From Swaminathania salitolerans (GTDB lineage: Bacteria > Pseudomonadota > Alphaproteobacteria > Acetobacterales > Acetobacteraceae), in contig NZ_BJVC01000001.1 in the NCBI RefSeq assembly GCF_007988945.1, forward strand, positions 124,001-188,000: a DNA stretch of 64,000 nt. Reading direction: 5' to 3'. A program made the translations under genes and the position numbers. Under the pieces are notes generated by a model that saw only the letters and a list, made by a program, of their open reading frames with translations, searched no databases and was not told the origin of the DNA. Shown in pieces: positions 1 through 64,000 of this stretch (the stretch's first letter is position 1; every line of letters starts with the position of its first letter).

Positions 1-150
1 GTGACCCTGTCCAGTGTCGGTCTCGACCTCAACAGCCGCGTCAACCGTCATCTGAACATGACATTCGACGCCGGATGGCGCCTGCGCCGGGCTGCGAGCA
101 CCGGCTCGCGGGGCATATTCTGCGATTTCAACGTGATTGCCGGTTTCTGA
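1..150 (+). CDS. C-terminal end of a ShlB/FhaC-type (TpsB) outer-membrane transporter, 5' truncated by the window
   Basis: The first 49 codons are open in frame 1 and end in TGA. The segment reads like the last two beta-strands of a TpsB two-partner secretion pore: SSVGLDLNSRVNRHLNMTFD, then a WRLRR strand, and finally CDFNVIAGF. Ending on phenylalanine after alternating hydrophobic residues is typical of outer-membrane barrels and is the BAM recognition signal. Family members export a large TpsA adhesin or haemolysin. The partner gene would lie outside the window. The family is inferred from 49 residues only; another 16- or 8-strand barrel is possible. Confidence 0.55.
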   Translation: MTLSSVGLDLNSRVNRHLNMTFDAGWRLRRAASTGSRGIFCDFNVIAGF

Positions 151-200
151 GGGCATCGCATCGCCCATCCATGCCCGGTTGGGGGGGCTGAACCGTTGCT

Positions 201-248
201 CCGGAGTCCTCTCCGGAACCGGCCCGACAGATCCGGTATGCCGGATCT
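201..248. terminator. two adjacent hairpins between convergent genes
   Basis: Two perfect stems sit back to back: a 6-bp stem CCGGAG/CTCCGG with a 4-nt loop, and an 8-bp stem AGATCCGG/CCGGATCT with a TATG loop. They lie between the transporter tail and a convergent small gene, where a bidirectional terminator would be expected. Neither has a clear T-tract, so intrinsic termination is not certain. Confidence 0.45.
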
Positions 249-287
249 CGTGCGCCGGGTATCCTCCCGCGCAGATCGCCTCGTGTT

Positions 288-701
288 TCAGTCCATCGGG
301 ATCGCGACGGCCAGACCAGCCGCCATCGAGCCGTGGCCGCGCCTCTGATCGTTGACAGCGGCCCCTCCGCTCAGGGCGTCTCCCACGACATGATGGTTCC
401 GTCTGAAGAAGTCGGGGCGGATCTGCGCGGCATTGTCGGATACGCGCTCCCTGGGAGCGTCGATCTCGTCATCGGGCAGGGGGGCATCCGTGAAGGCGCC
501 GGGGGCCGTGACCGCCCTGGCGGTCGCACGCAATGTCGCCTGTCTGATGAGGGGTTCGACCGCATCGCGGGGAGTGAGCGTATAGGGTGCTGCGGAAGAA
601 AATCCGGATTTCGCCGCATCGTGCTGCGGTGTGGCGGCGTCGGCGCCATGCAGGGCGAGAGGGAGTGTCAAGCCGACGATCAGCGCAGGTCCAAGGCGCA
701 T
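288..701 (-). CDS. small secreted hypothetical protein
   Basis: This 137-residue protein matches no family I recognise. Residues 1-22 form a good Sec signal peptide: MRLG, a hydrophobic stretch up to about LAL, then HGADA before the likely cleavage. The mature part is Ala/Arg/Asp-rich, has no cysteines and predicts no further membrane segment. Reality is supported by a GGAGGG ribosome binding site about 8 nt before the ATG and by a plausible promoter upstream. It lies 140 bp downstream of pgk on the same strand but appears to be transcribed separately. The extracytoplasmic location is inferred from the signal peptide. Confidence 0.6.
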   Translation of the reverse strand: MRLGPALIVGLTLPLALHGADAATPQHDAAKSGFSSAAPYTLTPRDAVEPLIRQATLRATARAVTAPGAFTDAPLPDDEIDAPRERVSDNAAQIRPDFFRRNHHVVGDALSGGAAVNDQRRGHGSMAAGLAVAIPMD

Positions 702-737
702 CGCGTCGCCCTCCGTGCCGTTTCAGGATACGGAATC

Positions 738-765
738 AGTATCGAAGGGCAGGGAGGGAAAGCAA
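738..765 (-). promoter_or_regulatory. candidate sigma70 promoter for the small secreted protein
   Basis: On the reverse strand a TTGCTT box is followed after 16 bp by GATACT, about 37 bp before the ATG. This agrees with an independent promoter behind the pgk 3' end. It is a consensus match only. Confidence 0.4.
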
Positions 766-815
766 ACGGAAAGGGGCGATTGTATCAGAAGGAAACCAAA
801 CGTGATGCAACCGCC

Positions 816-851
816 CCCGGTCGTTCTGTCCGGGCTGGAAATCAGACCGGG
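816..851 (-). terminator. hairpin at the pgk 3' end
   Basis: A perfect 7-bp inverted repeat, CCCGGTC and GACCGGG, with a 22-nt loop begins at the pgk stop codon. It has no strong T-run, so it may mark the mRNA 3' end or be a weak terminator. Confidence 0.35.
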
Positions 852-2059
852 AAGACGTGGCGCGCGGCATCCGTCAGGACCGCGATCCCGGGCAGGAGCT
901 TGCCTTCGAGCCATTCGAGGAACGCGCCGCCCGCCGTGGAGACATAGGTCATCCTGTCAGCGACTCCGGCATGACGCAGCGCCGAGACGGTATCGCCACC
1001 ACCGGCGATGGTCTTGAGCTTTCCTTCGTCGGTCAGGGCGGCCGCCTTGCGGGCGACAGCGACTGTCGCGGCGTCGAACGGAGCGATCTCGAAGGCGCCG
1101 AGCGGACCGTTCCAGACGAGCGTCCTGAGGGTTTCCAGTTTCGACTCGATCAGCGCGACGGTTTCCGGTCCGGCATCCAGAATCATGGCGTCGTCCGGCA
1201 CCCGGTCGATCGCGACGACTTCGGAGGGGGCGCCTGCGCGGAATTCCCGGGCGATGACAGCATCGACGGGCAGGACGATCTCGCATCCACCGGCGCGCGC
1301 CTGATCGAGAATCTTCCGGGCCGTGTCGTGCATCTCGGCTTCCTGGAGCGAGGTGCCGACAGCGACACCCTGCGCGGCCAGGAACGTGTTGGCCATCGCG
1401 CCGCCGATGAACAGCACATCGACCTTGCCGATGACGTTGCCGATCAGATCGAGCTTGGTCGAGATCTTCGCACCCCCGATCAGGGCACCGACGGGACGCT
1501 CCGGCTTTTCGAGCGCGGCCGAGAGAGCGTTCAGCTCCGCTTCCATCAGGCGACCGGCAAAGGATGGCAGATGGCGGGCCAGTCCTTCGGTCGAGGCATG
1601 GGCGCGATGCGCGGCAGAGAACGCGTCATTGACGTAGTAATCGCCGAGACGGGCCATCATGGCCGTGAATGCGGCGTCGTTCTTTTCCTCGCCGGCGTGG
1701 AAGCGCGTGTTCTCCAGAACGAGAACCTCGCCATCCTTGAGGGAAGCCACAGCTTCCTCAGCCTTGGGGCCGACGCATTCGGGAACGAAGTGAACCTTGT
1801 GCTGGATCTTCGATTCCAGCATCTCGGCGACCGGGGCGAGAGACATGCTGGGCACGACCTGGCCTTTCGGTCGATCGAAATGACTCAGCACGATGACGCG
1901 CGCTCCCTTGTCGGCGAGCTCGCAGATCGTCGGAATCACCCTGTCGATCCGCGTCGTATCCGTGATCGCGCCTTCGCGCACCGGGACGTTGAGGTCGGCG
2001 CGCAGCAGGACGCGCTTTCCTTCGGGTGACAGATCGTCGAGTGTCTTGAAGCTGGTCAT
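842..2059 (-). CDS. pgk: phosphoglycerate kinase
   Basis: Phosphoglycerate kinase transfers the acyl phosphate of 1,3-bisphosphoglycerate to ADP in cytosolic glycolysis, and runs backwards in gluconeogenesis. The 405-residue product has the usual bacterial length. The N-terminal substrate-binding signature RADLNVP is at residues 20-26. The C-terminal nucleotide domain carries [12 protein letters not shown] near 350-361 and the closing STAGGAFLE motif near 374-382. The ATG chosen here is preceded by AGGAGA at 7 nt; an upstream in-frame start would run into the gap gene. It follows gap by 20 bp, so the two are almost certainly one transcript. Confidence 0.97.
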
Positions 2060-2079
2060 GCCCAGTTCTCCTGTTCGTC

Positions 2080-3099
2080 TTACAGGCTGCCGAAAAGCGC
2101 TGCCGTATCCGACATGCGGTTCGAGAAGCCCCACTCATTGTCGTACCACGCGCAGACGCGCACCATCTTGCCGCCATCGACCAGAGCGGTCTGGGTTGCG
2201 TCGAAGGTCGACGAGGCGAAGGAGTGGTTGAAATCCGTGCTCACCAGCGGTGCCTCGTTGTAATCGAGCACGCCCTTCAGCGCGCCACCGGCAGCCTCGC
2301 GCAGCGCGTTGTTCACGGCTTCGATGGAGGCCGGAGCGCGGGTCGGGATGAAATCGAGCGACACGACCGAGACGTTCGGCGTGGGAACGCGGATCGAGGT
2401 GCCGTCCAGACGTCCCTTCAGATGCGGCAGGACGAGGCCGATCGCCTTCGCGGCGCCGGTGGAGGTCGGGATCATGTTCAGCGCGGCTGCACGGGCGCGA
2501 CGGGGATCGCGGTGATGCGTGTCGACCGTGCGCTGATCTCCCGTATAGGAGTGGATGGTCACCATATAGCCGCATTCGATTCCGAATGCCTCGTCCAGAA
2601 CCTTGGCAACCGGCGCAAGACAGTTGGTCGTGCAGGAGGCGTTGGAGATCACCGTCATGTCCGGCGTCAGCATGGCGTTGTTCACGCCGTACACGATGGT
2701 CGCATCCACATCGGTGCCGGGGGCGGAGATGATGACCTTGCGTGCACCGGCCTTCAGAAGGGCGGAGGCCTTTTCCTTGGTCGTGAACAGACCCGTGCAT
2801 TCCATCGCCACATCGACATCCTGGAACGGCACGGCTGTCGGGTCGCGCTCAGCCGAGACGCGGATCGGGCCGTAGGTGCGGCCATTGGCCTCGATGATCA
2901 GGCTGTCACCCTCGACGCGCACCGTGCCCGGCAGGCGTCCGTGAACCGAATCATAGGCCAGAAGATGGGCGTTGGCTTCGACCGAGCCGAGATCGTTGAT
3001 CGCAACCGGCACGACATCCGTGCGCCCGCTTTCAATGATACCACGCAGAACCAGACGTCCGATACGTCCAAACCCGTTGATCGCGATCTTCACTGCCAT
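2080..3099 (-). CDS. gap: glyceraldehyde-3-phosphate dehydrogenase, type I
   Basis: GAPDH oxidises glyceraldehyde-3-phosphate to 1,3-bisphosphoglycerate with NAD(P). The 339-residue protein has the Rossmann motif NGFGRIGR at residues 8-15. The catalytic block [12 protein letters not shown] has its nucleophilic cysteine at residue 156. The usual C-terminal [11 protein letters not shown] is present. The start is set by [11 protein letters not shown], with a GGGAGA ribosome site in front; the frame stays open about 98 codons further upstream but that stretch has no GAPDH similarity. It is the first gene of the gap-pgk unit, a common alphaproteobacterial order. Confidence 0.97.
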
Positions 3100-3277
3100 T
3101 GTCGTCTCCCGGCCATTTGGCGGTTTCGTTATTAAGAGCGTCTTGCATAGCATTCTTGGATCGCGAGACGAGAGGGGGCGGCTTAAAAACTTTTCGAAAA
3201 TTTCGTAAAAATTGGTGTTTCTGTTATCGCTCTCCAGCTTGTGTCCGGTCTTCCCGAAAGTTCTTGAGGTCATGACG
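3100..3277. promoter_or_regulatory. AT-rich divergent control region of gap-pgk and a lipoprotein gene
   Basis: The 178-bp gap between divergent starts is much richer in A+T than its surroundings. It contains a perfect 10-bp palindrome TTTTCGAAAA (3191-3200) and, on the reverse strand, a TTAATAA stretch that could serve as a gap -10 box. No convincing paired -35/-10 could be fixed for either side. Confidence 0.4.
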
Positions 3278-3757
3278 ATGACGAATGCTTCCAGCCGTGC
3301 TTTCCTGAAGGTTCGCCTTGCGCGATATGCAGTCGCTGCTCTGGCCACGGTCCTGGTTTCGGGCTGCGCCCCACCCGGACAGCGTCTGTTCAATCCCGAT
3401 GCGGGAAAGCCGCCCCGGCCCCATATTCCGCCCGCCCCACCCGCGAAGCCCGCCCCTGCGCCTTTTCTTGCGATCGTGGCGGGAACGCCGGAGGAAGCAT
3501 GGGCACCGGCCGTCGACCGCGCGACGAAACGCGCTCTGGCCAGACAGCCCTCGCTCCTGTTCGTCGTGTCGGTGGTCTCTCCGCGCGTCGGAAGTCCGGG
3601 GGCCCAGGTCGAGGCGCTCGAGCATCTGATTCGCGAGGACGGTCAGGCCGTGGCAGACCGGATCGTGAGTGCGGGAGCACGGCCGGAGCAGGTTCAGCTC
3701 GAGGCCCGGACAGATCCCGCCGCCCCCCGGGCAGGCGTCCGCGTCGATCTCAGATAG
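3278..3757 (+). CDS. proline-rich lipoprotein of unknown function
   Basis: This 159-residue protein has a lipoprotein signal: a basic N-region, a hydrophobic core AVAALATV and the lipobox LVSGC with the acylated cysteine at residue 30. A proline-rich linker follows (about residues 42-62). The rest is a small soluble domain whose C-terminal half, with AVADRIVSAGARPEQVQLEA, resembles the OmpA-like or SIMPL-like pattern of surface-exposed periplasmic domains. That resemblance is loose. GAGG lies 8 nt before the selected ATG; an ATG two codons earlier is too close to it. The predicted location is the inner or outer membrane, facing the periplasm. Confidence 0.65.
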   Translation: MTNASSRAFLKVRLARYAVAALATVLVSGCAPPGQRLFNPDAGKPPRPHIPPAPPAKPAPAPFLAIVAGTPEEAWAPAVDRATKRALARQPSLLFVVSVVSPRVGSPGAQVEALEHLIREDGQAVADRIVSAGARPEQVQLEARTDPAAPRAGVRVDLR

Positions 3758-3850
3758 GCGACCGCAGCCGGAAGGCGCCGGGCTTCCCCGGTCCGTCGCC
3801 GCTTTCTGCCGGAGTTTCGTCGCCTGACATGATTTGCAACCGAAGGCGTT

Positions 3851-3863
3851 GGTGGTAACCACC
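3851..3863. promoter_or_regulatory. 13-bp palindrome upstream of the beta-propeller gene
   Basis: GGTGGT-A-ACCACC is a perfect inverted repeat 28 bp before the next ATG. It could be an operator or a 5'-UTR hairpin. No regulator gene is adjacent. Confidence 0.3.
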
Positions 3864-3891
3864 CCTCCCGTGATCGAGGAGGGAAAGCGAT

Positions 3892-4809
3892 ATGGCGTTG
3901 CGCAAGGATATCTGGAGAACCGGCATTCTGGGCGCGCCCGTCTCCCGCCTGCTTGTCGAGAACGACTGGAGCGATATCCCGTTTCGCTGGCTTCCCGCCA
4001 TGCCGCGTGCGTTCCAGTTCCGGGCGGATCCGTTCGGCGTGTGGCATGAAGGGCAGCTTCACGTCTTTCTCGAGGTCTATGATTACCGCAACCGGATCGG
4101 TGAGATCGAACTCTGCGTCTTCGACCCGGATTATCGTCTCGTCCGCAAGGAGATCGTCCTGCGCGAGGCGTGGCATCTCTCCTATCCGCAGGTGCTCGAG
4201 GCGGAGGGCGCGTTCTGGATGCTGCCAGAGGCGCATCGTTCGGGCACGCAGACCCTGTATCGGGCCACGCAGTTCCCCGACCGGTGGGAGCCTGCCTGCG
4301 AGATCGATCTGGGAGGTGAGATCGCCGTCGATGCGACGCTCTGTCGCAGGGACGATCTGTGGTGGCTCATCTATACCCCGATGGGCGCTGCAAAAAAGGC
4401 GCCGAGCTGCCTGCATGTCGCCTTTGCCGGGTCCCTTTGCGGCCCATGGCATCGGCATCCGCAGAATCCGGTACGCATCGACCCCGCAAGCGCGCGTCCC
4501 GGCGGGACGCCCGTCGTGATCGACGGTGTTCTCATGCTTCCGGTCCAGGATTGCTCGCGTACCTATGGGGGCGGCATTCGTCCGCTCTGGTTCGACAGCC
4601 TCACCCCCACCCGGGTCGAGACCCGGGCCGGGGAGGTCCTGCCGATCCCGCAGCGTTTCGCACCCTATCTGGAGGGGATGCACACACTCTCCGCCGCCGG
4701 GGATGTCACCCTTTTCGACGTCAAGGAAACGGCGCTCTCCGCGCATGGTCTCCTGATCGAGGGAAGGCGCGAGCTGGGCAAGCTGCGCCGGCGCCTCGCT
4801 CCGTCGTGA
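3892..4809 (+). CDS. GINT1 N-terminal-like beta-propeller protein (putative sugar/lipid transferase-associated)
   Basis: The 305-residue protein resembles the five-bladed beta-propeller domain found at the N-terminus of plant GINT1 glycosyltransferases and in bacterial formyltransferase- or glycosyltransferase-linked proteins, a GH43-like fold. Recurrent signatures include FRADPFGVW near residues 43-51, SYPQVLEAEGAFWMLPE near 101-117, GGEIAVDATL and a late GTPVVIDG. Here the domain stands alone with no transferase attached. AGGAGG precedes the ATG. It is convergent with selO. The function is unknown; a role in surface glycan or glycolipid decoration is inferred from family context and the nearby flippase. 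Confidence 0.6.
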   Translation: MALRKDIWRTGILGAPVSRLLVENDWSDIPFRWLPAMPRAFQFRADPFGVWHEGQLHVFLEVYDYRNRIGEIELCVFDPDYRLVRKEIVLREAWHLSYPQVLEAEGAFWMLPEAHRSGTQTLYRATQFPDRWEPACEIDLGGEIAVDATLCRRDDLWWLIYTPMGAAKKAPSCLHVAFAGSLCGPWHRHPQNPVRIDPASARPGGTPVVIDGVLMLPVQDCSRTYGGGIRPLWFDSLTPTRVETRAGEVLPIPQRFAPYLEGMHTLSAAGDVTLFDVKETALSAHGLLIEGRRELGKLRRRLAPS

Positions 4810-4861
4810 CGGGCGCGCGTTCCTGCCCGATCCCGATCCCGAATCCGTGTTCGTATCCGGG

Positions 4862-6292
4862 TCAGGTGCCGCAATAGGTCGTCGTAACGCGTTCTGCGGG
4901 CATGGGCGGGGTCGCGTAATCCGGATCGTCACGAAAGGGTGTGGCGATATGCGTCAGCAGCGTGCGGAACGGGGAATAATCTCCCTGCTCCGCTGCCGCG
5001 ATCGCCTGGGCGATACGATGATTGCGCGGAATGATGGCGGGGTTGGTTTCCCGCATGGAAGCGAGCTGATCGTCCCGCGACCGGGATTCGCGCGCCTGTC
5101 TCGCCTTCCATCGTGCGATCCAGTTTTCTTCCCCGTCATCGGTCTCTCCTTCCGTCAGGGAGAGGCCGTTCGAGAGACGGCGGAAGGTGAGGGTATAGTC
5201 CAGTTCCCGCCGCGTCATCATGGCGAGGAGGTCGCTCACGAGGGCCATGTCGGCCTCCTCGCTCAGCTGGAGGCCGAGCTTGCGGCGCATCCGGGCAAGA
5301 TAATGCGCCTCGTAAGCCGGGCCGAAACCCGAGAGCGCCGTCTGTGCCCATGACAGGGCCCTGTCCTCATCGGAATCGATCAGCGGCAGGAGGGTCTCTG
5401 CCAGTCGTGCGAGATTCCAGCCCGCCATGCGTGGCTGGTTCTCGAACCGGTACCGACCGTCCCGATCGATTGCCGAAAAGACCGTATCGGGGCGATAGAC
5501 GTCCAGAAAGGCGCAGGGACCGTAATCGATCGTCTCGCCCGAAAGCGCCATGTTGTCGGTATTCATCACGCCGTGGACGAAGCCGAGACTCATCCACTGC
5601 GCGACAAGATCCGCCTGCGCGTTCACGACTTTTTCGTAGAGTGTCCTGACGGGATGCGCGGTGTCCGCCGCGTCGGGATAATGGCGTTCGATGGCCAGAG
5701 CGCTCAGGAAGTCCAGGGCCTCGCGGTTCTCCCGGGCGGCGAAATACTGGAACGTTCCGACGCGCAGATGGCTCGTCGCCACCCGGACGAGGATGGCTCC
5801 GGGCTGCGGCGTGTCCCGCCAGACGCGCTCGCCTGTCAGGAGTGCGGCCAGGCTGCGCGTCGTCGGTACACCGAGTGCCGCCATGCCCTCGCTCACCAGA
5901 TATTCGCGCAGCACCGGTCCGAGCGCCGCCAACCCGTCCCCCCTGCGCGAAAAGGGCGTGGGGCCGGATCCCTTGAGCTGGATATCGCGCGTCTGGCCCG
6001 ACATATCGGTCACCACGCCCAGAAGATGGGCACGTCCGTCTCCGAGCTGCGGGACGAACTGCCCGAACTGATGGCCGGCATAGGCCTGCGCGACGGGGCG
6101 TATCCCGTCCGGCAGGGCCTGCCCCGCGAGAAAGGCCACGCCGTCCGGTCCGGCGAGCCAGTCGGGCGGGAGATCGAGATCTCCGGCCAGGGAAGAATTG
6201 AGTGCGATCAGGCGCGGTGTTTCGAGCCGGGCGGGATCGGCGGCGATCGCCATGGTGTCGGGAAAGGGTGCGGCGCGCAGGGAAAGACTCAC
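4862..6292 (-). CDS. selO: SelO/YdiU protein adenylyltransferase
   Basis: SelO is a pseudokinase-fold enzyme that transfers AMP to Ser/Thr/Tyr residues of target proteins and is linked to redox stress. The 476-residue protein shows GHQFG (73-77), LKGSGPTPFSRRGDG (106-120, nucleotide-binding), HGVMNTDN (240-247) and DYGPC (256-260, the metal-binding DFG equivalent). It ends in TYCGT, where eukaryotic SelO has selenocysteine; here it is an ordinary cysteine. I chose the GTG start because SLSLRAAPF aligns with the family N-terminus and GAGG precedes it by 6 nt. A longer ATG start 28 codons upstream gives a basic extension without similarity. Confidence 0.9.
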   Translation of the reverse strand: MSLSLRAAPFPDTMAIAADPARLETPRLIALNSSLAGDLDLPPDWLAGPDGVAFLAGQALPDGIRPVAQAYAGHQFGQFVPQLGDGRAHLLGVVTDMSGQTRDIQLKGSGPTPFSRRGDGLAALGPVLREYLVSEGMAALGVPTTRSLAALLTGERVWRDTPQPGAILVRVATSHLRVGTFQYFAARENREALDFLSALAIERHYPDAADTAHPVRTLYEKVVNAQADLVAQWMSLGFVHGVMNTDNMALSGETIDYGPCAFLDVYRPDTVFSAIDRDGRYRFENQPRMAGWNLARLAETLLPLIDSDEDRALSWAQTALSGFGPAYEAHYLARMRRKLGLQLSEEADMALVSDLLAMMTRRELDYTLTFRRLSNGLSLTEGETDDGEENWIARWKARQARESRSRDDQLASMRETNPAIIPRNHRIAQAIAAAEQGDYSPFRTLLTHIATPFRDDPDYATPPMPAERVTTTYCGT

Positions 6293-6404
6293 GATGGACC
6301 TCGATCGGGCTGGTTTGTCCTTCACTTGGTCCCGGATGCGCCATTGGCAAAGTTTTTTTCTTCCCTCCCTTTCCATTTGCGAACCGGGCGTTCAAAACCC
6401 CTCC

Positions 6405-7736
6405 ATGTCGAAACAGTCCTCTGCCGGACGCCGTATCGTGAACAATGTCAGTTTCCTGACATTGGGGCGTATCGCGACGGCGATATGCAGCTTTGCCTAT
6501 ATCGCCTTTGCCGTCCGGGCCCTCGGCCTCACGCAGTTCGGCTTCCTGATCCTCATCCACTCCCTGGGGATCATGGCATCGACTCTCTCGCGCATGCAGT
6601 CCTGGCAGACGCTCATCCGTTTCGGCAACGAGCCCTATGCCCGGCGGGATCTCGAGACCCTGCGCCGCATTCTGGGGTTCTGCATCCGGCTCGATCTGGC
6701 CTCCTCGATCGGGGCGCTGGTCATCGGACTCGTCTCGGTCACCATCTACAGTCACGTCGCTCACTGGTCTCCGACGATCCGCGGTCTCGCCTATGGCTAC
6801 GCTCTGGTGGCGCCCTTCATGTACACGGGCTGGAGCAACGGCGTTCTCCGCCTGACGGAGCGGTTTCATCTCGTTCCGGTCAGCGACAGCATCACGGCAG
6901 TTTTCCGCACGATCGGTACCGGCGTGGGCTTCGTGCTGCATCTCGGGCTGGAGTATTTCATTCTCGTCTGGGCCGGAGCGGTTCTGCTCGATTACGGGCT
7001 CTTTCTCTTTTTCGCATTGCGGACCCTGCGCGACCGGATCGGATTGCGGATCGGCCCGGAAGACGTTTTCTCCCAGTGGCGCTGGCGCCTGCCCGGCATG
7101 TGGCAATTCACCCGCTCCACCACCATCAACCAGACGCTCGGCGCGGTGTCGGGTCATGTCGGGACCCTCATCGTTGGCTCGCTTCTCGGCTCGGCGGATG
7201 CCGCGGTGTTCCGGATCTGCCGACAGATCGCAGACGGGATCGTGACGCCGGCCCAGATGCTGGCGCCGGTGCTCTATCCCGAACTGGTCAAGATGCGCGA
7301 CCGTCAGGACTGGTCCGGCCTCAAGCGGCTCACCTGGAAGATCTTCTTCCTGCTATGCGGCGTGTCGGTTCTGTTGCTTCTGGTCGCGGCCTTTTTCGGC
7401 GGGCACATCTTCGCGCTGATGCTTCACATCCATGTACGGGGCACGACCTATTATATCTCGGTCATGCTGGTCTCGGCGGTGCTCACCCTTCTGGTCGTAC
7501 CGCTCGAGCCGCTGCTGACGGTTCTGGGGCAGATCGGGTTTCTCATGACCAATCGCACCTGGATCACGCTTGCCTATTTTCCACTGCTCGTTCTGCTGAC
7601 ATCGCAATGGTCGCTCGCCGGAGCCTGCTACGCGACGGCGTTCACCAGTCTGGTCATGTTCACGACACGGTTGTGGCGCGCCGTCAGCTCCTCCATGCAA
7701 CCCGCGACCGAGATCCGGACGCAGGAGAACGCCTGA
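6405..7736 (+). CDS. polysaccharide/oligosaccharide flippase (Wzx/MATE-like)
   Basis: The 443-residue protein has about 12 hydrophobic spans. The order matches the polysaccharide biosynthesis/flippase family, which moves lipid-linked glycans across the inner membrane. The N-terminal segment NVSFLTLGRIATAICSFAYI with VRALGLTQFGFL is characteristic. A longer open frame extends upstream into the selO 5' region, but the ATG used here starts at the usual family position; its ribosome site is weak. The gene is divergent from selO and has no glycan-assembly neighbours, so the substrate cannot be named. The last codons are partly duplicated just downstream (see repeat). Confidence 0.8.
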   Translation: MSKQSSAGRRIVNNVSFLTLGRIATAICSFAYIAFAVRALGLTQFGFLILIHSLGIMASTLSRMQSWQTLIRFGNEPYARRDLETLRRILGFCIRLDLASSIGALVIGLVSVTIYSHVAHWSPTIRGLAYGYALVAPFMYTGWSNGVLRLTERFHLVPVSDSITAVFRTIGTGVGFVLHLGLEYFILVWAGAVLLDYGLFLFFALRTLRDRIGLRIGPEDVFSQWRWRLPGMWQFTRSTTINQTLGAVSGHVGTLIVGSLLGSADAAVFRICRQIADGIVTPAQMLAPVLYPELVKMRDRQDWSGLKRLTWKIFFLLCGVSVLLLLVAAFFGGHIFALMLHIHVRGTTYYISVMLVSAVLTLLVVPLEPLLTVLGQIGFLMTNRTWITLAYFPLLVLLTSQWSLAGACYATAFTSLVMFTTRLWRAVSSSMQPATEIRTQENA

Positions 7737-7768
7737 CTTAGGAGAACGCCTGGTGCAGGAAAACGCCC
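7723..7768. repeat. imperfect tandem copies of a 13-bp unit at the flippase stop codon
   Basis: AGGAGAACGCCTG occurs at 7723 and 7740, and a degenerate copy AGGAAAACGCCC begins at 7757. The first copy contains the flippase stop codon, so the gene tail has been duplicated into the intergenic space. Confidence 0.8.
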
Positions 7769-7779
7769 GGCGCTTCCGG

Positions 7780-9258
7780 TCAGAGTTCGGCTCCGCCGGG
7801 ATCGAAGCCGAACGAGGCAAGAACGAGCCGGTCATCCTCGCAGTCGCGCAGAAGCGAAGGAAGCACGCAGAGCAGACCGAGCGCCGGATCGCGCAGATAG
7901 AATCCGTCGAGACAGGAATCCTTCAGGCGCACCCAGCACCATATCTCGCCATGCGGCCCCTCTACCGCGCCGATCCCTTCGCCGCTCCCCGCGCCCGGCT
8001 CGGGGCGGGCGGGGAGCGTGGCCCCGAATTGCGACGAGACGCGCTCGATGCGCCGGAGCGAATCCCGGATCTCGGCAAGCCGCAGGCTTTGCCTGGCCCA
8101 GCCGTCACCGGAGAGGTGCGATCCGGCGCGGCCGGGGACGTGGCGCATGTCGTCCTCACGCTGGCGCAGATCGAACGAGCGACCCGATGCGCGTCCGGCA
8201 AGTCCGCCGATGCAGTGATATTCGGCGCGCGAAGGGGAGAGGCGCCCGAGTCCCTCGAGCCTCTCGGCCATCCGGCCGTGCAGCCCCTCGAGAACGGGCA
8301 GTCTCGGCATCATCGCATCGTGAAGATGCCGGGCGAGCGCGCGGATATCGAGCCCCGGTGCGATCCCTTCGGGCGTGAGGGAATCGGCAAGGCGCCGGTT
8401 GCCGCCATGATCGGCGCAGAGAGAAGCGCAGAGATCCTCGGCCAGAGCGGCATGGGTGGCGAGCAGCGGAAAGCCGGCGAGGCGGGCCATGAGGGCGATA
8501 TCGCGACAATGGACGACGATCCGCTCGACTTCGGACAGAAGGATCCGGGCATCGCGCATCTCTGCCGACGGGACGAGACCCAGGGCCTGTTCGATGGCGC
8601 GCGTATAGGCAAGCGGCCCCGCGACGAAGGCAGCCGCGTGCAGACGACCGAGCAGAGGCAGGGCCTCCTCCGGGCGGCGCCCCTGCAGATCCCGCAACAG
8701 GCCCCTGTGAGCGGCTCCGGGGATCAGGCGCTGCTTTCGCCAGGCGAGAGGCTGCATGTCGGTCTGGAGGGAGTCGACCAGAATCGGATCGGGTGGCGCA
8801 TGATCCGACTGGACGGAGCGTCGCGAGAGCGGCGAGATGCTCGCCCAGCCGCCACGATCGATGGCGGGCTCGGTATCGCTGGCGTTCAGAGGCAGGCTCC
8901 CCCAGAGATCCTGGGCGATACGTTCGGGCCAGGATGCCGGGGGGAGGGCGGCGGACAGGGCGAAATATCGTCCCTCGATCAGCGGCGTGCTGGCCAGAAG
9001 CGGCGTTTCCTGATCGAGGAACAGGGCATAGGCGCGCGTATCGTCGCACCAATGGGCGATGAACCAGCCGGGCGTCCGTGTCAGAAGCGTGCGCCATTGC
9101 GCTTCGTCCAGCGCGAAATGGAACGGTGTCAGGGCCTCTCCCTGACGGATGAAACCGGTCATGCCCTGACATGCCCCCCCGGGCGATCGGGATTCCGAGC
9201 GGGTCTCTCCGTCATGGCCGGGTCTTGCCGGATCGATGCGTGCAGGAGTCGACGTCAT
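7780..9258 (-). CDS. HyfG/HycE-like large subunit of an Ehr-type complex, nickel ligands absent
   Basis: This 492-residue protein has the NuoC-NuoD-like two-domain layout of group 4 hydrogenase large subunits. The NuoC-like part shows LPPASWPERIAQDLWG. The NuoD-like part shows HRGLLRDLQGRRPEEALPLL, then LAYTRAIEQALG, a helix with SEVERIVVHCRDIALMARL and the conserved GGLAGRASG-DLR. In true [NiFe] enzymes CxxC precedes the AYTRAIEQ helix; here the site reads HAAA (207-210). The C-terminal DPCxxC is replaced by a terminal DPGGAEL (486-492). The protein therefore cannot bind the NiFe centre. It starts in an ATGA overlap with the upstream gene and is the last of five coupled genes. An alternative start at MTGFIRQG lies 33 codons in. 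Confidence 0.75.
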   Translation of the reverse strand: MTSTPARIDPARPGHDGETRSESRSPGGACQGMTGFIRQGEALTPFHFALDEAQWRTLLTRTPGWFIAHWCDDTRAYALFLDQETPLLASTPLIEGRYFALSAALPPASWPERIAQDLWGSLPLNASDTEPAIDRGGWASISPLSRRSVQSDHAPPDPILVDSLQTDMQPLAWRKQRLIPGAAHRGLLRDLQGRRPEEALPLLGRLHAAAFVAGPLAYTRAIEQALGLVPSAEMRDARILLSEVERIVVHCRDIALMARLAGFPLLATHAALAEDLCASLCADHGGNRRLADSLTPEGIAPGLDIRALARHLHDAMMPRLPVLEGLHGRMAERLEGLGRLSPSRAEYHCIGGLAGRASGRSFDLRQREDDMRHVPGRAGSHLSGDGWARQSLRLAEIRDSLRRIERVSSQFGATLPARPEPGAGSGEGIGAVEGPHGEIWCWVRLKDSCLDGFYLRDPALGLLCVLPSLLRDCEDDRLVLASFGFDPGGAEL

Positions 9259-10367
9259 GGGGCCATCCAGATCAGGGGCCAGATGCGGGTCAGGAGGAAA
9301 GGGGCGGCGAGCCCGCCCGACAGCAGGAGAGCGAGGAGAACCCTCTCGCGCCGGTCGCGCGGGTCCGGACGATCGAAGCGCGCCCCCGCCGCCTGGATGC
9401 CGAGCGCCGTCAGACAGAGAATGACGGGCAGGGCACCCGACCGGAACAGTCCGACCGCAAGACCGCACATCGCGGCAAATCCCGGCCAGGGCGGCAGGCA
9501 GCAAGCGATCCATCTGCGCGTCGGTTCCGGCAGGCGCGGATCGGCCGAGAGTGCGAGGCCCGTTGTCAGAAAGAGCAGGGCAGGGACGAGACCGCCGGGG
9601 CAGGCAGCGGAAAGCGTGGCGAGTGCGACGGCCATCTGCGCGCCATCCTGCCGCGCGAGGACACAAAGCCATAGCCCGCCCAGACCGGCGAAAAGCAGGA
9701 CCAGATGGGTGATCTCGCGTTCGGGGAGGCGAAGCATGAGGGCGACGGCACCGATGCACAGAAGCATGTCCAGAACCGCCGCCCTTCTGTCCGCCGGATT
9801 GTCGGAGAGCCGCTGCGGCAGGATCGTGCCGGATCCGGCAAGAAGGCACAGGCCGATGGCCAGAAAGAGATCGCCCAGACGCAGGGTGGACGGGTCATGC
9901 ACGAGGCTGGTCAGGCTCGTCCCGAGAAGGGCCAGGATGAGCCCGAGGAGCCGGGCGCGCATCAGATCCCAGGCGAGACGGGCACGCGTCGTCACGAGCG
10001 TCTCGTGCAGGGCGAGAAGCATGGCGGCGCAGGCCGTCAGCGACATCACGATCAGGACGTCATGCGTGACGAGAGCCAGAAGCATGACCGAACAGGCGAG
10101 AAAGCAGAGCGACGAGGCGATGCGCCGCGCGTCTTCGCGCCAGGACATGAGCGGAATGACCGAAACCAGAAGACACGACCACCGGGTGAGCAGATCCGCT
10201 GCGGGCAGGAAGGGGATCAGGACACAGGACAGTATCGCGCCACCGACGGCAAAACGGCGTGCGGCCGGCGAGACCCGGTTCCCGGGCAGGAGGCTCATCA
10301 GGCAGGTCGCAAGGAGCGGCCATGTCGGAACCAGAAACTGCGCGATCTGACGGAGGGTTTCAGACAT
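9255..10367 (-). CDS. HyfF-like antiporter-type membrane subunit, short and lysine-free
   Basis: The 370-residue protein is almost entirely membrane-embedded (about 10-12 spans). Its place in the operon and overall pattern match HyfF, the second Mrp/NuoN-like antiporter subunit of hydrogenase-4 and Ehr complexes. It is clearly shorter than typical HyfF (about 500 residues). It contains no lysine at all, although the antiporter family uses conserved membrane lysines and a glutamate for proton transfer. The segment GGLVPALLFLTTG seems to take the place of the usual H-x-FKALLFLxAG. The start overlaps the preceding stop by 8 bp. Identity rests partly on synteny; divergence is high. Confidence 0.55.
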   Translation of the reverse strand: MSETLRQIAQFLVPTWPLLATCLMSLLPGNRVSPAARRFAVGGAILSCVLIPFLPAADLLTRWSCLLVSVIPLMSWREDARRIASSLCFLACSVMLLALVTHDVLIVMSLTACAAMLLALHETLVTTRARLAWDLMRARLLGLILALLGTSLTSLVHDPSTLRLGDLFLAIGLCLLAGSGTILPQRLSDNPADRRAAVLDMLLCIGAVALMLRLPEREITHLVLLFAGLGGLWLCVLARQDGAQMAVALATLSAACPGGLVPALLFLTTGLALSADPRLPEPTRRWIACCLPPWPGFAAMCGLAVGLFRSGALPVILCLTALGIQAAGARFDRPDPRDRRERVLLALLLSGGLAAPFLLTRIWPLIWMAP

Positions 10368-10914
10368 TGCCCGGGTCCTCCTGACGCAGCCAGGCGAGAC
10401 GCGGAATGAGCCATGAAGACAGCGCGATGAGCCCGAGCCAGACGAGCAGCGCAGCGAGAACCAGCGGCCAGCTCTGGCAATAGCCGCCAAGGAGCAGCAA
10501 TCCGTTCAGCATGCAGAGCAGCCCGACGAGCTGGAGCAAGGGGGCGGGGAGCGCAGCGGCACAGAGTCCGGCCAGAACCAGCCCGATGCAGATCAGAACC
10601 GGCAGGCCGGGGGTAGCGGCCAGCGCCGTGAGCAGGGTGAGCAGAATGGCCGCCGCGGTTGCGATGGTGGCTGCCTGCCGTATCCGGCGCCGCTCGCGCA
10701 GATCGCCGGATTGCCAGGAGGCATGACGTCCGAGCAGGATCCAGCCGATGCCGTTCAGAACCGGCAGAAGAACGAGAACGGCAAGGGCGGGCGGTCCGTG
10801 ACCGATCAGGGAGACCGAGGCCGCACCGCAGGTTCCGTGAAGCGGCAGGATCCGGGCGTCCCTGCCGATGGCCGCCAGGGCCACGAGAAGGGTCAGGCCG
10901 AGCAGAACGATCAT
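10360..10914 (-). CDS. HyfE-like membrane subunit
   Basis: The 184-residue protein has about six hydrophobic helices, like HyfE, which combines MnhC/NuoK-like features in hydrogenase-4 and Ehr complexes. It is a little shorter than E. coli HyfE and has no lysine. It is joined to its upstream neighbour by an ATGA overlap and to its downstream neighbour by an 8-bp overlap. The assignment relies on size, topology and its position between HyfC-like and HyfF-like genes, the canonical order. Confidence 0.55.
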   Translation of the reverse strand: MIVLLGLTLLVALAAIGRDARILPLHGTCGAASVSLIGHGPPALAVLVLLPVLNGIGWILLGRHASWQSGDLRERRRIRQAATIATAAAILLTLLTALAATPGLPVLICIGLVLAGLCAAALPAPLLQLVGLLCMLNGLLLLGGYCQSWPLVLAALLVWLGLIALSSWLIPRLAWLRQEDPGNV

Positions 10915-11819
10915 ACCCCGATCCTCCCGGCGAGGGTGAGCAGGATCGCCCCGCCTGCGAGGACGAGGGCAAGGCGGGTCGGAGGCAGAGGCCTGAGAAG
11001 ACGGGCCAGGGCGACGAATCCCGTCACGACCGCCAGCTTGACCGGCGCGACGAGAGACCAGAGCAGAAGATCGTGGCGCGTGGAGGTGTCTCCCACGGCG
11101 ATGGAACCGGGCCAGAGAAGATCGGCGATCATGAGGGTCCAGCCGCAGCGGAGGAGATCGTGATGGATCCGCAGGACGCTGCGATGGCGACCGGTCGTGC
11201 GGGCGATCAGGACCTCGTGCCACCGGTCGTCGAGAAAGAGTCCGTCGAGACTCAGGATGAGGGCGGCGGCGATGAAGACAAGTCCGCCCATCAGGGCCGG
11301 GGCGGGTTGCAGCTGGCGCTGCTGGAGAAGGCCGGTCAAGGTGCCCGCGCCGGGTAACCCTACCGCGATGAGCGTGCCGCTCAGGGTCAGGAGCGGAACG
11401 AGCAGCAGAAGGGTCCGCCCGCGTCGTGCGAGGCCATCGTGAAGCGTGCGCGTGAGGGCGCGTGTCGGCATTCCGGTCAGTGCGTGTATCCAGCAGGGCG
11501 CTGCGGCCGCAATGAGCATCACGCCGCAAAGCGCAGGCTCGGACAGGAAGCCGAACAGGGTATTGGCGCGTGCGAGCGGCAGGCCCGACAGGACAGGGAG
11601 GGTGAGACAGAAACCGAGCCATGCGACAGGGGGGAGCGGCCCGCCTTGTCGCCAACCGGCGCGTATCTGTCGCCAGCGCCATCCCGGCGGGGGGGCTTTT
11701 TCTCCCCCGAGCACGGCGGACGCGCCACGATCCAGATCCGTCAGGAAAGGCGCGAGGAGAGCGAGCAGGATCAGCTGCCCGATACTTGTCAGAAGCGACA
11801 GGACGAGGGGGGCGATCAT
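10911..11819 (-). CDS. HyfC/NuoH-like membrane subunit
   Basis: The 302-residue protein has about eight transmembrane segments and corresponds to HyfC/HycD, the NuoH-like anchor that links the catalytic arm to the membrane arm. The NuoH family loop rich in glutamates (EAEQEL-type) is not preserved; the equivalent region reads LSLDGLFLDDRWHEVLIART. The NRxGPG-type loop near the N-terminus is replaced by a DRGASAVLGGEK segment. It is embedded in the operon by ATGA overlaps on both sides. The assignment is from order and topology, with weak sequence support. Confidence 0.5.
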   Translation of the reverse strand: MIAPLVLSLLTSIGQLILLALLAPFLTDLDRGASAVLGGEKAPPPGWRWRQIRAGWRQGGPLPPVAWLGFCLTLPVLSGLPLARANTLFGFLSEPALCGVMLIAAAAPCWIHALTGMPTRALTRTLHDGLARRGRTLLLLVPLLTLSGTLIAVGLPGAGTLTGLLQQRQLQPAPALMGGLVFIAAALILSLDGLFLDDRWHEVLIARTTGRHRSVLRIHHDLLRCGWTLMIADLLWPGSIAVGDTSTRHDLLLWSLVAPVKLAVVTGFVALARLLRPLPPTRLALVLAGGAILLTLAGRIGV

Positions 11820-13387
11820 GACGTCCAGCCCAGCCAGGCCAGAGCCATGGCGAGGACGACGATCCAGAGGATCACGCCGGCTCTTGCGATGGTCTTGGCG
11901 AATGCGCGTGCCGTCGCGCCGCGATGGCCGAGAGCCACCGTCCCGGCATATCGTCGCCGGAGGAGCACGACGGGACGCCGCATCGCCCAGGGAAGGCGAA
12001 GGGCAGGAGAGGAGAGGCCGGACGATACGGGCCAGCGCGGAAAGGGCGGGAGCGATGCCGGAAGGGTGCCGAGGATCGCCGGAGCGAGGAGCGCAGGCAG
12101 CAGGAAGATCGCCGCCGGATACCAGAAGGTGCCATCTCCGCCCGCGATCGACCAGATCGGCCAGGAACGCCAGATATCCGGCCCGGCATCGCTGAGCCGC
12201 AGCAGCGCAGGATGAACGAGGCCGATCAGCAGGCCGGGACAGACAGAGAGGATCAGCCCGAGCGTGAGGGCGGATACCGATCCCGCTGCGTTTCGTCCGG
12301 CCTCGGCTCCCGTTCCGGCCCCGGCTCCCGCTCCGGCCCCGGCGGCCAGACGGTCCCAGCCGGTTTTCCAGCCGCGCAGCATGATGAGACCGATCGCAAG
12401 GCCGAGCATCATCCCGCCCGCCGTCCAGGCGGGAGAGAGCGAGCAGAGTCCGTTGACGACGTGCAGCCCCAGCCAGAGCGGCAGAAACCCGGCCAGAGGG
12501 GGAAGCGGAATGTGAAAGAGCAGGGACCATCCATGACGGCCCATTGCCTCGAGCGCGAGGGCGAGCACGAGGGCTTCGCCTCCTGCGAGTGCCGTGTCGG
12601 GCAGGCCGCCCGCTCTTGCCGCCAGCGTAAGACCGAGAAGAAGAACGGGCCATGCCTGACGGGCGTATCGCGACGGCGCGAGCAGCGTAACGACCGTGCC
12701 GGATGCGATCAGGATCAGCGGCCAGGTCATGCCCTTCATGACGAGCAATGGGGGGACGAAAAGAGACCAGGCCAGGATCGGGAATTCGGACAGGGCCGGC
12801 AACATGGCCAGACCCGGCACGGCACCGAAACCGAGCAGGGAGGGTATCGATGGCAAAGCCACGGCTGCGCAACCGGCCGGGGCGAAAAGACCCAGACGCC
12901 AGCCGCCCGAATGCCCGTTATCCGGTCTCTGGCCATGCGGGTTCTGGCCATGCGGGTGTATGCCGTTCGGGCGGCTGCGCTGCCAGAAGGCGAGGCACAG
13001 GGTCATGCAGATGACGGCATAGGCCGTTTCATGACACAGAAGCCCGAGCCCTCCGAAAAGCTCAGTCGCCCCCGAAAGCTGCGGATGCCGCGAGAGCAGT
13101 CCGAAGGTCCAGATCAGGAACCAGCACGCGGTCAGAGCGTCGAACGCGAAGAGTCCTGCCGGTGTCCCGTCGGGCAGAAGACAGCCCCAGCAGGCCAGCA
13201 GGGCCTGAAGCGCCAGCAAACCGCTCCGTATCGCCCTGCCATGACGAAACGCCAGACGGGATGTCAGGCCGCGCAGCGTCAGGCAGACGAGTACGGGAAA
13301 AAGGGGCGAAGCGAGAAACAGGGAGCGATCCTGACGGCACGATTGCGGGTTTCCCTCGTCCTTAGCGCAGATTCGGCTGCCACCCAA
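11816..13387 (-). CDS. HyfB/NuoL-like membrane subunit, N-terminus uncertain
   Basis: The 523-residue protein is the first gene of the Ehr-like operon. It carries NuoL/HyfB hallmarks: FAFDALTACWFLI in the N-terminal third and IPLPPLAGFLPLWLGL, which corresponds to the GLPPLNGFxSEW loop. It is shorter than typical HyfB (about 650-670). The only common start codon near the N-terminus is a TTG with no clear ribosome site, so the true start is unsettled. Two in-frame short-repeat insertions give a PHGQ-type stretch near residues 150 and an AGAGAG stretch near 350. The product is predicted to be an inner-membrane proton-translocation arm subunit. Confidence 0.5.
   Translation of the reverse strand: MGGSRICAKDEGNPQSCRQDRSLFLASPLFPVLVCLTLRGLTSRLAFRHGRAIRSGLLALQALLACWGCLLPDGTPAGLFAFDALTACWFLIWTFGLLSRHPQLSGATELFGGLGLLCHETAYAVICMTLCLAFWQRSRPNGIHPHGQNPHGQRPDNGHSGGWRLGLFAPAGCAAVALPSIPSLLGFGAVPGLAMLPALSEFPILAWSLFVPPLLVMKGMTWPLILIASGTVVTLLAPSRYARQAWPVLLLGLTLAARAGGLPDTALAGGEALVLALALEAMGRHGWSLLFHIPLPPLAGFLPLWLGLHVVNGLCSLSPAWTAGGMMLGLAIGLIMLRGWKTGWDRLAAGAGAGAGAGTGAEAGRNAAGSVSALTLGLILSVCPGLLIGLVHPALLRLSDAGPDIWRSWPIWSIAGGDGTFWYPAAIFLLPALLAPAILGTLPASLPPFPRWPVSSGLSSPALRLPWAMRRPVVLLRRRYAGTVALGHRGATARAFAKTIARAGVILWIVVLAMALAWLGWTS
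12305..12340. repeat. two 18-bp tandem copies inside the HyfB-like gene
   Basis: GGCTCCCG(T/C)TCCGGCCCC occurs twice in tandem with one mismatch, and a decayed third copy precedes it. In the reverse-strand gene it encodes an Ala-Gly repeat in a loop between membrane spans. Confidence 0.75.
12928..12957. repeat. two perfect 15-bp tandem copies inside the HyfB-like gene
   Basis: TCTGGCCATGCGGGT is repeated exactly. Being 15 bp long it keeps frame and encodes NPHGQ-type repeats in a hydrophilic loop. Confidence 0.85.
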
Positions 13388-13445
13388 TCGCGGGGCTCGC
13401 CGATTTCCCCCCTACTGCGCTCTCCTCGTACTCTCCCCTGTGCAC

Positions 13446-13477
13446 GCGCGCCCCTGTTCACACGCGCCCCTGTTCAC
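13446..13477. repeat. two 16-bp tandem copies upstream of the Ehr-like operon
   Basis: Two near-identical 16-bp units (GCGCGCCCCTGTTCAC and ACGCGCCCCTGTTCAC) lie between the aldo-keto reductase and the HyfB-like gene. No promoter is obvious in the 154-bp gap. Confidence 0.8.
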
Positions 13478-13541
13478 GCGCGTTCGCCACCTTCCTGTCT
13501 CGCGCCTTGCGGGCACGCGCGGGATTGGCGACGGATCCGCC

Positions 13542-14393
13542 TCAGATCATCGCGAGCGGCGTCTTGTGGCGCGGCGGGCCGAAACGCGCATCGAGCCGGT
13601 CGCGATCCCCGGAGGTTAGAACGATATCCAGCGCGGCCCTGTTTTCCCTGAAGTGGCGCAGCGACCCTGCCTTGGGAATGGAGAGGACATTGCTGCGGCT
13701 TATCGTCCAGGCGAGAGCGATCTGGGCCGGCGTGGCGGGGCCGGACGCCGTTTCATGGTCTCGCGCGATTTCTGCAAGGACGGGATCGTGAAGCAGATCG
13801 CCTCCCTGGCCCAGCGGCGAATAGGCAATCGTCACGATATCGTTCTCCCGATCCCGTGCCAGAAGGTCGAATTCCGCGCCGCGTTCTTCCAGATTATAGA
13901 GAATCTGATTGGCCGCGCATGTCTCCGCTCCTGCGATCGCGTCCAGCTCCTCCATATCCTCCGTATCGAAATTCGAGACGCCCCACTGGCGGATCAGCCC
14001 GTCCTGTTGCAGCGCGATCAGCGTATCGACCGTCTCTTCGAGAGGAACGCTGCCGCGCCAGTGCAGCAGATACAGATCCAGCCGGTCGGTACCCAGCCGA
14101 CGGAGGGAGTCCTGACAGCTCTGTCGTGTGCCGCTTCGGCTGGCATGGGAAGGCAATACCTTGCTGATGAGAAAAACCTCGTCCCGGCGCCCGGCGATCG
14201 CCTCACCCACGAGCTGTTCGGAACGGCCACTGCCATACATCTCTGCCGTATCGATCACGCTCAGACCGGAATCGAGACCGGCTCTGAGGCTTGCCACCTC
14301 ATCCGCACGATTCGCCTTCGAGTCCCCGAGATTCCAGCTTCCCATACCCAGCGCCGGAACGCTGACCCCATTGCGAAACGTGACCGTTTTCAT
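13542..14393 (-). CDS. aldo/keto reductase
   Basis: This 283-residue cytosolic NADPH-dependent oxidoreductase has the AKR TIM barrel. The catalytic tetrad is visible: Asp and Tyr in VIDTAEMYGSG, Lys in LISKVLPS and His in LDLYLLHWRGS. The C-terminal cofactor motif SIPKAGSLRHFRENR is present. The start is MKTVTFRNG, with AGGAG 7 nt upstream; a longer start 20 codons earlier lacks a ribosome site. The substrate cannot be told from sequence. It is on the same strand as the Ehr-like operon, 154 bp upstream, and divergent from the cupin gene. Confidence 0.9.
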   Translation of the reverse strand: MKTVTFRNGVSVPALGMGSWNLGDSKANRADEVASLRAGLDSGLSVIDTAEMYGSGRSEQLVGEAIAGRRDEVFLISKVLPSHASRSGTRQSCQDSLRRLGTDRLDLYLLHWRGSVPLEETVDTLIALQQDGLIRQWGVSNFDTEDMEELDAIAGAETCAANQILYNLEERGAEFDLLARDRENDIVTIAYSPLGQGGDLLHDPVLAEIARDHETASGPATPAQIALAWTISRSNVLSIPKAGSLRHFRENRAALDIVLTSGDRDRLDARFGPPRHKTPLAMI

Positions 14394-14534
14394 GAAGATC
14401 TCCTCTGACTGTGAAGAGCAGAGCGTTTCGCAACCGGGCACGTTCGTCTTCACGACCGATTAACCGGGCAGCCAGATCATCACGAAAATGCGAGGATAAC
14501 GCGTTCCTGACCGATCGGACGTTATCGTGCCCAT

Positions 14535-14576
14535 GCCGGATCGCAGTCGGGCCGGATCGCAACCGGGCCGGATCGG
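14535..14576. repeat. tandem 16-bp repeat in the AKR-cupin intergenic region
   Basis: Unit GCCGGATCGCAGTCGG at 14535, a two-mismatch copy at 14551 and a partial third copy at 14567. It lies 70-110 bp before the cupin start in the divergent gap. Confidence 0.8.
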
Positions 14577-14643
14577 GGCTGCGGAGGCGTTCCGGCTTCG
14601 GTCTTCGTCATTCGAAGAGGGTCATCCGAAGGGGAGAGCGACC

Positions 14644-15573
14644 ATGAAAGCTCTGGATCGTCGGTTTTTCAGCTTCTTTCGCGGGGGCGCCGTGGCGCGT
14701 GCGGAGCGCGCGCCGTCTCTCCCGATCGAAGCCTGTGCCATAGGGCTCTCAGGCAGGACCATCCGGATCGGGGCCGAATGTCACATCGTTCATCGCGCGC
14801 TCGGCGCCCGGCACGAGCCCTCATCCTGCCACGCGACCGGTTGGGGGGTCGTGCTCGCCGGTGAGGCCCAGCTGATCCTGAGCGGCGAAGGACCGGAGCC
14901 CGCCCGGCTTCTGCGCCTCCGCGAGGGCGATGCCTGGAGCATTCCCTCCCGCATGACGGGACGCATCGCCTGTCTCGGATCGCAACGGGTGCGCTTTCTC
15001 GCTCTCGTGAGGGCAGGCGCTGGCATAAGGACGAGCGCTGACATCGGGACGAGCGCGGGCGATTCCGATGCGGGGGTGCCTTCACACCGCCGGGAAGGAG
15101 ATGATGGCCCGCAGGAGCGCGGCTATTGTCACAGGAAAGACGCCCAGCCCGCCCGGCAGACGGACTGGGGCACTCTGCGCGTGATCGAAGGGGATCGTTT
15201 CCACGATCCCGACGCGCCCTCCGCAGCCCTCGTCGCGTTGCATCCCGGATGCAGCACCGGGCTGCACTGGCATCTCAATACCGCGACCTGGCATATCTGT
15301 CTCGAGGGCTGCGCCGCGCTCACCTGTCTCGACGATGGGGGCCGGTCACGCGAGACCGGATTCGTGCCGGGGACCGTCCTTCGAACGCCCCGCGCCCGGG
15401 GATATTCCATGCGCAATACGGGCCGCCATCCTCTTCTTGCGCTCGAGATCTTCCAGTCGGATCATTATCACGATCTGTCATTGCCCGAATGGCTCGCCTG
15501 TTGCCCCGCCGAGGAGATCGCCGCCTATCTGCGCGTCGATCTGCCGACATTGCGGCACTTCGCCCAGCTGTAA
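14644..15573 (+). CDS. oxalate-decarboxylase-like bicupin with lost metal ligands
   Basis: The 309-residue protein has two cupin domains. The second clearly follows OxdC: ALHPGCSTGLHWHLNTATW, then RNTGRHPLLALEIFQSDHYH and LSLPEWLACCPAEEIAAYL. OxdC binds Mn with HxH, Glu and a later His. In domain 2 the HWH is kept, but the Glu is Thr (HWHLNTATW against HWHPNADEW) and the second-motif His is Tyr (RGYSMRNTG). Domain 1 has lost the HxH pattern. A low-complexity linker with GTSAG and RTSAD repeats joins the domains. GGGGAGAG precedes the ATG. It is probably not an active decarboxylase; a binding or regulatory role is a guess. Confidence 0.7.
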   Translation: MKALDRRFFSFFRGGAVARAERAPSLPIEACAIGLSGRTIRIGAECHIVHRALGARHEPSSCHATGWGVVLAGEAQLILSGEGPEPARLLRLREGDAWSIPSRMTGRIACLGSQRVRFLALVRAGAGIRTSADIGTSAGDSDAGVPSHRREGDDGPQERGYCHRKDAQPARQTDWGTLRVIEGDRFHDPDAPSAALVALHPGCSTGLHWHLNTATWHICLEGCAALTCLDDGGRSRETGFVPGTVLRTPRARGYSMRNTGRHPLLALEIFQSDHYHDLSLPEWLACCPAEEIAAYLRVDLPTLRHFAQL

Positions 15574-15586
15574 CCTCCGGGAAGAG

Positions 15587-15622
15587 GGACGGAGCCCCAA
15601 AAGACCCGGGCTTCTCCCGTCC
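15587..15622 (+). terminator. interrupted hairpin after the cupin gene
   Basis: GGACGG-AGCCC pairs with GGGCT-(tctc bulge)-CCGTCC around a 10-nt loop, starting 14 bp after the stop. It is followed by an A-run rather than a T-run, so termination would have to be factor-assisted. Confidence 0.4.
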
Positions 15623-15799
15623 GGAAAAAAAGACCGCAGATCCATCCGCTCCTGGACTCGGCGGGTTGCGTTCGTCCGGTCGGCACGGCCAGATAGCATC
15701 CACCCTCTTCGCCGTAGCCCATCCCGCAGGAATGAACTCGCTCAGGCGATATCGTTCATGTGCGGCGAAACGCTCCGCTTTCCACGTTCCGGGACCCGC

Positions 15800-17170
15800 A
15801 TGATCAGCCTGTTCGACCTCTTCAAGATCGGTATCGGTCCGTCTTCGTCCCATACTGTCGGGCCGATGCGGGCCGCACAGCGTTTCGCCTCGTCCCTGCC
15901 TGCCGACGGTTCGATCCATCGCGCAAGGGTCACTTTGTACGGTTCGCTGGCCTGGACGGCAGAGGGACATGCGACCGACAAGGCCGTCATTCTCGGTCTG
16001 TGCGGGGCGCTTCCCGCGACGATCGATCCGGATGAGGCGGAGGCCATTCTGTCGGAGGTTCACCGGACCGGTTTCGTGCGTTGCGACGCGTGGCATCTGG
16101 CATTCGACCCCGAATGCGATCTCGTTCTGGATCGGGAGACTTCGCCTCCGGTTCATCCCAACACATTGCAGTTCGAGGCTCTGTCATCCGACGGGCAATG
16201 TCTGGCGCTCTCGCGCTTCTGCTCGGTGGGCGGAGGGTTCATCGTGCCCGAATCCGCTACCGAGAGCACGGGATACACCCTGCCATCGGTGCCTCATCCG
16301 TTTGCCAGCGGGGCGGAGCTTCTTGCACGGTCGGACGCACAGCAATGCAGCATCGCCCGGATCGTCATGGAAAACGAGATGGCGCTTCGACCCGCTTCGG
16401 AAATCGAAGCCTATCTCGACGGGATCGTCGATGCGATGATGCGCTGTATCGCGCGCGGCATGACCCGTCGGGGCCATCTGCCCGGACGGCTCAGGGTGCG
16501 TCGCCGCGCGGCTGCCCTGCACGAGAAGCTTCTGGAACGCGAGCGGACGAACAGTCGCTCGGCTCATGGCATCATGGACTGGATCAGCCTGTTTGCGATT
16601 GCGGTCAATGAGGAGAATGCTGCCGGGGGGAGGGTCGTCACGGCGCCGACCAATGGCGCAGCCGGGATCATTCCTGCGGTCCTGCGCTATTATCGCGAGT
16701 ATTGTGCGCCGCTTTCTCCTGCGACGATCCGTCAGGGCACGCATGACTTCCTGCTTACCGCAGCGGCCATCGGAGGGCTTTTCAAGCTCAATGCCTCGAT
16801 TTCCGGCGCCGAGGTCGGATGCCAGGGGGAGGTCGGCGTCGCCTCCTCCATGGCGGCGGCCGGTCTGGCCGCAGCGCTGGGCGGCACCCCGGCCCAGATC
16901 GAGGATGCGGCCGAGATCGGGATGGAGCATCATCTCGGTCTGACCTGCGACCCGGTGGCTGGTCTTGTGCAGGTGCCCTGTATCGAACGCAATGCATTCG
17001 GAGCGATCAAGGCCATCAATGCGGCGTCTCTCGCCCTTCACGGCGATGGCGAGCATCTCGTCTCGCTCGATCAGGTCATCAGGACGATGGCGGAAACCGG
17101 ACGCGACATGAATCACCGTTACAAGGAGACATCGCTCGGCGGGCTTGCGGTCAATCTGCCTGAATGCTGA
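15800..17170 (+). CDS. sdaA: L-serine ammonia-lyase, iron-sulfur type
   Basis: This single-chain [4Fe-4S] serine dehydratase converts L-serine to pyruvate and ammonia. The 456-residue length matches E. coli SdaA. The N-terminal beta domain begins [23 protein letters not shown], the family signature. The three cluster cysteines are at 341 (VGCQGE), 383 (LTCDPV) and 394 (VPCIERN), equal in spacing to E. coli 343/385/396. The catalytic-domain motif [14 protein letters not shown] is present. The frame is open far upstream, but the signature places the start here. A 226-bp gap separates it from the cupin, so it probably has its own promoter. Confidence 0.95.
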
Positions 17171-17270
17171 GAACGGCAGCGGCGCGCGCGGATATCGGGC
17201 GGTTCGCGACAGGGGCCGGAAGGGGCGGAAGACCGGGGCGGGTTCGGCCCGTTCCGTAAGGCTCCTTTTC

Positions 17271-17296
17271 CCCGGCCTCTTGTGCCGGGTTTATTT
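17271..17296 (+). terminator. intrinsic terminator between sdaA and holC
   Basis: The stem CCCGGC/GCCGGG with a 7-nt loop is followed directly by TTTATTT. It serves sdaA and overlaps the stop of the convergent holC. Confidence 0.6.
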
Positions 17297-17737
17297 CGCC
17301 CTGCGCCAGCCTTGCGCCTGCTGCTGCCAGTAGGCGAGCTCATGCCCCTCCTCCCTTGCGCGGCTCCAGAGCGCGCGGGCACGTGTGAGGGCGGCCTCAT
17401 CCTGCCCGTCGAACAGGACGAATACGCGCGCGAAGCGCGCGAGATCGTGGTCGGGCGCCGCATCGGTCAGAAACAGGAAACGCGCCTCATTCGGAACGTC
17501 GTCGCTTTCGGTCAGCCAGATGGGCTGCCGGGCAGCATGACCCTGGCTGCGGCTCCCGTGAGGGAGCCAGAGCGGAGATTTCGCCTTCCACAGGGCGTCG
17601 TCGAGCTGCTTGACCGTAGCGAGGTCGCGGCAGCGTATGACGGCGCGTTCTCCGCTTTCGAGCGTGCGGCCGAGAAGGGGAGGAAGCGCCTCCCCCGGCG
17701 CCGAACGCGTCAGATGATAGAAGCCGATCTCCGCCAT
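17291..17737 (-). CDS. holC: DNA polymerase III chi subunit
   Basis: HolC links the clamp-loader psi subunit to single-strand binding protein at the replication fork. The 148-residue protein starts MAEIGFYHLTRSAPGEALP, the typical family opening, and has WLPHGSRSQGHAARQPIWLT and VFVLFDGQDEAALTRARALW, conserved HolC blocks. It lies 5 bp after pepA on the same strand, the pepA-holC order common in proteobacteria, so they are one transcript. Confidence 0.92.
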   Translation of the reverse strand: MAEIGFYHLTRSAPGEALPPLLGRTLESGERAVIRCRDLATVKQLDDALWKAKSPLWLPHGSRSQGHAARQPIWLTESDDVPNEARFLFLTDAAPDHDLARFARVFVLFDGQDEAALTRARALWSRAREEGHELAYWQQQAQGWRRAK

Positions 17738-17742
17738 GCAGG

Positions 17743-19233
17743 TCAGGTCGTCCGGCTTTCATGACGCCGCACGAGACTGTCGAGAAGACGCACGCCGAAC
17801 CCGGTCGCACCCTTGGGGCATTGCGGTGCGGCATCTCCACGCCAGGCCATGCCGGCAATATCGAGATGCGCCCAGGCGGTATCTCCGACAAAGCGGGCGA
17901 GGAACTGCGCGGCGGTGATGGCGCTTCCCGGACGGCCGGTGATGTTCTTCATGTCCGCGATATCCGAACGCAGCTGACGATCGTAGGCCTTGCCCATGGG
18001 CATCCGCCAGACAGCCTCTCCGGTTTCCTCTCCCGACTGGAAGAGGGCTCCGGCAAGGGCGTCGTCATTGCTGAACAATCCTGCCCGCACATGACCCAGG
18101 CTGACCACGATCGCGCCGGTCAATGTGGCGAGATCGACCATCAGCTTCGGCTGGAAGCGCTCCCGCGCATAGGCGAGGACATCCGCGAGGACGAGGCGGC
18201 CTTCCGCATCCGTGTTGAGAACCTCGATCGTTTTACCGGCATAGCTGCGCACCACGTCTCCCGGGCGCTGCGCATTGCCCGACAGCATGTTCTCGACCAG
18301 GCCGACCACACCGATCACATGAGCTTTCGCCTTGCGGCGCGCAACGGCCTCGAGGGCACCCACGACCGCGGCCGCGCCGCCCATATCGGTTTTCATCTCA
18401 TCCATGCCCGCAGCAGGCTTGATGGAGATGCCACCCGAGTCGAAGGTGACGCCCTTGCCGATGAAGGCAAGGGGGGCCTCTTCCGAGCCGCGATATCGCA
18501 TGATGGCCACCCGGGCTTCCTGCACGCTGCCCTGGGCAACCCCGAGAAGCGCTCCGAAACCGAGGCTGCGCAGGGTCGAAGCGTCGAGAATCTCGACTTC
18601 CACGCCAAGATCCCGGAGCGTCTCGATCCGGCGTGCGAATTCAGGCGGGGTCAGGACATTGGGCGGTTCGCTGACGAGGTCGCGCGCGCGGAAGATACCG
18701 GCAGCGACGGCCTTCAGGCTGTCCCAGTCGCGCTGCACGGCATCGGGGGCGAGCACGCCGAGATTCAGACGCTGCAGCCGGGGAGGAGAGTCCGGATCGG
18801 GCGTGCGATACCGGTCGAACTCATAGCGGCCAAGCACGGCGCCGAGTGCGCCATGAGCGGCAAACCCGCCGCATTTTCCGACGAAGGCCATATCGGCATG
18901 GGTGGCCCCGCGCAGCGCCTTGACGGCCTGGCCGCCGGCTGCCTCGATGGCTGGACCATCGAGGTCTTCATCGGCGCCGCAGCCGATCAGGACGATTCGG
19001 GCCAGAGCCGCACAGGGGGCGAGCAGAACGCAGCTCTGATCGCGTTGCCCCTTGTATCGCGAGATGGCAACAGCCCGGCGCAACGCGCCTCCCGTTACGG
19101 CATCGAGCCGGGAGAAGGGGCCGTTTGCGACGTCGAAATCCGGACCGGTCAGGAGAACGAGAGTCTGTTCCGATTCCGGAGCGCCCGTTCCCTGCAATAT
19201 GGGGAACTGGGCCTGGATCTGGATGTCGAGCAT
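17743..19233 (-). CDS. pepA: leucyl aminopeptidase (M17 family)
   Basis: PepA is a hexameric, two-metal cytosolic aminopeptidase. The 496-residue product has the N-terminal macro-like domain and the catalytic signatures GKGVTFDSGGISIKPAAGMD, KTDMGGAAAVVGAL and NTDAEGRLVLADVLAYA, which contains the M17 PROSITE motif. The start MLDIQIQAQF gives the usual family length; an ATG 8 codons earlier is possible and ribosome sites are weak for both. The gene is the first of pepA-holC and is divergent from a sulfite exporter-type permease. The intervening gap of about 190 bp holds the promoters, with an AT-rich core near 19325-19375. Confidence 0.95.
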   Translation of the reverse strand: MLDIQIQAQFPILQGTGAPESEQTLVLLTGPDFDVANGPFSRLDAVTGGALRRAVAISRYKGQRDQSCVLLAPCAALARIVLIGCGADEDLDGPAIEAAGGQAVKALRGATHADMAFVGKCGGFAAHGALGAVLGRYEFDRYRTPDPDSPPRLQRLNLGVLAPDAVQRDWDSLKAVAAGIFRARDLVSEPPNVLTPPEFARRIETLRDLGVEVEILDASTLRSLGFGALLGVAQGSVQEARVAIMRYRGSEEAPLAFIGKGVTFDSGGISIKPAAGMDEMKTDMGGAAAVVGALEAVARRKAKAHVIGVVGLVENMLSGNAQRPGDVVRSYAGKTIEVLNTDAEGRLVLADVLAYARERFQPKLMVDLATLTGAIVVSLGHVRAGLFSNDDALAGALFQSGEETGEAVWRMPMGKAYDRQLRSDIADMKNITGRPGSAITAAQFLARFVGDTAWAHLDIAGMAWRGDAAPQCPKGATGFGVRLLDSLVRRHESRTT

Positions 19234-19420
19234 GGTGAGTCCGGTTTTTATGGGCATGGTGTCGGCATATTGGCCGCTGGCAGATGTGGCGGCAAGGCAC
19301 GGCATGGCATAGCACGCTCTCGGAGCGTTATTAATTCAAACAACTATCATCGTTGATTGTAGTCGGGTTTTATGGCCTAGTCCTTTTCCGTGTCGTTCAC
19401 ACCTCCGTTTAGGCCATCCC

Positions 19421-20206
19421 ATGTCTCTCCTTGCTGACCTCAATCTGCTCTATGTTCTGTCCGGTCTGGGCGTCGGTTTTCTGGTGGGGATGACCGGAGT
19501 CGGCGGCGGATCGCTCATGACGCCGCTCCTGATTCTCCTGTTCAAGATTCATCCGCAGGCGGCAGTCGGTACCGATCTGCTCTATGCGGCGATTACCAAA
19601 TCCGTCGGAACGCTGGTGCATGGACACAGGGGGGCGGTCGAGTGGCGCGTGGTCGGACGGATGCTTGCCGGAAGCCTCCCGGCAACGCTTGTCGCGCTCG
19701 TCTTCCTTCACTGGTACGGCAGCCCGTCGCACGATACGACACGGCTGATCTCCACGGCGCTCGGAGTGGCGCTTCTGGTGACGGCTCCGAGTGTGTTCTT
19801 CCGCAAGGAGCTTCAGGCCTGGTCTCACCGCAAGGCCGGGGCTCTCTCCCCCGATCAGGCCGCCTGGCTGACCGTGCTGCTCGGCGCCGTCCTCGGAATC
19901 ATGGTGACGCTCTCTTCTGTCGGTGCCGGTGCGATCGGCATGACGGTGCTCATCCTGCTCTATCCGTCTCTCGGGACGGCCCGGCTCGTGGGCTCCGACA
20001 TCGCCCATGCGGTGCCTCTGACCTTTATCGCAGGCATGGGGCACTGGTGGCTCGGTGCCGTCAAGCTGCCCATGCTGGTCTCTCTGCTCTGCGGTTCGAT
20101 CCCGGGAATCATTCTGGGAAGTCTCTGCGTGGGACAGGTCAATGAGCGCTTCCAGCGTGGATTGCTCTCCATCGTTCTGTTCATCGTCGGATGGCGTCTG
20201 GTCTGA
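19421..20206 (+). CDS. TauE/SafE family anion permease
   Basis: The 261-residue inner-membrane protein has about eight transmembrane helices and the two-fold repeat of the TauE/SafE family, which exports sulfite and other organosulfur or carboxylate anions. Typical motifs are GVGFLVGMTGVGGGSLMTPL near the N-terminus and VTLSSVGAGAIGMTVLILLY in the second half. No sulfur-metabolism gene is adjacent, so the substrate is not assigned. It is divergent from pepA and ends in a strong hairpin shared with the convergent Hint gene. Confidence 0.88.
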   Translation: MSLLADLNLLYVLSGLGVGFLVGMTGVGGGSLMTPLLILLFKIHPQAAVGTDLLYAAITKSVGTLVHGHRGAVEWRVVGRMLAGSLPATLVALVFLHWYGSPSHDTTRLISTALGVALLVTAPSVFFRKELQAWSHRKAGALSPDQAAWLTVLLGAVLGIMVTLSSVGAGAIGMTVLILLYPSLGTARLVGSDIAHAVPLTFIAGMGHWWLGAVKLPMLVSLLCGSIPGIILGSLCVGQVNERFQRGLLSIVLFIVGWRLV

Positions 20207-20246
20207 GGGCGCCCCGGCCGGAAAAAGCCCGGTTTCCGGCGCGCCC
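20207..20246. terminator. strong hairpin between convergent TauE/SafE and Hint-domain genes
   Basis: An interrupted stem, GGGCGC with GCGCCC and inside it CCGGAAA with TTTCCGG, starts directly after the permease stop. CTGTTTCT follows. It is a probable bidirectional terminator. Confidence 0.55.
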
Positions 20247-20281
20247 TGTTTCTCACATTGCGGTTTTACGCGATCGCCCGG

Positions 20282-22369
20282 TCAGGCGACGTGCAATGTG
20301 CCCGCATCTTCCTGTTCTGCCTCTTCCCGTCCTGCGCAGCTTCTGGCCGGACCCTCGTCCAGGATCTCGATCGAGAGGATCGTCGTCTCCGGCTTTTCGG
20401 AGCGATGACAGGGCAGGAGGGCGAGGCCGCGCGTCCAGCGCATCTCCGGGGATTCGACATCGTGCCAGCCCTCTAGCGTCTGGCGCTCGTGATGGCCGGT
20501 CACCGGTCGCACACCCGAGGAATCGAATTGCATGATCTGACCGACGAGCACGCCGAGTTCGCGTCGATCATCCACGAAGGGACCCTCGACATCGCAGGGC
20601 CGGGCCGTTCCGACACGCAGACGCAGGGGGGCCAGAGAACCGTCGATATGGAAGATGTGACGCCTGCCGTTCACGCGGCGGGCGCGATGGACCTGTCCCT
20701 TCCGGTCGATGAGGCAAGGCATCTGTCTCGTCGTGACGCGACCGCGCTTTTCGGCATCGGCGACGAGGCCAAGCTGAAGACTGCGCTCACGCAGCGCCTG
20801 CCAGATCGGCTCCACGAAAACGCGGGACGTATCGCGTTCCAGCCCATGGGGATGCGATCGCTCCTCACTGCGCTCGGTCTCGTCGAAATGGCTTTCGGTG
20901 CGCACGCCATTGGCGTCGATCACATGATGATCCGCGCAGGAGACATGATAGTAGTCGTATTCGGCGATGTCGGTCTCGTAGCGTATGCTCCCGCCATTCA
21001 CGAGCATACGGACCGGCACGAAACGCCCCTCGAGCAGGAAGCAGTGTTCGGGGGTCACGAGAAGATCCTCGAAAGGACAGTTCTCGGCGAAGGCATGGCG
21101 ATGCACGCGCACGGGATATCCGGCACGATCTCCGCTCAGGCGCGTATCGACCCTGAAGCGCATTTTCGTGACGTGCTCCACCACGGCGACCGCGTCGATC
21201 CCTCCGTCGAAGACCGGCAGCGTATCGCCGGGCTTGAGGGTCTCGACCGCGCGATAGCCGTCGATCGTGCGGATCAGGGAGCCCGGGAGAAAGCAGGAGG
21301 GATCCATCCCGCCCTGAATGGAGGCGTTGCTCCCGGCGCCGATGCTGGGATTGACGATTTTCCCGGTACTCGCCACCCATACGCCAGAGGCCGTGTCTCC
21401 GGTGCCGATGATCGGATCGATCGCCGTGCCGTCAATCCTGTTGAAGGTCGTTTGCGCGTAGCCGAGATAGAGATCGCTCTGGGAGACGGCGCCCTGCTGG
21501 ATCGTGACGCTCCCGGCAAAGACGTTCGAGACGCTGAGCCCGCCCGGATTGATCATGGCCGGTCCGGTGAAGAACGAGTTCCGTACCTCACCGCCGTCTT
21601 CCACGACGATCTGTGCATTGGTGGTGCCGTCGATGTAGACATCGCTGACGACGGCGCCGCTCTGGACGACCAGAGCGCCCGCCGTGAAGCGGACCCCACC
21701 GGCCGGGGGGGTGACGACCTGGGTCGAATCGGCGCGGTTGACGAAGACGGTCGCACCGCTGACGACCCGTGCGTCCCAGATCCCGCTGAGGGTGAGAGCA
21801 TAGCCGGGAGCGCTCGGCGCGTTCGACGGAACGGCATCGCCATAAGCGGTCGCGATATTGATGCCCGTGACGCCGGGATCGGCCGTAACGCCGCTGACGG
21901 TTGCCCCCGAGGAGATGTAAACGAAGCTTCCCGAGCCGAAATGCGGCTCGAGAATCGATGCGCCGGATTCGACGGTGAAAACGGGCCCCCAACTGGACTG
22001 GAACGACCCCGTATAGGTGAAACTGTCCGCGACCGAGCTGCCGCCCGCTTCGATATGCGCGCTGAAGATCTTGTCGAGGCTCGCGCCGGTATAGCTGTTA
22101 TGGATCGTCGCACCGCCGGAGGAAACGACGAGAGATCCGCCGCTGATCGTCGATTCGGCAAGCGTTCCGCCCGACTGGATCGTGATCGACGCCGAGGTGC
22201 CGGTCAGGCCCGATACCGTCGCCCCTCCGGTGATGATCAGGGAGGCGCCATCCAGCGTGACAGAGCCTGTGACAAGGACATCCTGTCCGCCGGGGATGTG
22301 GCTGGTATAAGTGAGCTGGCCGTTGCTCATTACGGCGGACCAGGTTCCCGTCAGACTGGTAGTCATCAT
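20282..22369 (-). CDS. beta-helix repeat protein with Hint (hedgehog/intein-type) domain
   Basis: This 695-residue protein has three parts. Residues 1 to about 355 are glycine/serine-rich beta-helix repeats of autotransporter type, such as ISGGSLVVSSGGATIHN and VVQSGAVVSDVYIDGTTN. From Cys359 a Hint domain begins: CFLPGSLIRTIDGYRAVETL with KPGDTL, followed by VRVHRHAFAENCPFEDLLVT, PEHCFLL and a late YHVSCADHHVIDANG. Residues from about 505 to the end form a charged tail. Such domains self-cleave at the N-terminal cysteine in hedgehog/intein relatives. There is no obvious Sec signal peptide, so secretion, if any, would use another route. Two consecutive ATGs start the frame; AGGA fits the second better. 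The gene stands alone behind an AT-rich region. Confidence 0.8.
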   Translation of the reverse strand: MMTTSLTGTWSAVMSNGQLTYTSHIPGGQDVLVTGSVTLDGASLIITGGATVSGLTGTSASITIQSGGTLAESTISGGSLVVSSGGATIHNSYTGASLDKIFSAHIEAGGSSVADSFTYTGSFQSSWGPVFTVESGASILEPHFGSGSFVYISSGATVSGVTADPGVTGINIATAYGDAVPSNAPSAPGYALTLSGIWDARVVSGATVFVNRADSTQVVTPPAGGVRFTAGALVVQSGAVVSDVYIDGTTNAQIVVEDGGEVRNSFFTGPAMINPGGLSVSNVFAGSVTIQQGAVSQSDLYLGYAQTTFNRIDGTAIDPIIGTGDTASGVWVASTGKIVNPSIGAGSNASIQGGMDPSCFLPGSLIRTIDGYRAVETLKPGDTLPVFDGGIDAVAVVEHVTKMRFRVDTRLSGDRAGYPVRVHRHAFAENCPFEDLLVTPEHCFLLEGRFVPVRMLVNGGSIRYETDIAEYDYYHVSCADHHVIDANGVRTESHFDETERSEERSHPHGLERDTSRVFVEPIWQALRERSLQLGLVADAEKRGRVTTRQMPCLIDRKGQVHRARRVNGRRHIFHIDGSLAPLRLRVGTARPCDVEGPFVDDRRELGVLVGQIMQFDSSGVRPVTGHHERQTLEGWHDVESPEMRWTRGLALLPCHRSEKPETTILSIEILDEGPARSCAGREEAEQEDAGTLHVA

Positions 22370-22380
22370 TCATCCTGTGG

Positions 22381-22530
22381 TTGAGTTTTCAAAAACAGGA
22401 ATGATTATCGGGTATGGTATGGTATTCCGTTAGTAGAATTTTAAAACTTTTTGTGTTTGCTCGGTAGAGATAGCCAATTCGCGATTATTGTTACGAAAAG
22501 TTGATTGTTTCTGACAAAAAATATCCGGAG
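22381..22530 (-). promoter_or_regulatory. AT-rich upstream region of the Hint-domain gene
   Basis: About 150 bp with strongly raised A+T compared with flanking DNA. It contains GGTAT repeats (22411-22425) and several A/T tracts. It presumably holds the promoter of the Hint-domain gene. No unambiguous -35/-10 pair was chosen. Confidence 0.45.
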
Positions 22531-22593
22531 CTGTCGTGCAATTGCCGCGCCGGATCCGTTCCTGCCGGTCTCCTCATGCCCGGACCTCTCCCG

Positions 22594-22623
22594 CCCGGAA
22601 CCTTCATGCCCGGAACCTTCATG
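22594..22623. repeat. two perfect 15-bp tandem copies downstream of moaE
   Basis: CCCGGAACCTTCATG is repeated exactly and is flanked by decayed copies on both sides (from about 22575 to 22629). It ends just after the moaE 3' end. Confidence 0.85.
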
Positions 22624-22631
22624 CCCGGGCG

Positions 22632-23072
22632 CTAGACGGAGAGATCGGACTCTGTGTCGTGGCAGGCGATCCACGCGCTCTCGCCATCGGCATAGCGTTC
22701 CCGCTTCCATATGGGCACGCGCCGCTTGATCTCGTCGATCACGTAGCGACAGGCCGAAAACGCTGCGTCGCGATGGGCGGCCGAGACACCGATCCATATC
22801 GCCATATCGCCTATGTCGAGCGTGCCGGTGCGATGGATGGCGGCGGCGGCGACGATGTCGAACCGGTCGCGGGCTTCCTCGAGGATGCGCAGGGCCTCTG
22901 CATGCGCCAGCGGCGCATAGGCCTGGTAGTCCAGACCGAGTACGGCCCGACCGTCACTGTGATTGCGCACCCTTCCTTCGAAGCTGCAATAACCGCCCGC
23001 TTCGTCGCGTCTGAGCGCATGGTCGAGTTCGGCCGGTTCGATCGGGGTATCGACGAGACGGAACATGCTCAT
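22632..23072 (-). CDS. moaE: molybdopterin synthase catalytic subunit
   Basis: MoaE inserts sulfur, carried by MoaD, into precursor Z (cPMP) to form molybdopterin. The 146-residue protein has GYCSFEGRVRNHSDGRAVLG, the conserved core, and the catalytic lysine segment KRRVPIWKRERYADGES. It is the last gene of the moeA-moaACDE operon and starts in an ATGA overlap with moaD, so the two partner subunits are translationally coupled. Confidence 0.95.
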   Translation of the reverse strand: MSMFRLVDTPIEPAELDHALRRDEAGGYCSFEGRVRNHSDGRAVLGLDYQAYAPLAHAEALRILEEARDRFDIVAAAAIHRTGTLDIGDMAIWIGVSAAHRDAAFSACRYVIDEIKRRVPIWKRERYADGESAWIACHDTESDLSV

Positions 23073-23320
23073 CCTCCCGATACCGGCGGAATGAACACGA
23101 CATGATCCCCGCTGGACGGAGAATGGGTCCAGCAGACGAAGGCACCGTTGACGGCGACACGCAGACGCTGGCGCGGCAGGCTGAAACCGTGACGCCGGGC
23201 GAGATCGTCATAGAGATCGGCCAGCGTATCGGCCCGGGTCTCGTGTTCTTCCCGGGCGCAGCGGGCTTCGTCCCGCAGCAGAGCGAAATATTCCAGCGTC
23301 ACCCGGATCGGCTGCGTCAT
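23069..23320 (-). CDS. moaD: molybdopterin synthase sulfur carrier subunit
   Basis: MoaD is a ubiquitin-fold protein activated by MoeB and thiocarboxylated at its C-terminal glycine. The 83-residue product ends in VSGG, the required GG tail, and has FALLRDEA and VAVNGAFV typical of the family. It lies 1 bp after moaC and overlaps moaE by 4 bp. Confidence 0.93.
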   Translation of the reverse strand: MTQPIRVTLEYFALLRDEARCAREEHETRADTLADLYDDLARRHGFSLPRQRLRVAVNGAFVCWTHSPSSGDHVVFIPPVSGG

Positions 23321-23321
23321 G

Positions 23322-23804
23322 TCAGCCCGCCGCTCCGCCGAAATCCCGCTTGCCGCCCGTCTTGCCCAGCAGGCGCACCTCCCTGATCACCATGTCATGG
23401 GTCAGGGCCTTGCACATGTCATAGAGCGTGAGCGCGGCGATACTGGCGCCGGTGAGCGCTTCCATCTCGACTCCCGTCCGGCCTTCGCATTTGACACGGC
23501 AATCGATCACGGCCTCGTCGCCCTCGATGGCGATATCGACCGTGCACCCCGTCAGCGGCAGGGGGTGGCAGAGCGGGATCAGCTGGGAAGTGGCTTTCGT
23601 TCCGGTGATTCCCGCAAGCTGCGCGACCGTGAGAACGGCGCCCTTGCGGGTCATGTATCCCGCCTCGGCCAGAGACCGGGCGACATCCGGCGGAAAGACG
23701 AGCCTGGCCTGTGCGTGGGCCTCCCGCCGGGTCACGGTCTTGTCACCGATCTCGACCATGCGGGGGCGCTCGCCTTTCGCGTCGACATGGGTCAGTCCAG
23801 CCAT
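23322..23804 (-). CDS. moaC: cyclic pyranopterin monophosphate synthase
   Basis: MoaC completes cPMP synthesis from the MoaA product. The 160-residue protein carries MVEIGDKTVTRREAHAQA, the active-site SQLIPLCHPLPLTG and EMEALTGASIAALTLYDMCK. The start MAGLTHVDAKG matches the family; the frame continues upstream into moaA without similarity. It directly follows moaA with 1 bp between stop and start. Confidence 0.95.
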   Translation of the reverse strand: MAGLTHVDAKGERPRMVEIGDKTVTRREAHAQARLVFPPDVARSLAEAGYMTRKGAVLTVAQLAGITGTKATSQLIPLCHPLPLTGCTVDIAIEGDEAVIDCRVKCEGRTGVEMEALTGASIAALTLYDMCKALTHDMVIREVRLLGKTGGKRDFGGAAG

Positions 23805-23805
23805 C

Positions 23806-24906
23806 TCAGCCTCCGATATAGAACATCTCGATCCGTTCCGACGGGGCATCCGCCGTTCGGGACTGGCGCTCTTCACTATAGCGATCCCGTCGCCCCTGCC
23901 AGAGATCGCTTAAGATCCTGTCCAGAGCCTGCCCTTCCGGCATGTTCTCCTCCGGCATAGGCCCGTCCTGCATGTGCCCATCCGGCACGCCTTTCTTGCG
24001 GGCGCGTTCGTCGTCTTCGGCAAGGGCCGGGCGCAGATCGTGACCTTCCGTCGCAAAGAGACAGGTATAGAGACGGCCGTCCGAAGACAGCCTTGCCCGG
24101 CTGCACGATCCGCAGAAAGGGGCGGTGACCGAGGAGATGAAGCCGATCTCTCCGCCGCCATCGGCAAAGCGGTAACGTTCGGCGACCTCCCCGCGAAAGG
24201 ACGGGGCGAGGGGATGGAGCGGCCAGCGGGATGCGATCTCCTCGAGTAGACGTGCGGAAGGGACGACCGCATCCTGCTTCCAGCCATTGCATGTGCCCAC
24301 ATCCATGTATTCGATGAATCGCGGCACGATGCCCGTATGGCGGAAACGTGCGACCAGAGGAATTACGGAGTCCTCGTTCACGCCCTTCTGGACGACCGTA
24401 TTTATCTTGATTCCTCCCGGAAATCCCATGCGCGCGGCGGCGTCGAGATTGCGCAGGACCCGCTCGCACAGATCCTGACCGCCGCTCATCCTCATGAAGG
24501 TGGTACGGTCCAGACTGTCCAGGCTGAAGGTCAGACGTGTCAGCCCCGCATCGTGAAGGGCCGCGAGATGACGATCGAGCAGAACGCCGTTCGTCGTGAG
24601 CGCCACATCGTCGATCCCGGGAATGTGCACGAGCCGCGCGACGAGAGCGGGAAGGTCGGGCCGGAGCAGGGGTTCACCGCCTGTCAGGCGGAGCTTCCGG
24701 ACGCCGAGCCGTGCAGCGGATCGGGCGATCCGGACGATCTGGTCGAATCCGAGACGCGCCTCCGGAGCGAGAAAACGGAAACCGTCATGATAGACGGAGG
24801 CCGGCATGCAGTAGGGGCAGCGGAAATTGCAGCGATCCATGACCGATATGCGCAGGTCGCGCCAGGGGCGATGCAGCAGATCGGTCGGCCTGTCCTCACC
24901 AGTCAT
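23806..24906 (-). CDS. moaA: GTP 3',8-cyclase
   Basis: MoaA is a radical SAM enzyme that starts molybdenum cofactor synthesis from GTP. The 366-residue protein has the SAM cluster motif CNFRCPYC near residues 26-33 and the C-terminal cluster segment APFCGSCSRARLSSDGRLYTC. It ends with the essential GG. A low-complexity insertion with repeated DGxMPE-like units sits between about residues 305 and 330. The longer insert is unusual but leaves the catalytic parts intact. It overlaps moeA by 11 bp. Confidence 0.95.
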   Translation of the reverse strand: MTGEDRPTDLLHRPWRDLRISVMDRCNFRCPYCMPASVYHDGFRFLAPEARLGFDQIVRIARSAARLGVRKLRLTGGEPLLRPDLPALVARLVHIPGIDDVALTTNGVLLDRHLAALHDAGLTRLTFSLDSLDRTTFMRMSGGQDLCERVLRNLDAAARMGFPGGIKINTVVQKGVNEDSVIPLVARFRHTGIVPRFIEYMDVGTCNGWKQDAVVPSARLLEEIASRWPLHPLAPSFRGEVAERYRFADGGGEIGFISSVTAPFCGSCSRARLSSDGRLYTCLFATEGHDLRPALAEDDERARKKGVPDGHMQDGPMPEENMPEGQALDRILSDLWQGRRDRYSEERQSRTADAPSERIEMFYIGG

Positions 24907-26113
24907 GAAAGGCCACGGCGCATCCTGCTTCGCGCGTCGCGCCGCCGGGAGGAAGCTCGACGATACCGTCGGTCAGGGCCAGACGGTTGAAATCTCCCGA
25001 ACTCGGCATGGGAAACGGAATGGCCGTCGTCATCCCGCCATCGTCCTGTGTCAGCCTGACGGGAACGAAGCGCGTCATGTCGCGGATCGGGTCGAGCGCC
25101 TGACCCAGACGCACCATCCGGATCGGCGCGGCCTCGGCCCCCTGCGCCCGCAAGAGCGCGGGGATGACATGGCGGCTGCAGCATGACGCGGCGGAGACGG
25201 GGTTTCCGGGCAAGGCGAAGACGGGTCGGCCGTCCTGTGCGATCCCGAACCAGAACGGTTTTCCGGGTCGCTGGGCGACCTTGTGAAATACCTTGCGGAC
25301 ACCGAGCCGCTCGAGCGCGCGCGGTATGTAGTCGAATTCGCCCATCGAGACGCCGCCGCTGAGGATCAGGACATCATGAGAGGCGAGCAGGGCGCCGAGG
25401 GTCTCGACCTGTTGCGCAAGATCGTCGCGGAGGATGCTCTGCGTTTGCCGTACGAACCCCTTGCGGGCGAGCGACGCGCCGATGGCGAATTCGTTGGACC
25501 GTCTGATCTGCCAGTTCTCCACCGGCGCACCGGGAGACACGAGTTCGTCACCGGTCGAGACGATGGCAATGGCCGGCACCCGGGTGACGCGCGGGTGTGC
25601 GACATTGTTGGCCGCCAGTATCGCCATGGCGGGCGGCGTCAGGATGCAACCCGCACCGAGAAGGCGTTCGCCTGCGCGACAATCGGCGCCCTGACGATGG
25701 ACATGCTGACCCGGAGAAGGCGCGTAGTCCGTCTCCAGACGGAAGGCATGCCGGCCCTGCCGGTCGCGTTCTTCCTCCACGAGTTTTTCGCGCGGGATGA
25801 CCGTATCGGCCCCGAGGGGGAGCACGCTTCCGGTCATGACCCGGATGCAGGCTCCGTCTTCCGGAAGCGTCAGGGGAGGCTGTCCGGCCCCCTGAAGACC
25901 CGCCGTGAGAAAATGGCGATGCTGCCCGGTCCAGCGGACCGCAATTCCGTCCATGATGACCCGGTCATAGGGAGGCAGTGCGCGTTCGGCGAGAACATCC
26001 TGACGAAGGATGCGCGCGGCGGCCCCGGCGAGCGGAACCGTCTCGTCGGCAAACAGGGGCAGGCTGGCCCCGATCAGTCTGTCCGCTTCGGAAAGGCTCA
26101 GGAGATCGGTCAT
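24896..26113 (-). CDS. moeA: molybdopterin molybdenumtransferase
   Basis: MoeA inserts molybdate into adenylated molybdopterin. The 405-residue protein has the MPT-binding blocks IVSTGDELVSPG, LILSGGVSMGEFDYIP and VFALPGNPVSA, with a MoeA N-terminal region MDGIAVR. It is the first gene of the operon moeA-moaA-moaC-moaD-moaE. No mogA/moaB or mobA is present here, so other steps are encoded elsewhere. Expression may depend on the structured leader upstream. Confidence 0.94.
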   Translation of the reverse strand: MTDLLSLSEADRLIGASLPLFADETVPLAGAAARILRQDVLAERALPPYDRVIMDGIAVRWTGQHRHFLTAGLQGAGQPPLTLPEDGACIRVMTGSVLPLGADTVIPREKLVEEERDRQGRHAFRLETDYAPSPGQHVHRQGADCRAGERLLGAGCILTPPAMAILAANNVAHPRVTRVPAIAIVSTGDELVSPGAPVENWQIRRSNEFAIGASLARKGFVRQTQSILRDDLAQQVETLGALLASHDVLILSGGVSMGEFDYIPRALERLGVRKVFHKVAQRPGKPFWFGIAQDGRPVFALPGNPVSAASCCSRHVIPALLRAQGAEAAPIRMVRLGQALDPIRDMTRFVPVRLTQDDGGMTTAIPFPMPSSGDFNRLALTDGIVELPPGGATREAGCAVAFHDW

Positions 26114-26203
26114 CCGGGATCCCGGCAGGAGGAGGGTGGATACAGCCCCTCCCTCTCATGAATGCGGGGCAAGGATCAATGCGTCTTCGCGCCGTCCTGT
26201 TTC

Positions 26204-26269
26204 CTCCGACCGCAGGCACCTGCGTCCGGGATGCGTCCGGCTCGGAGAAGAGCGTGGCGTTTTCGCCAC
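26204..26269 (-). ncRNA. candidate structured leader of the molybdenum cofactor operon
   Basis: On the moeA-sense strand, a 6-bp closing stem CTCCGA/TCGGAG (26242-26247 with 26204-26209) encloses two hairpins: CCGG/CCGG (26226-26240) and CGCAG/CTGCG (26211-26224). This is a three-way-junction shape. Upstream of it is a hairpin GTGGCG-AAAA-CGCCAC (26254-26269) with a 4-nt AAAA loop. It lies 90-155 nt before moeA, where Moco-responsive RNA elements occur in other bacteria. I could not match it to the known Moco motif consensus. Confidence 0.4.
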
Positions 26270-26508
26270 AGAGGCGCCGGGAATATGGGCGCGAGGCGGG
26301 GCTGTGCGGAAACCCCATGCCCGATCCGGACTTGAGCGCATGGCGCCCTTCTGCATCCCGGGCGGGCGCCGCAAACGGAGTTCCGGGCCGCATTCCGGTT
26401 CCGGGAGGTGCGGTGTCGGCAGCGCGACGGGGCACGATGCGAATCGCGTCAAACTGTTTCGGAAGTCGGGATTGTCTTGTTGTCGCCCCGGTCTGGCTAT
26501 GCTACGGC

Positions 26509-26529
26509 ATGACCGAACCGAACGGTCAT
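26509..26529. promoter_or_regulatory. 21-bp operator-like palindrome upstream of emrA
   Basis: ATGACCG-AACCGAA-CGGTCAT is a perfect 7+7 bp inverted repeat. It starts 5 bp after a TATGCT box and 115 bp before the emrA ATG, the usual place for a repressor operator on a multidrug-pump operon. No TetR or MarR gene is adjacent. Confidence 0.5.
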
Positions 26530-26643
26530 TTTCGTTCCGGAGCGTGACCCGGACGATCCGACCGCCGGGGTTCATGTCTGGGGCAGGAAGCCAGGAATTG
26601 CGTCACGTCGCTTTCGGGGCGGCATGACGCCGAGAGGAAGCAC

Positions 26644-27765
26644 ATGGCGCAGGGCGACGAGCAGGATAATCGCGCATCTCAGGGTGACGACGACGGGAAA
26701 AAGGACAAGGACAAACAGAAGGGGGGCAAGAAACGCAGCCCGCTTCTGCGTGCCGTCCTCATCATCGCCGTCATCGTCGTGGCGATCGTCTGGATCGGAT
26801 ACTGGTTCCTGACCCGGAACGAGGTAGAGACCGACGATGCCTATACGACCGGGCGCAAGCTCGCTGTGGCGCCGCATGTGAACGGTTACGTCACCCAGCT
26901 TCTGGTCAATGACAACCAGTACGTCCATGCCGGGCAGCTGCTCGTCAAGATCGACGATCGGGACTATATCGCAGCCCTGCACAAGGCCGAGGCGAGCATC
27001 GCGCAGGCCCAGGCGAATTTCGCTGCGGCGACCCAGCTCGTGCAGGTGGCCAGGCAGAACTTCCCCGGTCGTCTGATCGCGGCCAAGGGCGCTCTGGCCT
27101 CGGCCCAGGCGCAGCTCTACAAGGCCGAGACGGATTACCGCCGCCAGCACAGCGTGTCGCGCGCTGCCACGACGCAGCAGGACATCGATTATTCCAAGGC
27201 CGCACTCGATCAGGCGCATGCCGAGGTGATGCGTGCCGAAGGCGAGTTGCAGCAGGCGACACCCGTCCAGCCCAATATCGAGAACCAGCAGGCGTCGATG
27301 AGCCAGCAGAAGGCGGCGCTCAAGGCCGCCGAGGCCGATCTGGTCCAGGCCCAGCTCAATTACGGATGGACGGAAGTCCGCGCGCCCCATGACGGCTGGA
27401 TCGCGCAGCGCAATGTCGAGCAGGGCAATTTCGTCCAGACGGGTCAGAAGCTCTTTTCGATCGTCGAGCCGGAAGTCTGGGTGGTGGCCAATTACAAGGA
27501 GACCCAGATCACCCGTATGCGTCCGGGGCAGAAGGTCGATATCGAGGTGGATGCCTATCCGTCGCTCAAGCTTCACGGCCATGTGGATTCGATCCAGCTC
27601 GGCGCCGGCGCTGCCTTCAGTGCCTTCCCGCCCGAGAATGCGACAGGCAATTTCGTGAAGATCGTCCAGCGCGTGCCGGTCAAGATCCTGATCGATAGCG
27701 GGCTCGACCCGCAGGTGCCCCTGCCGCTCGGTATCTCCGTCGTTCCCACGGTGACCGTGCAATGA
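26644..27765 (+). CDS. emrA: EmrA/HlyD-type membrane fusion protein
   Basis: This periplasmic adaptor links an inner-membrane MFS pump to the outer-membrane channel. The 373-residue protein has a Lys/Asp-rich cytoplasmic tail (1-33), one transmembrane anchor (about 36-56), then EVETDDAYTTGRKLAVAPHV, the EmrA signature. The lipoyl halves flank a long Gln/Ala-rich helical hairpin (about 105-230). The second lipoyl motif is YGWTEVRAPHDGWIAQRNVE. AGGAAG precedes the ATG. It overlaps emrB by 4 bp (ATGA). The drug range is unknown. Confidence 0.9.
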   Translation: MAQGDEQDNRASQGDDDGKKDKDKQKGGKKRSPLLRAVLIIAVIVVAIVWIGYWFLTRNEVETDDAYTTGRKLAVAPHVNGYVTQLLVNDNQYVHAGQLLVKIDDRDYIAALHKAEASIAQAQANFAAATQLVQVARQNFPGRLIAAKGALASAQAQLYKAETDYRRQHSVSRAATTQQDIDYSKAALDQAHAEVMRAEGELQQATPVQPNIENQQASMSQQKAALKAAEADLVQAQLNYGWTEVRAPHDGWIAQRNVEQGNFVQTGQKLFSIVEPEVWVVANYKETQITRMRPGQKVDIEVDAYPSLKLHGHVDSIQLGAGAAFSAFPPENATGNFVKIVQRVPVKILIDSGLDPQVPLPLGISVVPTVTVQ

Positions 27766-29339
27766 GCGAGGCGTCCGGCGAAAACCACGAGGACTGGAAA
27801 CCAAAAGCCAACCCCTGGCTGATTGCGGTGGTGGTGACGCTGGGCGCTTTCATGGAGGTGCTCGACACCACCATCATCAATGTGGCGCTCCCGCATATCT
27901 CCGGCGCGCTCGGCAGTTCCTACGACGATGCCACCTGGGCGCTCACCTCCTATCTGGTGGCGAACGGAATCGTTCTGACCATCTCCGCCTGGTTCGGAAA
28001 ACTGCTCGGTCGCAAGCGTTACTTCCTGATCTGCATCGGCATGTTCACGGTCTCGTCCTTCCTGTGCGGCCTGTCGACGAGCCTGCCCATGCTGATCGTT
28101 TTCCGGCTCATGCAGGGGTTTTTCGGGGGTGGATTGCAGCCGAACCAGCAATCGATCATCCTCGACACCTTCCCGCCCGACAAACGCGGCGCGGCGTTCG
28201 GCCTGACCGCCATCGCCACCATCGTCGCTCCCATTCTCGGCCCCCTTCTCGGGGGATATCTGGTCGACAATTACTCCTGGCGCTGGATCTTCTACGTCAA
28301 CGTGCCGTTCGGCATCCTGACCCTTATCGGCGTATCGGCCCTGGTGGAGGATCCGCCATGGGAAAAGCAGAAGCGCGAGAAGGTCGATGTCATCGGTATC
28401 TGTCTGATCTCCCTGGGTCTCGGCTGCCTCGAGGTCATGGCCGATCGCGGTGAGGACGATGACTGGTTCGGTTCGAACTTCATCATCATCATGGCCGTTC
28501 TGGGCGCGGTTGGCGTCATCGGATCGGTCATCTGGCTGTTGAGGGCAAAGAACCCGCTGCTGGACCTGCGTATCTTCAAGGACCGCAATTTCGCCGTCGG
28601 GACCTTTCTCATGGCCATGGTCGGAGGCCTGCTCTACGCTTCGGCCATCATCGTTCCGCAATTCGCCCAGCAGGTTCTGGGCTATACCGCGACGATCTCC
28701 GGCGAGGTCCTCGCTCCGGGCGGAGCCGTGATCATCTGTCTGATCCCGATCGTGGGAAAGCTGATGGGCGTGATCCAGGTGCGCAACCTGATCGCTTTCG
28801 GCTTTTTCATCATGGGGCTTGCGATGTTCTATTCGGCCCAGCTCGTTCCGACGACGAGTTATGCGCATCTGGTCGAATATCGTATCTTCCAGACCTCGGC
28901 TCTGGCCTTCCTCTTCGTGCCGATCTCGACCATCGCCTATTCGACCCTGCCCAAGGAGCTCAATTCCGACGCGTCGGCCATGTTCAGCATGTCGCGAAAC
29001 TACATAGGATCGCTGGCGATCTCGCTCGCCACCGCCGCAATTACCGAGACGAAGCAGATCCGTCAGAACTACATGGCGCATTGGAGCTCGCCCTATAACG
29101 AGAACGGTCAGGACTATCTGGATACCGTCCACAAGGTGGCAGTCGATTCCGGCTTCACGTCAGAGGCGGCGCAGCAGATTGCCGTGCATCACTATTACCA
29201 GGATTTCCAGCAACAGGTTTCCATGGTCGCCTATAACCAGACGTTCATGATGATCGGTATCCTGGCTTTCTGCGTGGTTCCGTTCTGCTTCCTGCTGTCT
29301 CCGGTTGCCAGGAAGGGCTCCGCCGGAGGTGCCCATTGA
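27762..29339 (+). CDS. emrB: EmrB-type MFS multidrug transporter (DHA2, 14 TM)
   Basis: This proton-coupled drug exporter has 525 residues and about 14 membrane helices. The DHA2 motif LDTTIINVALPHISG lies in TM1, and WVLT-like ATWALTSYLVANGIVLTISA and FGKLLGRKRYF follow in the first loop. It is coupled to emrA by an ATGA overlap and to the outer-membrane gene by TGATG, so the complete tripartite pump is one operon. Confidence 0.92.
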   Translation: MSEASGENHEDWKPKANPWLIAVVVTLGAFMEVLDTTIINVALPHISGALGSSYDDATWALTSYLVANGIVLTISAWFGKLLGRKRYFLICIGMFTVSSFLCGLSTSLPMLIVFRLMQGFFGGGLQPNQQSIILDTFPPDKRGAAFGLTAIATIVAPILGPLLGGYLVDNYSWRWIFYVNVPFGILTLIGVSALVEDPPWEKQKREKVDVIGICLISLGLGCLEVMADRGEDDDWFGSNFIIIMAVLGAVGVIGSVIWLLRAKNPLLDLRIFKDRNFAVGTFLMAMVGGLLYASAIIVPQFAQQVLGYTATISGEVLAPGGAVIICLIPIVGKLMGVIQVRNLIAFGFFIMGLAMFYSAQLVPTTSYAHLVEYRIFQTSALAFLFVPISTIAYSTLPKELNSDASAMFSMSRNYIGSLAISLATAAITETKQIRQNYMAHWSSPYNENGQDYLDTVHKVAVDSGFTSEAAQQIAVHHYYQDFQQQVSMVAYNQTFMMIGILAFCVVPFCFLLSPVARKGSAGGAH

Positions 29340-30955
29340 TGCCCCCCTTTTCCCTCATCTGGAGCCACGCCTTGAACACAGGCCGTTCCCCGCGCGCGCT
29401 GATGCTGTGCGGTGCTTCCATCGCCATCGCCCTTACCCTGCCGGGCTGCGTGGGGCCGAAATATCACAAGCCCGATCTCTGGTCGCCGACCCAGTACGAC
29501 ATGCATCGTCGATCCGGCGACGTCGCGAGCCAGACGACCCGGGATGCTCCGGATCCGAGCTGGTGGAAGATCTTCAACGATCCGGTCCTGACCTCGCTCG
29601 AGACCCGTCTGGCCACGCAAAATCTCGACATACAGCGCGCGACGGCGCAGCTCGCCCAGAGCCGCGCCCAGCTCATGATGGCCGGAGCCGAGCGCTTCCC
29701 CGGTCTTTCCGCCAGCGGGTCCTATGCCCGTTCGCAGTACAGCACCAAGGCGCTCCAGCGTATCCTGTCGGGCGTGGCCAAGGATAACAGCGCCGCTCTC
29801 GGCGCCCAGCGCGCGACCCTGCTCGACCAGAGTGTGGGCGGGGCCACGATTCCCCTGCTGAACCAGTGGAAATACTCGATCGATGCAACCTATGAGATCG
29901 ATCTCTGGGGTCGCGTGGCGCGCCAGTACGAGGCGGCAAAGGCCGATCTTCAGGCGACGAACGAGGAGCGTCGGGGAATCCTGATCGCCCAGCAGGCCGA
30001 CATGGCCAATAACTACCTGACGCTTCGCGGGCTTCAGGAGCAGTTGCGGATCACCCGGGCCAACCGGGATACCCAGTCCCGCACCCTGTCCCTCGCCAGA
30101 GAGAGGCAGAAGAGCGGTCTCGTGACGGCGCTGGATGTGACGAGCGCGGAAAGCCAGCTCGATTCCACAACGGCGCAGATCGCGCAGCTCGAACAGCGCA
30201 TCGACCAGCAGATCAACGCGATCAGCCTGCTTCTCGGCAGCCCGCCGGGCACGCTCAACGAAGAGCTGACACGCAGCGCCGGTATTCCGGTCGTGCCGCC
30301 GCGCGTTCCGATCGGCGTGCCTTCCGAGCTGGCCCGTCGTCGTCCCGATATCCGTCAGGCAGAGGCGCAGCTTCACGCAGCCGTGGCCAATGTGGCCGAG
30401 GCCGAGGCCGAGTTCTATCCCAAGGTCACGATCAGCGCCGATTTCGGCTTCCAGTCGCTTTCGTTCCGCGATCTCGGGTTCTGGAATGCACGCGCCTGGA
30501 ATGTCGGCCCGTCGATTTCCCTGCCGATCTTCCAGGGGGGCAGGCTGCGCGGGCAGCTCATGCTCAACCGCTACGCCCAGAAGGCGGCGGCAATCACCTA
30601 TCGTCAGACCGTTCTGGGTGCCTGGCGCGATGTCGATAACGCGCTTATCGCCTATCGCGACGAGCAGAAGCGCCGCGACGGGCTGCAGGCAGCCGTCGAT
30701 GCGGCCCAGAGGGCGCTTCATCTCTCCCAGGACCAGTATCGCAGCGGTCTGACCACCTATCTCAACGTGCTTGCCGCCCAGCGCGATCTGCTTTCGGCAC
30801 AGTTGCAGCTGACCGACAGCACGACCTCCATCGCATCCAATCTGGCCCGTCTCTACAACGCGCTCGGCGGCGGCTGGGAGCAGCAGCTTCCGGACAGTCA
30901 TCCCGCCGAATCCACGGTGCGTCAGATCGGAGATGGCAGCGCCCATCACGCGTGA
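29339..30955 (+). CDS. NodT-family outer-membrane efflux lipoprotein
   Basis: The outer-membrane factor of the EmrAB pump. The 538-residue protein has a long N-region, a hydrophobic core and the lipobox LTLPGC followed by VGPKYHKP, the OMF start motif. Typical repeats follow: SWWKIFNDPVLTSLE, then the two structural halves with GVPSELARRRPDIRQAEAQL and a late LYNALGGGW. It is a TolC-like trimeric channel. The ATG lies in the TGATG junction with emrB; a TTG one codon earlier is also open. Confidence 0.92.
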   Translation: MPPFSLIWSHALNTGRSPRALMLCGASIAIALTLPGCVGPKYHKPDLWSPTQYDMHRRSGDVASQTTRDAPDPSWWKIFNDPVLTSLETRLATQNLDIQRATAQLAQSRAQLMMAGAERFPGLSASGSYARSQYSTKALQRILSGVAKDNSAALGAQRATLLDQSVGGATIPLLNQWKYSIDATYEIDLWGRVARQYEAAKADLQATNEERRGILIAQQADMANNYLTLRGLQEQLRITRANRDTQSRTLSLARERQKSGLVTALDVTSAESQLDSTTAQIAQLEQRIDQQINAISLLLGSPPGTLNEELTRSAGIPVVPPRVPIGVPSELARRRPDIRQAEAQLHAAVANVAEAEAEFYPKVTISADFGFQSLSFRDLGFWNARAWNVGPSISLPIFQGGRLRGQLMLNRYAQKAAAITYRQTVLGAWRDVDNALIAYRDEQKRRDGLQAAVDAAQRALHLSQDQYRSGLTTYLNVLAAQRDLLSAQLQLTDSTTSIASNLARLYNALGGGWEQQLPDSHPAESTVRQIGDGSAHHA

Positions 30956-30978
30956 TCACGCGATCGTTTTGACCCGGG

Positions 30979-30999
30979 CCGGATCTGGAGGCGATCCGG
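30979..30999 (+). terminator. hairpin after the efflux operon
   Basis: A perfect 7-bp stem CCGGATC/GATCCGG with a 7-nt loop lies 23 bp after the stop. A CTTTTCT follows only 15 nt later, so it is a weak or factor-assisted terminator. Confidence 0.4.
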
Positions 31000-31052
31000 A
31001 AGGGGATGTCGGGCTTTTCTATCCTGCTCATTGAGAAGGATGGAGGAGCACG

Positions 31053-32558
31053 ATGCCGACACAACCGGAAACGCTGCATGAGGCGCTCGAATCGGTCCCC
31101 GGTTCAAGGCCATGCCGTCTCGTCGTCTTTGGTGCGGGCGGAGATCTGACCCGGCGCCTCCTGATGCCGTCGCTCTACGATCTGGCCACGGTGGATGCGC
31201 TGCCTGACGGTTTCGCCATCATCGCCGTCGATCGTGCGCCCCGGAGCGCAGAGGCGTGGGCCGACGGGCTTTTCACCCTCATGCAGGCCGATGGAAAGGA
31301 TCCGAGCGCGGAGTTCTCCTGCGACCGGATCGATGAAGAGGCCTGGCGGCGGCTGACGCATGAGGCGTCCTATATCGAGGGCGATCTCACGAAACCGGAT
31401 GTCTATACGACATTGCGCGATGCGCTGGCGGGAAAGGACGCCATCTTCTACTGCGCGGTTGCGGCGCGGTTTTTCGGCACCATTGCCGATTCGCTCGGCG
31501 AGGCCGGGTTGCTGGATGCGCAGGATGGATTTCGCAGGATCGTGATCGAGAAGCCCTTCGGTCACGATCTGGCATCCGCGCAGGCGCTCAATGCCCGGAT
31601 CCTGAGCCATGCGGATGAAAGCCAGATCTACCGGATCGATCATTTCATGGGCAAGGAGGCCAATCAGGGCATTCTGGTCGCCCGGTTCGCGAATGTGCTG
31701 TTCGAGCCGATATGGCGCCGGGAATATATCGATCACGTCCAGATCACGGCCGCCGAGACGATCGGGGTCGAAAAGCGCGGTTCGTTCTACGAGCCGACCG
31801 GGGCGCTGAGGGATATGGTGCCCAATCATCTCTTCGTGCTTCTCAGCCTGATCGCGATGGAGCCGCCTTCCTCGCTCGCTTCGGAGGCGGTCAGAGCCGA
31901 GAAGACCCGTCTTCTGCAGGCGATACGCCCTGTCTCGCCCGATGACACGGTGCGCGGACAATATGCGCAAGGCAGGATCAACGGGCGCGATGTGCCGGGT
32001 TATCGCGAAGAAGAGGGCGTCGCGCCGGACAGCCGGACGGAAACATTCGTCGCGATGAAGCTGATGATCGATAACTGGCGCTGGGGCGGCGTGCCTTTCT
32101 ATCTGCGCACCGGAAAGCGCATGAACGGACGCAGGACGGAAATCAACGTCGTGTTCCGCAAGCCGCCCTATGCGCTGTTCGACCAGAACCTCGAGGACCC
32201 CCGGATCGGCAATGTCATCCGCTTCCTGCTCGATCCCGTGCGGGGGGTCACGATGAATTTCGATGTGAAACAGCCCGGCCTCGAAGAGGTTGTGGCACCC
32301 GCGGCGAGCCGCTTCCTGTACGACGACGTTTTCCCCAAGGCGCCGAATGTGGGGTACGAGGCGTTGCTGCATGACTGCATGAAGGGCAACCAGATGCTTT
32401 TCCAGAGTGCGGCGACGATCGAGGCGGCCTGGTCGGCTGTTGACCCGATCGTGAACAGTAAAGACATGCCGCATGTCTACGCGGCCGGGACAGAGGGGCC
32501 GGATGCGGCGCATGCGCTCCTTGCGCGTGACGGACGGAACTGGCTTCCTGTCACGTGA
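31053..32558 (+). CDS. zwf: glucose-6-phosphate 1-dehydrogenase
   Basis: Zwf oxidises glucose-6-phosphate to 6-phosphogluconolactone in the oxidative pentose phosphate pathway, the main sugar route in acetic acid bacteria. The 501-residue protein has the coenzyme motif FGAGGDLTRRLLMPSLY near residues 26-42. The substrate site RIDHFMGKE is near 192-200 and EKPFGHDL lies before it. The usual GxxGDL threonine/serine is glycine here. AGGAGG-like GGAGGAG precedes the ATG by 5 nt. It is followed 124 bp later by a GH15 gene on the same strand. Confidence 0.95.
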   Translation: MPTQPETLHEALESVPGSRPCRLVVFGAGGDLTRRLLMPSLYDLATVDALPDGFAIIAVDRAPRSAEAWADGLFTLMQADGKDPSAEFSCDRIDEEAWRRLTHEASYIEGDLTKPDVYTTLRDALAGKDAIFYCAVAARFFGTIADSLGEAGLLDAQDGFRRIVIEKPFGHDLASAQALNARILSHADESQIYRIDHFMGKEANQGILVARFANVLFEPIWRREYIDHVQITAAETIGVEKRGSFYEPTGALRDMVPNHLFVLLSLIAMEPPSSLASEAVRAEKTRLLQAIRPVSPDDTVRGQYAQGRINGRDVPGYREEEGVAPDSRTETFVAMKLMIDNWRWGGVPFYLRTGKRMNGRRTEINVVFRKPPYALFDQNLEDPRIGNVIRFLLDPVRGVTMNFDVKQPGLEEVVAPAASRFLYDDVFPKAPNVGYEALLHDCMKGNQMLFQSAATIEAAWSAVDPIVNSKDMPHVYAAGTEGPDAAHALLARDGRNWLPVT

Positions 32559-32682
32559 ACCGGCGGCGCTCCGGCGCGATCCGGAAAGGATCGCGGTTTT
32601 TGTGCGGACGCGGCTGCGAGAAAACGATGCCCTGCGCGCGAGCCCGGCTCCCGCGCATGGCCCGGGTCGGGAAGAAACCAGA

Positions 32683-34497
32683 ATGAGTATGGCCATTGAA
32701 AACCACGCCGTGATCGGCGATCTGCGGACCACGGCACTCGTCGCGCTGGACGGATCGATCGACTTCATGTGCTGGCCGCGCTTCGACAGTCCGAGTGTGT
32801 TCGCGTCCCTGCTCGAACCCAGCGCGGGTTTCTTCGCGCTCTCCTCCAGTCTGGATGGCGGCAGCTATCGGCAGTTCTATGTGCCCGATACGAATGTCCT
32901 TCTCACCCGCGTTCTCTCTCCCAACGGGGTGAGCGAGATTTCCGATTTCATGACTCTCGCCCCCGATTATCCCGAGCAGCGCGTGATCCGGCGGGTCAAG
33001 GCCGTGAGGGGGACGATCACCTTCCGTCTCCATTGCGCGCCACGCTTCGATTATGCCCGTGTCACCCACACGGCGCGTCAGCTCGATGACCGGATCGTTC
33101 TCTTCGAGCCGGAGCGCGACGATCTGCCGACACTGCGTCTGAGTTCGACCGTTCCGATCTCGGTGCAGGACGGCGATGCCTGTGCCGAATTCGTTCTCGA
33201 AATCAACGAGACGGCGATTTTCATGCTGGACGGTCTGACGGATGGCCGGAATTTCTGCCTGGAGGATCACTGGGCGGCCGAGGCATTCAAGACCACGGCC
33301 AATTCCTGGCGCGACTGGGTCGCCCGCTCGAGCTATCACGGACGCTGGCACGACCAGATCACACGCTCGACCCTGGCGCTCAAACTGCTGACTTCGGCCG
33401 AATACGGATCGATGGTGGCGGCCGCGACCTTCGGCCTCCCCGAAGATCCGGGCGGCGTACGCAACTGGGACTATCGCTATTGCTGGATCCGTGACTCGTC
33501 GTTCATGGTCTATGCCTTCATGAAGACCGGCCATACGGAAGAGGCCACCGCCTTCATCCGCTGGCTCCATCAGCGTCGGCTCGATGCACGTCCGGGCGAG
33601 GCCAGACTCAAGGTCATGTATGCGATCGACGGCAAGGCCTTCGTGCCGGAGACGGATCTGCCGCATTTTTCCGGCTACAGGGGGTCGCGACCCGTGCGGA
33701 TCGGCAATGGGGCGGAGGACCAGCTCCAGCTCGACATCATCGGAGAGATGATGGATGCGATCTATCATGCCGACCGCCATTGCGAGCGTCTGAGCTGGAA
33801 GGCGTGGGAGGCACTGGCCGAAGGGATCGACTGGCTGTGTCTCAACTGGAACCAGCCCGATGAGAGCATCTGGGAAGTGCGCGGCGGGAAGAAGCATTTC
33901 CTGTTCTCGCGGATCATGTGCTGGGTGGCGCTGGATCGGGCGATCCGCCTCTCGGAGGAAAGAGGCCTGCCGGCGAGGGTTGCCGTATGGACACGGGAAA
34001 GAAATTCGATCTATACAGATGTACAGAACAACTTCTGGAGCGATGATCTTCAGTATTTTGTACAGTACAAGGGTGGAACAGCGATCGATGCGTCCTGCCT
34101 CCTGATGCCGCTTATGGGGTTTATTGGCGATCAGGACCCGAGATGGCAGGCGACGCTCAAGGCTGTGGGGGAGCAGTTGCTGGATGACAGCCATGTGTTC
34201 CGGTACCGGGTCATGGAGGGCGACAATGAGGACGGACTGGAGGGGAGGGAAGGCACGTTCACGATGTGCTCGTTCTGGTACATTGAGTGTCTTGCACGCT
34301 CAGGCGACCTGCTGATGGCACGCTTCCTGTTCGACAAGACGCTCTCCTATGCCAATCATGTCGGGCTGTTCTCCGAAGAGATCGGGCCGGCGGGGGAGCA
34401 TCTCGGCAACTTCCCGCAGGCGTTCACGCATCTCGCTCTCATTCGCGCGGGGCAGTATCTCGATCAGGCTCTCTCCCGTCAGAAGGTGATCAGTTGA
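32683..34497 (+). CDS. GH15 family glycoside hydrolase (trehalase/glucoamylase-like)
   Basis: The 604-residue protein matches bacterial GH15 alpha,alpha-trehalases/glucoamylases in length and motifs. The N-terminal IGDLRTTALVALDGSIDFMC and WPRFDSPSVFASLLEP are followed by the (alpha/alpha)6 barrel with NWDYRYCWIRDSSFMVYAF, GAEDQLQLDIIGEMMDAIYH and GTFTMCSFWYIECLARSGDL, where the Glu of IECLAR is the likely catalytic base. It has no signal peptide, so it acts in the cytosol. GGAAGA precedes the ATG. Pairing with zwf suggests a role in trehalose or storage glucan use feeding the pentose phosphate pathway, which is inference. Confidence 0.85.
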   Translation: MSMAIENHAVIGDLRTTALVALDGSIDFMCWPRFDSPSVFASLLEPSAGFFALSSSLDGGSYRQFYVPDTNVLLTRVLSPNGVSEISDFMTLAPDYPEQRVIRRVKAVRGTITFRLHCAPRFDYARVTHTARQLDDRIVLFEPERDDLPTLRLSSTVPISVQDGDACAEFVLEINETAIFMLDGLTDGRNFCLEDHWAAEAFKTTANSWRDWVARSSYHGRWHDQITRSTLALKLLTSAEYGSMVAAATFGLPEDPGGVRNWDYRYCWIRDSSFMVYAFMKTGHTEEATAFIRWLHQRRLDARPGEARLKVMYAIDGKAFVPETDLPHFSGYRGSRPVRIGNGAEDQLQLDIIGEMMDAIYHADRHCERLSWKAWEALAEGIDWLCLNWNQPDESIWEVRGGKKHFLFSRIMCWVALDRAIRLSEERGLPARVAVWTRERNSIYTDVQNNFWSDDLQYFVQYKGGTAIDASCLLMPLMGFIGDQDPRWQATLKAVGEQLLDDSHVFRYRVMEGDNEDGLEGREGTFTMCSFWYIECLARSGDLLMARFLFDKTLSYANHVGLFSEEIGPAGEHLGNFPQAFTHLALIRAGQYLDQALSRQKVIS

Positions 34498-34534
34498 GAA
34501 CAAGTATCAACACGGTATGGGGATGTAGCCGGTC

Positions 34535-34567
34535 AATGCCCGGATAATGCCCGGATAATGCCCGGAT
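34535..34567. repeat. three perfect 11-bp tandem copies
   Basis: AATGCCCGGAT is repeated three times without mismatch, and a partial fourth copy (AATGC) follows. It lies just after the GH15 gene. Confidence 0.95.
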
Positions 34568-34581
34568 AATGCGATGACGAA

Positions 34582-34598
34582 TTGATAATCGATATCAA
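34582..34598. promoter_or_regulatory. 17-bp palindrome upstream of nuo
   Basis: TTGATA-ATCGA-TATCAA is a perfect 6-bp inverted repeat about 200 bp before nuoA. It resembles an FNR box, but the half-sites are 7 bp apart instead of 4, so an FNR/CRP-type site is not claimed. Confidence 0.35.
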
Positions 34599-34800
34599 CA
34601 AAATCAGGACCGTTTGACTACCAATAATCACGGCTTCGTGTGCTCTCAGTCAGGTGATAGGCAGGGGCTTGATGTGATGCTAGGCAATGGCGCAGTAAAA
34701 AAACCTCTCGACCACTGGCTGTTTTAGTTCGGGAAACGGTGTTGCACGCCGGCTCCCGGGCGCAGGTCATTGGTCCCGTCGGGAATAGGTGGTTGCGCCA

Positions 34801-35256
34801 GTGTCTCAGTTTCTTGCAGATCATGCTCTAGCGATCTATGTGGCCTTCACGGTCGTTTTTCTCTGCATCGTGGTGGCGCTGTCAGCGGCTCTCGGTCCCC
34901 GTCGCGTGGGGGCTGCACGAGGGCGCTCGATGAGCCTTCCCTATGAATCGGGTATTCTCTCGACCGGCTCGGCCCGTATCCGTCTGCCGGTGCAGTACTA
35001 TCTTCTGGCTGTCTTTTTCGTCATTTTCGACGTCGAGAGCGTGTTTATCTACTCCTGGGCCTCGGTGGTGGTTCAGGCAGGCTGGGCCGCCTTCATCACG
35101 GTTCTGACCTTCGTCGTCTTCCTGACGCTCGCTCTGGTCTATCTCTGGCGCAGTGGTGCCCTTGAATGGGGCCCCAAACACCGCCGCATGCCGGTCAAGG
35201 TGCCGCCCAACTCCCCCGTTGAACTTGTCAAAATCCCCGAGCGCGAGGTCGTATAA
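34801..35256 (+). CDS. nuoA: NADH-quinone oxidoreductase subunit A
   Basis: NuoA is a three-helix membrane subunit at the Q-site junction of complex I. The 151-residue product has the conserved loop PYESGI and [12 protein letters not shown] in the second span. The GTG start is preceded by AGGTGG; another in-frame GTG four codons upstream would overlap that site. It is first in the operon nuoA-B-CD-E-F-G-H-I-J-K-L-M-N and sits 2 bp before nuoB. Confidence 0.94.
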
Positions 35257-35258
35257 CG

Positions 35259-35900
35259 ATGACTTGGACTCTTACCTCCGCCGTCGGCGAACCCCGTCTG
35301 CAATCCCCTGAAGATCTTCTGGCGCACGAGGACGTGCGCCGTAACCTCGTTGTGGGCAAGCTTCAGGACTTTATCTCCTGGGGGCAGAAGAACTCGGTCT
35401 GGCCGTTCAATTTCGGCCTGTCCTGCTGTTACGTGGAAATGGCGACGGCCTTCACCAGCCGCTACGATATCGCGCGTTTCGGTTCCGAAGTGCTGCGCGC
35501 CACCCCGCGTGAAGCCGATCTGATTGTGATTGCGGGTACCGTGTTCCGCAAGATGGCCCCGATCGTGAAGTATCTCTACGACCAGATGCTGGAGCCGCGC
35601 TGGGTTATCTCGATGGGCTCCTGCGCCAATTCGGGGGGCATGTACGATATCTACAGCGTCGTGCAGGGCGTCGACAGCTTCCTTCCGGTCGATGTGTATG
35701 TGCCGGGCTGTCCGCCGCGCCCGGATGCCCTGCTCGAAGGGCTGATGCTGCTGCAGGATTCCATCGGCAAGCAGCGCCGTCCGCTCAGCTGGATGGTAGG
35801 CGATCAGGGTGTGACCAAAGTCACGCCGCCCAGCATGCGCGACCTCAAGCGTGAAGAGCGCATGGCGGTCACCAAGCTGCGCACGCCCGACACGATCTGA
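35259..35900 (+). CDS. nuoB: NADH-quinone oxidoreductase subunit B
   Basis: NuoB holds the terminal [4Fe-4S] cluster N2 that reduces quinone. The 213-residue protein has the cluster cysteines 56 and 57 (SCCYVEM), 122 (GSCANSGG) and 151 ([14 protein letters not shown]). Length and the C-terminal extension resemble the E. coli subunit rather than the shorter mitochondrial-type one. Confidence 0.97.
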
Positions 35901-35913
35901 GGAGCCTGCAGCA

Positions 35914-37692
35914 ATGAGCGAAGTTTTCGACAACAGCCGGGCAGCAGGCGCGGGCACAGGTAGCATGGGGGCGGCAGTGGCCGCTTTCCCGCCGCACATG
36001 CTCATGATGGAGGAGGCCACGCGTGATGGCGTGCCGACCTTCTGGGTGTCGCGCGGCCAGATCCGTGCCGTGCTCCAGGCCGTCAAGGCCGGTGGCGCAC
36101 TGCGTATGCTGCTCGACCTGACCTGTGTGGACGAACGCCAGCGCATCCATCGCGACGGTCTTCCGGCTTCCGATTTCACCGTCATCTACCACATCCAGTC
36201 CTTCGACGGGCCGATCGACGAGGTGCGTTTCAAGGTGCCTCTGGCGGCCGATGACGCGAATATCGCCTCGATTACCGATATCTGGCCCAACTCGAACTGG
36301 CTCGAACGCGAAGCCTGGGATCTGTTCGGTGTCGTCTTCGAGGGGCACCCGCATCTCTCGCGCATCCTGACGCCGCCCACCTGGGTCGGGCATCCGCTGC
36401 GCAAGGATCATTATGCCCGCGCGACCGAGCGCCCGCCCTACACCCTCTCCGAGGATCAGGTCTTCGACGAGCAGGAAGCGCTGAGATTCGACCCCGAATC
36501 CTGGGGCATGAAGCGCCATTCCGACAACAGCGACTTCATGTTCCTCAATCTGGGTCCGAACCATCCTTCGGTCCACGGCGTGTTCCGCGTCGTGCTCCAG
36601 CTGGAAGGTGAGTTCATCGTCGATGCGGTGCCCGATATCGGATTCCATCATCGCGGCGCCGAGAAAATGGCCGAGCGCCAGACCTGGCACAGCTACATCC
36701 CCTATACCGACCGCATCGACTATGTCGGCGGGGTGATGAACAACTTCCCCTATGTGATGGGTGTCGAGAAGCTGGCGGGCATCACCGTGCCGCCGCGCGC
36801 GCAGCTCATCCGCATCATGCTGGCCGAGTTCTTCCGTATTTCCAGCCATCTCGTGTTCTACGGAACCATGGTGCAGGATCTGGGTCAGCTCTCGCCGGTC
36901 TTCTACATCTTCACCGATCGCGAGCGCGTTTTCGAGATCATCGAAAAGATCTGCGGTTTCCGCATGCATCCGGCCTTCTTCCGCATCGGCGGCGTGGCGA
37001 TGGATCTGCCGGAGGGCTGGGATGGCGAGGTTCGCGCTTTCCTCGACTATCTGCCCAAGCGTCTGGACGAGTACAACGAACTCGTCATGAAGAACCCGAT
37101 CTTCAAGGCCCGTACCAAGGGCGTTGGCGTCTACAATACCGAAGAAGCCATCGACTGGGGTGTTACGGGGCCGGGGCTGCGCGCCACGGGTCTGGAATGG
37201 GATTACCGCCGCAAGGCGCCCTATTCGGGTTATGACCAGATCGATTTCGATATTCCGACCGCCGTCAACGGCGATTGCTATGACCGCGCTGCGGTGCATA
37301 TCGAAGAGATCCGCCAGAGCCTTCGCATCATCCGCTACTGCCTCGATAACATGCCGGGCGGGCCCTACAAGGCCGAGCATCCGCTGGCTGTCCCGCCGCC
37401 GAAGCCGCGCACGATGCATGACATCGAAACGCTCATCCATCACTTCGTGGGCGTCAGCTGGGGGCCGGTCATTCCGCAGGGCGAGGTGCGCTCCTGCATC
37501 GAGGCGACCAAGGGCCTGAACCAGTATTACCTCGTGAGCGATGGCGGCTCGATGTCCTACCGGACGCGTATCCGCACACCGTCGTTCATTCATCTGCAAC
37601 AGCTTCCGATGCTGTCACGCGGCACCATGATTGCCGATCTGATCGCCATCATCGGAAGCATCGATTTTGTGATGGCCGATGTCGACCGCTGA
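35914..37692 (+). CDS. nuoCD: NADH-quinone oxidoreductase subunit C/D (fused)
   Basis: One 592-residue polypeptide combines the 30-kDa (NuoC) and 49-kDa (NuoD) subunits. The C part ends with [20 protein letters not shown] and RILTPPTW; the D part starts with [20 protein letters not shown], followed by [14 protein letters not shown] and [14 protein letters not shown]-like quinone-site residues. Fusion is usual in gammaproteobacteria, while most alphaproteobacteria keep nuoC and nuoD separate. Start MSEVFDNS has GGAG upstream. The 3' end overlaps nuoE by 14 bp. Confidence 0.97.
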
Positions 37693-38188
37693 ACTCACGG
37701 CGCAGGACGCCGAACTCCCCAAGGATCTCGTCGATACCTTCATCGACATGGCGGCCCATGAGCATCACCCGCGCGGCGCCGCCATCGAGGCGCTGCGTCT
37801 GGTGCAGGAACGCTTCGGCTGGATCAACGACGCGCATCTCGCCCATACGGCACGGATCCTGGGCATGTCCCAGGCCGATCTGGACGGGATCGCCACCTAT
37901 TTCAACCTGCTGTTCCGCAAGCCGGTCGGCAAGAACGTGGTCATGCTCTGTGACTCCGTCTCCTGCTACATCATGGGTGCCGAGCAGACACGCGAGCGCC
38001 TGTGCAGGAAGCTGGGCGTAAAAATGGGCGAGACGACGCCGGATGGTGAATTCACCGTCCTGCCCATCGTCTGCCTCGGTCATTGCGACCACGCCCCGGC
38101 CATGCTGGTCGGCAAGGATCTGTTCGGTCCTGTCCGTCCGGAAGACATTGACGGCATCATCGACGACATTCGGGCGAGGAAGAAGTGA
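37679..38188 (+). CDS. nuoE: NADH-quinone oxidoreductase subunit E
   Basis: NuoE carries the N1a [2Fe-2S] cluster next to the FMN subunit. The 169-residue thioredoxin-like protein has the four ligands C91, C96 (CDSVSC) and C132, C136 (CLGHC). Its start lies within the last codons of nuoCD and its stop overlaps the nuoF start (TGATG). Confidence 0.95.
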
Positions 38189-39504
38189 TGACAGGTCTGA
38201 ACCCCGAAAAGCAGCCGCTTCTGGCGCTCGTCGATCGCGAGACGCCACTCGACCCGGCTGGCTATGACAGGAAGGGTGGCTGGCGCGGTCTGCGCCGTGC
38301 CCTTGGCATGAGCCCTGCGGAAATCATCACCGAGGTGACGGAGTCCAAGCTGCGCGGACGCGGCGGCGCCGGTTTCAGCACCGGCATGAAATGGAGCTTC
38401 GTCCCCAAGGAATCCTCCAAGGAGCGCCTCAAATACATCGTCGCCAATGGTGACGAGATGGAGCCGGGCACTTTCAAGGACCGTATGCTCGTCGAGGGCA
38501 ATCCGCTCCAGCTCATCGAAGGCATGATCATCTCGGCCTACGCCATCCAGGCACGGCACGGCATCATCTTCCTGCGCGGCGAGTATCATCTGGGTCTGGA
38601 GCGTCTCCAGCAGGCGGTCATCCAGGCGCGCGAAGCCGGTTTCCTCGGGGAAAACATCCTCGGCTCGGGCTTCGATTTCGACCTGCACGTCCATCCCTCC
38701 GCCGGTCGCTATATCTGCGGTGAGGAAACGGCCCTGATCACGGCGCTGGAAGGCCGTCGCGCCAACCCGCGCGCCAAGCCGCCTTTCCCGCAGATCGGCG
38801 GTCTGTGGGGCGCGCCGACGGTCGTGAACAATATCGAGACCTTCAGCAATATCCCGCATATCCTGGCCAATGGCACGGAGTGGTATCTGGGGCTGAGCGC
38901 CTGCGCCGATGGCGGCACCAAGCTCTACGGCGTCAGCGGTCGCGCCAAGCGTCCGGGTGTGTTCGAACTGCCTCTGGGCACGTCGCTCGGCGTGATCCTG
39001 AACGAATGCGCCGGCGGCATGCAGGACGGCTACAAGCTGCGCGCCTTCCTGCCCGGCGGCGCCTCGACCGCGTTCCTCGGGGCCGAACATGCTGACATCA
39101 TCATGGATTACCCGACGCCGGAAAAGGCGGGCAGCCGCCTCGGCACGGGTCTGGCCATCCTGCTCGACGACAAGACCAGCCCGATCGGGATGATCCGAAA
39201 TCTCGAGCATTTCTTTGCGCAGGAATCCTGTGGCTGGTGCACGCCCTGTCGTGACGGCCTGCCCTGGGTCGAGCGTCTTCTGATCGCCATCGAGGAAGGG
39301 CGCGGCACGCAGGAGGATATCGATCGCCTCCATGACGCGGCCCGCCTGATCGGCCCGATGGGGCGTACCTTCTGCGCCCATGCGCCGGGTGCGATCGCGC
39401 CTCTGGCCAGCGGCCTGAAGATGTTCGCCGAGGATTTCCAGCGAATGGTTAGCAAGCCCGCCTCCGGCACCGCAGAGAGCGGCGCCGCAGGGCAGGCGGC
39501 TTAG
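38188..39504 (+). CDS. nuoF: NADH-quinone oxidoreductase subunit F
   Basis: NuoF binds NADH, FMN and the N3 [4Fe-4S] cluster. The 438-residue protein has the FMN/NADH glycine loop GRGGAGFSTGMKW, the motif GEETALITALEG and the cluster ligands C348, C351, C354 (SCGWCTPC) and C396. ATG is in the TGATG junction; a GTG one codon upstream is less likely. Confidence 0.97.
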   Translation: MTGLNPEKQPLLALVDRETPLDPAGYDRKGGWRGLRRALGMSPAEIITEVTESKLRGRGGAGFSTGMKWSFVPKESSKERLKYIVANGDEMEPGTFKDRMLVEGNPLQLIEGMIISAYAIQARHGIIFLRGEYHLGLERLQQAVIQAREAGFLGENILGSGFDFDLHVHPSAGRYICGEETALITALEGRRANPRAKPPFPQIGGLWGAPTVVNNIETFSNIPHILANGTEWYLGLSACADGGTKLYGVSGRAKRPGVFELPLGTSLGVILNECAGGMQDGYKLRAFLPGGASTAFLGAEHADIIMDYPTPEKAGSRLGTGLAILLDDKTSPIGMIRNLEHFFAQESCGWCTPCRDGLPWVERLLIAIEEGRGTQEDIDRLHDAARLIGPMGRTFCAHAPGAIAPLASGLKMFAEDFQRMVSKPASGTAESGAAGQAA

Positions 39505-39517
39505 GAGGAACGGCCCG

Positions 39518-42226
39518 ATGGCAAAAATCGTAATCGACGGCCGCGAGGTTGAAGCACGTTCAGACGTGAACCTTCTGCAGGCCTGTCTCGAGGCAGGGGA
39601 AGACCTGCCCTATTTCTGCTGGCACCCGGAACTCGGGTCTGTCGGTGCATGCCGCCAGTGCGCCGTCAAGCAATATGCCAATGCCGAGGACACGCGCGGC
39701 CGTATCGTCATGGCCTGCATGACGCCGGTGACCGAAGGCGCGATCATCTCGGTCGAGGACCCCGAAGCCAAGGAGTTCCGCGGCGAGGTGGTCGAATGGC
39801 TGATGACGAACCACCCGCATGACTGCCCGGTCTGTGAGGAAGGTGGTGAATGCCATCTCCAGGACATGACCGTCATGACCGGTCATCGCGAGCGTCGCTA
39901 TCGCTTCGACAAGCGCACCCACAACAATCAGGATCTCGGTCCTTTCGTGAAGCACGAAATGAACCGCTGCATCGCGTGCTATCGTTGCGTGCGCTTCTAT
40001 CGCGACTATGCGGGCGGTCAGGATCTGGGCGTGTTTGCCTCGCATAACAACGTCTATTTCGGCCGTCATGAGAGCGGCACGCTGGAGAGCCCCTTCTCCG
40101 GTAACCTCATCGAGGTCTGCCCGACCGGCGTGTTCACCGACAAACCGTTCTCGAAGATGTACAGCCGCAAATGGGACATGCGCGGTGCACCGTCTGTCTG
40201 CTCAAATTGCGCAACGGGCTGCAACACCATCATCAATGAGCGCGCCGGCAAGGTTCGCCGCACGCTCAACCGCTATAATGATGAGGTAAACCGCTACTTC
40301 CTGTGCGATCGCGGTCGTTTCGGTCATGGCTGGGTCAACGCCCCCACGCGTCTGCGTTCGGCCGGTTATGTGATCAATGGCGACATGACGCCGGTACCGG
40401 CCCAGGCCGCGCTGGATCATTTCGGCAAGATCGCGGCTTCGGGCAGGCTGGTGGGTATCGGCTCGCCACGCGCTTCGCTGGAATCCAACTACGCCCTGCG
40501 CAAGCTCGTCGGTGCCGGGAACTTCTCGACCGGCATGGCCGAGCCGGAGCACAGCCTGGTCAAGCTGGCCGTGTCGCTTCTGGCCGCTGGCCCGGCGCGC
40601 ATCGCCACCATGCACGAGATGGAACAGGCCGACGGCGCCCTGATCCTGGGTGAGGATGTCTCGGCAACCTCGCCGCGCATGAGTCTCGCTCTGCGCCAGA
40701 TCAAGCGTACGGCCTTCAACAAGGCTGCCGATCAGGCCCGCGTTCCGCACTGGATGGATGCCTCGGTCCGCACGCTGGGTCAGGACACGATCTCGCCGCT
40801 CTTCGTGGTCTCTCCCACGGTGACCGATCTGGACGGTTTCGCGCAGGACGCCATCCGCGCCATGCCGGAAGATGCCGCGCGTCTCGGTTTCGCCATCGCG
40901 CACCGCATCGATGCATCGGCTCCCGATGTGGCCGGTCTGAGCGAGGCCGAGGCGGCTTCCGCTTCGCGCATTGCCGAAGGCCTGCTGGCAGCCGAGAAGC
41001 CGCTTCTGGTCTCGGGTCTGCAATACGCTTCCGCCGCCCTGCTTCAGGCGACCGCGAATATCGCGTCCGCTCTGGCCGCCAGGGGCAAGACGCCGCTGAT
41101 CAGCTTCGTCCTGCCGGAAGCCAACTCCATGGGCCTCGCGCTGATGGGCGGGCTCTCGCTCGACGAGATTGCGGCCCAGACTGCCGATGCCACGCTGATC
41201 GTCCTCGAGAACGATCTGAGCCGCCGCCTCGATGGTGCGCAGTTCGAGGCGCTGGTGGGCAGCGCGGCCAGTCTGGTCGTGCTCGATCATTCTGTCACCC
41301 CGACGGCCATTCGCTCGCAGGTCACGTTCCCTTCGGCAGCCTATTCCGAAACGGATGGCACGCTGGTCAGCGCCGAAGGCCGCGCCCAGCGTTTCCTCCA
41401 GGTGGTCTATCCCGACGCGCCGCTCCAGGCGGGCTGGCGCTGGATTGCCGATATGGCGCAGGCGGCCGGCCTCAGCCATGTGCAGCCCTGGGCCAGGCTG
41501 GACGATCTGATCGCGGAAATCGCCGCGACGATGCCGGTCTTTGCCCGTATCCCCGAGGCGGCACCGGCTGCGGATTACGAGCTCGAAGGCACGCCGCTGC
41601 GCAGCCAGACGCATCGCGTCAGCGGGCGCACGGCCATCCGCGCGAATATCAGCGTGCGTGACATTCCGCCGCCCAGCTCGCCCGACACGCCGCTGCATTC
41701 CACCATGGAAGGCTCCTACAGCACCGATATGCCCGGAACGCTCATACCGTTCTATCAGGTGCCGGGCTGGAACTCGGAGCAGTCGCTGAACCGTTTCCAG
41801 CAGGAAATCGGCGGAAAGATGCGCGGTGGCGATTGCGGCGTGCGTCTGATCGACGCGGCGGGAGGCTCCGGCACGTTCTCGTCCGGAATACCGGAGGCGT
41901 TCCGCGCCCGTGCGGGGCAGGTCATGCTCCTTCCCGAGGCGCGCGTGTTCGGCACCGATGAGATGAGCATGATGGCCCAGCCGATTGCCGATCGTGCCGC
42001 CCCTGCCGTGGTGCGTGTCGGCGGCACGGTGGCCGAGGGTGCCCGGGTTCGCCTGTCGCTCGGCGGTGAGATCTTCACGGTCGATGCCGTGTCCGATCCG
42101 TCCCTGCCCGAGGGCGTTGCGACCTGCCCGCCCCATATGGTGTCCCGTTCCTGGTCTGTGCCGGAATGGGTCTCGCTTGAAATCACGGCGCCTGCCGAGC
42201 GTGTTGGAACGGAGAGCGCGGTATGA
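39518..42226 (+). CDS. nuoG: NADH-quinone oxidoreductase subunit G
   Basis: NuoG is the large iron-sulfur subunit of the peripheral arm. The 902-residue protein starts with a [2Fe-2S] ferredoxin domain (CWHPELGSVGACRQC), an N5-type HxxxCxxC motif HPHDCPVCEEGGEC, N4 ligands CIACYRC, and the molybdopterin-like domain. An additional CSNCATGC, with a later Cys in FLCDRGRF, fits the N7 cluster found in E. coli-type NuoG. That agrees with the fused nuoCD. AGGAGG-like GGAGGAA precedes the ATG. The stop overlaps nuoH. Confidence 0.96.
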   Translation: MAKIVIDGREVEARSDVNLLQACLEAGEDLPYFCWHPELGSVGACRQCAVKQYANAEDTRGRIVMACMTPVTEGAIISVEDPEAKEFRGEVVEWLMTNHPHDCPVCEEGGECHLQDMTVMTGHRERRYRFDKRTHNNQDLGPFVKHEMNRCIACYRCVRFYRDYAGGQDLGVFASHNNVYFGRHESGTLESPFSGNLIEVCPTGVFTDKPFSKMYSRKWDMRGAPSVCSNCATGCNTIINERAGKVRRTLNRYNDEVNRYFLCDRGRFGHGWVNAPTRLRSAGYVINGDMTPVPAQAALDHFGKIAASGRLVGIGSPRASLESNYALRKLVGAGNFSTGMAEPEHSLVKLAVSLLAAGPARIATMHEMEQADGALILGEDVSATSPRMSLALRQIKRTAFNKAADQARVPHWMDASVRTLGQDTISPLFVVSPTVTDLDGFAQDAIRAMPEDAARLGFAIAHRIDASAPDVAGLSEAEAASASRIAEGLLAAEKPLLVSGLQYASAALLQATANIASALAARGKTPLISFVLPEANSMGLALMGGLSLDEIAAQTADATLIVLENDLSRRLDGAQFEALVGSAASLVVLDHSVTPTAIRSQVTFPSAAYSETDGTLVSAEGRAQRFLQVVYPDAPLQAGWRWIADMAQAAGLSHVQPWARLDDLIAEIAATMPVFARIPEAAPAADYELEGTPLRSQTHRVSGRTAIRANISVRDIPPPSSPDTPLHSTMEGSYSTDMPGTLIPFYQVPGWNSEQSLNRFQQEIGGKMRGGDCGVRLIDAAGGSGTFSSGIPEAFRARAGQVMLLPEARVFGTDEMSMMAQPIADRAAPAVVRVGGTVAEGARVRLSLGGEIFTVDAVSDPSLPEGVATCPPHMVSRSWSVPEWVSLEITAPAERVGTESAV

Positions 42227-43185
42227 TGTCGATCATCTGGCCCATTCTTGTGATCGTCGTGACCGTTTTCGGCGTCCTCGGGGTCGCCGCGGTCTCGACC
42301 ATGCTGGAGCGGCGCCTGCTCGGCGTGTTCCAGGATCGTCCCGGCCCGAACCGGGTCGGCCCGTTCGGCCTGTTCCAGGTCATCGCCGACGCGATGAAGA
42401 TGCTGTTCAAGCAGGACTGGATTCCGCCTTTCGCCGACAAGCCCGTCTTTCTCATCGCTCCCATCATCGGCTTTCTGGCCGTGCTGCTCTGCTTCGGCGT
42501 GGTGCCCATCACCCCGATCTGGAGTGTGGCGGGCAATCTCAATGTCGGACTGCTCTTCATTTTCGGTATGCTGGGCCTTGGCGTCTATTCCGTCGTTCTT
42601 GCCGGATGGTCGTCGAACAACAAATACGCCCTGCTCGGCGGCATGCGTGCTGCCGCCCAGATGATCTCCTATGAGGTCTTCATGGGACTTTCCGTCATGG
42701 GAGTCGTGATGGCGGCCGGCTCGTTCAGCATCCGCGACATCGTCGATGCGCAGACGAATTGCTGGTTCATCATTCCGCAATTTCTCGGCGCGGTGATCTT
42801 CTTTCTGGCGGGCGTGGCCGAAACCCACCGTCTGCCCTTCGATTTCCCCGAAGGCGAAAACGAGATCGGCGCGGGGTTCCACACCGAGTATTCGGGCATG
42901 AAGTTCGGCATGTTCTATCTGGCCGAATATGCCGGGGTCGCGCTCAGCTCCGCTCTCGTTACCACGCTTTATCTCGGTGGCTGGCACGGGCCGCTGCTCC
43001 CGCCCTTCCTGTGGTTTGCGATCAAGGTCTTCCTGCTGATCTGCTTCTACATCCTGTTGCGCGCAGCCTTGCCCCGTCCCCGTTACGACCAGCTGATGTC
43101 TTTCGGCTGGAAGGTTCTTCTGCCGCTATCTTTGCTCAACATTCTGGTCACCGGCGCGGTCGTTCTGCTGCGCGCGGGCGTCTGA
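42223..43185 (+). CDS. nuoH: NADH-quinone oxidoreductase subunit H
   Basis: NuoH forms the quinone cavity and connects to the proton channels. The 320-residue protein has about eight helices, the loop [12 protein letters not shown] and the charged E-channel motif [20 protein letters not shown]. It is joined to nuoG by an ATGA overlap. Confidence 0.97.
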
Positions 43186-43198
43186 GAGGGGACGCGCC

Positions 43199-43711
43199 AT
43201 GCTCGGTATCATCCGCACCATATGGATGACGTTCCTGCATATGTTTCATCGCAATGAAACGGTGCAGTATCCGGACGTCAAACCCTATCTGTCGCCCCGT
43301 TATCGCGGTCGCATCGTTCTCACCCGGGATCCGGGCGGCGAAGAACGATGCGTTGCCTGCAACCTCTGCGCCGCGGCCTGTCCCGTGGATTGCATCAGCC
43401 TCCAGAAGGGAGAGAGGGAGGGGCGCTGGTATCCGGAGTTCTTCCAGATCAACTTCTCGCGCTGCATTTTCTGCGGCTTCTGCGAGGAGGCGTGCCCGAC
43501 CTATGCCATCCAGCTCACCCCGGATTTCGAGATGAGCGAGTATGTGCGCCAGAACCTGGTCTACGAGAAGGAAGATCTCCTGATCAGCGGGCCGGGCAAG
43601 GTCCACGACTACAGCTTCTATAATGTTTCGGGGCTCAAGATCCCGGGCAAGAACAAGGGTGAAGCCGAAAATGAAGCCAAGCCTGTCGATATCCATGCGC
43701 TGATGCCCTGA
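43199..43711 (+). CDS. nuoI: NADH-quinone oxidoreductase subunit I
   Basis: NuoI holds clusters N6a and N6b. The 170-residue protein has two 4Fe-4S motifs: C51-C54-C57-C61 ([12 protein letters not shown]) and C89-C92-C95-C99 ([12 protein letters not shown]). [18 protein letters not shown] precedes the first motif, as in the family. It is 2 bp before nuoJ. Confidence 0.97.
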
Positions 43712-43713
43712 TC

Positions 43714-44217
43714 ATGAACATCGTGCTTGAACTCTATGGGTTGATTGCCATCGGCGCGACTGCGTTGGCGATCACCCGCACCATTCCCGTCCACGGCCTG
43801 CTCTATCTGGTCGTCTCCCTTCTGGCGCTCGCCTGCATGTTCGACGAGCTCGGCGCACCTTTCGCGGCGATGCTCGAAATCATCGTCTATGCCGGGGCCA
43901 TCATTGTCCTGTTCGTTTTCGTGGTCATGATGATCAATCTGGGCCAGCCGGACCAGCTGCGCGAAAAAGGCTGGTTTGCAGGCGGCGCCTGGATCGGCCC
44001 TGGCGTCATCGCGGCGCTGCTCATGGGGCTGCTCGTCTATGGCACGCAACGCAGCACGATGGCCGTGGGAACCGCCGGAACGCCGATCGGACCCCAGCAG
44101 GTCGGGCTCACGCTTTACGGTCCGTATATCCTGACCGTCGAGCTGTCTTCGTTCCTGCTCCTCGCAGGGCTCGTGAGCGCCTATCACATCGGCCGCCGCA
44201 TCGGAGGGAAATCCTGA
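43714..44217 (+). CDS. nuoJ: NADH-quinone oxidoreductase subunit J
   Basis: NuoJ is a five-helix membrane subunit between NuoA/H and NuoK. The 167-residue protein has [18 protein letters not shown], the conserved third-helix pi-bulge segment, and FAAMLE before it. The stop is 1 bp before nuoK. Confidence 0.95.
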
Positions 44218-44218
44218 T

Positions 44219-44530
44219 ATGAATGCTGCCGATCCCAATGGCGCGCTCATCGTCGCCGTCATTCTCTTTTCGCTCGGTGCGCTCGGCGTGCTCGTGCGTC
44301 GCAACCTGCTGTTCATGCTGATGTCGACGGAAGTCATGCTGAATGCGGCCTGCCTGGCCTTCATTGCGGCAGGCAATCGCTGGCATCTCGCCGACGGTCA
44401 GGTCATGTTCATCATGATCGTCGCGTTCGCGGCTGCGGAATCCGCCGTGGGTCTTGCCATCATCCTGCGTATGCATGCCGCCGGACGTGCCACGCTTGAC
44501 GCCGATACCGGCAATCGTCTGGGGGGTTAG
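44219..44530 (+). CDS. nuoK: NADH-quinone oxidoreductase subunit K
   Basis: NuoK is a three-helix proton-channel subunit. The 103-residue protein has the channel glutamates in [14 protein letters not shown] and [15 protein letters not shown]. This length is normal for the family. Confidence 0.95.
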
Positions 44531-44534
44531 TCTC

Positions 44535-46373
44535 GTGGCTACGCTGCTTCCACTTGTCATCGCCTGTCCCCTTTTCGTCTCCATCATCCTGATGCTGACG
44601 GGGGGCAAGCTTCCCGCCCGTGCCACCACACTGCTCGTCGGTGCGGGTATGGGTCTTTGCGCCCTCTTCGCCGTCATTTCGGCCTATAGCTTCCTGACCG
44701 GTCCCGATTCGCTCGGCGCGCTGCATGTCGTGCTGTGGAACTGGATGCAGGTCGGCAATTTCACGGCCCAGATCGCACTCAGCCTCGATCGCCTCTCTCT
44801 GGTGATGATGCTGGTCGTTTCCTGCGTGGGCTTCCTGATCCTGGTCTATGCCTGCGCCTATATGTATGACGACCCGGACATCGCGCGCTTCTTTGCCTAC
44901 ATGACCCTGTTCGTCGCCTCCATGCTCCTGCTGGTTCTGGCGTCGGATCTGCTTGCGGTCTTCGTCGGCTGGGAAGGCGTCGGTCTGTGCTCTTACCTGC
45001 TTATCGGTTTCTGGTATGGCGAGCAGGCCAATGCCGTCGCGGCACGCAAGGCCTTCGTGGTTACGCGCGTCGGCGATGCGCTCTTCCTGCTCGGCATGCT
45101 CCTGATGGCCACGGCCGTGGGATCGCTCGATATTCCGACCCTGCTCGCAGTCGGGCCGCATGCGCCTTCCACAACCCTGACCCTGGGCATGTTCCTTCTG
45201 CTTGGCGGCGCCATGGCAAAATCGGCACAGGTGCCTCTCCAGACCTGGCTGCCTGACGCCATGGCGGGTCCGACACCGGTTTCGGCCCTCATCCACGCGG
45301 CCACCATGGTCACGGCGGGCGTCTATCTGCTGGCGCGCCTGCACGGCCTGTTCGTGCTGACGCCTGCCGCGATGCTCGCCTGCGCCGTCGTCGGTTTCGT
45401 CACCATCCTCCTCGCTGCGGGAAGCGCCCTGGTCCAGACCGATATCAAGCGTATCCTGGCCTATTCCACCATGAGTCAGCTCGGATACATGTATCTGGCG
45501 CTCGGATGCGGCGCGTGGCACGCCGCCATGTTCCACCTCGTGACCCATGCGTTCTTCAAGGCACTGCTCTTCATGGCGGCGGGTTCGATCATCCTGCGCG
45601 TCCATCACGAGCAGGACATCTTCAAGATGGGTGGTCTGCGCAAGGACATGCCCTGGGTCTTCACGGCGTTCCTGATCGGCTCGGCCGCTCTTGCGGGTCT
45701 TCCGCTGATCACGGCGGGCTATTTCTCCAAGGAACTCATTCTTGGCAGCGCCTATGAGGTGAGCCCGATCTTCTGGGCGGGTGCCCTGTTCGGTGCGTTC
45801 CTGACCTCGATCTATATCTTCCGCTGCGTCTTCATCGTGTTCTGGGGCGGTCATCGCACCCATGCGCATGGCCGCTCCGGCATGGCCATGGCATTGCCCA
45901 TGGCCATTCTCTCGGTGCTGGCCATCGCGGGAGGTTGGATGGAGATGCCGGATGCGATCGCCAATGTGCACATCTTCTCCAACCTGCTTTCTCCCGTTCT
46001 CGGGGCACTGCCCCAGGAACACGGGACCAGTCTGCTGATCGTCGGTTCTCTCGTTCCGATCGCAGGTGTCACCATCGCCTGGACGCTCTGGCGTCCGCGC
46101 GACGTGGCACCGACTCCGGCCGAGAGCCCCGCAATCGCCACCCTGCGTGCGGATTGGGGTTTCGATACGCTGTATGACCGGATCTTCGTGCGGCCGTTCA
46201 TGGTGCTCGCTCATCTGAACCGTCGTGATTTCATCGATCGTTTCTATGATCTGATCGCCGCCCTGACCCAGGGCAGCGGCCAGGCCATCGCCCGTCTGCA
46301 GAGCGGCCAGGTGCGTCGCTATGCCGGCTGGATTGCGGCAGGAACGGTTGCAGCTCTTTGTCTGGCGGTATGA
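44535..46373 (+). CDS. nuoL: NADH-quinone oxidoreductase subunit L
   Basis: NuoL is the distal antiporter-like proton pump with the long lateral helix. The 612-residue protein has FVGWEGVGLCSYLLIGFWY (channel Glu), WLPDAMAGPTPVSALIHAAT, HLVTHAFFKALLFMAAGSII (channel Lys) and the C-terminal helix region. The GTG start, with a G-rich ribosome site 9 nt upstream, follows nuoK by 4 bp; earlier ATGs would lie in nuoK. The stop overlaps nuoM. Confidence 0.95.
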   Translation: MATLLPLVIACPLFVSIILMLTGGKLPARATTLLVGAGMGLCALFAVISAYSFLTGPDSLGALHVVLWNWMQVGNFTAQIALSLDRLSLVMMLVVSCVGFLILVYACAYMYDDPDIARFFAYMTLFVASMLLLVLASDLLAVFVGWEGVGLCSYLLIGFWYGEQANAVAARKAFVVTRVGDALFLLGMLLMATAVGSLDIPTLLAVGPHAPSTTLTLGMFLLLGGAMAKSAQVPLQTWLPDAMAGPTPVSALIHAATMVTAGVYLLARLHGLFVLTPAAMLACAVVGFVTILLAAGSALVQTDIKRILAYSTMSQLGYMYLALGCGAWHAAMFHLVTHAFFKALLFMAAGSIILRVHHEQDIFKMGGLRKDMPWVFTAFLIGSAALAGLPLITAGYFSKELILGSAYEVSPIFWAGALFGAFLTSIYIFRCVFIVFWGGHRTHAHGRSGMAMALPMAILSVLAIAGGWMEMPDAIANVHIFSNLLSPVLGALPQEHGTSLLIVGSLVPIAGVTIAWTLWRPRDVAPTPAESPAIATLRADWGFDTLYDRIFVRPFMVLAHLNRRDFIDRFYDLIAALTQGSGQAIARLQSGQVRRYAGWIAAGTVAALCLAV

Positions 46374-47866
46374 TGATGTTTGCGCTTCCCGCTCTCGTTC
46401 TTATTCCCTTTCTCGGGGGATTCGCCGCCTGGATCGCAGGTCTGCGCGGCGCCACACGTCCTGCATGGGCTGTGTCACTCGTCACCCTGATCCTGATGCT
46501 TCTGGTTCTGGTCAATGTGACGCTGGCCTCTCTTTCGGCCGGCACGGGGGGATGGTTCGCCCATTTCTCCATGCCCTGGATCCCGCTGCTCGGAATCAAT
46601 TTGCGTTTCGATCTCGATGGTCTCGGGCTCGTCATGCTCTGGCTCAATGCGCTGATCTCCTTTCCCTGTGCGCTGCTCAGCGCGCGCAATGTCAGCGAGC
46701 GGGCCGGTCTGTTCCATTTCCTCCTCCTGTCGACGATCGCCGGGATCAACGGCGTCTTCATGGCGACCGATCTTTTCCTGTTCTTCTTCTTCTGGGAGCT
46801 GATGCTTCTGCCGCTGTTCGGAATCATCCTGATCTGGGGCGATGCAGGGCGTCAGCGCGCGGTTCTGAAGTTCTTCCTGTTCACGCAGGGAAGCGGCCTG
46901 CTCATGCTGCTCGCCATTCTCGGTCTGGTCATCGTCAATGCGCAGCGTACGAGCGTGATCACGTTCGACTATTTCCTGCTCTCGCAGACCGCGATGATCA
47001 CCCCTGTCGCTGGCGTGCTGATGCTGGGCTTCTTCCTCGCCTTCGCGGTCAAGCTGCCCATGGTTCCGTTCCATGCCTGGCTGCCTGACACCTATGCCGC
47101 CTCTCCTGCGGCAGCGAGCATCCTTCTTTCGGGTGTTCTGGCCAAGACCGGCGGATACGGCATGATCCGTTTCGTCGTCATGCTGTTCCCCGGACCGGCC
47201 GCGCATCTCGCCCCTGTCGCCATGACCCTCGGCGTGGTCGGGATTCTCTATTGCGCCTGGCTTGCGGTCGCCCAGAGCGATATCAAGCGGCTGATCGCCT
47301 ATTCCTCGATCAGCCATCTCGGCTTCATTCTGCTCGGGGTCTTCTCCGGCACCCGGATCGGCATGGAAGGCGCCATCGCCCAGATGGTCGCGCACGGATT
47401 GAGCACGGGTGCGCTGTTCGTGATCGCGGGTCTTCTGGAGGATCGTCTCGGCACGCGCGATATGGCGAAGATGGGAGGCCTCTGGCCCGCCATGCCGCAA
47501 TTCTCGGCCTTTGCCATGTTCTTCGCTGCGGCCTCTCTCGGCCTTCCCGGTCTCGGCAATTTCGTCGGTGAATTCCTCGTCCTTATGGGGACCTGGCAGG
47601 TGAGCCATACCATGACATTCTTCGCCGCGGCGGGGCTGGTTCTGTCCTCGGTCTATTCGCTCACCATGATGCTGCGTGTGTTCTTCGGTCCCCGGCGCAG
47701 CGAGGCGTCGTCGCCGCTCGGCGCCCTGTCCGTGCCGCATGTCGCCGTTCTCGGTGTGGCAGCCCTTCTACTCCTCGCGCTGGGCGTTTATCCGCAGCCG
47801 GTTCTGAATCTCTCGGTCCCGGCAAGCCCCCATAGTGTGAGCTATGCTCAGGAGCAGGCCCAGTAA
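46370..47866 (+). CDS. nuoM: NADH-quinone oxidoreductase subunit M
   Basis: NuoM is the middle antiporter-like pump. The 498-residue protein has FFFWELMLLPLFGII (channel Glu), FAVKLPMVPFHAWLPDTYA and SHLGFILLGVFSGT. Three ATGs in a row start the frame; the first forms an ATGA overlap with nuoL. The stop overlaps the nuoN start by one base (TAATG). Confidence 0.95.
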   Translation: MMMFALPALVLIPFLGGFAAWIAGLRGATRPAWAVSLVTLILMLLVLVNVTLASLSAGTGGWFAHFSMPWIPLLGINLRFDLDGLGLVMLWLNALISFPCALLSARNVSERAGLFHFLLLSTIAGINGVFMATDLFLFFFFWELMLLPLFGIILIWGDAGRQRAVLKFFLFTQGSGLLMLLAILGLVIVNAQRTSVITFDYFLLSQTAMITPVAGVLMLGFFLAFAVKLPMVPFHAWLPDTYAASPAAASILLSGVLAKTGGYGMIRFVVMLFPGPAAHLAPVAMTLGVVGILYCAWLAVAQSDIKRLIAYSSISHLGFILLGVFSGTRIGMEGAIAQMVAHGLSTGALFVIAGLLEDRLGTRDMAKMGGLWPAMPQFSAFAMFFAAASLGLPGLGNFVGEFLVLMGTWQVSHTMTFFAAAGLVLSSVYSLTMMLRVFFGPRRSEASSPLGALSVPHVAVLGVAALLLLALGVYPQPVLNLSVPASPHSVSYAQEQAQ

Positions 47867-49314
47867 TGTCTTTCTCGTTCCTTCCCAATGCCGTGCTGGT
47901 GTTGTGCCTTGGAAGCCTGGTGCAGCTCGCAGCCATTTCGTGGCGGCGTCATGTCGCGCGCGATGCGGTGCTCTGTGTGATCGTCCTGCTGGCGTCGCTT
48001 GCATCCATCATGCTCCCGACGTTTCTGATCATGACCGGATCGCTGCCCCTGTTTTCCTCGGATAGCTGGGGATCCTATGCCGGGGCGCTGATCATTCTCT
48101 CGGTCATTGCCATCGTCCTGATGTCGCGCCACGGCGCGATCAGTGCCGATCCGAGCGTCAACAGCGAGTATTTCATCCTTCTGACCCTCGCCACGCTCGG
48201 CGGTGTGGCGATGACCTGCGCCGTGAACGTCATCTCGTTCTTTCTCGGCCTCGAGACACTCAGCCTCTCTCTCCTCGGTCTGATCGCCTTCAGGAACGAG
48301 CGTCTGGATGCCGGTGAAGCCGCGATGAAATATCTGCTGCTTTCGGGTGTCGCCTCGGCCACGCTGATCTTCGGTTTCGCCCTCATCTTCGCGGAGACGG
48401 GATCCCTGCGTTTTGCGATGCCCGATCTGTCGCATCTGCCCGAGCCGATGATCGGCACGATGGGTGTCATCCTCGTTCTGACGGGCATGTTCTTCAAGCT
48501 TTCGGCGGTGCCGTTCCATCTCTGGCTGGCCGATGTGCTCGAGGGGACGACCATTCCGGTCGCGTCTCTGGTTGCGGTCACGTCCAAGATCGCGCTTTTC
48601 GCGGCCATGCTGCGTTATTTCTCGAGCGTCAATCTGGGCGTTCCCAGCGCACAGGTGAACGAGATCCTGATCGTGGCCGTCCTCAGCATGCTGGGCGGAA
48701 ATCTCATGGCGGTGGTCCAGACCGATCTGCGTCGTCTGCTGGCCGGTTCCTCCATCGCGCATGTCGGTTATCTTCTGGTCGCCTTCCTTTCCCCCCAGCC
48801 TTTCGGTGTCGCCTCCGCTGCTTTCTATCTCGCGGCCTATGCGATCTCGACGCTGGGTGTATTCGCGATCATGAACGGGGTTCTGCCCCAGGGGCGCGAC
48901 ATCCGCGAATGGCACGGGTTGTTCCGCCGCAAGCCCGCTGCGGCTCTGGCGATGTCCATCATGCTGATCTCGCTCGCGGGTATTCCGCCCGCAGTCGGAT
49001 TCTTCGCGAAGTTCTATATCGTGGCCGCAGGCGTATCGGCGCATCAGATCCTGCTTCTGTTCGTCCTTATCCTCAGCAGCACGATCGGACTTTTCTACTA
49101 TCTGCGTCTGATCCTCATCATGCTGACCCCCGCTCCCGAGGGATATGTCTCGCGGGCCGAGCTTTCGATGCCGACGCCCGCCAATGCCACGCTCATCGCC
49201 GTTCTGGCCTGTGCGACCCTCGTGCTCGGCATCGTTCCGGGCGCTCTGGTCGATCGCAGCCAGGGAATCGTGGTGACGCCCGTGCCCATTCCGGTTCACA
49301 GCACCATTCCCTGA
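47866..49314 (+). CDS. nuoN: NADH-quinone oxidoreductase subunit N
   Basis: NuoN is the third antiporter-like pump. The 482-residue protein has LGLETLSLSLLGLIAF (channel Glu), FFKLSAVPFHLWLADVLEG and a late GIPPAVGFFAKFYIVAAG. It is the last nuo gene and is followed by a strong terminator, closing the 14.5-kb operon. Confidence 0.95.
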   Translation: MSFSFLPNAVLVLCLGSLVQLAAISWRRHVARDAVLCVIVLLASLASIMLPTFLIMTGSLPLFSSDSWGSYAGALIILSVIAIVLMSRHGAISADPSVNSEYFILLTLATLGGVAMTCAVNVISFFLGLETLSLSLLGLIAFRNERLDAGEAAMKYLLLSGVASATLIFGFALIFAETGSLRFAMPDLSHLPEPMIGTMGVILVLTGMFFKLSAVPFHLWLADVLEGTTIPVASLVAVTSKIALFAAMLRYFSSVNLGVPSAQVNEILIVAVLSMLGGNLMAVVQTDLRRLLAGSSIAHVGYLLVAFLSPQPFGVASAAFYLAAYAISTLGVFAIMNGVLPQGRDIREWHGLFRRKPAAALAMSIMLISLAGIPPAVGFFAKFYIVAAGVSAHQILLLFVLILSSTIGLFYYLRLILIMLTPAPEGYVSRAELSMPTPANATLIAVLACATLVLGIVPGALVDRSQGIVVTPVPIPVHSTIP

Positions 49315-49361
49315 TGCGGCTTCGCTCCCTCCCGAAAAGGGGGGGGCAAGACGTCTTCCGG

Positions 49362-49393
49362 AAGCTGCCCGTTTCACGACGGGCAGCTTTTTT
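49362..49393 (+). terminator. strong intrinsic terminator of the nuo operon
   Basis: A perfect 10-bp stem AAGCTGCCCG/CGGGCAGCTT with an 8-nt loop runs into TTTTTT. It is the clearest rho-independent terminator in the window and separates nuo from the cobalamin genes. Confidence 0.9.
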
Positions 49394-49430
49394 CATGCCT
49401 TGCGCATCGCTTGGCGCTATCACAGGCGGC

Positions 49431-50573
49431 ATGAGCGAATTTTCCCGCAAGAAGGGCTGGTGTCCCGGCCTGCATGCGCCGATGCAAAGTCACGATGGCT
49501 GGATCGTCCGCATCACGCCCGACGTGACAGGCCTCACGCCTGCACAGATGACGTTTCTCGCCGAGTTCGCGCTCATGGAAGGAAACGGGCAGATCACCCT
49601 GACCCAGAGGGGAAATATCCAGCTCCGTGGGCTCGGCATGGAAGCGGCCGGAAGTTTCGCCGCCCTTGCTGCCGCGCAGGGCCTCGGACGGGCGAACCCG
49701 CTCGAGGAAGCCAGAAGACGCATAGTTTTCGCATCCCCTCTGGCGGGCCTCGATCCGGCTTGTGCCCCGGAGACGATGGCGCTGTTCCGAAGGCTGGAGC
49801 AGATCCTGACAGACCCCGCCTGTCGCTGGGTCTTTCCGGAAAAATTCTCTGTCTGCGTCGATGGCGGGGGATACGTTCCCGTGGGTACGCTGCGCGCGGA
49901 TATCGCAATTCAGGCAGGAAGTGCGGGGTGGTCGATCCGACATGGCGTGCAGCGGACGGAGATTCCGGGCGGCCGGGGCGCGATAGACGATGTCTGCAAT
50001 GCGGTCCAGGACTTGCTGGCGTGGCACGACGCGCATCGCGATGCCCCGAGGACCCTTCACGCCGCCCCGGATCGCGGCAGCGTGTCCCCTCTGCTTCTGG
50101 GGGCGTTTCTTCCCGGTCTGTACGGAGGGGTCGCGGTCATGGGGGTGCTCGAGGCGGAAACCCTGCACGATCTCGGCAGGCAGGGCGTAGCGGCTCGGGT
50201 GACGCCATGGAGGGGCCTCGTTCTCGAACGCGATATCGCCCTGCGACACATGATCGTCGCGCAGGACGATCCGCGGCTCGGTCTGCGCGCCTGTCCCGGG
50301 CTCGGCGCCTGTTCACAGGCCGAGGCCGCGAGCTACGAGACGGCGCGCGCGCTCGCTCCTTATCTGGGAGGGCGTACCCTGCATGTCTCCGGTTGCGCCA
50401 AGAGCTGTGCGGAACGCGGTCGGAGCGACATCACGCTGGTCGGGCGCAGGGGAGGGTACGACCTTATTCTCGATGGCGATGCGGCAACTCCGCCCCTCGA
50501 GACTGGTCTTGCGTGCGAGGACGTGCGAATGCGTCTGCTCAGGACAGACAGGAAGGAACCGCAACCCTCATGA
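49431..50573 (+). CDS. cobG: precorrin-3B synthase
   Basis: CobG is the oxygen-using Fe-S monooxygenase that starts ring contraction in aerobic cobalamin synthesis. The 380-residue protein has the sulfite/nitrite-reductase-like fold with LTQRGNIQLRGL near residue 60 and the 4Fe-4S/sirohaem-type ligands C288, C294 and C322, C326 (CPGLGAC, SGCAKSCA). Start MSEFSRKKGWCPGLHAP fits the family; the frame continues upstream through nuoN. Its presence shows the aerobic route. It overlaps cobH by 4 bp. Confidence 0.9.
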   Translation: MSEFSRKKGWCPGLHAPMQSHDGWIVRITPDVTGLTPAQMTFLAEFALMEGNGQITLTQRGNIQLRGLGMEAAGSFAALAAAQGLGRANPLEEARRRIVFASPLAGLDPACAPETMALFRRLEQILTDPACRWVFPEKFSVCVDGGGYVPVGTLRADIAIQAGSAGWSIRHGVQRTEIPGGRGAIDDVCNAVQDLLAWHDAHRDAPRTLHAAPDRGSVSPLLLGAFLPGLYGGVAVMGVLEAETLHDLGRQGVAARVTPWRGLVLERDIALRHMIVAQDDPRLGLRACPGLGACSQAEAASYETARALAPYLGGRTLHVSGCAKSCAERGRSDITLVGRRGGYDLILDGDAATPPLETGLACEDVRMRLLRTDRKEPQPS

Positions 50574-51205
50574 CGACGGGCGCGTACGATTACATCCGCG
50601 ACGGAGCAGCGATCTATGCCCGTTCCTTCGCGATCATCCGGGAAGAGGCCGATCTTTCCGGTCTGACGCCGGAGCAGGCGCGGGTCGCGGTCCGGATCAT
50701 CCATGCCTGCGGTATGGTCGAGATCGTGCGTCATCTCGCCTTCGCCCCGGATTTCGTGCGTGTCGCAGAGCGCGCGCTGAAAGCGGGCGCGCCTATTCTG
50801 TGCGATTCCGAGATGGTGGCGCATGGCATCACGCGCGCGCGGCTCCCGGCCGAAAACCCCGTTCTGTGCACCTTGCGCGACATGCGTACGCCAGAGCTCG
50901 CGCGCTTCATCGGCAATACGCGCTCGGCAGCGGCGGTGGATCTGTGGGGCAGCGACGTCGAGAATGCGCTGGTCGTGATCGGCAATGCCCCGACGGCCCT
51001 GTTTCGTCTGCTCGAGCTGATTCGCCAGGGGGGAAAGCGTCCGGCAGCCATTATCGGCATGCCGGTCGGATTCGTCGGTGCCATGGAGTCCAAGGACGCT
51101 CTGGCGGCCTTCGGCGAGATCCCGTGGGCCATCGTCAGGGGGCGGCTGGGCGGAAGCGCCATGGCGGCCGCCTGCGTCAACGCGCTGGCCAGCCACGCGG
51201 AATGA
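50570..51205 (+). CDS. cobH: precorrin-8X methylmutase
   Basis: CobH moves the C11 methyl group to C12, giving hydrogenobyrinic acid. The 211-residue protein has YDYIRDGAAIYARSFAIIRE, RIIHACGM with the conserved His, CDSEMVAHGITR and GMPVGFVGAMESKDAL. It is coupled to cobG by an ATGA overlap and followed by cobI 7 bp later. Confidence 0.94.
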   Translation: MTTGAYDYIRDGAAIYARSFAIIREEADLSGLTPEQARVAVRIIHACGMVEIVRHLAFAPDFVRVAERALKAGAPILCDSEMVAHGITRARLPAENPVLCTLRDMRTPELARFIGNTRSAAAVDLWGSDVENALVVIGNAPTALFRLLELIRQGGKRPAAIIGMPVGFVGAMESKDALAAFGEIPWAIVRGRLGGSAMAAACVNALASHAE

Positions 51206-51212
51206 CAACACG

Positions 51213-51935
51213 ATGACGGGACTTTGCCAGATCGTCGGTATGGGGCCGGGCGATCCGGAATTGCTGACCCTCAAGGCCGTGCGCTGCCTCGCCGAGGCCG
51301 ATGTCGTCGCCTGGTTCGCCGCAAGGGGAAAACCGGGACATGCGCGTGTGATCGCTGGCGATCACGTGACCAGCGCCGCCCGGACATTGCGCTTCGACTA
51401 TCCCTATACCACCGGCGTTTCTGTCGACGATCCCGCCTATCTCGAGGGAATGGGGCGTTTTTACGATGACTGTGCCGCGCAGCTTTCGGAGGCGCTCGCG
51501 CTGGGGAGGCGGGTGGTGGTGCTGTGCGAGGGAGATCCGTTTCTCTACGGCTCGGCCATGTATCTTTTCGATCGGCTCTCACCGCATCACCGCTGCGAGG
51601 TCGTTCCGGGAATCACGGGGATGAGCGGATGCTGGTCGGCTGCCTGCCTTCCGATGGTGCATGGCGACGACATATTGAGCGTTCTGCCCGCGACCCTGGA
51701 CGGGGACCGGCTGGCGGCGTGTCTGGCGCAGGGCGATGCGCATGTCATCATGAAGATCGGACGCAATCTGCCCAAGGTGCGCGATGCGCTGCGCCGGGCA
51801 GGGCGCGAGGCGCAGGCAATCTATGTCGAGCGGGGCACCCAGCCCGAGCAGCTCTGTCTTGCGATGGAGCGTGCGCCCGACCGGGCGCCCTATTTCTCGA
51901 TGATTCTCGTTCCCGGTCGCAGGCGTCCGCGATGA
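51213..51935 (+). CDS. cobI: precorrin-2 C20-methyltransferase
   Basis: CobI is a SAM-dependent methyltransferase producing precorrin-3A. The 240-residue protein has the class III fold start GMGPGDPELLTLKAV, CEGDPFLYGSAMYLFDRL and VPGITGMSGCWSAA. The start is MTGLCQIVG; an upstream frame extension lies inside cobH. It overlaps cobJ by 4 bp. Confidence 0.93.
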   Translation: MTGLCQIVGMGPGDPELLTLKAVRCLAEADVVAWFAARGKPGHARVIAGDHVTSAARTLRFDYPYTTGVSVDDPAYLEGMGRFYDDCAAQLSEALALGRRVVVLCEGDPFLYGSAMYLFDRLSPHHRCEVVPGITGMSGCWSAACLPMVHGDDILSVLPATLDGDRLAACLAQGDAHVIMKIGRNLPKVRDALRRAGREAQAIYVERGTQPEQLCLAMERAPDRAPYFSMILVPGRRRPR

Positions 51936-52759
51936 CGCCCGTTCTGTATGTCGTGGGTCTCGGCCCGGGGAATAGCGAACAGGTCACGGCTGAGGCCCGC
52001 AGGGCTCTGGCCGGGGCGACCGATCTTCTGGGTTATTTTCCCTATGTCGCGCGCGCAGCGGCGCTGATCGAAGCGGGGCCGGGCCGTTCGGCTCCAGACG
52101 AGTCGTGCCCGCGTGGCCCCAACGCGCAAGGTTACGTCCCGCACGCCCCCGTCAGGCATGGCAGCGACAATCGCGAAGAGCTCGATCGGGCACGCCACGC
52201 CCTGACTCTCGCGCTCGAAGGGCGCCTTCCCGTTGTGGTGTCCGGTGGCGATGCGGGGGTCTTCGGCATGGCGAGCGCCATTTTCGAAGCCATCGACACG
52301 GGCGATCCGCACTGGAAGACGATCGATGTCAGGGTCATCCCCGGGATCAGCGCGGTTCTGGCGGCCTCCGCCCGGCTCGGCGCACCGCTGGGAGGCGATT
52401 TCTGCGTGCTTTCCCTGTCGGATAATCTCAAGCCGTGGCCGGTCGTCGCGCGTCGTCTGGGCCTCGCTGCCGAGGCCGGGCTGGTCATAGCCCTGTACAA
52501 TCCCCGATCGAAATCCCGACCTGACCAGCTCGACCGGGCTTTCGCGCTTCTGCGTGACATTCTCCCACCCGACACCCTGATCGTTTTCGCCCGCGCCATC
52601 GGCCGCGAAGACGAACGGGTGCTGTCCACGACGCTGGCGCAGGCGCGTGGCGAAATGGCGGATATGAGCACGCTGGTCATGATCGGCTGTGCGCAGACAC
52701 GCGAGATCGTCCGCCCGGGGCAGGAAAGCCGGATCTATACCGCGCGCAGCGTATCCTGA
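51932..52759 (+). CDS. cobJ: precorrin-3B C17-methyltransferase
   Basis: CobJ methylates C17 and contracts the ring to precorrin-4. The 275-residue protein has VVGLGPGNSEQVTAEA, SGGDAGVFGMASAIFE, VIPGISAVLAASARLGAPLG and LYNPRSKSRP. A 30-residue insertion of low conservation (about 50-80) is present. The 3' end overlaps the convergent cobK tail by 25 bp. Confidence 0.93.
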   Translation: MTPVLYVVGLGPGNSEQVTAEARRALAGATDLLGYFPYVARAAALIEAGPGRSAPDESCPRGPNAQGYVPHAPVRHGSDNREELDRARHALTLALEGRLPVVVSGGDAGVFGMASAIFEAIDTGDPHWKTIDVRVIPGISAVLAASARLGAPLGGDFCVLSLSDNLKPWPVVARRLGLAAEAGLVIALYNPRSKSRPDQLDRAFALLRDILPPDTLIVFARAIGREDERVLSTTLAQARGEMADMSTLVMIGCAQTREIVRPGQESRIYTARSVS

Positions 52760-53475
52760 ATCCAGATCAGCGCGTCCCCGATCGTATGACATTCCTGCGC
52801 CGGAGGGAGGGGCGGCCTGTCGATCATGATCACGTCGATCCCGAGATCGCGCGCCGCTTCGAGCTTGGCCGAAACCGCCATGCCTCCGGCATTCTTTGTC
52901 ACGAGACAATCGATGCGTTCGTCGCGAAACAGGGCACGTTCGCTTTCGGGTGAGAAAGGGCCCCGCGCCTGAAGGATCCGGATATGCGGGGGCAGGAGGG
53001 TATCGGGGGAGACGATGCAGCGCAGGAGATACGCGTGAGGAGTGTCCAGAAACGGCGCTGTCTCCTTGCGTCCCGTGCTCAGAAAAACGCGTCGCGGCCG
53101 CGATCCGAGCGCGTCGGGGACCGCGGCTATCTCCGGCACATGGTGCCAGTTCCGCCCGGGCGGATCGGGCCAGGGCGGCCGCACCATGCGCAGCAATGGG
53201 CAAGAGGCCAGCCGGGCCGCCGCGACGGCATTGCCGCTCATGCGTGCGGCGAATGGATGGGTCGCGTCGATCACGGCATGAATGGCCTGCGCCTCGAGAA
53301 AAGCGCGCAATCCGTCCGCACCGCCGAAACCGCCGGTCCGCACGGTGGCGCCGGGCGGGTGCAATGCGGGCGTGACGCCTGCGAACGAAAATGTGATATG
53401 GATATCGGGAATATTCGCCAGAGCGTTGCACAGGAGTCGCGCTTCGGGCGTCCCTCCGAGAATCAGGATGTTCAT
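52735..53475 (-). CDS. cobK: precorrin-6A reductase
   Basis: CobK reduces precorrin-6A with NADPH. The 246-residue protein begins MNILILGGTPEARLLCNALA, has VIDATHPFAARMSGNAV, LSTGRKETAPF and VTKNAGGMAVSAKLEAA. It is the only cob gene on the reverse strand and sits between cobJ and cobL, overlapping the cobJ end and starting 3 bp from the cobL start. Confidence 0.92.
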   Translation of the reverse strand: MNILILGGTPEARLLCNALANIPDIHITFSFAGVTPALHPPGATVRTGGFGGADGLRAFLEAQAIHAVIDATHPFAARMSGNAVAAARLASCPLLRMVRPPWPDPPGRNWHHVPEIAAVPDALGSRPRRVFLSTGRKETAPFLDTPHAYLLRCIVSPDTLLPPHIRILQARGPFSPESERALFRDERIDCLVTKNAGGMAVSAKLEAARDLGIDVIMIDRPPLPPAQECHTIGDALIWIQDTLRAV

Positions 53476-53478
53476 CGC

Positions 53479-54714
53479 GTGACTGCTTCCCCTCATCCGC
53501 ACGGAACCGGCTCCTGGCTGACGGTGATCGGCCTGGGCGAGGACGGGTTTGAGGCCCTTTCCGCCTCCGCGCAACGGGCAATCGAGACGGCCGAAATCCT
53601 CATGGGAGGGCAGCGGCACCTTGCCCTCGTGGAAGGGCATGGCTCCGCGCAGCGAGTCTGCTGGCCCAGACCGTTCTCGGAAGGAGTCGGGCAGATCGCT
53701 TCCTGGTGCGGGCGTCGGGTCGTCGTGCTGGCGTCGGGAGATCCTTTCTGCTTCGGAGCGGGAAGCGTATTGCGCGAGGCCTTCGGCGCCGCGGCCTTGC
53801 GCGTCATTCCTGCGCCATCGGCGCTTACGCTTGCCTGCGCGCGTCTCGGATGGTCTGCGCAGGATGTCACGCTCGCGTCCCTGTGCGGTCGCCCGATAGC
53901 CCGTCTGCGCCCCCTGCTTCAGCCACGCGCCCGCCTGCTGGTTCTCTCTGCCGATGAAACCACCCCGGCCCGTCTCTGCGCCTGGCTCTGCGAACAGCGC
54001 TGCGGGGCATCCCGCATTCATGTTCTGGAGGCTCTCGGAGGGGCGCGGGAACGTATCCGCGTCACGCGCGCCGATGAGGGCGTATCCGGGGAGTGCGACC
54101 GGCTGAACATGGTTGCCGTCCAAATCGTGCCGGATCCGGATGCCGCTCTTGTCCCGCTCTCGGCCGGTCTGCCCGATCACTATTTCGAGCATGACGGCCA
54201 GATGACGAAGCGCGAGATGAGAGCGGTCACGCTCTCGAGCCTTGCGCCCCGCGCGGGCGAAATGCTCTGGGATCTCGGCGCGGGGTCCGGCTCGATCGCG
54301 ATCGAGTGGATGTTGCGTCACCCTGCCAACGCTGCCTGTGCCGTCGAACGCGACCCGGAGCGCGTGGCCCGTATTCTCCGCAATGCCGAGGCTCTGGGGG
54401 TGCCCGAGCTCCACGTGGAACACAGGACCCTGCCTTGCGCGCTGGACGATCTGCCCCGACCGGATGCCGTCTTCGTCGGTGGCGGCGTTGCGACCCCGGC
54501 TCTGCTCGATCTGGGGTGGAGCGCCCTGTCGCCCGGCGGGAGACTTGTCGCCAATGCGGTGACGATGGAAGGAGAGCAGCGTCTTTTCGAGGCTTTTCAA
54601 GCCTGGGGCGGTGCGCTATCGCGCATCGCCATGGAGCGACTGGGACCCATAGGTGACGTATCGGCATTCAGACCGGCAATGACTGTAACGCAATATCGGG
54701 TCGTCAAACCATGA
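53479..54714 (+). CDS. cobL: precorrin-6Y C5,15-methyltransferase (decarboxylating)
   Basis: CobL is a two-domain SAM methyltransferase that also decarboxylates. The 411-residue protein has the CbiE-like N-domain ([27 protein letters not shown]) and a CbiT-like C-domain with [16 protein letters not shown]. The most likely start is a GTG 12 codons before VIGLGEDG; there is no better ATG. It is divergent from cobK with 3 bp between the start codons and overlaps cobE by 4 bp. Confidence 0.9.
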
Positions 54715-55094
54715 TCGTCGGCGGACTCGGATGTCGGCTCGAAGCCTCGCCCGAAGCCATGGTCGAGGTCGTCAAGCAGGCCATTGCGACATGGGGGCTC
54801 CCCCATTGTTTTGCCGTTCCGCCCTTTCGTGCGCGTCACGCGGCGGTTCAGGCCGTCGCGCAGTTCTTTTCCCTCCCTGTGCGGACCGTGGATCTCCTGG
54901 CTCTGGCCTCGGCCCAGCCGCGCTGCCTCACGCATTCGGAGCGGGCGCGGATCACGATGGGGTTCGGCTCCATCGCAGAAGGATGCGCCCTCGCGGCGCT
55001 CGGTCCGCAGGGGCGCCTTCTGGGTGCCCGGCTCGCGGGCGAGGGGGTGACCTGCGCCTTTGCCACGCGCGCGGGGCGGGTGTTCTCGCGATGA
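54711..55094 (+). CDS. cobE: cobalamin biosynthesis protein CobE/CbiG C-terminal
   Basis: The 127-residue protein corresponds to the C-terminal domain of CbiG. It has [19 protein letters not shown] at the N-terminus and CLTHS-like, then [11 protein letters not shown] and [11 protein letters not shown]. The exact reaction of CobE in the aerobic route is not settled. It lies between cobL and cobM with overlaps on both sides. Confidence 0.85.
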
Positions 55095-55849
55095 CGGTGC
55101 ATTTCATAGGGGCGGGTCCCGGCGCGCCCGATCTGATGACCTTGCGGGGGCGCGATCTTCTCGCGACCTGCCCGGTCTGTCTCTATGCGGGGTCGATCGT
55201 GCCGCCGGACGTTCTGTCGTTTTGCGGCGAGGGAACCCGGCTGGTCGATACGGCGCCGCTCTGTCTGGACGAAATCGAGGCACTCATGGTGGAGGCGCAT
55301 GCACAGGGCGCGGATGTCGCCCGGCTGCATTCGGGCGATCTCTCCCTGTACAGCGCCGTTGCGGAACAGATCAGGCGGCTGGAAGCGCGTGGCATTCCCT
55401 ATAGCCTGACCCCTGGCGTGCCTGCCTATGCCGCTGCTGCCGCGCGGATCGGACGGGAGCTGACGGTTCCCGGTCTCGCCCAGAGCATCGTGCTGACCCG
55501 TCTCTCCGGACGTGCCTCTCCGATGCCGGAGAAGGAAACGCTCGAGGCGTTCGCTGCGACCGGGGCGACACTCGCCTTGCATCTGGCCATACACAGGCTC
55601 GACGAGCTCGTAGAGCGGCTCGTCCCGTTTTATGGCGTATCCTGCCCTGTCGTGATCGCTGCACGTGTCAGCTGGCCGGACGAACTGATCGTCCGAAGCA
55701 CGCTGGGCGCGGTAAGCGCAGATATGGCGGGGGAAGGCGTGACCCGCACGGCGCTCGTTCTCGTCGGGCCGGCCCTGGATACGGAGGCGTTTCGCGAGAG
55801 TGCCCTGTACGATGCGGGATATCAGAGGCAGTTTCGTACGCGGTCCTGA
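55091..55849 (+). CDS. cobM: precorrin-4 C11-methyltransferase
   Basis: CobM methylates C11 using SAM. The 252-residue protein has [49 protein letters not shown] and [12 protein letters not shown]. It is the last gene of the cluster, 4-bp overlap with cobE, convergent with an XRE regulator. cobF, cobN and the late pathway are not in the window. Confidence 0.94.
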
Positions 55850-55906
55850 GTGGAGCGCATGGCGTCGGCCCGATAGGGGGCAAAACGCGCTGCGGGGTGG
55901 CCGCTT

Positions 55907-56332
55907 TCAGCTCGCCGCATGCCTCGAGCCCGTTGCGCGTGCAGGCGTCGCGCTGCGCTCGGTGCGTGTATTGGACTGTTTATGCACCTGACGTTCCATC
56001 CATTTCTGCGCAGTCAGCTTGTATTCGGGTTTCAGCGCCCGGTAGAGCTGGATGAGATCGTTCTCGTCGGGCGAGAGGATCGCCGGAATGTCTTCCTCGA
56101 TCATGCCGGTCAGGAAGGCCTCGGTCGAGACACCGAAGAGGTCGGCCAGTTTCGGGATATATTTGCGCAGGCTGCCGACGCGTCCGGTTTCCCAGAAGGC
56201 GACGGCCGAACGCGAGACCCCGAGGGCATCGGCCAGTTGCTGCTGGCTCATGCCCTGGCTTTTGCGGAGCATGGCGATGCGACGCGTGAGGGCGGTGCTG
56301 GGCGAAAGGCCTCCCGGGGTGGTGACGGACAT
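55907..56332 (-). CDS. XRE-family transcriptional regulator
   Basis: The 141-residue protein has an N-terminal Cro/C1-type helix-turn-helix: IAMLRKSQGMSQQQLADALG and VSRSAVAFWETGR (about residues 19-51). A region KYIPKLADLFGVSTEAFL completes the HTH_3 domain. The Arg/Ala-rich tail has no recognised sensor. A near-perfect palindrome 33-52 bp upstream suggests autoregulation. It is convergent with cobM, so a direct link to cobalamin is not implied by operon structure. Confidence 0.85.
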   Translation of the reverse strand: MSVTTPGGLSPSTALTRRIAMLRKSQGMSQQQLADALGVSRSAVAFWETGRVGSLRKYIPKLADLFGVSTEAFLTGMIEEDIPAILSPDENDLIQLYRALKPEYKLTAQKWMERQVHKQSNTRTERSATPARATGSRHAAS

Positions 56333-56643
56333 GTTTCTCGGGTCTCTGGACTGTCACGGAAAACGGGCGAATAAGTATTCACCCTAGCAAGTCTGCGCCG
56401 CAATTTCCAGAACCTGCTTCGAAAACCGGATTCCGGCAAGAAATCAGCCCCCCGGAACCGCTCCCCCGGTATTCCGCAGGCTGTTTCCCGCCGGTCGCGT
56501 TTCGCCCGTGGCTTTCCTGCCCGCAATGTTCCGGACGAAGGCTGTCAGCGGCGCGGAGGCGCCGGGCAAGCCCTGTACGAAGCCGGATCCGCATCCCATA
56601 TGCGAAGGGACCCGGACACATCCGACGAAAAAGGACTTCCCCG
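56333..56643. promoter_or_regulatory. 311-bp divergent region between the XRE regulator and pirin
   Basis: No coding frame looks real. The region contains the palindrome near the regulator start and a GC-rich stretch towards pirin. It holds the promoters for both genes. Confidence 0.5.
56365..56384. promoter_or_regulatory. 20-bp inverted repeat, probable operator of the XRE regulator
   Basis: GGGCGAATA-AG-TATTCACCC has 9-bp arms with a single mismatch around a 2-bp centre. It lies 33 bp upstream of the regulator ATG, an autoregulatory position. Confidence 0.55.
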
Positions 56644-57345
56644 ATGATCGAACCAAGGCCTCTCGCTTCGCTGGGTCGTGCAGATCTCGGCTGGCTGCGC
56701 GCCACCTATCATTTTTCCTTTGCAGAGTATCGCGCGCCCGAGAGGATGGGCTGGGGGGCGCTGCGCGTCTGGAATGATGACGAAATCGCGCCGGATGCCG
56801 GTTTTCCGGCCCATCCGCATCGCGACATGGAGATCATCACCTATGTTCGCCGGGGCGCCATCACCCATCGCGACTCTCTGGGCAATGAGGGGCGCACCGG
56901 TGCCGGGCAGGTTCAGGTGATGTCCGCCGGGAGCGGCATCATCCATAGCGAGCTCAATCTGGAGCGCGAGCCCACGACATTGTTCCAGATATGGATCCTG
57001 CCCGACCGGCGCGGCCATGCGCCCTCATGGGGGAGCCGTCCGTTTCCGGTTCGGGCGCGGGAAGGCCGGCTCGTCACTCTGGCATCGGGCATGGAGGAAG
57101 AGGAAGACGCGCTGCCCATCAATGCCCGTGCCAGGGTTCGGGCGACGACATTGCAGCAGGGGCAGTCGGTTGCGTGGGCGTTTTCCCCCGGGTGGAGCGG
57201 CTATGCCGTTCTTGCCTCGGGTCGTGCCAGTTTCGGACCCTTCGCGCTCGAGGCAAGAGACGGCGTCGCGGTGCGCGACGAAGCCTCTGTGACCGTCCAT
57301 GCCCTGGCAGATGCGGAGATCGTTTTCGTCGAAACCGCTCCCTGA
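56644..57345 (+). CDS. pirin family protein (YhhW-like bicupin)
   Basis: The 233-residue protein belongs to the pirin family, metal-binding bicupins that include YhhW-type quercetinases and regulatory proteins. The metal ligands are visible in HPHRDMEIITY (two His) and GSGIIHSELN (His and Glu). The second cupin is degenerate, as usual. Start MIEPRPLASLGRADLGWL matches the family. It is divergent from the XRE gene, which could control it. Confidence 0.9.
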   Translation: MIEPRPLASLGRADLGWLRATYHFSFAEYRAPERMGWGALRVWNDDEIAPDAGFPAHPHRDMEIITYVRRGAITHRDSLGNEGRTGAGQVQVMSAGSGIIHSELNLEREPTTLFQIWILPDRRGHAPSWGSRPFPVRAREGRLVTLASGMEEEEDALPINARARVRATTLQQGQSVAWAFSPGWSGYAVLASGRASFGPFALEARDGVAVRDEASVTVHALADAEIVFVETAP

Positions 57346-57375
57346 GCGGTCGCCGATCCGGAAAAAGACTTCCTC

Positions 57376-57395
57376 AACCCCTCCCCCCCAGGGTA
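57376..57395. promoter_or_regulatory. candidate CsoR/RcnR-type G-tract operator
   Basis: Read on the reverse strand this is TACCC-TGGGGGGGAG-GGGTT: a 7-G tract flanked by near-inverted TACCC/GGGTT arms, the form of CsoR/RcnR family operators. It ends 10 bp before the sensor gene start and would block the whole metal operon. Confidence 0.5.
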
Positions 57396-57405
57396 TGGGA
57401 GGAGA

Positions 57406-57816
57406 ATGACCCAGACGCGCCCCGGACCGACCGACACCCTAGACCACGAGCCGCGCCAACGGCCCACCCGCAGGCCGGGCCGCGGGGGCAGTCACGGGCC
57501 CAGCCACGGGGCCAGTCACGAGCCCAGTCACGGGTCCGACCATGGGGCCAGTCACAAACCCAGCCACAGAAATGTGACGATCCGTCTGAAACAGGCTCAC
57601 GGTCATCTTGCGACAATTCTCGAGATGATCGAGTCCGACCGGAGCTGCGCCGATCTGGCCCAGCAGATCCAGGCGGTCGAGAACACCATCCGCAACGCAA
57701 AGCGTCGTCTGATCCGCGATCATGTCGAGCATTGCATCGTCGAGGCGCTGGCCGATGGCGGTCTCAGCAAGGAGCATGCGCTGGAGGAATTCAGCCATTT
57801 CGCCAGATATCTCTGA
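57406..57816 (+). CDS. CsoR/RcnR-family metal-sensing repressor with His-rich N-terminus
   Basis: The 136-residue protein has an all-helical DUF156 domain from about residue 56: VTIRLKQAHGHLATILEMIE then CADLAQQIQAVENTIRNAKR. Ligands C81, H106 and C110 have the CsoR Cu(I) spacing (C-x24-H-x3-C); RcnR has His at the last place. An additional H109 is present. Residues 29-56 are seven tetrapeptide repeats of SHGP/SHGA type that could collect metal. It is 1-bp overlapped with the adaptor gene and precedes a CzcA-like pump. GGAGGAG precedes the ATG. Confidence 0.85.
   Translation: MTQTRPGPTDTLDHEPRQRPTRRPGRGGSHGPSHGASHEPSHGSDHGASHKPSHRNVTIRLKQAHGHLATILEMIESDRSCADLAQQIQAVENTIRNAKRRLIRDHVEHCIVEALADGGLSKEHALEEFSHFARYL
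57490..57573. repeat. seven 12-bp units encoding the SHxx repeats of the metal sensor
   Basis: Units of the form AGTCACGGGCCC are tandemly repeated with changes and keep the reading frame, encoding SHGP, SHGA, SHEP, SHGS, DHGA, SHKP, SHRN. Confidence 0.85.
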
Positions 57817-59114
57817 TGCGTAAGGTGGCCTTTCTCTTCGCTTCGCACATGGCGTTCCGTTCCCTCGCTGCGACAGGCGTCATCATCGGCTGTGCGGTTC
57901 TGGCAGGGGCGCCGGCAGCCAGGGGGGAAGACACGTGGCGCCATGTCTATGAGCTGCCGCTGGAAGCCCAGACCAACGCAAGGACGTCGTTCGCGACCGT
58001 GCGTCGCGATACGCTGATCCGGGGTATCGGGGCGATGGCCCGGGTGGATGCGGATACGAGCCGCGTCATCGTCATCCGTCCGGCGGGCAGCGGAAAGGTG
58101 ACCGACGTGCATGTCACGCCGGGCGCCCGTGTCAGAAAGGGGCAGAGCCTCGTCAGCTACACCGATCACTCCCTTCATGAACTGCATCTCCAGTATGCCC
58201 AGATGCAGGCGGCGCTCGATTCCGCGCGTGCAGGCGCTCTCGAGGCGGAGCAGCTCTACAAGCGCGGTCTGGCCTTGGCGGGCAGTGCCGTATCGACCGG
58301 GGAACTGCAGAAACGGCGCATGATTCTCGAGCAGCAGCGCGGTCTGGTTGCGGCACGAAAGGCGGATCTCGAGACGCTGGAGCATCGCAGGACCGAGGAA
58401 TTCACCTCCGTGACAGAGCGGATCGTGGAGGACGAGGCATCGGATCTCGTTTCTCCCGTCGATGGTGTCGTCCAGTCCGTCAACAGCGCTGTGGCCTCGG
58501 ACATCACGGCAGGAGACAAGGTGGTGACGATCGTCGATCTCTCCCGTCTCTGGCTGGTGGCCGATCTCTCTCCCGACGATGCATCCCGGATAGATCCGGG
58601 CGACAGGGCCGTCTTCCGCCCGAGTGGCCAGGGGGGTGGGTCTGGCGGCGAATCGGAGAGCGGACCAAGGGATGCCGGGAAAAATGCCGGGAACAATGCC
58701 GGGAGAGATACCGGGGATGATCCGGCGATGGATAATACGGCGATCGTCGCGCGGGTCGATACGATCGAAGGTCTTGCCGATCCTGCGACAGGTCTGGTGC
58801 GCGTCGTCTGCGTTCTCGACCATCCGCCTCCGCGGTTGCGTCCGGGCATGATGCTCGATGCCAGATTCGAGACCGGGAGTGGCGCCCGGGGGCTGATCGT
58901 CCCGCAGGCTGCCCTGCAGGAAATCGACGGCCAGACCGTTGTCTTCCTGCGTCGCTCGCCAACGCGTTTCGTGCCGGTCGTGGTGCAGGAACTTGCCGGG
59001 AACGACGAGGAAGCGGCGGTGAGCGGTGCCCTGCAGGCGGGAGACGTCGTGATGGCGCAAGGGAGCTTCGTTCTCAAATCCATGGCCCTTCTGGGCTCCC
59101 TGGCATCGGACTGA
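57816..59114 (+). CDS. heavy-metal RND efflux periplasmic adaptor
   Basis: The 432-residue HlyD/CusB-CzcB-type membrane fusion protein starts with a Sec signal (MRKVAFLF, core LAATGVIIGCAVLAGAPAARG). It has the lipoyl halves at GKVTDVHVTPGARVRKGQSL and VSPVDGVVQSVNSAVASD, with a coiled-coil hairpin between (about 120-200). An Asn/Gly/Asp-rich insertion (about 268-305), made of short repeats (NAGN, DTGD), lies in the beta-barrel domain. The start is TGATG with the sensor gene. It links the RND pump to an outer-membrane channel not encoded here. Confidence 0.88.
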   Translation: MRKVAFLFASHMAFRSLAATGVIIGCAVLAGAPAARGEDTWRHVYELPLEAQTNARTSFATVRRDTLIRGIGAMARVDADTSRVIVIRPAGSGKVTDVHVTPGARVRKGQSLVSYTDHSLHELHLQYAQMQAALDSARAGALEAEQLYKRGLALAGSAVSTGELQKRRMILEQQRGLVAARKADLETLEHRRTEEFTSVTERIVEDEASDLVSPVDGVVQSVNSAVASDITAGDKVVTIVDLSRLWLVADLSPDDASRIDPGDRAVFRPSGQGGGSGGESESGPRDAGKNAGNNAGRDTGDDPAMDNTAIVARVDTIEGLADPATGLVRVVCVLDHPPPRLRPGMMLDARFETGSGARGLIVPQAALQEIDGQTVVFLRRSPTRFVPVVVQELAGNDEEAAVSGALQAGDVVMAQGSFVLKSMALLGSLASD

Positions 59115-59123
59115 GATCTGCCC

Positions 59124-62100
59124 ATGTGGATGGCCCTGCAGAAAAACAGGCTCGCCGTGCTCGGTCTGGCTCTTCTGTGCGTGCTTGCCGGTCTGCTGGC
59201 GGTTCCGGGGCTGCCGGTCGAGCCGGTTCCCGATATCTCGCCCAGACAGGTGCTCGTGTCGGTGACGGCGCCCGGGCTTGCGACCGAGGAGGTCGAGAAG
59301 GAGATCACCTTTCCGATCGAGTCCAGTCTTACCGGCCTGCCCGGGCTGATCGATCTGCGTTCCGTATCGAGAAACGGCGTTTCGGTCGTCTATCTGCAAT
59401 TCGAGGACGGCTCGGATATCGATCTCGACCGTAGCCGGGTCAGTGAGCGCCTCCAGCGCGCGCGCGCGGCCATCGTTCCGCCCGTGACCGTCACGATGGG
59501 GCCGCTCGCGACCGGAATGGGCGAGATCATGCAGATCGAGATCAGGGGCGATTCCCGGTATTCTCCCCTCGCGCTCAATCGTCTCATGACCTGGTCCGTC
59601 GCGCCGCAGCTGCGTCTCGTTCCCGGGGTGGCCGATGTCAATGTCAATGGCGGCGCCGAGGAGACCTATCTGCTCACGATCGATCCGGCCCGGCTGCGCA
59701 GCCATAACGTGAGCCTCGAGACGGTCTATGCGGCGATCGAGCGTGACAATGCCGCTTCGGGCGGTGGCTGGATCGCCCATCAGGCGGAGCAGCGGGTCGT
59801 GGTCGGGCGGGCGCTGATCGGGTCTCTTGCGGCATTCGGTGCGATCCCTGTCGCAAACGGTCCCGATGGCAGCACCATACGCCTGCGCGATCTGGGGCGG
59901 GTTTCCCTGGGGGGACGCCAGCGTCTGGGTGCTGTGACGCGCGACGGAAAGGGAGAGATCGTCAACGGCGTCGTGCTGATGCAGGAGGGGGCCAGTTCGA
60001 ACGCCGTTCTCGCTTCGATCGCAAGGGCACTCCCCGCGATAGAAAAGCAGCTCCCTCCCGGCGTCACGCTCAGACAGCTCTACAGTCGCGCCACGCTGAC
60101 GGACGAAACGATCCGGACGATCAGGGAAAATCTCGCCCTCGGCGCGGTTCTCGTCTTTCTGACCCTTCTGGTCGTGATCGGGGACTGGCGCGCGGCGCTC
60201 GTCATCATCTCGGTCATCCCGGTCTCGCTTGTCATGGCCTTCGTCGGGATGCGGTTTTTCGGGATTTCGGCAAATCTGCTCAGTCTCGGGGCAATCGATT
60301 TCGGCATGATCGTCGATGGCTCTCTCGTGATCGTGGAGCACATGATGGTCGAGCGTGCCCGGGACGGGGGGCGCCGCTCCATGACGGAGCTGGCGGTGAG
60401 GACCGTGCGCCTCGTGTCGCGGCCCGTCATCTTCGCGGTGCTGGTCATCATCGTGGTGTATCTGCCGGTCCTGACCCTCGAAGGGGTGGAAGGACGCATG
60501 TTCCGCCCCATGGCTCAGACCATCATCATGGGATTGCTGGTCTCGCTGACCTATTGTTTCGTCGTCGTGCCGGTCCTGTCGGCCCTCCTGCTGCGGGGGC
60601 GAGGCGACGACAGGGAAACCCGTTTTGTGCGGCTGTGTCGCCGTTTCTACGAGCCGGCTCTCGTCTGGTGCGGGCGCCATGCCCGGGCGGTCTTCGGCGC
60701 GACCGGCCTTCTCATGGGGGTGGCGTTGTTCCTTGCGGCAGATCTGGGAGGGGAATTCGTCCCCCAGCTCGAGGAAGGCGCTCTGGTCGTGAGCGCGATG
60801 CGTCTGCCCAGCGCCTCTCTGCCGACGGTGCTGGCATCGGTCACGGCGGAGGAGAGGATTCTCAGGCAGTTTCCCGAAGTCGAAACCGTGGTCAGCAACA
60901 CGGGTACCGCTGCGATCCCGACCGATCCCATGGGCGTTGGAGAGACGGACAGCTTCGTCTTCCTCAAGCCGCGATCGACGTGGCGCGCGGGCATGACGCA
61001 GGCACGTCTCGTTGACGAGATGAATGCGAAACTGACGCATGACATGCCCGATGCCGCCTATTCATGGACCCAGCCCATCGAGATGAGAATGGACGATCTG
61101 TTATCCGGCGTCCGGACCCAGCTTGCGATCTCCATCTATGGAGACGATCTCCCGGTGCTCGATACCCTTGCGGCACAGGTCGTGCAGGCCGTCTCAGGCG
61201 TACGCGGAGCGGCCGATGTCGCCAGACAGGGCGAGGGAACGGTTCCCTATCTCCATATCGACGTCGATCGGGACGCGGCAGGCCGGTTCGACATAGCGGT
61301 GCCGGAGATACTGGCCACGATCGAGGCCATCGGTGGGCATATCGGACGGCCAGTCATTCTCGACAATGCCCTGATTCCGACCCAGATCCGTTTTCCGTCA
61401 GCCGTCTCCCGGTCTATCGACCGGATCGGCCGGTTGCAGCTGCGACGACAGGACGGCAAGGGATGGGCGCTCCTGAAGGATGTGACGCGGATCCGCCTCG
61501 ATCAGGGGCCGTCACGCATCGATCGTGACGGATTGCATCGGCGTGTCGTCGTGCAGGCCAATATACGGGGGCGGGATGTCAGTTCCTTCGTCGCCGAGGC
61601 GCGCCGAAAGGTGTCGGCGATCGCTCTGCCGCCGGGATATCGTCTTGCCTGGTCGGGACAGTTCCGCAACCTGCAGACGGCCATGGCGCGGCTCGAGCGC
61701 GTCGTTCCGGTCGCGCTGACGCTTATCTTCGTGCTGCTGGTTGCCGCACTCGGATCGCCCAGGGCGGCTGGTCTCGTCTTCTGCAACCTGCCCGTGGCGG
61801 CGATGGGAGGCGTTTTCGCGCTGGCGCTGCGCGGGCTCCCTTTCAGCATCGCGGCAGGTATCGGCTTCATTGCCCTGTTCGGGGTCGCCATTCTGAACGG
61901 GGTCGTTCTACTCAGTCAGATCGGCACGTTTCGCGCGGCAGGATCGAGTGCGGCAGAGGCCGCCTTTGCGGCGGCGCGAAGCCGTTTCCGTCCGGTTCTC
62001 GCCACGGCCTCAGTTGCTAGTCTCGGCTTTTTCCCGATGGCATTTTCGGGCAGTGCCGGGGCGGAGGTCGAACGGCCGCTCGCCACGGTCGTGATCGGTG

Positions 62101-62219
62101 GGCTGGTGAGTTCGACCGCCCTGACGCTTTTCGTATTGCCCGTGCTTTACGCACGGCTCTTCGGCGGAAGCGGGGCCATACGCGGTTCCGGAACCGGCGG
62201 ATCCCGGAAGCCGGAATGA
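59124..62219 (+). CDS. CzcA-type heavy-metal RND efflux pump
   Basis: The 1031-residue inner-membrane pump has twelve helices and two periplasmic loops. Start MWMALQKNRLAVLGLALL follows a 9-bp gap after the adaptor. The HME signature AIDFGMIVDGSLVIVEH, with D392, is of the DFGxxVDG type that indicates divalent metals (Co, Zn, Cd, Ni); Cu/Ag pumps have a different sequence here. The porter segment IEMRMDDLLSGVRTQLAI also resembles CzcA/CnrA. The metal cannot be fixed from sequence. Confidence 0.92.
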   Translation: MWMALQKNRLAVLGLALLCVLAGLLAVPGLPVEPVPDISPRQVLVSVTAPGLATEEVEKEITFPIESSLTGLPGLIDLRSVSRNGVSVVYLQFEDGSDIDLDRSRVSERLQRARAAIVPPVTVTMGPLATGMGEIMQIEIRGDSRYSPLALNRLMTWSVAPQLRLVPGVADVNVNGGAEETYLLTIDPARLRSHNVSLETVYAAIERDNAASGGGWIAHQAEQRVVVGRALIGSLAAFGAIPVANGPDGSTIRLRDLGRVSLGGRQRLGAVTRDGKGEIVNGVVLMQEGASSNAVLASIARALPAIEKQLPPGVTLRQLYSRATLTDETIRTIRENLALGAVLVFLTLLVVIGDWRAALVIISVIPVSLVMAFVGMRFFGISANLLSLGAIDFGMIVDGSLVIVEHMMVERARDGGRRSMTELAVRTVRLVSRPVIFAVLVIIVVYLPVLTLEGVEGRMFRPMAQTIIMGLLVSLTYCFVVVPVLSALLLRGRGDDRETRFVRLCRRFYEPALVWCGRHARAVFGATGLLMGVALFLAADLGGEFVPQLEEGALVVSAMRLPSASLPTVLASVTAEERILRQFPEVETVVSNTGTAAIPTDPMGVGETDSFVFLKPRSTWRAGMTQARLVDEMNAKLTHDMPDAAYSWTQPIEMRMDDLLSGVRTQLAISIYGDDLPVLDTLAAQVVQAVSGVRGAADVARQGEGTVPYLHIDVDRDAAGRFDIAVPEILATIEAIGGHIGRPVILDNALIPTQIRFPSAVSRSIDRIGRLQLRRQDGKGWALLKDVTRIRLDQGPSRIDRDGLHRRVVVQANIRGRDVSSFVAEARRKVSAIALPPGYRLAWSGQFRNLQTAMARLERVVPVALTLIFVLLVAALGSPRAAGLVFCNLPVAAMGGVFALALRGLPFSIAAGIGFIALFGVAILNGVVLLSQIGTFRAAGSSAAEAAFAAARSRFRPVLATASVASLGFFPMAFSGSAGAEVERPLATVVIGGLVSSTALTLFVLPVLYARLFGGSGAIRGSGTGGSRKPE

Positions 62220-62291
62220 TCGGCACGATGCGATTCCCGGGGAAGCTGTGGGCGCGCAGGCGGAGTTAGGGAAGGGGATGAGATTGCGGAT

Positions 62292-62309
62292 CGGGGCGCA
62301 ATCGCCCCG
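62292..62309. terminator. hairpin between convergent RND and VOC genes
   Basis: CGGGGCG-CAAT-CGCCCCG, a perfect 7-bp stem with a 4-nt loop, sits in the 104-bp convergent gap. It has no T-run. Confidence 0.45.
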
Positions 62310-62323
62310 TCCGTCAGCGTCGT

Positions 62324-62704
62324 TCAGCCTTCCTTGTAGAAAGCGCAGAGCTTGTTGCCGTCCGGGTCGCGGAGATAGGCGAGATGGAGCGTACCCATTG
62401 CGGTTTCGCGCGGGCCCGGCGGTGCCTCGATGGGGGTGCCGCCATGTGCCGCTCCCGCCTCGTACCAGGCTTTTACGGCCTCGGGGGAGGAGGCGAGAAA
62501 GCCGATCGTGCCGCCATTGGCACCTGTTGCGGGTTTGCCGTCGATCGGCTTCGTGATGATGAAACGGCCGCCGTCATGGCTGTAGAACAGACGTCCCTTG
62601 GGGTCCGGCGTTGCCGGAGGACAGCCGAGCGCACCGAGCGCGGCGTCGTAGAAGGTCTTTGAGCGTTCGAGGTCGTTGCTTCCGAGCATTACGTGGCTGA
62701 ACAT
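62324..62704 (-). CDS. VOC family (glyoxalase/dioxygenase-like) protein
   Basis: The 126-residue protein has two beta-alpha-beta-beta-beta modules: MFSHVMLGSNDLERSKTFYD at the N-terminus and LRDPDGNKLCAFYKEG at the C-terminus, typical of VOC-fold lactoylglutathione-lyase relatives. The conserved His near the start (H4) and the His/Glu in the later strands are compatible with a metal site, but the substrate is unknown. Confidence 0.88.
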   Translation of the reverse strand: MFSHVMLGSNDLERSKTFYDAALGALGCPPATPDPKGRLFYSHDGGRFIITKPIDGKPATGANGGTIGFLASSPEAVKAWYEAGAAHGGTPIEAPPGPRETAMGTLHLAYLRDPDGNKLCAFYKEG

Positions 62705-63044
62705 CCGAATTCCTCTCTATGGGCGGTGTGTCGCGTCAGGAAGGTCGGGCCTGGCAATGCGGGTGTCAATCCCTGCCCGTCAGCCCGGCGCATCCGAAGC
62801 TGCATCCGACGATGCAGCGTGCGTTGAGGTTCATGATGCGCTCCCGGGGCAAGGCCCCCCGGGTGAGACATCCGGTGGCACCCGGGGCGCGTTACTGGCG
62901 CATTGCAGGCGCAGTACGGAGGCGCAGTGGTGAGGTGCAGACAGGCCGGGCCCCGTTTCCATGAAGGCCGAACCGGCCCGGGAGGATGTCGCTCCCGGAA
63001 GGAGAGACCGCTCCCAGAGGCTGGCGCTCAGAGGCTGGCGCGTC
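62705..63044. other. 340-bp gap with two strong hairpins and a tandem repeat
   Basis: No coding frame with a ribosome site was found. Two perfect hairpins stand out: GCTGCATC-CGAC-GATGCAGC (62799-62818) and CCCGGGG/CCCCGGG (62843-62863, 7-nt loop). They could end transcription of the receptor gene, which points this way, or lie in the VOC gene leader. Confidence 0.5.
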
Positions 63045-63058
63045 TCAGAGGCTGGCGC
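63015..63058. repeat. three perfect 13-bp copies at the receptor gene stop codon
   Basis: CAGAGGCTGGCGC occurs at 63015, 63029 and 63046. The third copy includes the TonB receptor stop codon, so the last codons plus stop (AGCGCCAGCCTCTGA) have been duplicated downstream. Confidence 0.9.
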
Positions 63059-64000
63059 TGACGCGGCCGAAATAATAGCCCCCGGTAAAGGGAACCTGGT
63101 TGGAGAACTGGTCGTACATCGAGCCGCCTGCCGGGACCAGAACGCCGGGAAGACGACGCGGGCGCACATTGAACACGTTGTTTACGCCGAGGCTTGCATG
63201 GATCCGGGAGGTGATCCTGTAGCCGATCTCGATATCCGTGAGCCAGCGCGGGGTGTTCTTGAACTGTCCGAAACAGCTGTTCGAATAGCGCAGGGCGCCG
63301 CCCTTCTCGCAGCGTGCCGATGCCGGTGTCCAGTCCTGATAGGTCATCATGTTGGTGGTTTCGCCGTAGCGGGTCTGACGCAGGTTGATGTCCCATTTCC
63401 CGACGGTCCAGAGCGCATTCAGGATGATCTTGCTGCGTGGGGTCGCCGTGGTGATATAGCCGATGGTCTGCTCGTTCAGCAGAGGTCTGCCGAGGGTCGA
63501 GAGACCGTTATGATGCAGGCGCGTCCGGTTGAGGTTGAGAGCCCCGGTAAGCGCAAGATTGCCGTAGCTGTGCATGCGAACCAGATAATCCGCCTTGATA
63601 TCGAGGCCCTGCGTTCGCGTGCTGGCGCCGTTGGAAAGGAAATAGGCCGAGGATGCGGCTGCATTCGTTGCAGTCGGCGAGACGTCGAACCCGAAGGAGC
63701 GTATGGCGTCCAGAGCCTGCGGCCCGCGTATCGTGCCGCCCTGGACGATGCGATCGCGCAGGTTGATCTGATAGACGTCGGCCTCGACATGGAACCCGCG
63801 TACCGGCTCCATCGTGAAACCTGCGCTCGCATTGACAGAGCGCTCCGGCTTGAGACCCTGCGCCCCGAGGGAGCGCGCGGCATCGGACTGGACGGGAAGC
63901 TGCCCGCCGACGCTGCCGGTTCCCGCATAGATGTTGAGTCGGCTGAAATGGGATTCCTGGAGGGTTGGCGCACGGAAGCCGTTCGCGATCGTGCCGCGCA
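63045..64000 (-). CDS. TonB-dependent receptor, C-terminal part (5' end beyond the window)
   Basis: The frame is open to the window edge, giving about 317 residues of barrel. The TonB-receptor motif GFRAPTLQE is near the truncated N-terminus, followed by LKPERSVNASAGFTM, and beta strands continue to the C-terminal GVNNVFNVRPRRLPG with the closing YYFGRVSASL. It belongs to the large-barrel siderophore/substrate receptors. No plug is visible because it lies outside. The ligand is not predictable. Confidence 0.9.
   Translation of the reverse strand, partial: RGTIANGFRAPTLQESHFSRLNIYAGTGSVGGQLPVQSDAARSLGAQGLKPERSVNASAGFTMEPVRGFHVEADVYQINLRDRIVQGGTIRGPQALDAIRSFGFDVSPTATNAAASSAYFLSNGASTRTQGLDIKADYLVRMHSYGNLALTGALNLNRTRLHHNGLSTLGRPLLNEQTIGYITTATPRSKIILNALWTVGKWDINLRQTRYGETTNMMTYQDWTPASARCEKGGALRYSNSCFGQFKNTPRWLTDIEIGYRITSRIHASLGVNNVFNVRPRRLPGVLVPAGGSMYDQFSNQVPFTGGYYFGRVSASL

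Follow-up and report, generated by a model that had tools for sequence, protein, structure and literature searches.

A candidate non-pumping derivative of the Hyq complex, encoded at two separate loci, in Swaminathania salitolerans

Five overlapping genes of Swaminathania salitolerans have the architecture of hydrogenase 4 without its nickel chemistry, which raises the question of which complex they encode and whether it still converts energy. They lie in the window, by which we mean the whole stretch of 64,000 nucleotides analyzed here (positions 124,001 to 188,000 of contig NZ_BJVC01000001.1), with the following features:

hyfB, 11816..13387, minus strand: antiporter-like membrane subunit of the HycC/NuoL type, shortened; start codon uncertain
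hyfC, 10911..11819, minus strand: membrane subunit resembling NuoH that has lost the acidic E-channel signature
hyfE, 10360..10914, minus strand: small membrane subunit, between hyfC and hyfF
hyfF, 9255..10367, minus strand: antiporter-like membrane subunit with a predicted NuoM/NuoN fold; zero lysines
hyfG, 7780..9258, minus strand: fused NuoC/NuoD-like soluble subunit without nickel ligands and without the GPxH loop
aldo/keto reductase gene, 13542..14453, minus strand: PF00248; conserved neighbor on the upstream side of hyfB, which we do not count among the subunits
holC- and pepA-like genes, 17291..19305, minus strand: remnant of an ancestral upstream context pepA-holC-AKR-hyf; the names are assigned by likeness

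We verified the order of the five genes on the reverse strand (13387-7780) as given in the initial annotation, together with the ATGA overlaps between hyfB and hyfC (11819-11816), hyfC and hyfE (10914-10911), and hyfF and hyfG (9258-9255) and the 8-bp overlap between hyfE and hyfF (10367-10360). Candidate starts of hyfB are TTG at 13387, the next TTG at 13219, and the first ATG at 13006. All 30 loci of the window clade (the window and L062-L090) have the five genes in the same order. The direct neighbors of the set are a flippase-like gene and the aldo/keto reductase gene; the latter is conserved upstream of hyfB in 21 of these 30 loci and occurs also in L092, L095, L098, L101, L137, L146, L148, and L155, and holC and pepA are both upstream of hyfB in 22 of the 30, the window being counted each time. 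The open frames had been taken as an argument for selection. Selection is indeed borne out by the conserved order and by dN/dS, but the frames alone are poor proof here, because the opposite strand of the same DNA also carries long frames of 865 aa (7753-10350) and 575 aa (11924-13651).

Profile searches confirmed the proposed link between HyfG and NuoD (PF00346, E 2.4e-7; NCBIfam NuoD, E 9.1e-11), and the best PDB match of HyfG was E. coli formate hydrogenlyase subunit 5. Pfam recognized HyfG only, and Pfam and NCBIfam searches gave no credible family for HyfB, HyfC, HyfE, or HyfF; these were therefore placed by iterated HMMs, with predicted structure as additional evidence for HyfF and HyfB. 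An HMM of clade and outgroup HyfC rows reached E. coli HyfC (80 bits), and that for HyfE reached outgroup HyfE, but not E. coli HyfE. HMMs that combined L096 with E. coli HyfB or HyfF failed to find the window proteins. The AF2 model of HyfF (pLDDT 92.3, pTM 0.92) matched an NDH-1 chain with a VIA Z of 32.2 over 355 residues. For the HyfB model (started at 13276; pLDDT 80.9), the best structural match was HycC of E. coli FHL (7z0t_C; VIA Z 23.4 over 364 residues), which also came top in Foldseek, where the match was weak (best E, 0.014) and less clear than in VIA-align. These single-chain predictions (Z 32 for HyfF, Z 23 for HyfB) suggest that both proteins keep an antiporter-like fold. Hydrophobic genes that Pfam misses are now given an identity.

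The nickel ligands are lost, as had been annotated: both nickel motifs of window HyfG are devoid of cysteine. An intact CxxC large subunit together with a HyfI gene in orthologous loci had been named as evidence that would overturn the annotation; HyfI was found, but none of the 60 HyfG rows from Acetobacteraceae showed a CxxC pair, L097 and L100 having one lone cysteine at one nickel place each. Besides, the GPxH loop of HyfG, present in 16/16 outside rows (from 16 of 22 outside-family places), in 10/10 intact Acetobacteraceae rows, and in the NuoD of the window's own genome, was absent from all 42 rows of a clade that includes the window. A branch with support of 100/100 separates this clade from the remaining rows, and an intermediate grade stands beside it; for a second tree, 18 rows were omitted (E. 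coli, NuoD, L082, L099, L100, and L155 with their long branches, and near copies). A search for the GPxH pattern matched two of eight intermediate rows (L097 and L142) further along the sequence, and none at the loop itself. At the places aligned with the cysteines C258, C491, and C497 of HyqG (Azorhizobium caulinodans numbering), cysteine occurs in 15, 15, and 14 of the 16 outside rows, in 8, 7, and 6 of the 10 intact rows from Acetobacteraceae, and in 0 of 42 window-clade rows. Their loss is not tied to pump loss, since L096 and L140, with intact pumps, miss all three as well.

The membrane subunits have lost their ion-path residues. HyfB has E/K/K/E at TM5, TM7, TM8, and TM12 in 10/10 intact Acetobacteraceae rows and in 0/45 others. 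In HyfF, the same 10/10 rows hold K at TM7 (0/46 others), E at TM12 (2/46), and E at TM5 (1/46), the exceptions all belonging to the intermediate group. Outside the family, these residues are intact in 15/15 HyfB and 16/16 HyfF rows, and they are gone in all 41 window-clade rows, of 42, with readable HyfB and HyfF. The antiporter signature (TM5 E, TM7 K, TM8 K/N, TM12 E/K) is likewise absent, the HyfB columns being uncertain in the shortest rows; single HyfB columns around TM5-TM8 are weak because the acetic-acid-bacterial clade alignment crosses gaps. One HyfB row, that of Brytella (L071), has His at the TM9 place. Genes cut off or not identified were left out of the tables (L141, L142, L149, L154, and L155 for HyfB; L138, L141, L142, and L155 for HyfF). 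The acidic E-channel signature of HyfC/NuoH is present in the intact rows and absent in the window clade. Furthermore, both antiporter-like subunits are shorter than at intact loci (HyfB, about 490-520 versus about 670 aa; HyfF, 370 versus about 480 aa). Median D/E/K per 100 hydrophobic-core positions falls from 4.32 in intact rows to 2.58 in the acetic acid clade for HyfB and from 3.57 to 1.54 for HyfF, a count that parts the groups only loosely, with overlapping ranges. The losses in the HyfG loop and the membrane ion path are thus the real stripping, which the initial annotation had overlooked.

It had also reported no HyfI or ferredoxin-like gene. Neither is among the five genes, and there is no space for a ferredoxin gene between them; the genome, however, encodes a 160-aa HyfI on another contig, with all four Fe-S cysteines (G000:C6:166996-167478, equal to L104:6997-7479, minus strand). 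This hyfI overlaps nrtR, followed by nadABC, and the arrangement hyfI-nrtR-nadABC recurs in L157-L160 and L162, whereas the detached hyfI of Acidomonas (L161) has no nad gene within the 12 kb examined. All six genes are contiguous in Gluconobacter and others, and L070 and L071 have a contiguous hyfG-x-hyfI-nrtR, which, with the hyfI-nrtR-nadABC loci, shows the split of one ancestral cluster. A hyfI-type gene was found in 45/45 related clade genomes tested, and CxxC, C, and GCP are kept in 30/30 aligned HyfI rows, the window genome's own among them. The local lack of HyfI is thus an effect of the split operon, and with the four cysteines of the relocated gene the subunit set is not the redox-free one that had been considered. 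Nor is an Fe-S subunit borrowed from complex I, because 28 of the 45 genomes have a single PF01058 (NuoB-type) gene, located no more than about 4.5 kb from hyfG. The kept cysteines point to a cluster site; electron flow does not follow from them.

On balance, we find it somewhat probable that the complex is a conserved, non-pumping derivative of Hyq (hyqBCEFGI; the Ehr or hydrogenase-4-like kind) with a kept [4Fe-4S] center. Five of its six subunits are encoded at this locus; a rearrangement has separated hyfG from hyfI, and the gene for the sixth subunit now lies elsewhere on the chromosome. The six proteins would still assemble as a membrane-anchored complex that moves no ions, in which the HyfI [4Fe-4S] cluster may face a surface of HyfG that is conserved (HxG and GGxxxRxxxRxxDxR), relaying single electrons between partners or reporting redox state. 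The ancestral energy conversion would thereby have been given up, and the iron-sulfur module and membrane scaffold retained. Respiration in acetic acid bacteria is loosely coupled, and such a loss would fit this.

An unlikely, though not negligible, alternative is a structural relic in use, kept purely as a scaffold for the stability of another membrane complex; cytochrome bc1 and COX1-like proteins without their cofactor ligands are a precedent from the same family (PMC10715153). The disappearance of the tested active-site and ion-path residues while the predicted folds persist accords with it. The invariant HyfI cluster ligands are unexpected if shape alone counts, although the cluster could be structural; moreover, the partner cannot be complex I in the 28 of 45 genomes that hold no second NuoB-type gene.

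It is quite improbable that the genes are in the course of being lost and serve no present function. Stepwise losses along the tree, the faster change of HyfB than of HyfG (41-49% versus 65-72% identity to the Asaia group), the two-piece HyfG of G297 and G318, and the three of five genes short or broken in L065 would accord with slow decay. Against this, dN/dS was 0.06-0.24 for hyfB to hyfG in seven pairs of relatives, a range that covers HyfB and HyfF, and 0.04-0.14 for hyfI in four pairs (L098/L137 and L101/L146 excluded), some values being rough because dS exceeded 1 in several pairs; these values point to purifying selection. HyfG matches in 45 clade genomes had no internal stop, and genomes of 1.9-2.1 Mb, such as that of Bombella, retain all five genes together with one of HyfI type. 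The hyfB-to-hyfG range also led us to judge pseudogene decay unlikely.

We regard as very improbable a working energy-converting enzyme with an ion path and catalytic pocket rebuilt from other residues. The genes are under selection, the predicted antiporter fold of HyfF is full length, and its helices still hold D134, D166, D200, H121, and seven Arg, through which another ion path may run; however, window HyfF lacks lysine altogether, its helix interiors are free of Glu, and the HyfB, HyfF, HyfC, and HyfG loop features were lost together. The five-subunit, redox-free or borrowing machine first proposed would agree with the absence of hyfI from the window locus, but it is hardly credible, since hyfI with all ligands on C6 and the position beside hyfG of the single NuoB-type gene in 28/28 genomes contradict it for the window's genome and for the 45 relatives tested.

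In complex I research, pump residues are altered singly to learn how redox chemistry and ion transport are coupled. Acetobacteraceae offer a graded natural series within one family, from intact Hyq to versions without any pump residue, with culturable members in Gluconobacter and Asaia; the use of a group-4-like complex without pumping or nickel, and the sequence in which coupling sites disappear, are testable now. We tentatively suggest that, along a lineage that can be traced, a machine of the complex I superfamily has lost its substrate site and its ion path step by step and could have been repurposed as a non-energy-converting membrane iron-sulfur module (sensor or electron relay). Acetic acid bacteria would keep this module even in the absence of complex I, and in some lineages its Fe-S subunit would now share an operon with NAD biosynthesis genes. 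Within the open-licence literature, to which our survey extended, we found no description of this complex in acetic acid bacteria, and the words hydrogenase, formate hydrogenlyase, and hyf are absent from the main text of two Gluconobacter oxydans knockout papers.

Among known systems, E. coli Hyf and Hyc share homologous B, C, F, G, and I, with E linked by position and outgroups only, but possess hyfA, D, H, and J, nickel-binding CxxC motifs, and intact ion paths, in which they differ from our complex. The latter lacks the nickel-binding CxxC pairs of [NiFe] hydrogenase group 4 and the NuoD GPxH loop of complex I; of the features of a pumping complex, the antiporter residues and E-channel signature are absent, and the antiporter-like fold appears in the predicted models. 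The closest likeness is to the "endo-hydrogenase" Hyq of Azorhizobium caulinodans (hyqBCEFGI), whose six subunits lack nickel ligands (PMC3357923). Both complexes have six subunits in the same gene order, no ferredoxin subunit, no HyfD, a fused NuoC/NuoD large subunit without both CxxC motifs, and a HyqI with four cluster cysteines. The six genes, five in the window and hyfI on another contig, match the Hyq set; the relocated hyfI and the loss of the three conserved HyqG cysteines, the GPxH loop, and the membrane ion-path residues set it apart. The subunit set is therefore known from Hyq, and the decay of loop, cysteines, and proton-path residues is new. The initial reading as an Ehr/hydrogenase-4 type without nickel ligands was apt; missing ferredoxin subunits, however, are no stripping, because the six-gene Azorhizobium set has none (PMC3357923), and the outside-family clusters leave no space for a ferredoxin gene between their genes. 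Ehr complexes, as outlined in PMC6349859, are similarly like group 4 hydrogenases, without Ni/Fe ligands and with antiporter-like subunits, and are suspected of coupling redox to charge translocation, the residues for which are gone here. Finally, the Acetobacteraceae bc1 complex and COX1-like protein, called "deranged" (PMC10715153), lost cofactor ligands while the proteins were kept. Our complex resembles them as respiratory proteins retained after site loss in the same family, and differs in that the small-subunit Fe-S ligands are kept and the substrate and ion-path sites are lost; it thus extends the known set of deranged respiratory complexes in Acetobacteraceae.

The five overlapping reverse-strand genes proposed in the initial annotation, hyfB, -C, -E, -F, and -G, were confirmed at 13387-7780; three of the junctions are ATGA overlaps, and at the remaining one the genes overlap by 8 bp.

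11816-13387, minus strand, hyfB (start uncertain)
10911-11819, minus strand, hyfC
10360-10914, minus strand, hyfE
9255-10367, minus strand, hyfF
7780-9258, minus strand, hyfG

HyfG was the sole one of the five proteins recognised by Pfam (PF00346, E 2.4e-7). Its second half was assigned to NuoD by NCBIfam (TIGR01962, E 9.1e-11), which bears out the suggested NuoD/HyfG link, and its top solved structure by sequence was E. coli formate hydrogenlyase subunit 5. HMMs seeded with the window's proteins reached, step by step, the corresponding genes in more distant Acetobacteraceae. The AlphaFold2 model of HyfF (pLDDT 92.3; 38-row alignment) matched NuoM-, NuoN-, and NuoL-type chains over nearly its full length (VIA-align; Z 29.4-32.2 for the 50 best entries), and the HyfB model (pLDDT 80.9; 29-row alignment; beginning at 13276) had E. 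coli HycC as its first match (Z 23.4, 364 residues). The identity of HyfE is suggested by HMM links and position only.

Residue columns were taken from alignments in which E. coli Hyf and NuoL, NuoM, and NuoN of the same genome served as anchors; the separate complex I of this genome lies in the window.

35424-35750, 36877-37689, and 44454-49314, complex I used as reference (nuoB and nuoD by Pfam; nuoL, nuoM, and nuoN by reading)

The TM5 Glu, TM7 Lys, TM8 Lys, and TM12 Glu of HyfB were present in all 10 intact Acetobacteraceae rows (those keeping the pump residues) and in 0 of the 45 others, and the TM9 His in 10/10 and 1/45 (Brytella, in a gappy stretch). For HyfF, every intact row (10/10) likewise kept the TM7 Lys, TM12 Glu, and TM5 Glu, which were found in 0, 2 (L097 and L154), and 1 (L149) of the 46 other rows, respectively. 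Outside the family, 15/15 HyfB rows and 16/16 HyfF rows were intact. HyfC has lost its acidic signature, as has HyfE its ENG motif among the rows listed. The window's HyfF contains no lysine, and its helix interiors are devoid of Glu, yet three Asp, one His, and seven Arg are left. In one single-contig 2.7-Mb genome (L155), hyfC, hyfG, and hyfI were recognised, and hyfB and hyfF were matched by no HMM used.

The loss of nickel ligands also held, CxxC pairs being absent from HyfG in 60/60 Acetobacteraceae rows. The GPxH loop, which in complex I carries a quinone-site histidine, was present in 10/10 intact rows versus 0/42 rows of the window's clade; it was deleted in the Asaia group, and no GPxH was seen at the loop position in the eight intermediate rows. 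HxG and GGxxxRxxxRxxDxR, the part that in NuoD faces the Fe-S cluster, were kept across 18 rows.

Azorhizobium Hyq is described as consisting of six genes, hyqBCEFGI; HyqG is without both CxxC motifs but contains three conserved cysteines elsewhere, and four cluster ligands are present in HyqI (PMC3357923). Among 241 alphaproteobacterial genomes, Hyq-kind HyfG occurred outside the family in 20 genomes at 22 places, 16 of which were compared. The six genes lay together in 14 of these 16 loci; a contig end cuts L226 before hyfB, and L228 had no HyfI match. The outside loci kept the GPxH loop in 16/16 cases and the three HyqG cysteines in 15, 15, and 14 of 16. In ten Acetobacteraceae loci both the membrane subunits and the loop were intact; the three cysteines were present in 8, 7, and 6 of these 10, and L096 and L140 had none of them. 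At least one was missing from the otherwise intact Hyq loci L096, L140, L151, L153, L223, and L227. The cysteines may thus have been lost earlier than the pump residues. Since neither the outside nor the intact Acetobacteraceae clusters leave room between genes for hyfA, hyfD, or hyfH, having so few subunits is usual for the Hyq kind.

The initial annotation had found no HyfI; this proved incorrect for the genome as a whole, which contains two PF01058 (NuoB-type) genes, the complex I copy at 35424-35750 and one on contig 6.

Contig 6 (locus L104), 6997-7479, minus strand, hyfI (160 aa; CxxC, C, and GCPP intact)

The end of hyfI, including its stop codon, overlaps the beginning of an nrtR-type gene (NrtR_WHD), after which come nadA, nadB, and nadC (L104, 2262-7479), and cysQ and sua5 flank this block on the opposite side. 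The same block occurs in three Asaia-group genomes (L157-L159), L160, and L162; no nad gene was found within the 12 kb searched near the detached hyfI of Acidomonas (L161). In L070 and Brytella (L071), a single inverted gene separates hyfG from hyfI, and nrtR comes next; in more distant relatives hyfI directly follows hyfG, and in L091, L094, and L101 cysQ and/or sua5 precede pepA-holC-hyfB. From these arrangements, the ancestral operon was evidently severed between hyfG and hyfI. A HyfI-type gene was found in 45/45 clade genomes, within about 5 kb of hyfG in 33 and elsewhere in 12 (6 examined with flanks, 6 assigned by profile match alone). It was the sole NuoB-type gene found in 28/45, and in 28/28 it lay beside hyfG. 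That hyfI is linked to nrtR-nadABC in several genera may point to a connection with NAD metabolism.

Among 397 same-family genomes, HyfG was detected in 45 besides our own (36-72% identity; E 2.5e-69 or better), and a named-genome scan placed such genes in Asaia, Gluconobacter (including G. oxydans), Bombella, Saccharibacter, Brytella, Acidomonas, and Tanticharoenia. All five genes kept the same order in 30/30 loci (the window and 29 fetched, L062-L090). The hyfB, hyfE, and hyfF frames are short in L065 (an 85% complete Asaia-group genome), and hyfG is in two pieces at G318:C35:71265-72642 and G297:C34:129012-130390; either faulty assembly or genuine decay could account for these cases. Open frames had been taken to argue for selection. 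Openness alone is weak evidence, because the opposite strand of this GC-rich DNA also holds long frames (e.g., 865 aa at 7753-10350), whereas selection itself found support in dN/dS of 0.06-0.24 for hyfB to hyfG (Nei-Gojobori, seven pairs; rough values, with dS >1 in several) and 0.04-0.14 for hyfI (four pairs, also rough), all of which point to purifying selection.

A branch with support 100/100 separated the 42 complete-loss rows from the remaining rows. A tree including outside-family rows, with 18 rows left out, gave a ladder from intact through intermediate to fully lost, the lost rows again grouping together (SH-aLRT 100). Seven intact Acetobacteraceae loci clustered with outside families, and therefore some intact copies may have been acquired by transfer. 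In many genera, lost-clade members have pepA, holC, aldo/keto reductase, pssA, psd, and gloB as common neighbours, an argument for vertical descent; none of the six was found at the intact Acetobacteraceae loci, and intermediate rows L095, L097, and L154 have one or two. The window retains old hyfB neighbours common to many Acetobacteraceae.

13542-14453, aldo/keto reductase
17291-19305, holC and pepA (named by likeness)

Two further genes, for a cupin and a serine dehydratase (14527-17170), separate holC from the aldo/keto reductase gene in the window.

The sequence features are consistent with a membrane scaffold that retains a single iron-sulphur subunit. Because the nickel site, loop histidine, and usual charged ion path are absent, we infer that the complex is probably a non-pumping module. 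The main rival is a purely structural role, for which a ligand-less bc1 complex in the same family offers a precedent (PMC10715153). In a non-pumping module, the HyfI cluster would relay or sense electrons. In searches of open-access literature we found no description of this complex in acetic acid bacteria and, in a narrow search, no Hyq or Ehr complex whose pump residues have been erased. Judged by its genes and residues, the acetic-acid-bacterial complex is a variant of the known Hyq/Ehr kind, of which the erased pump residues are the new part.
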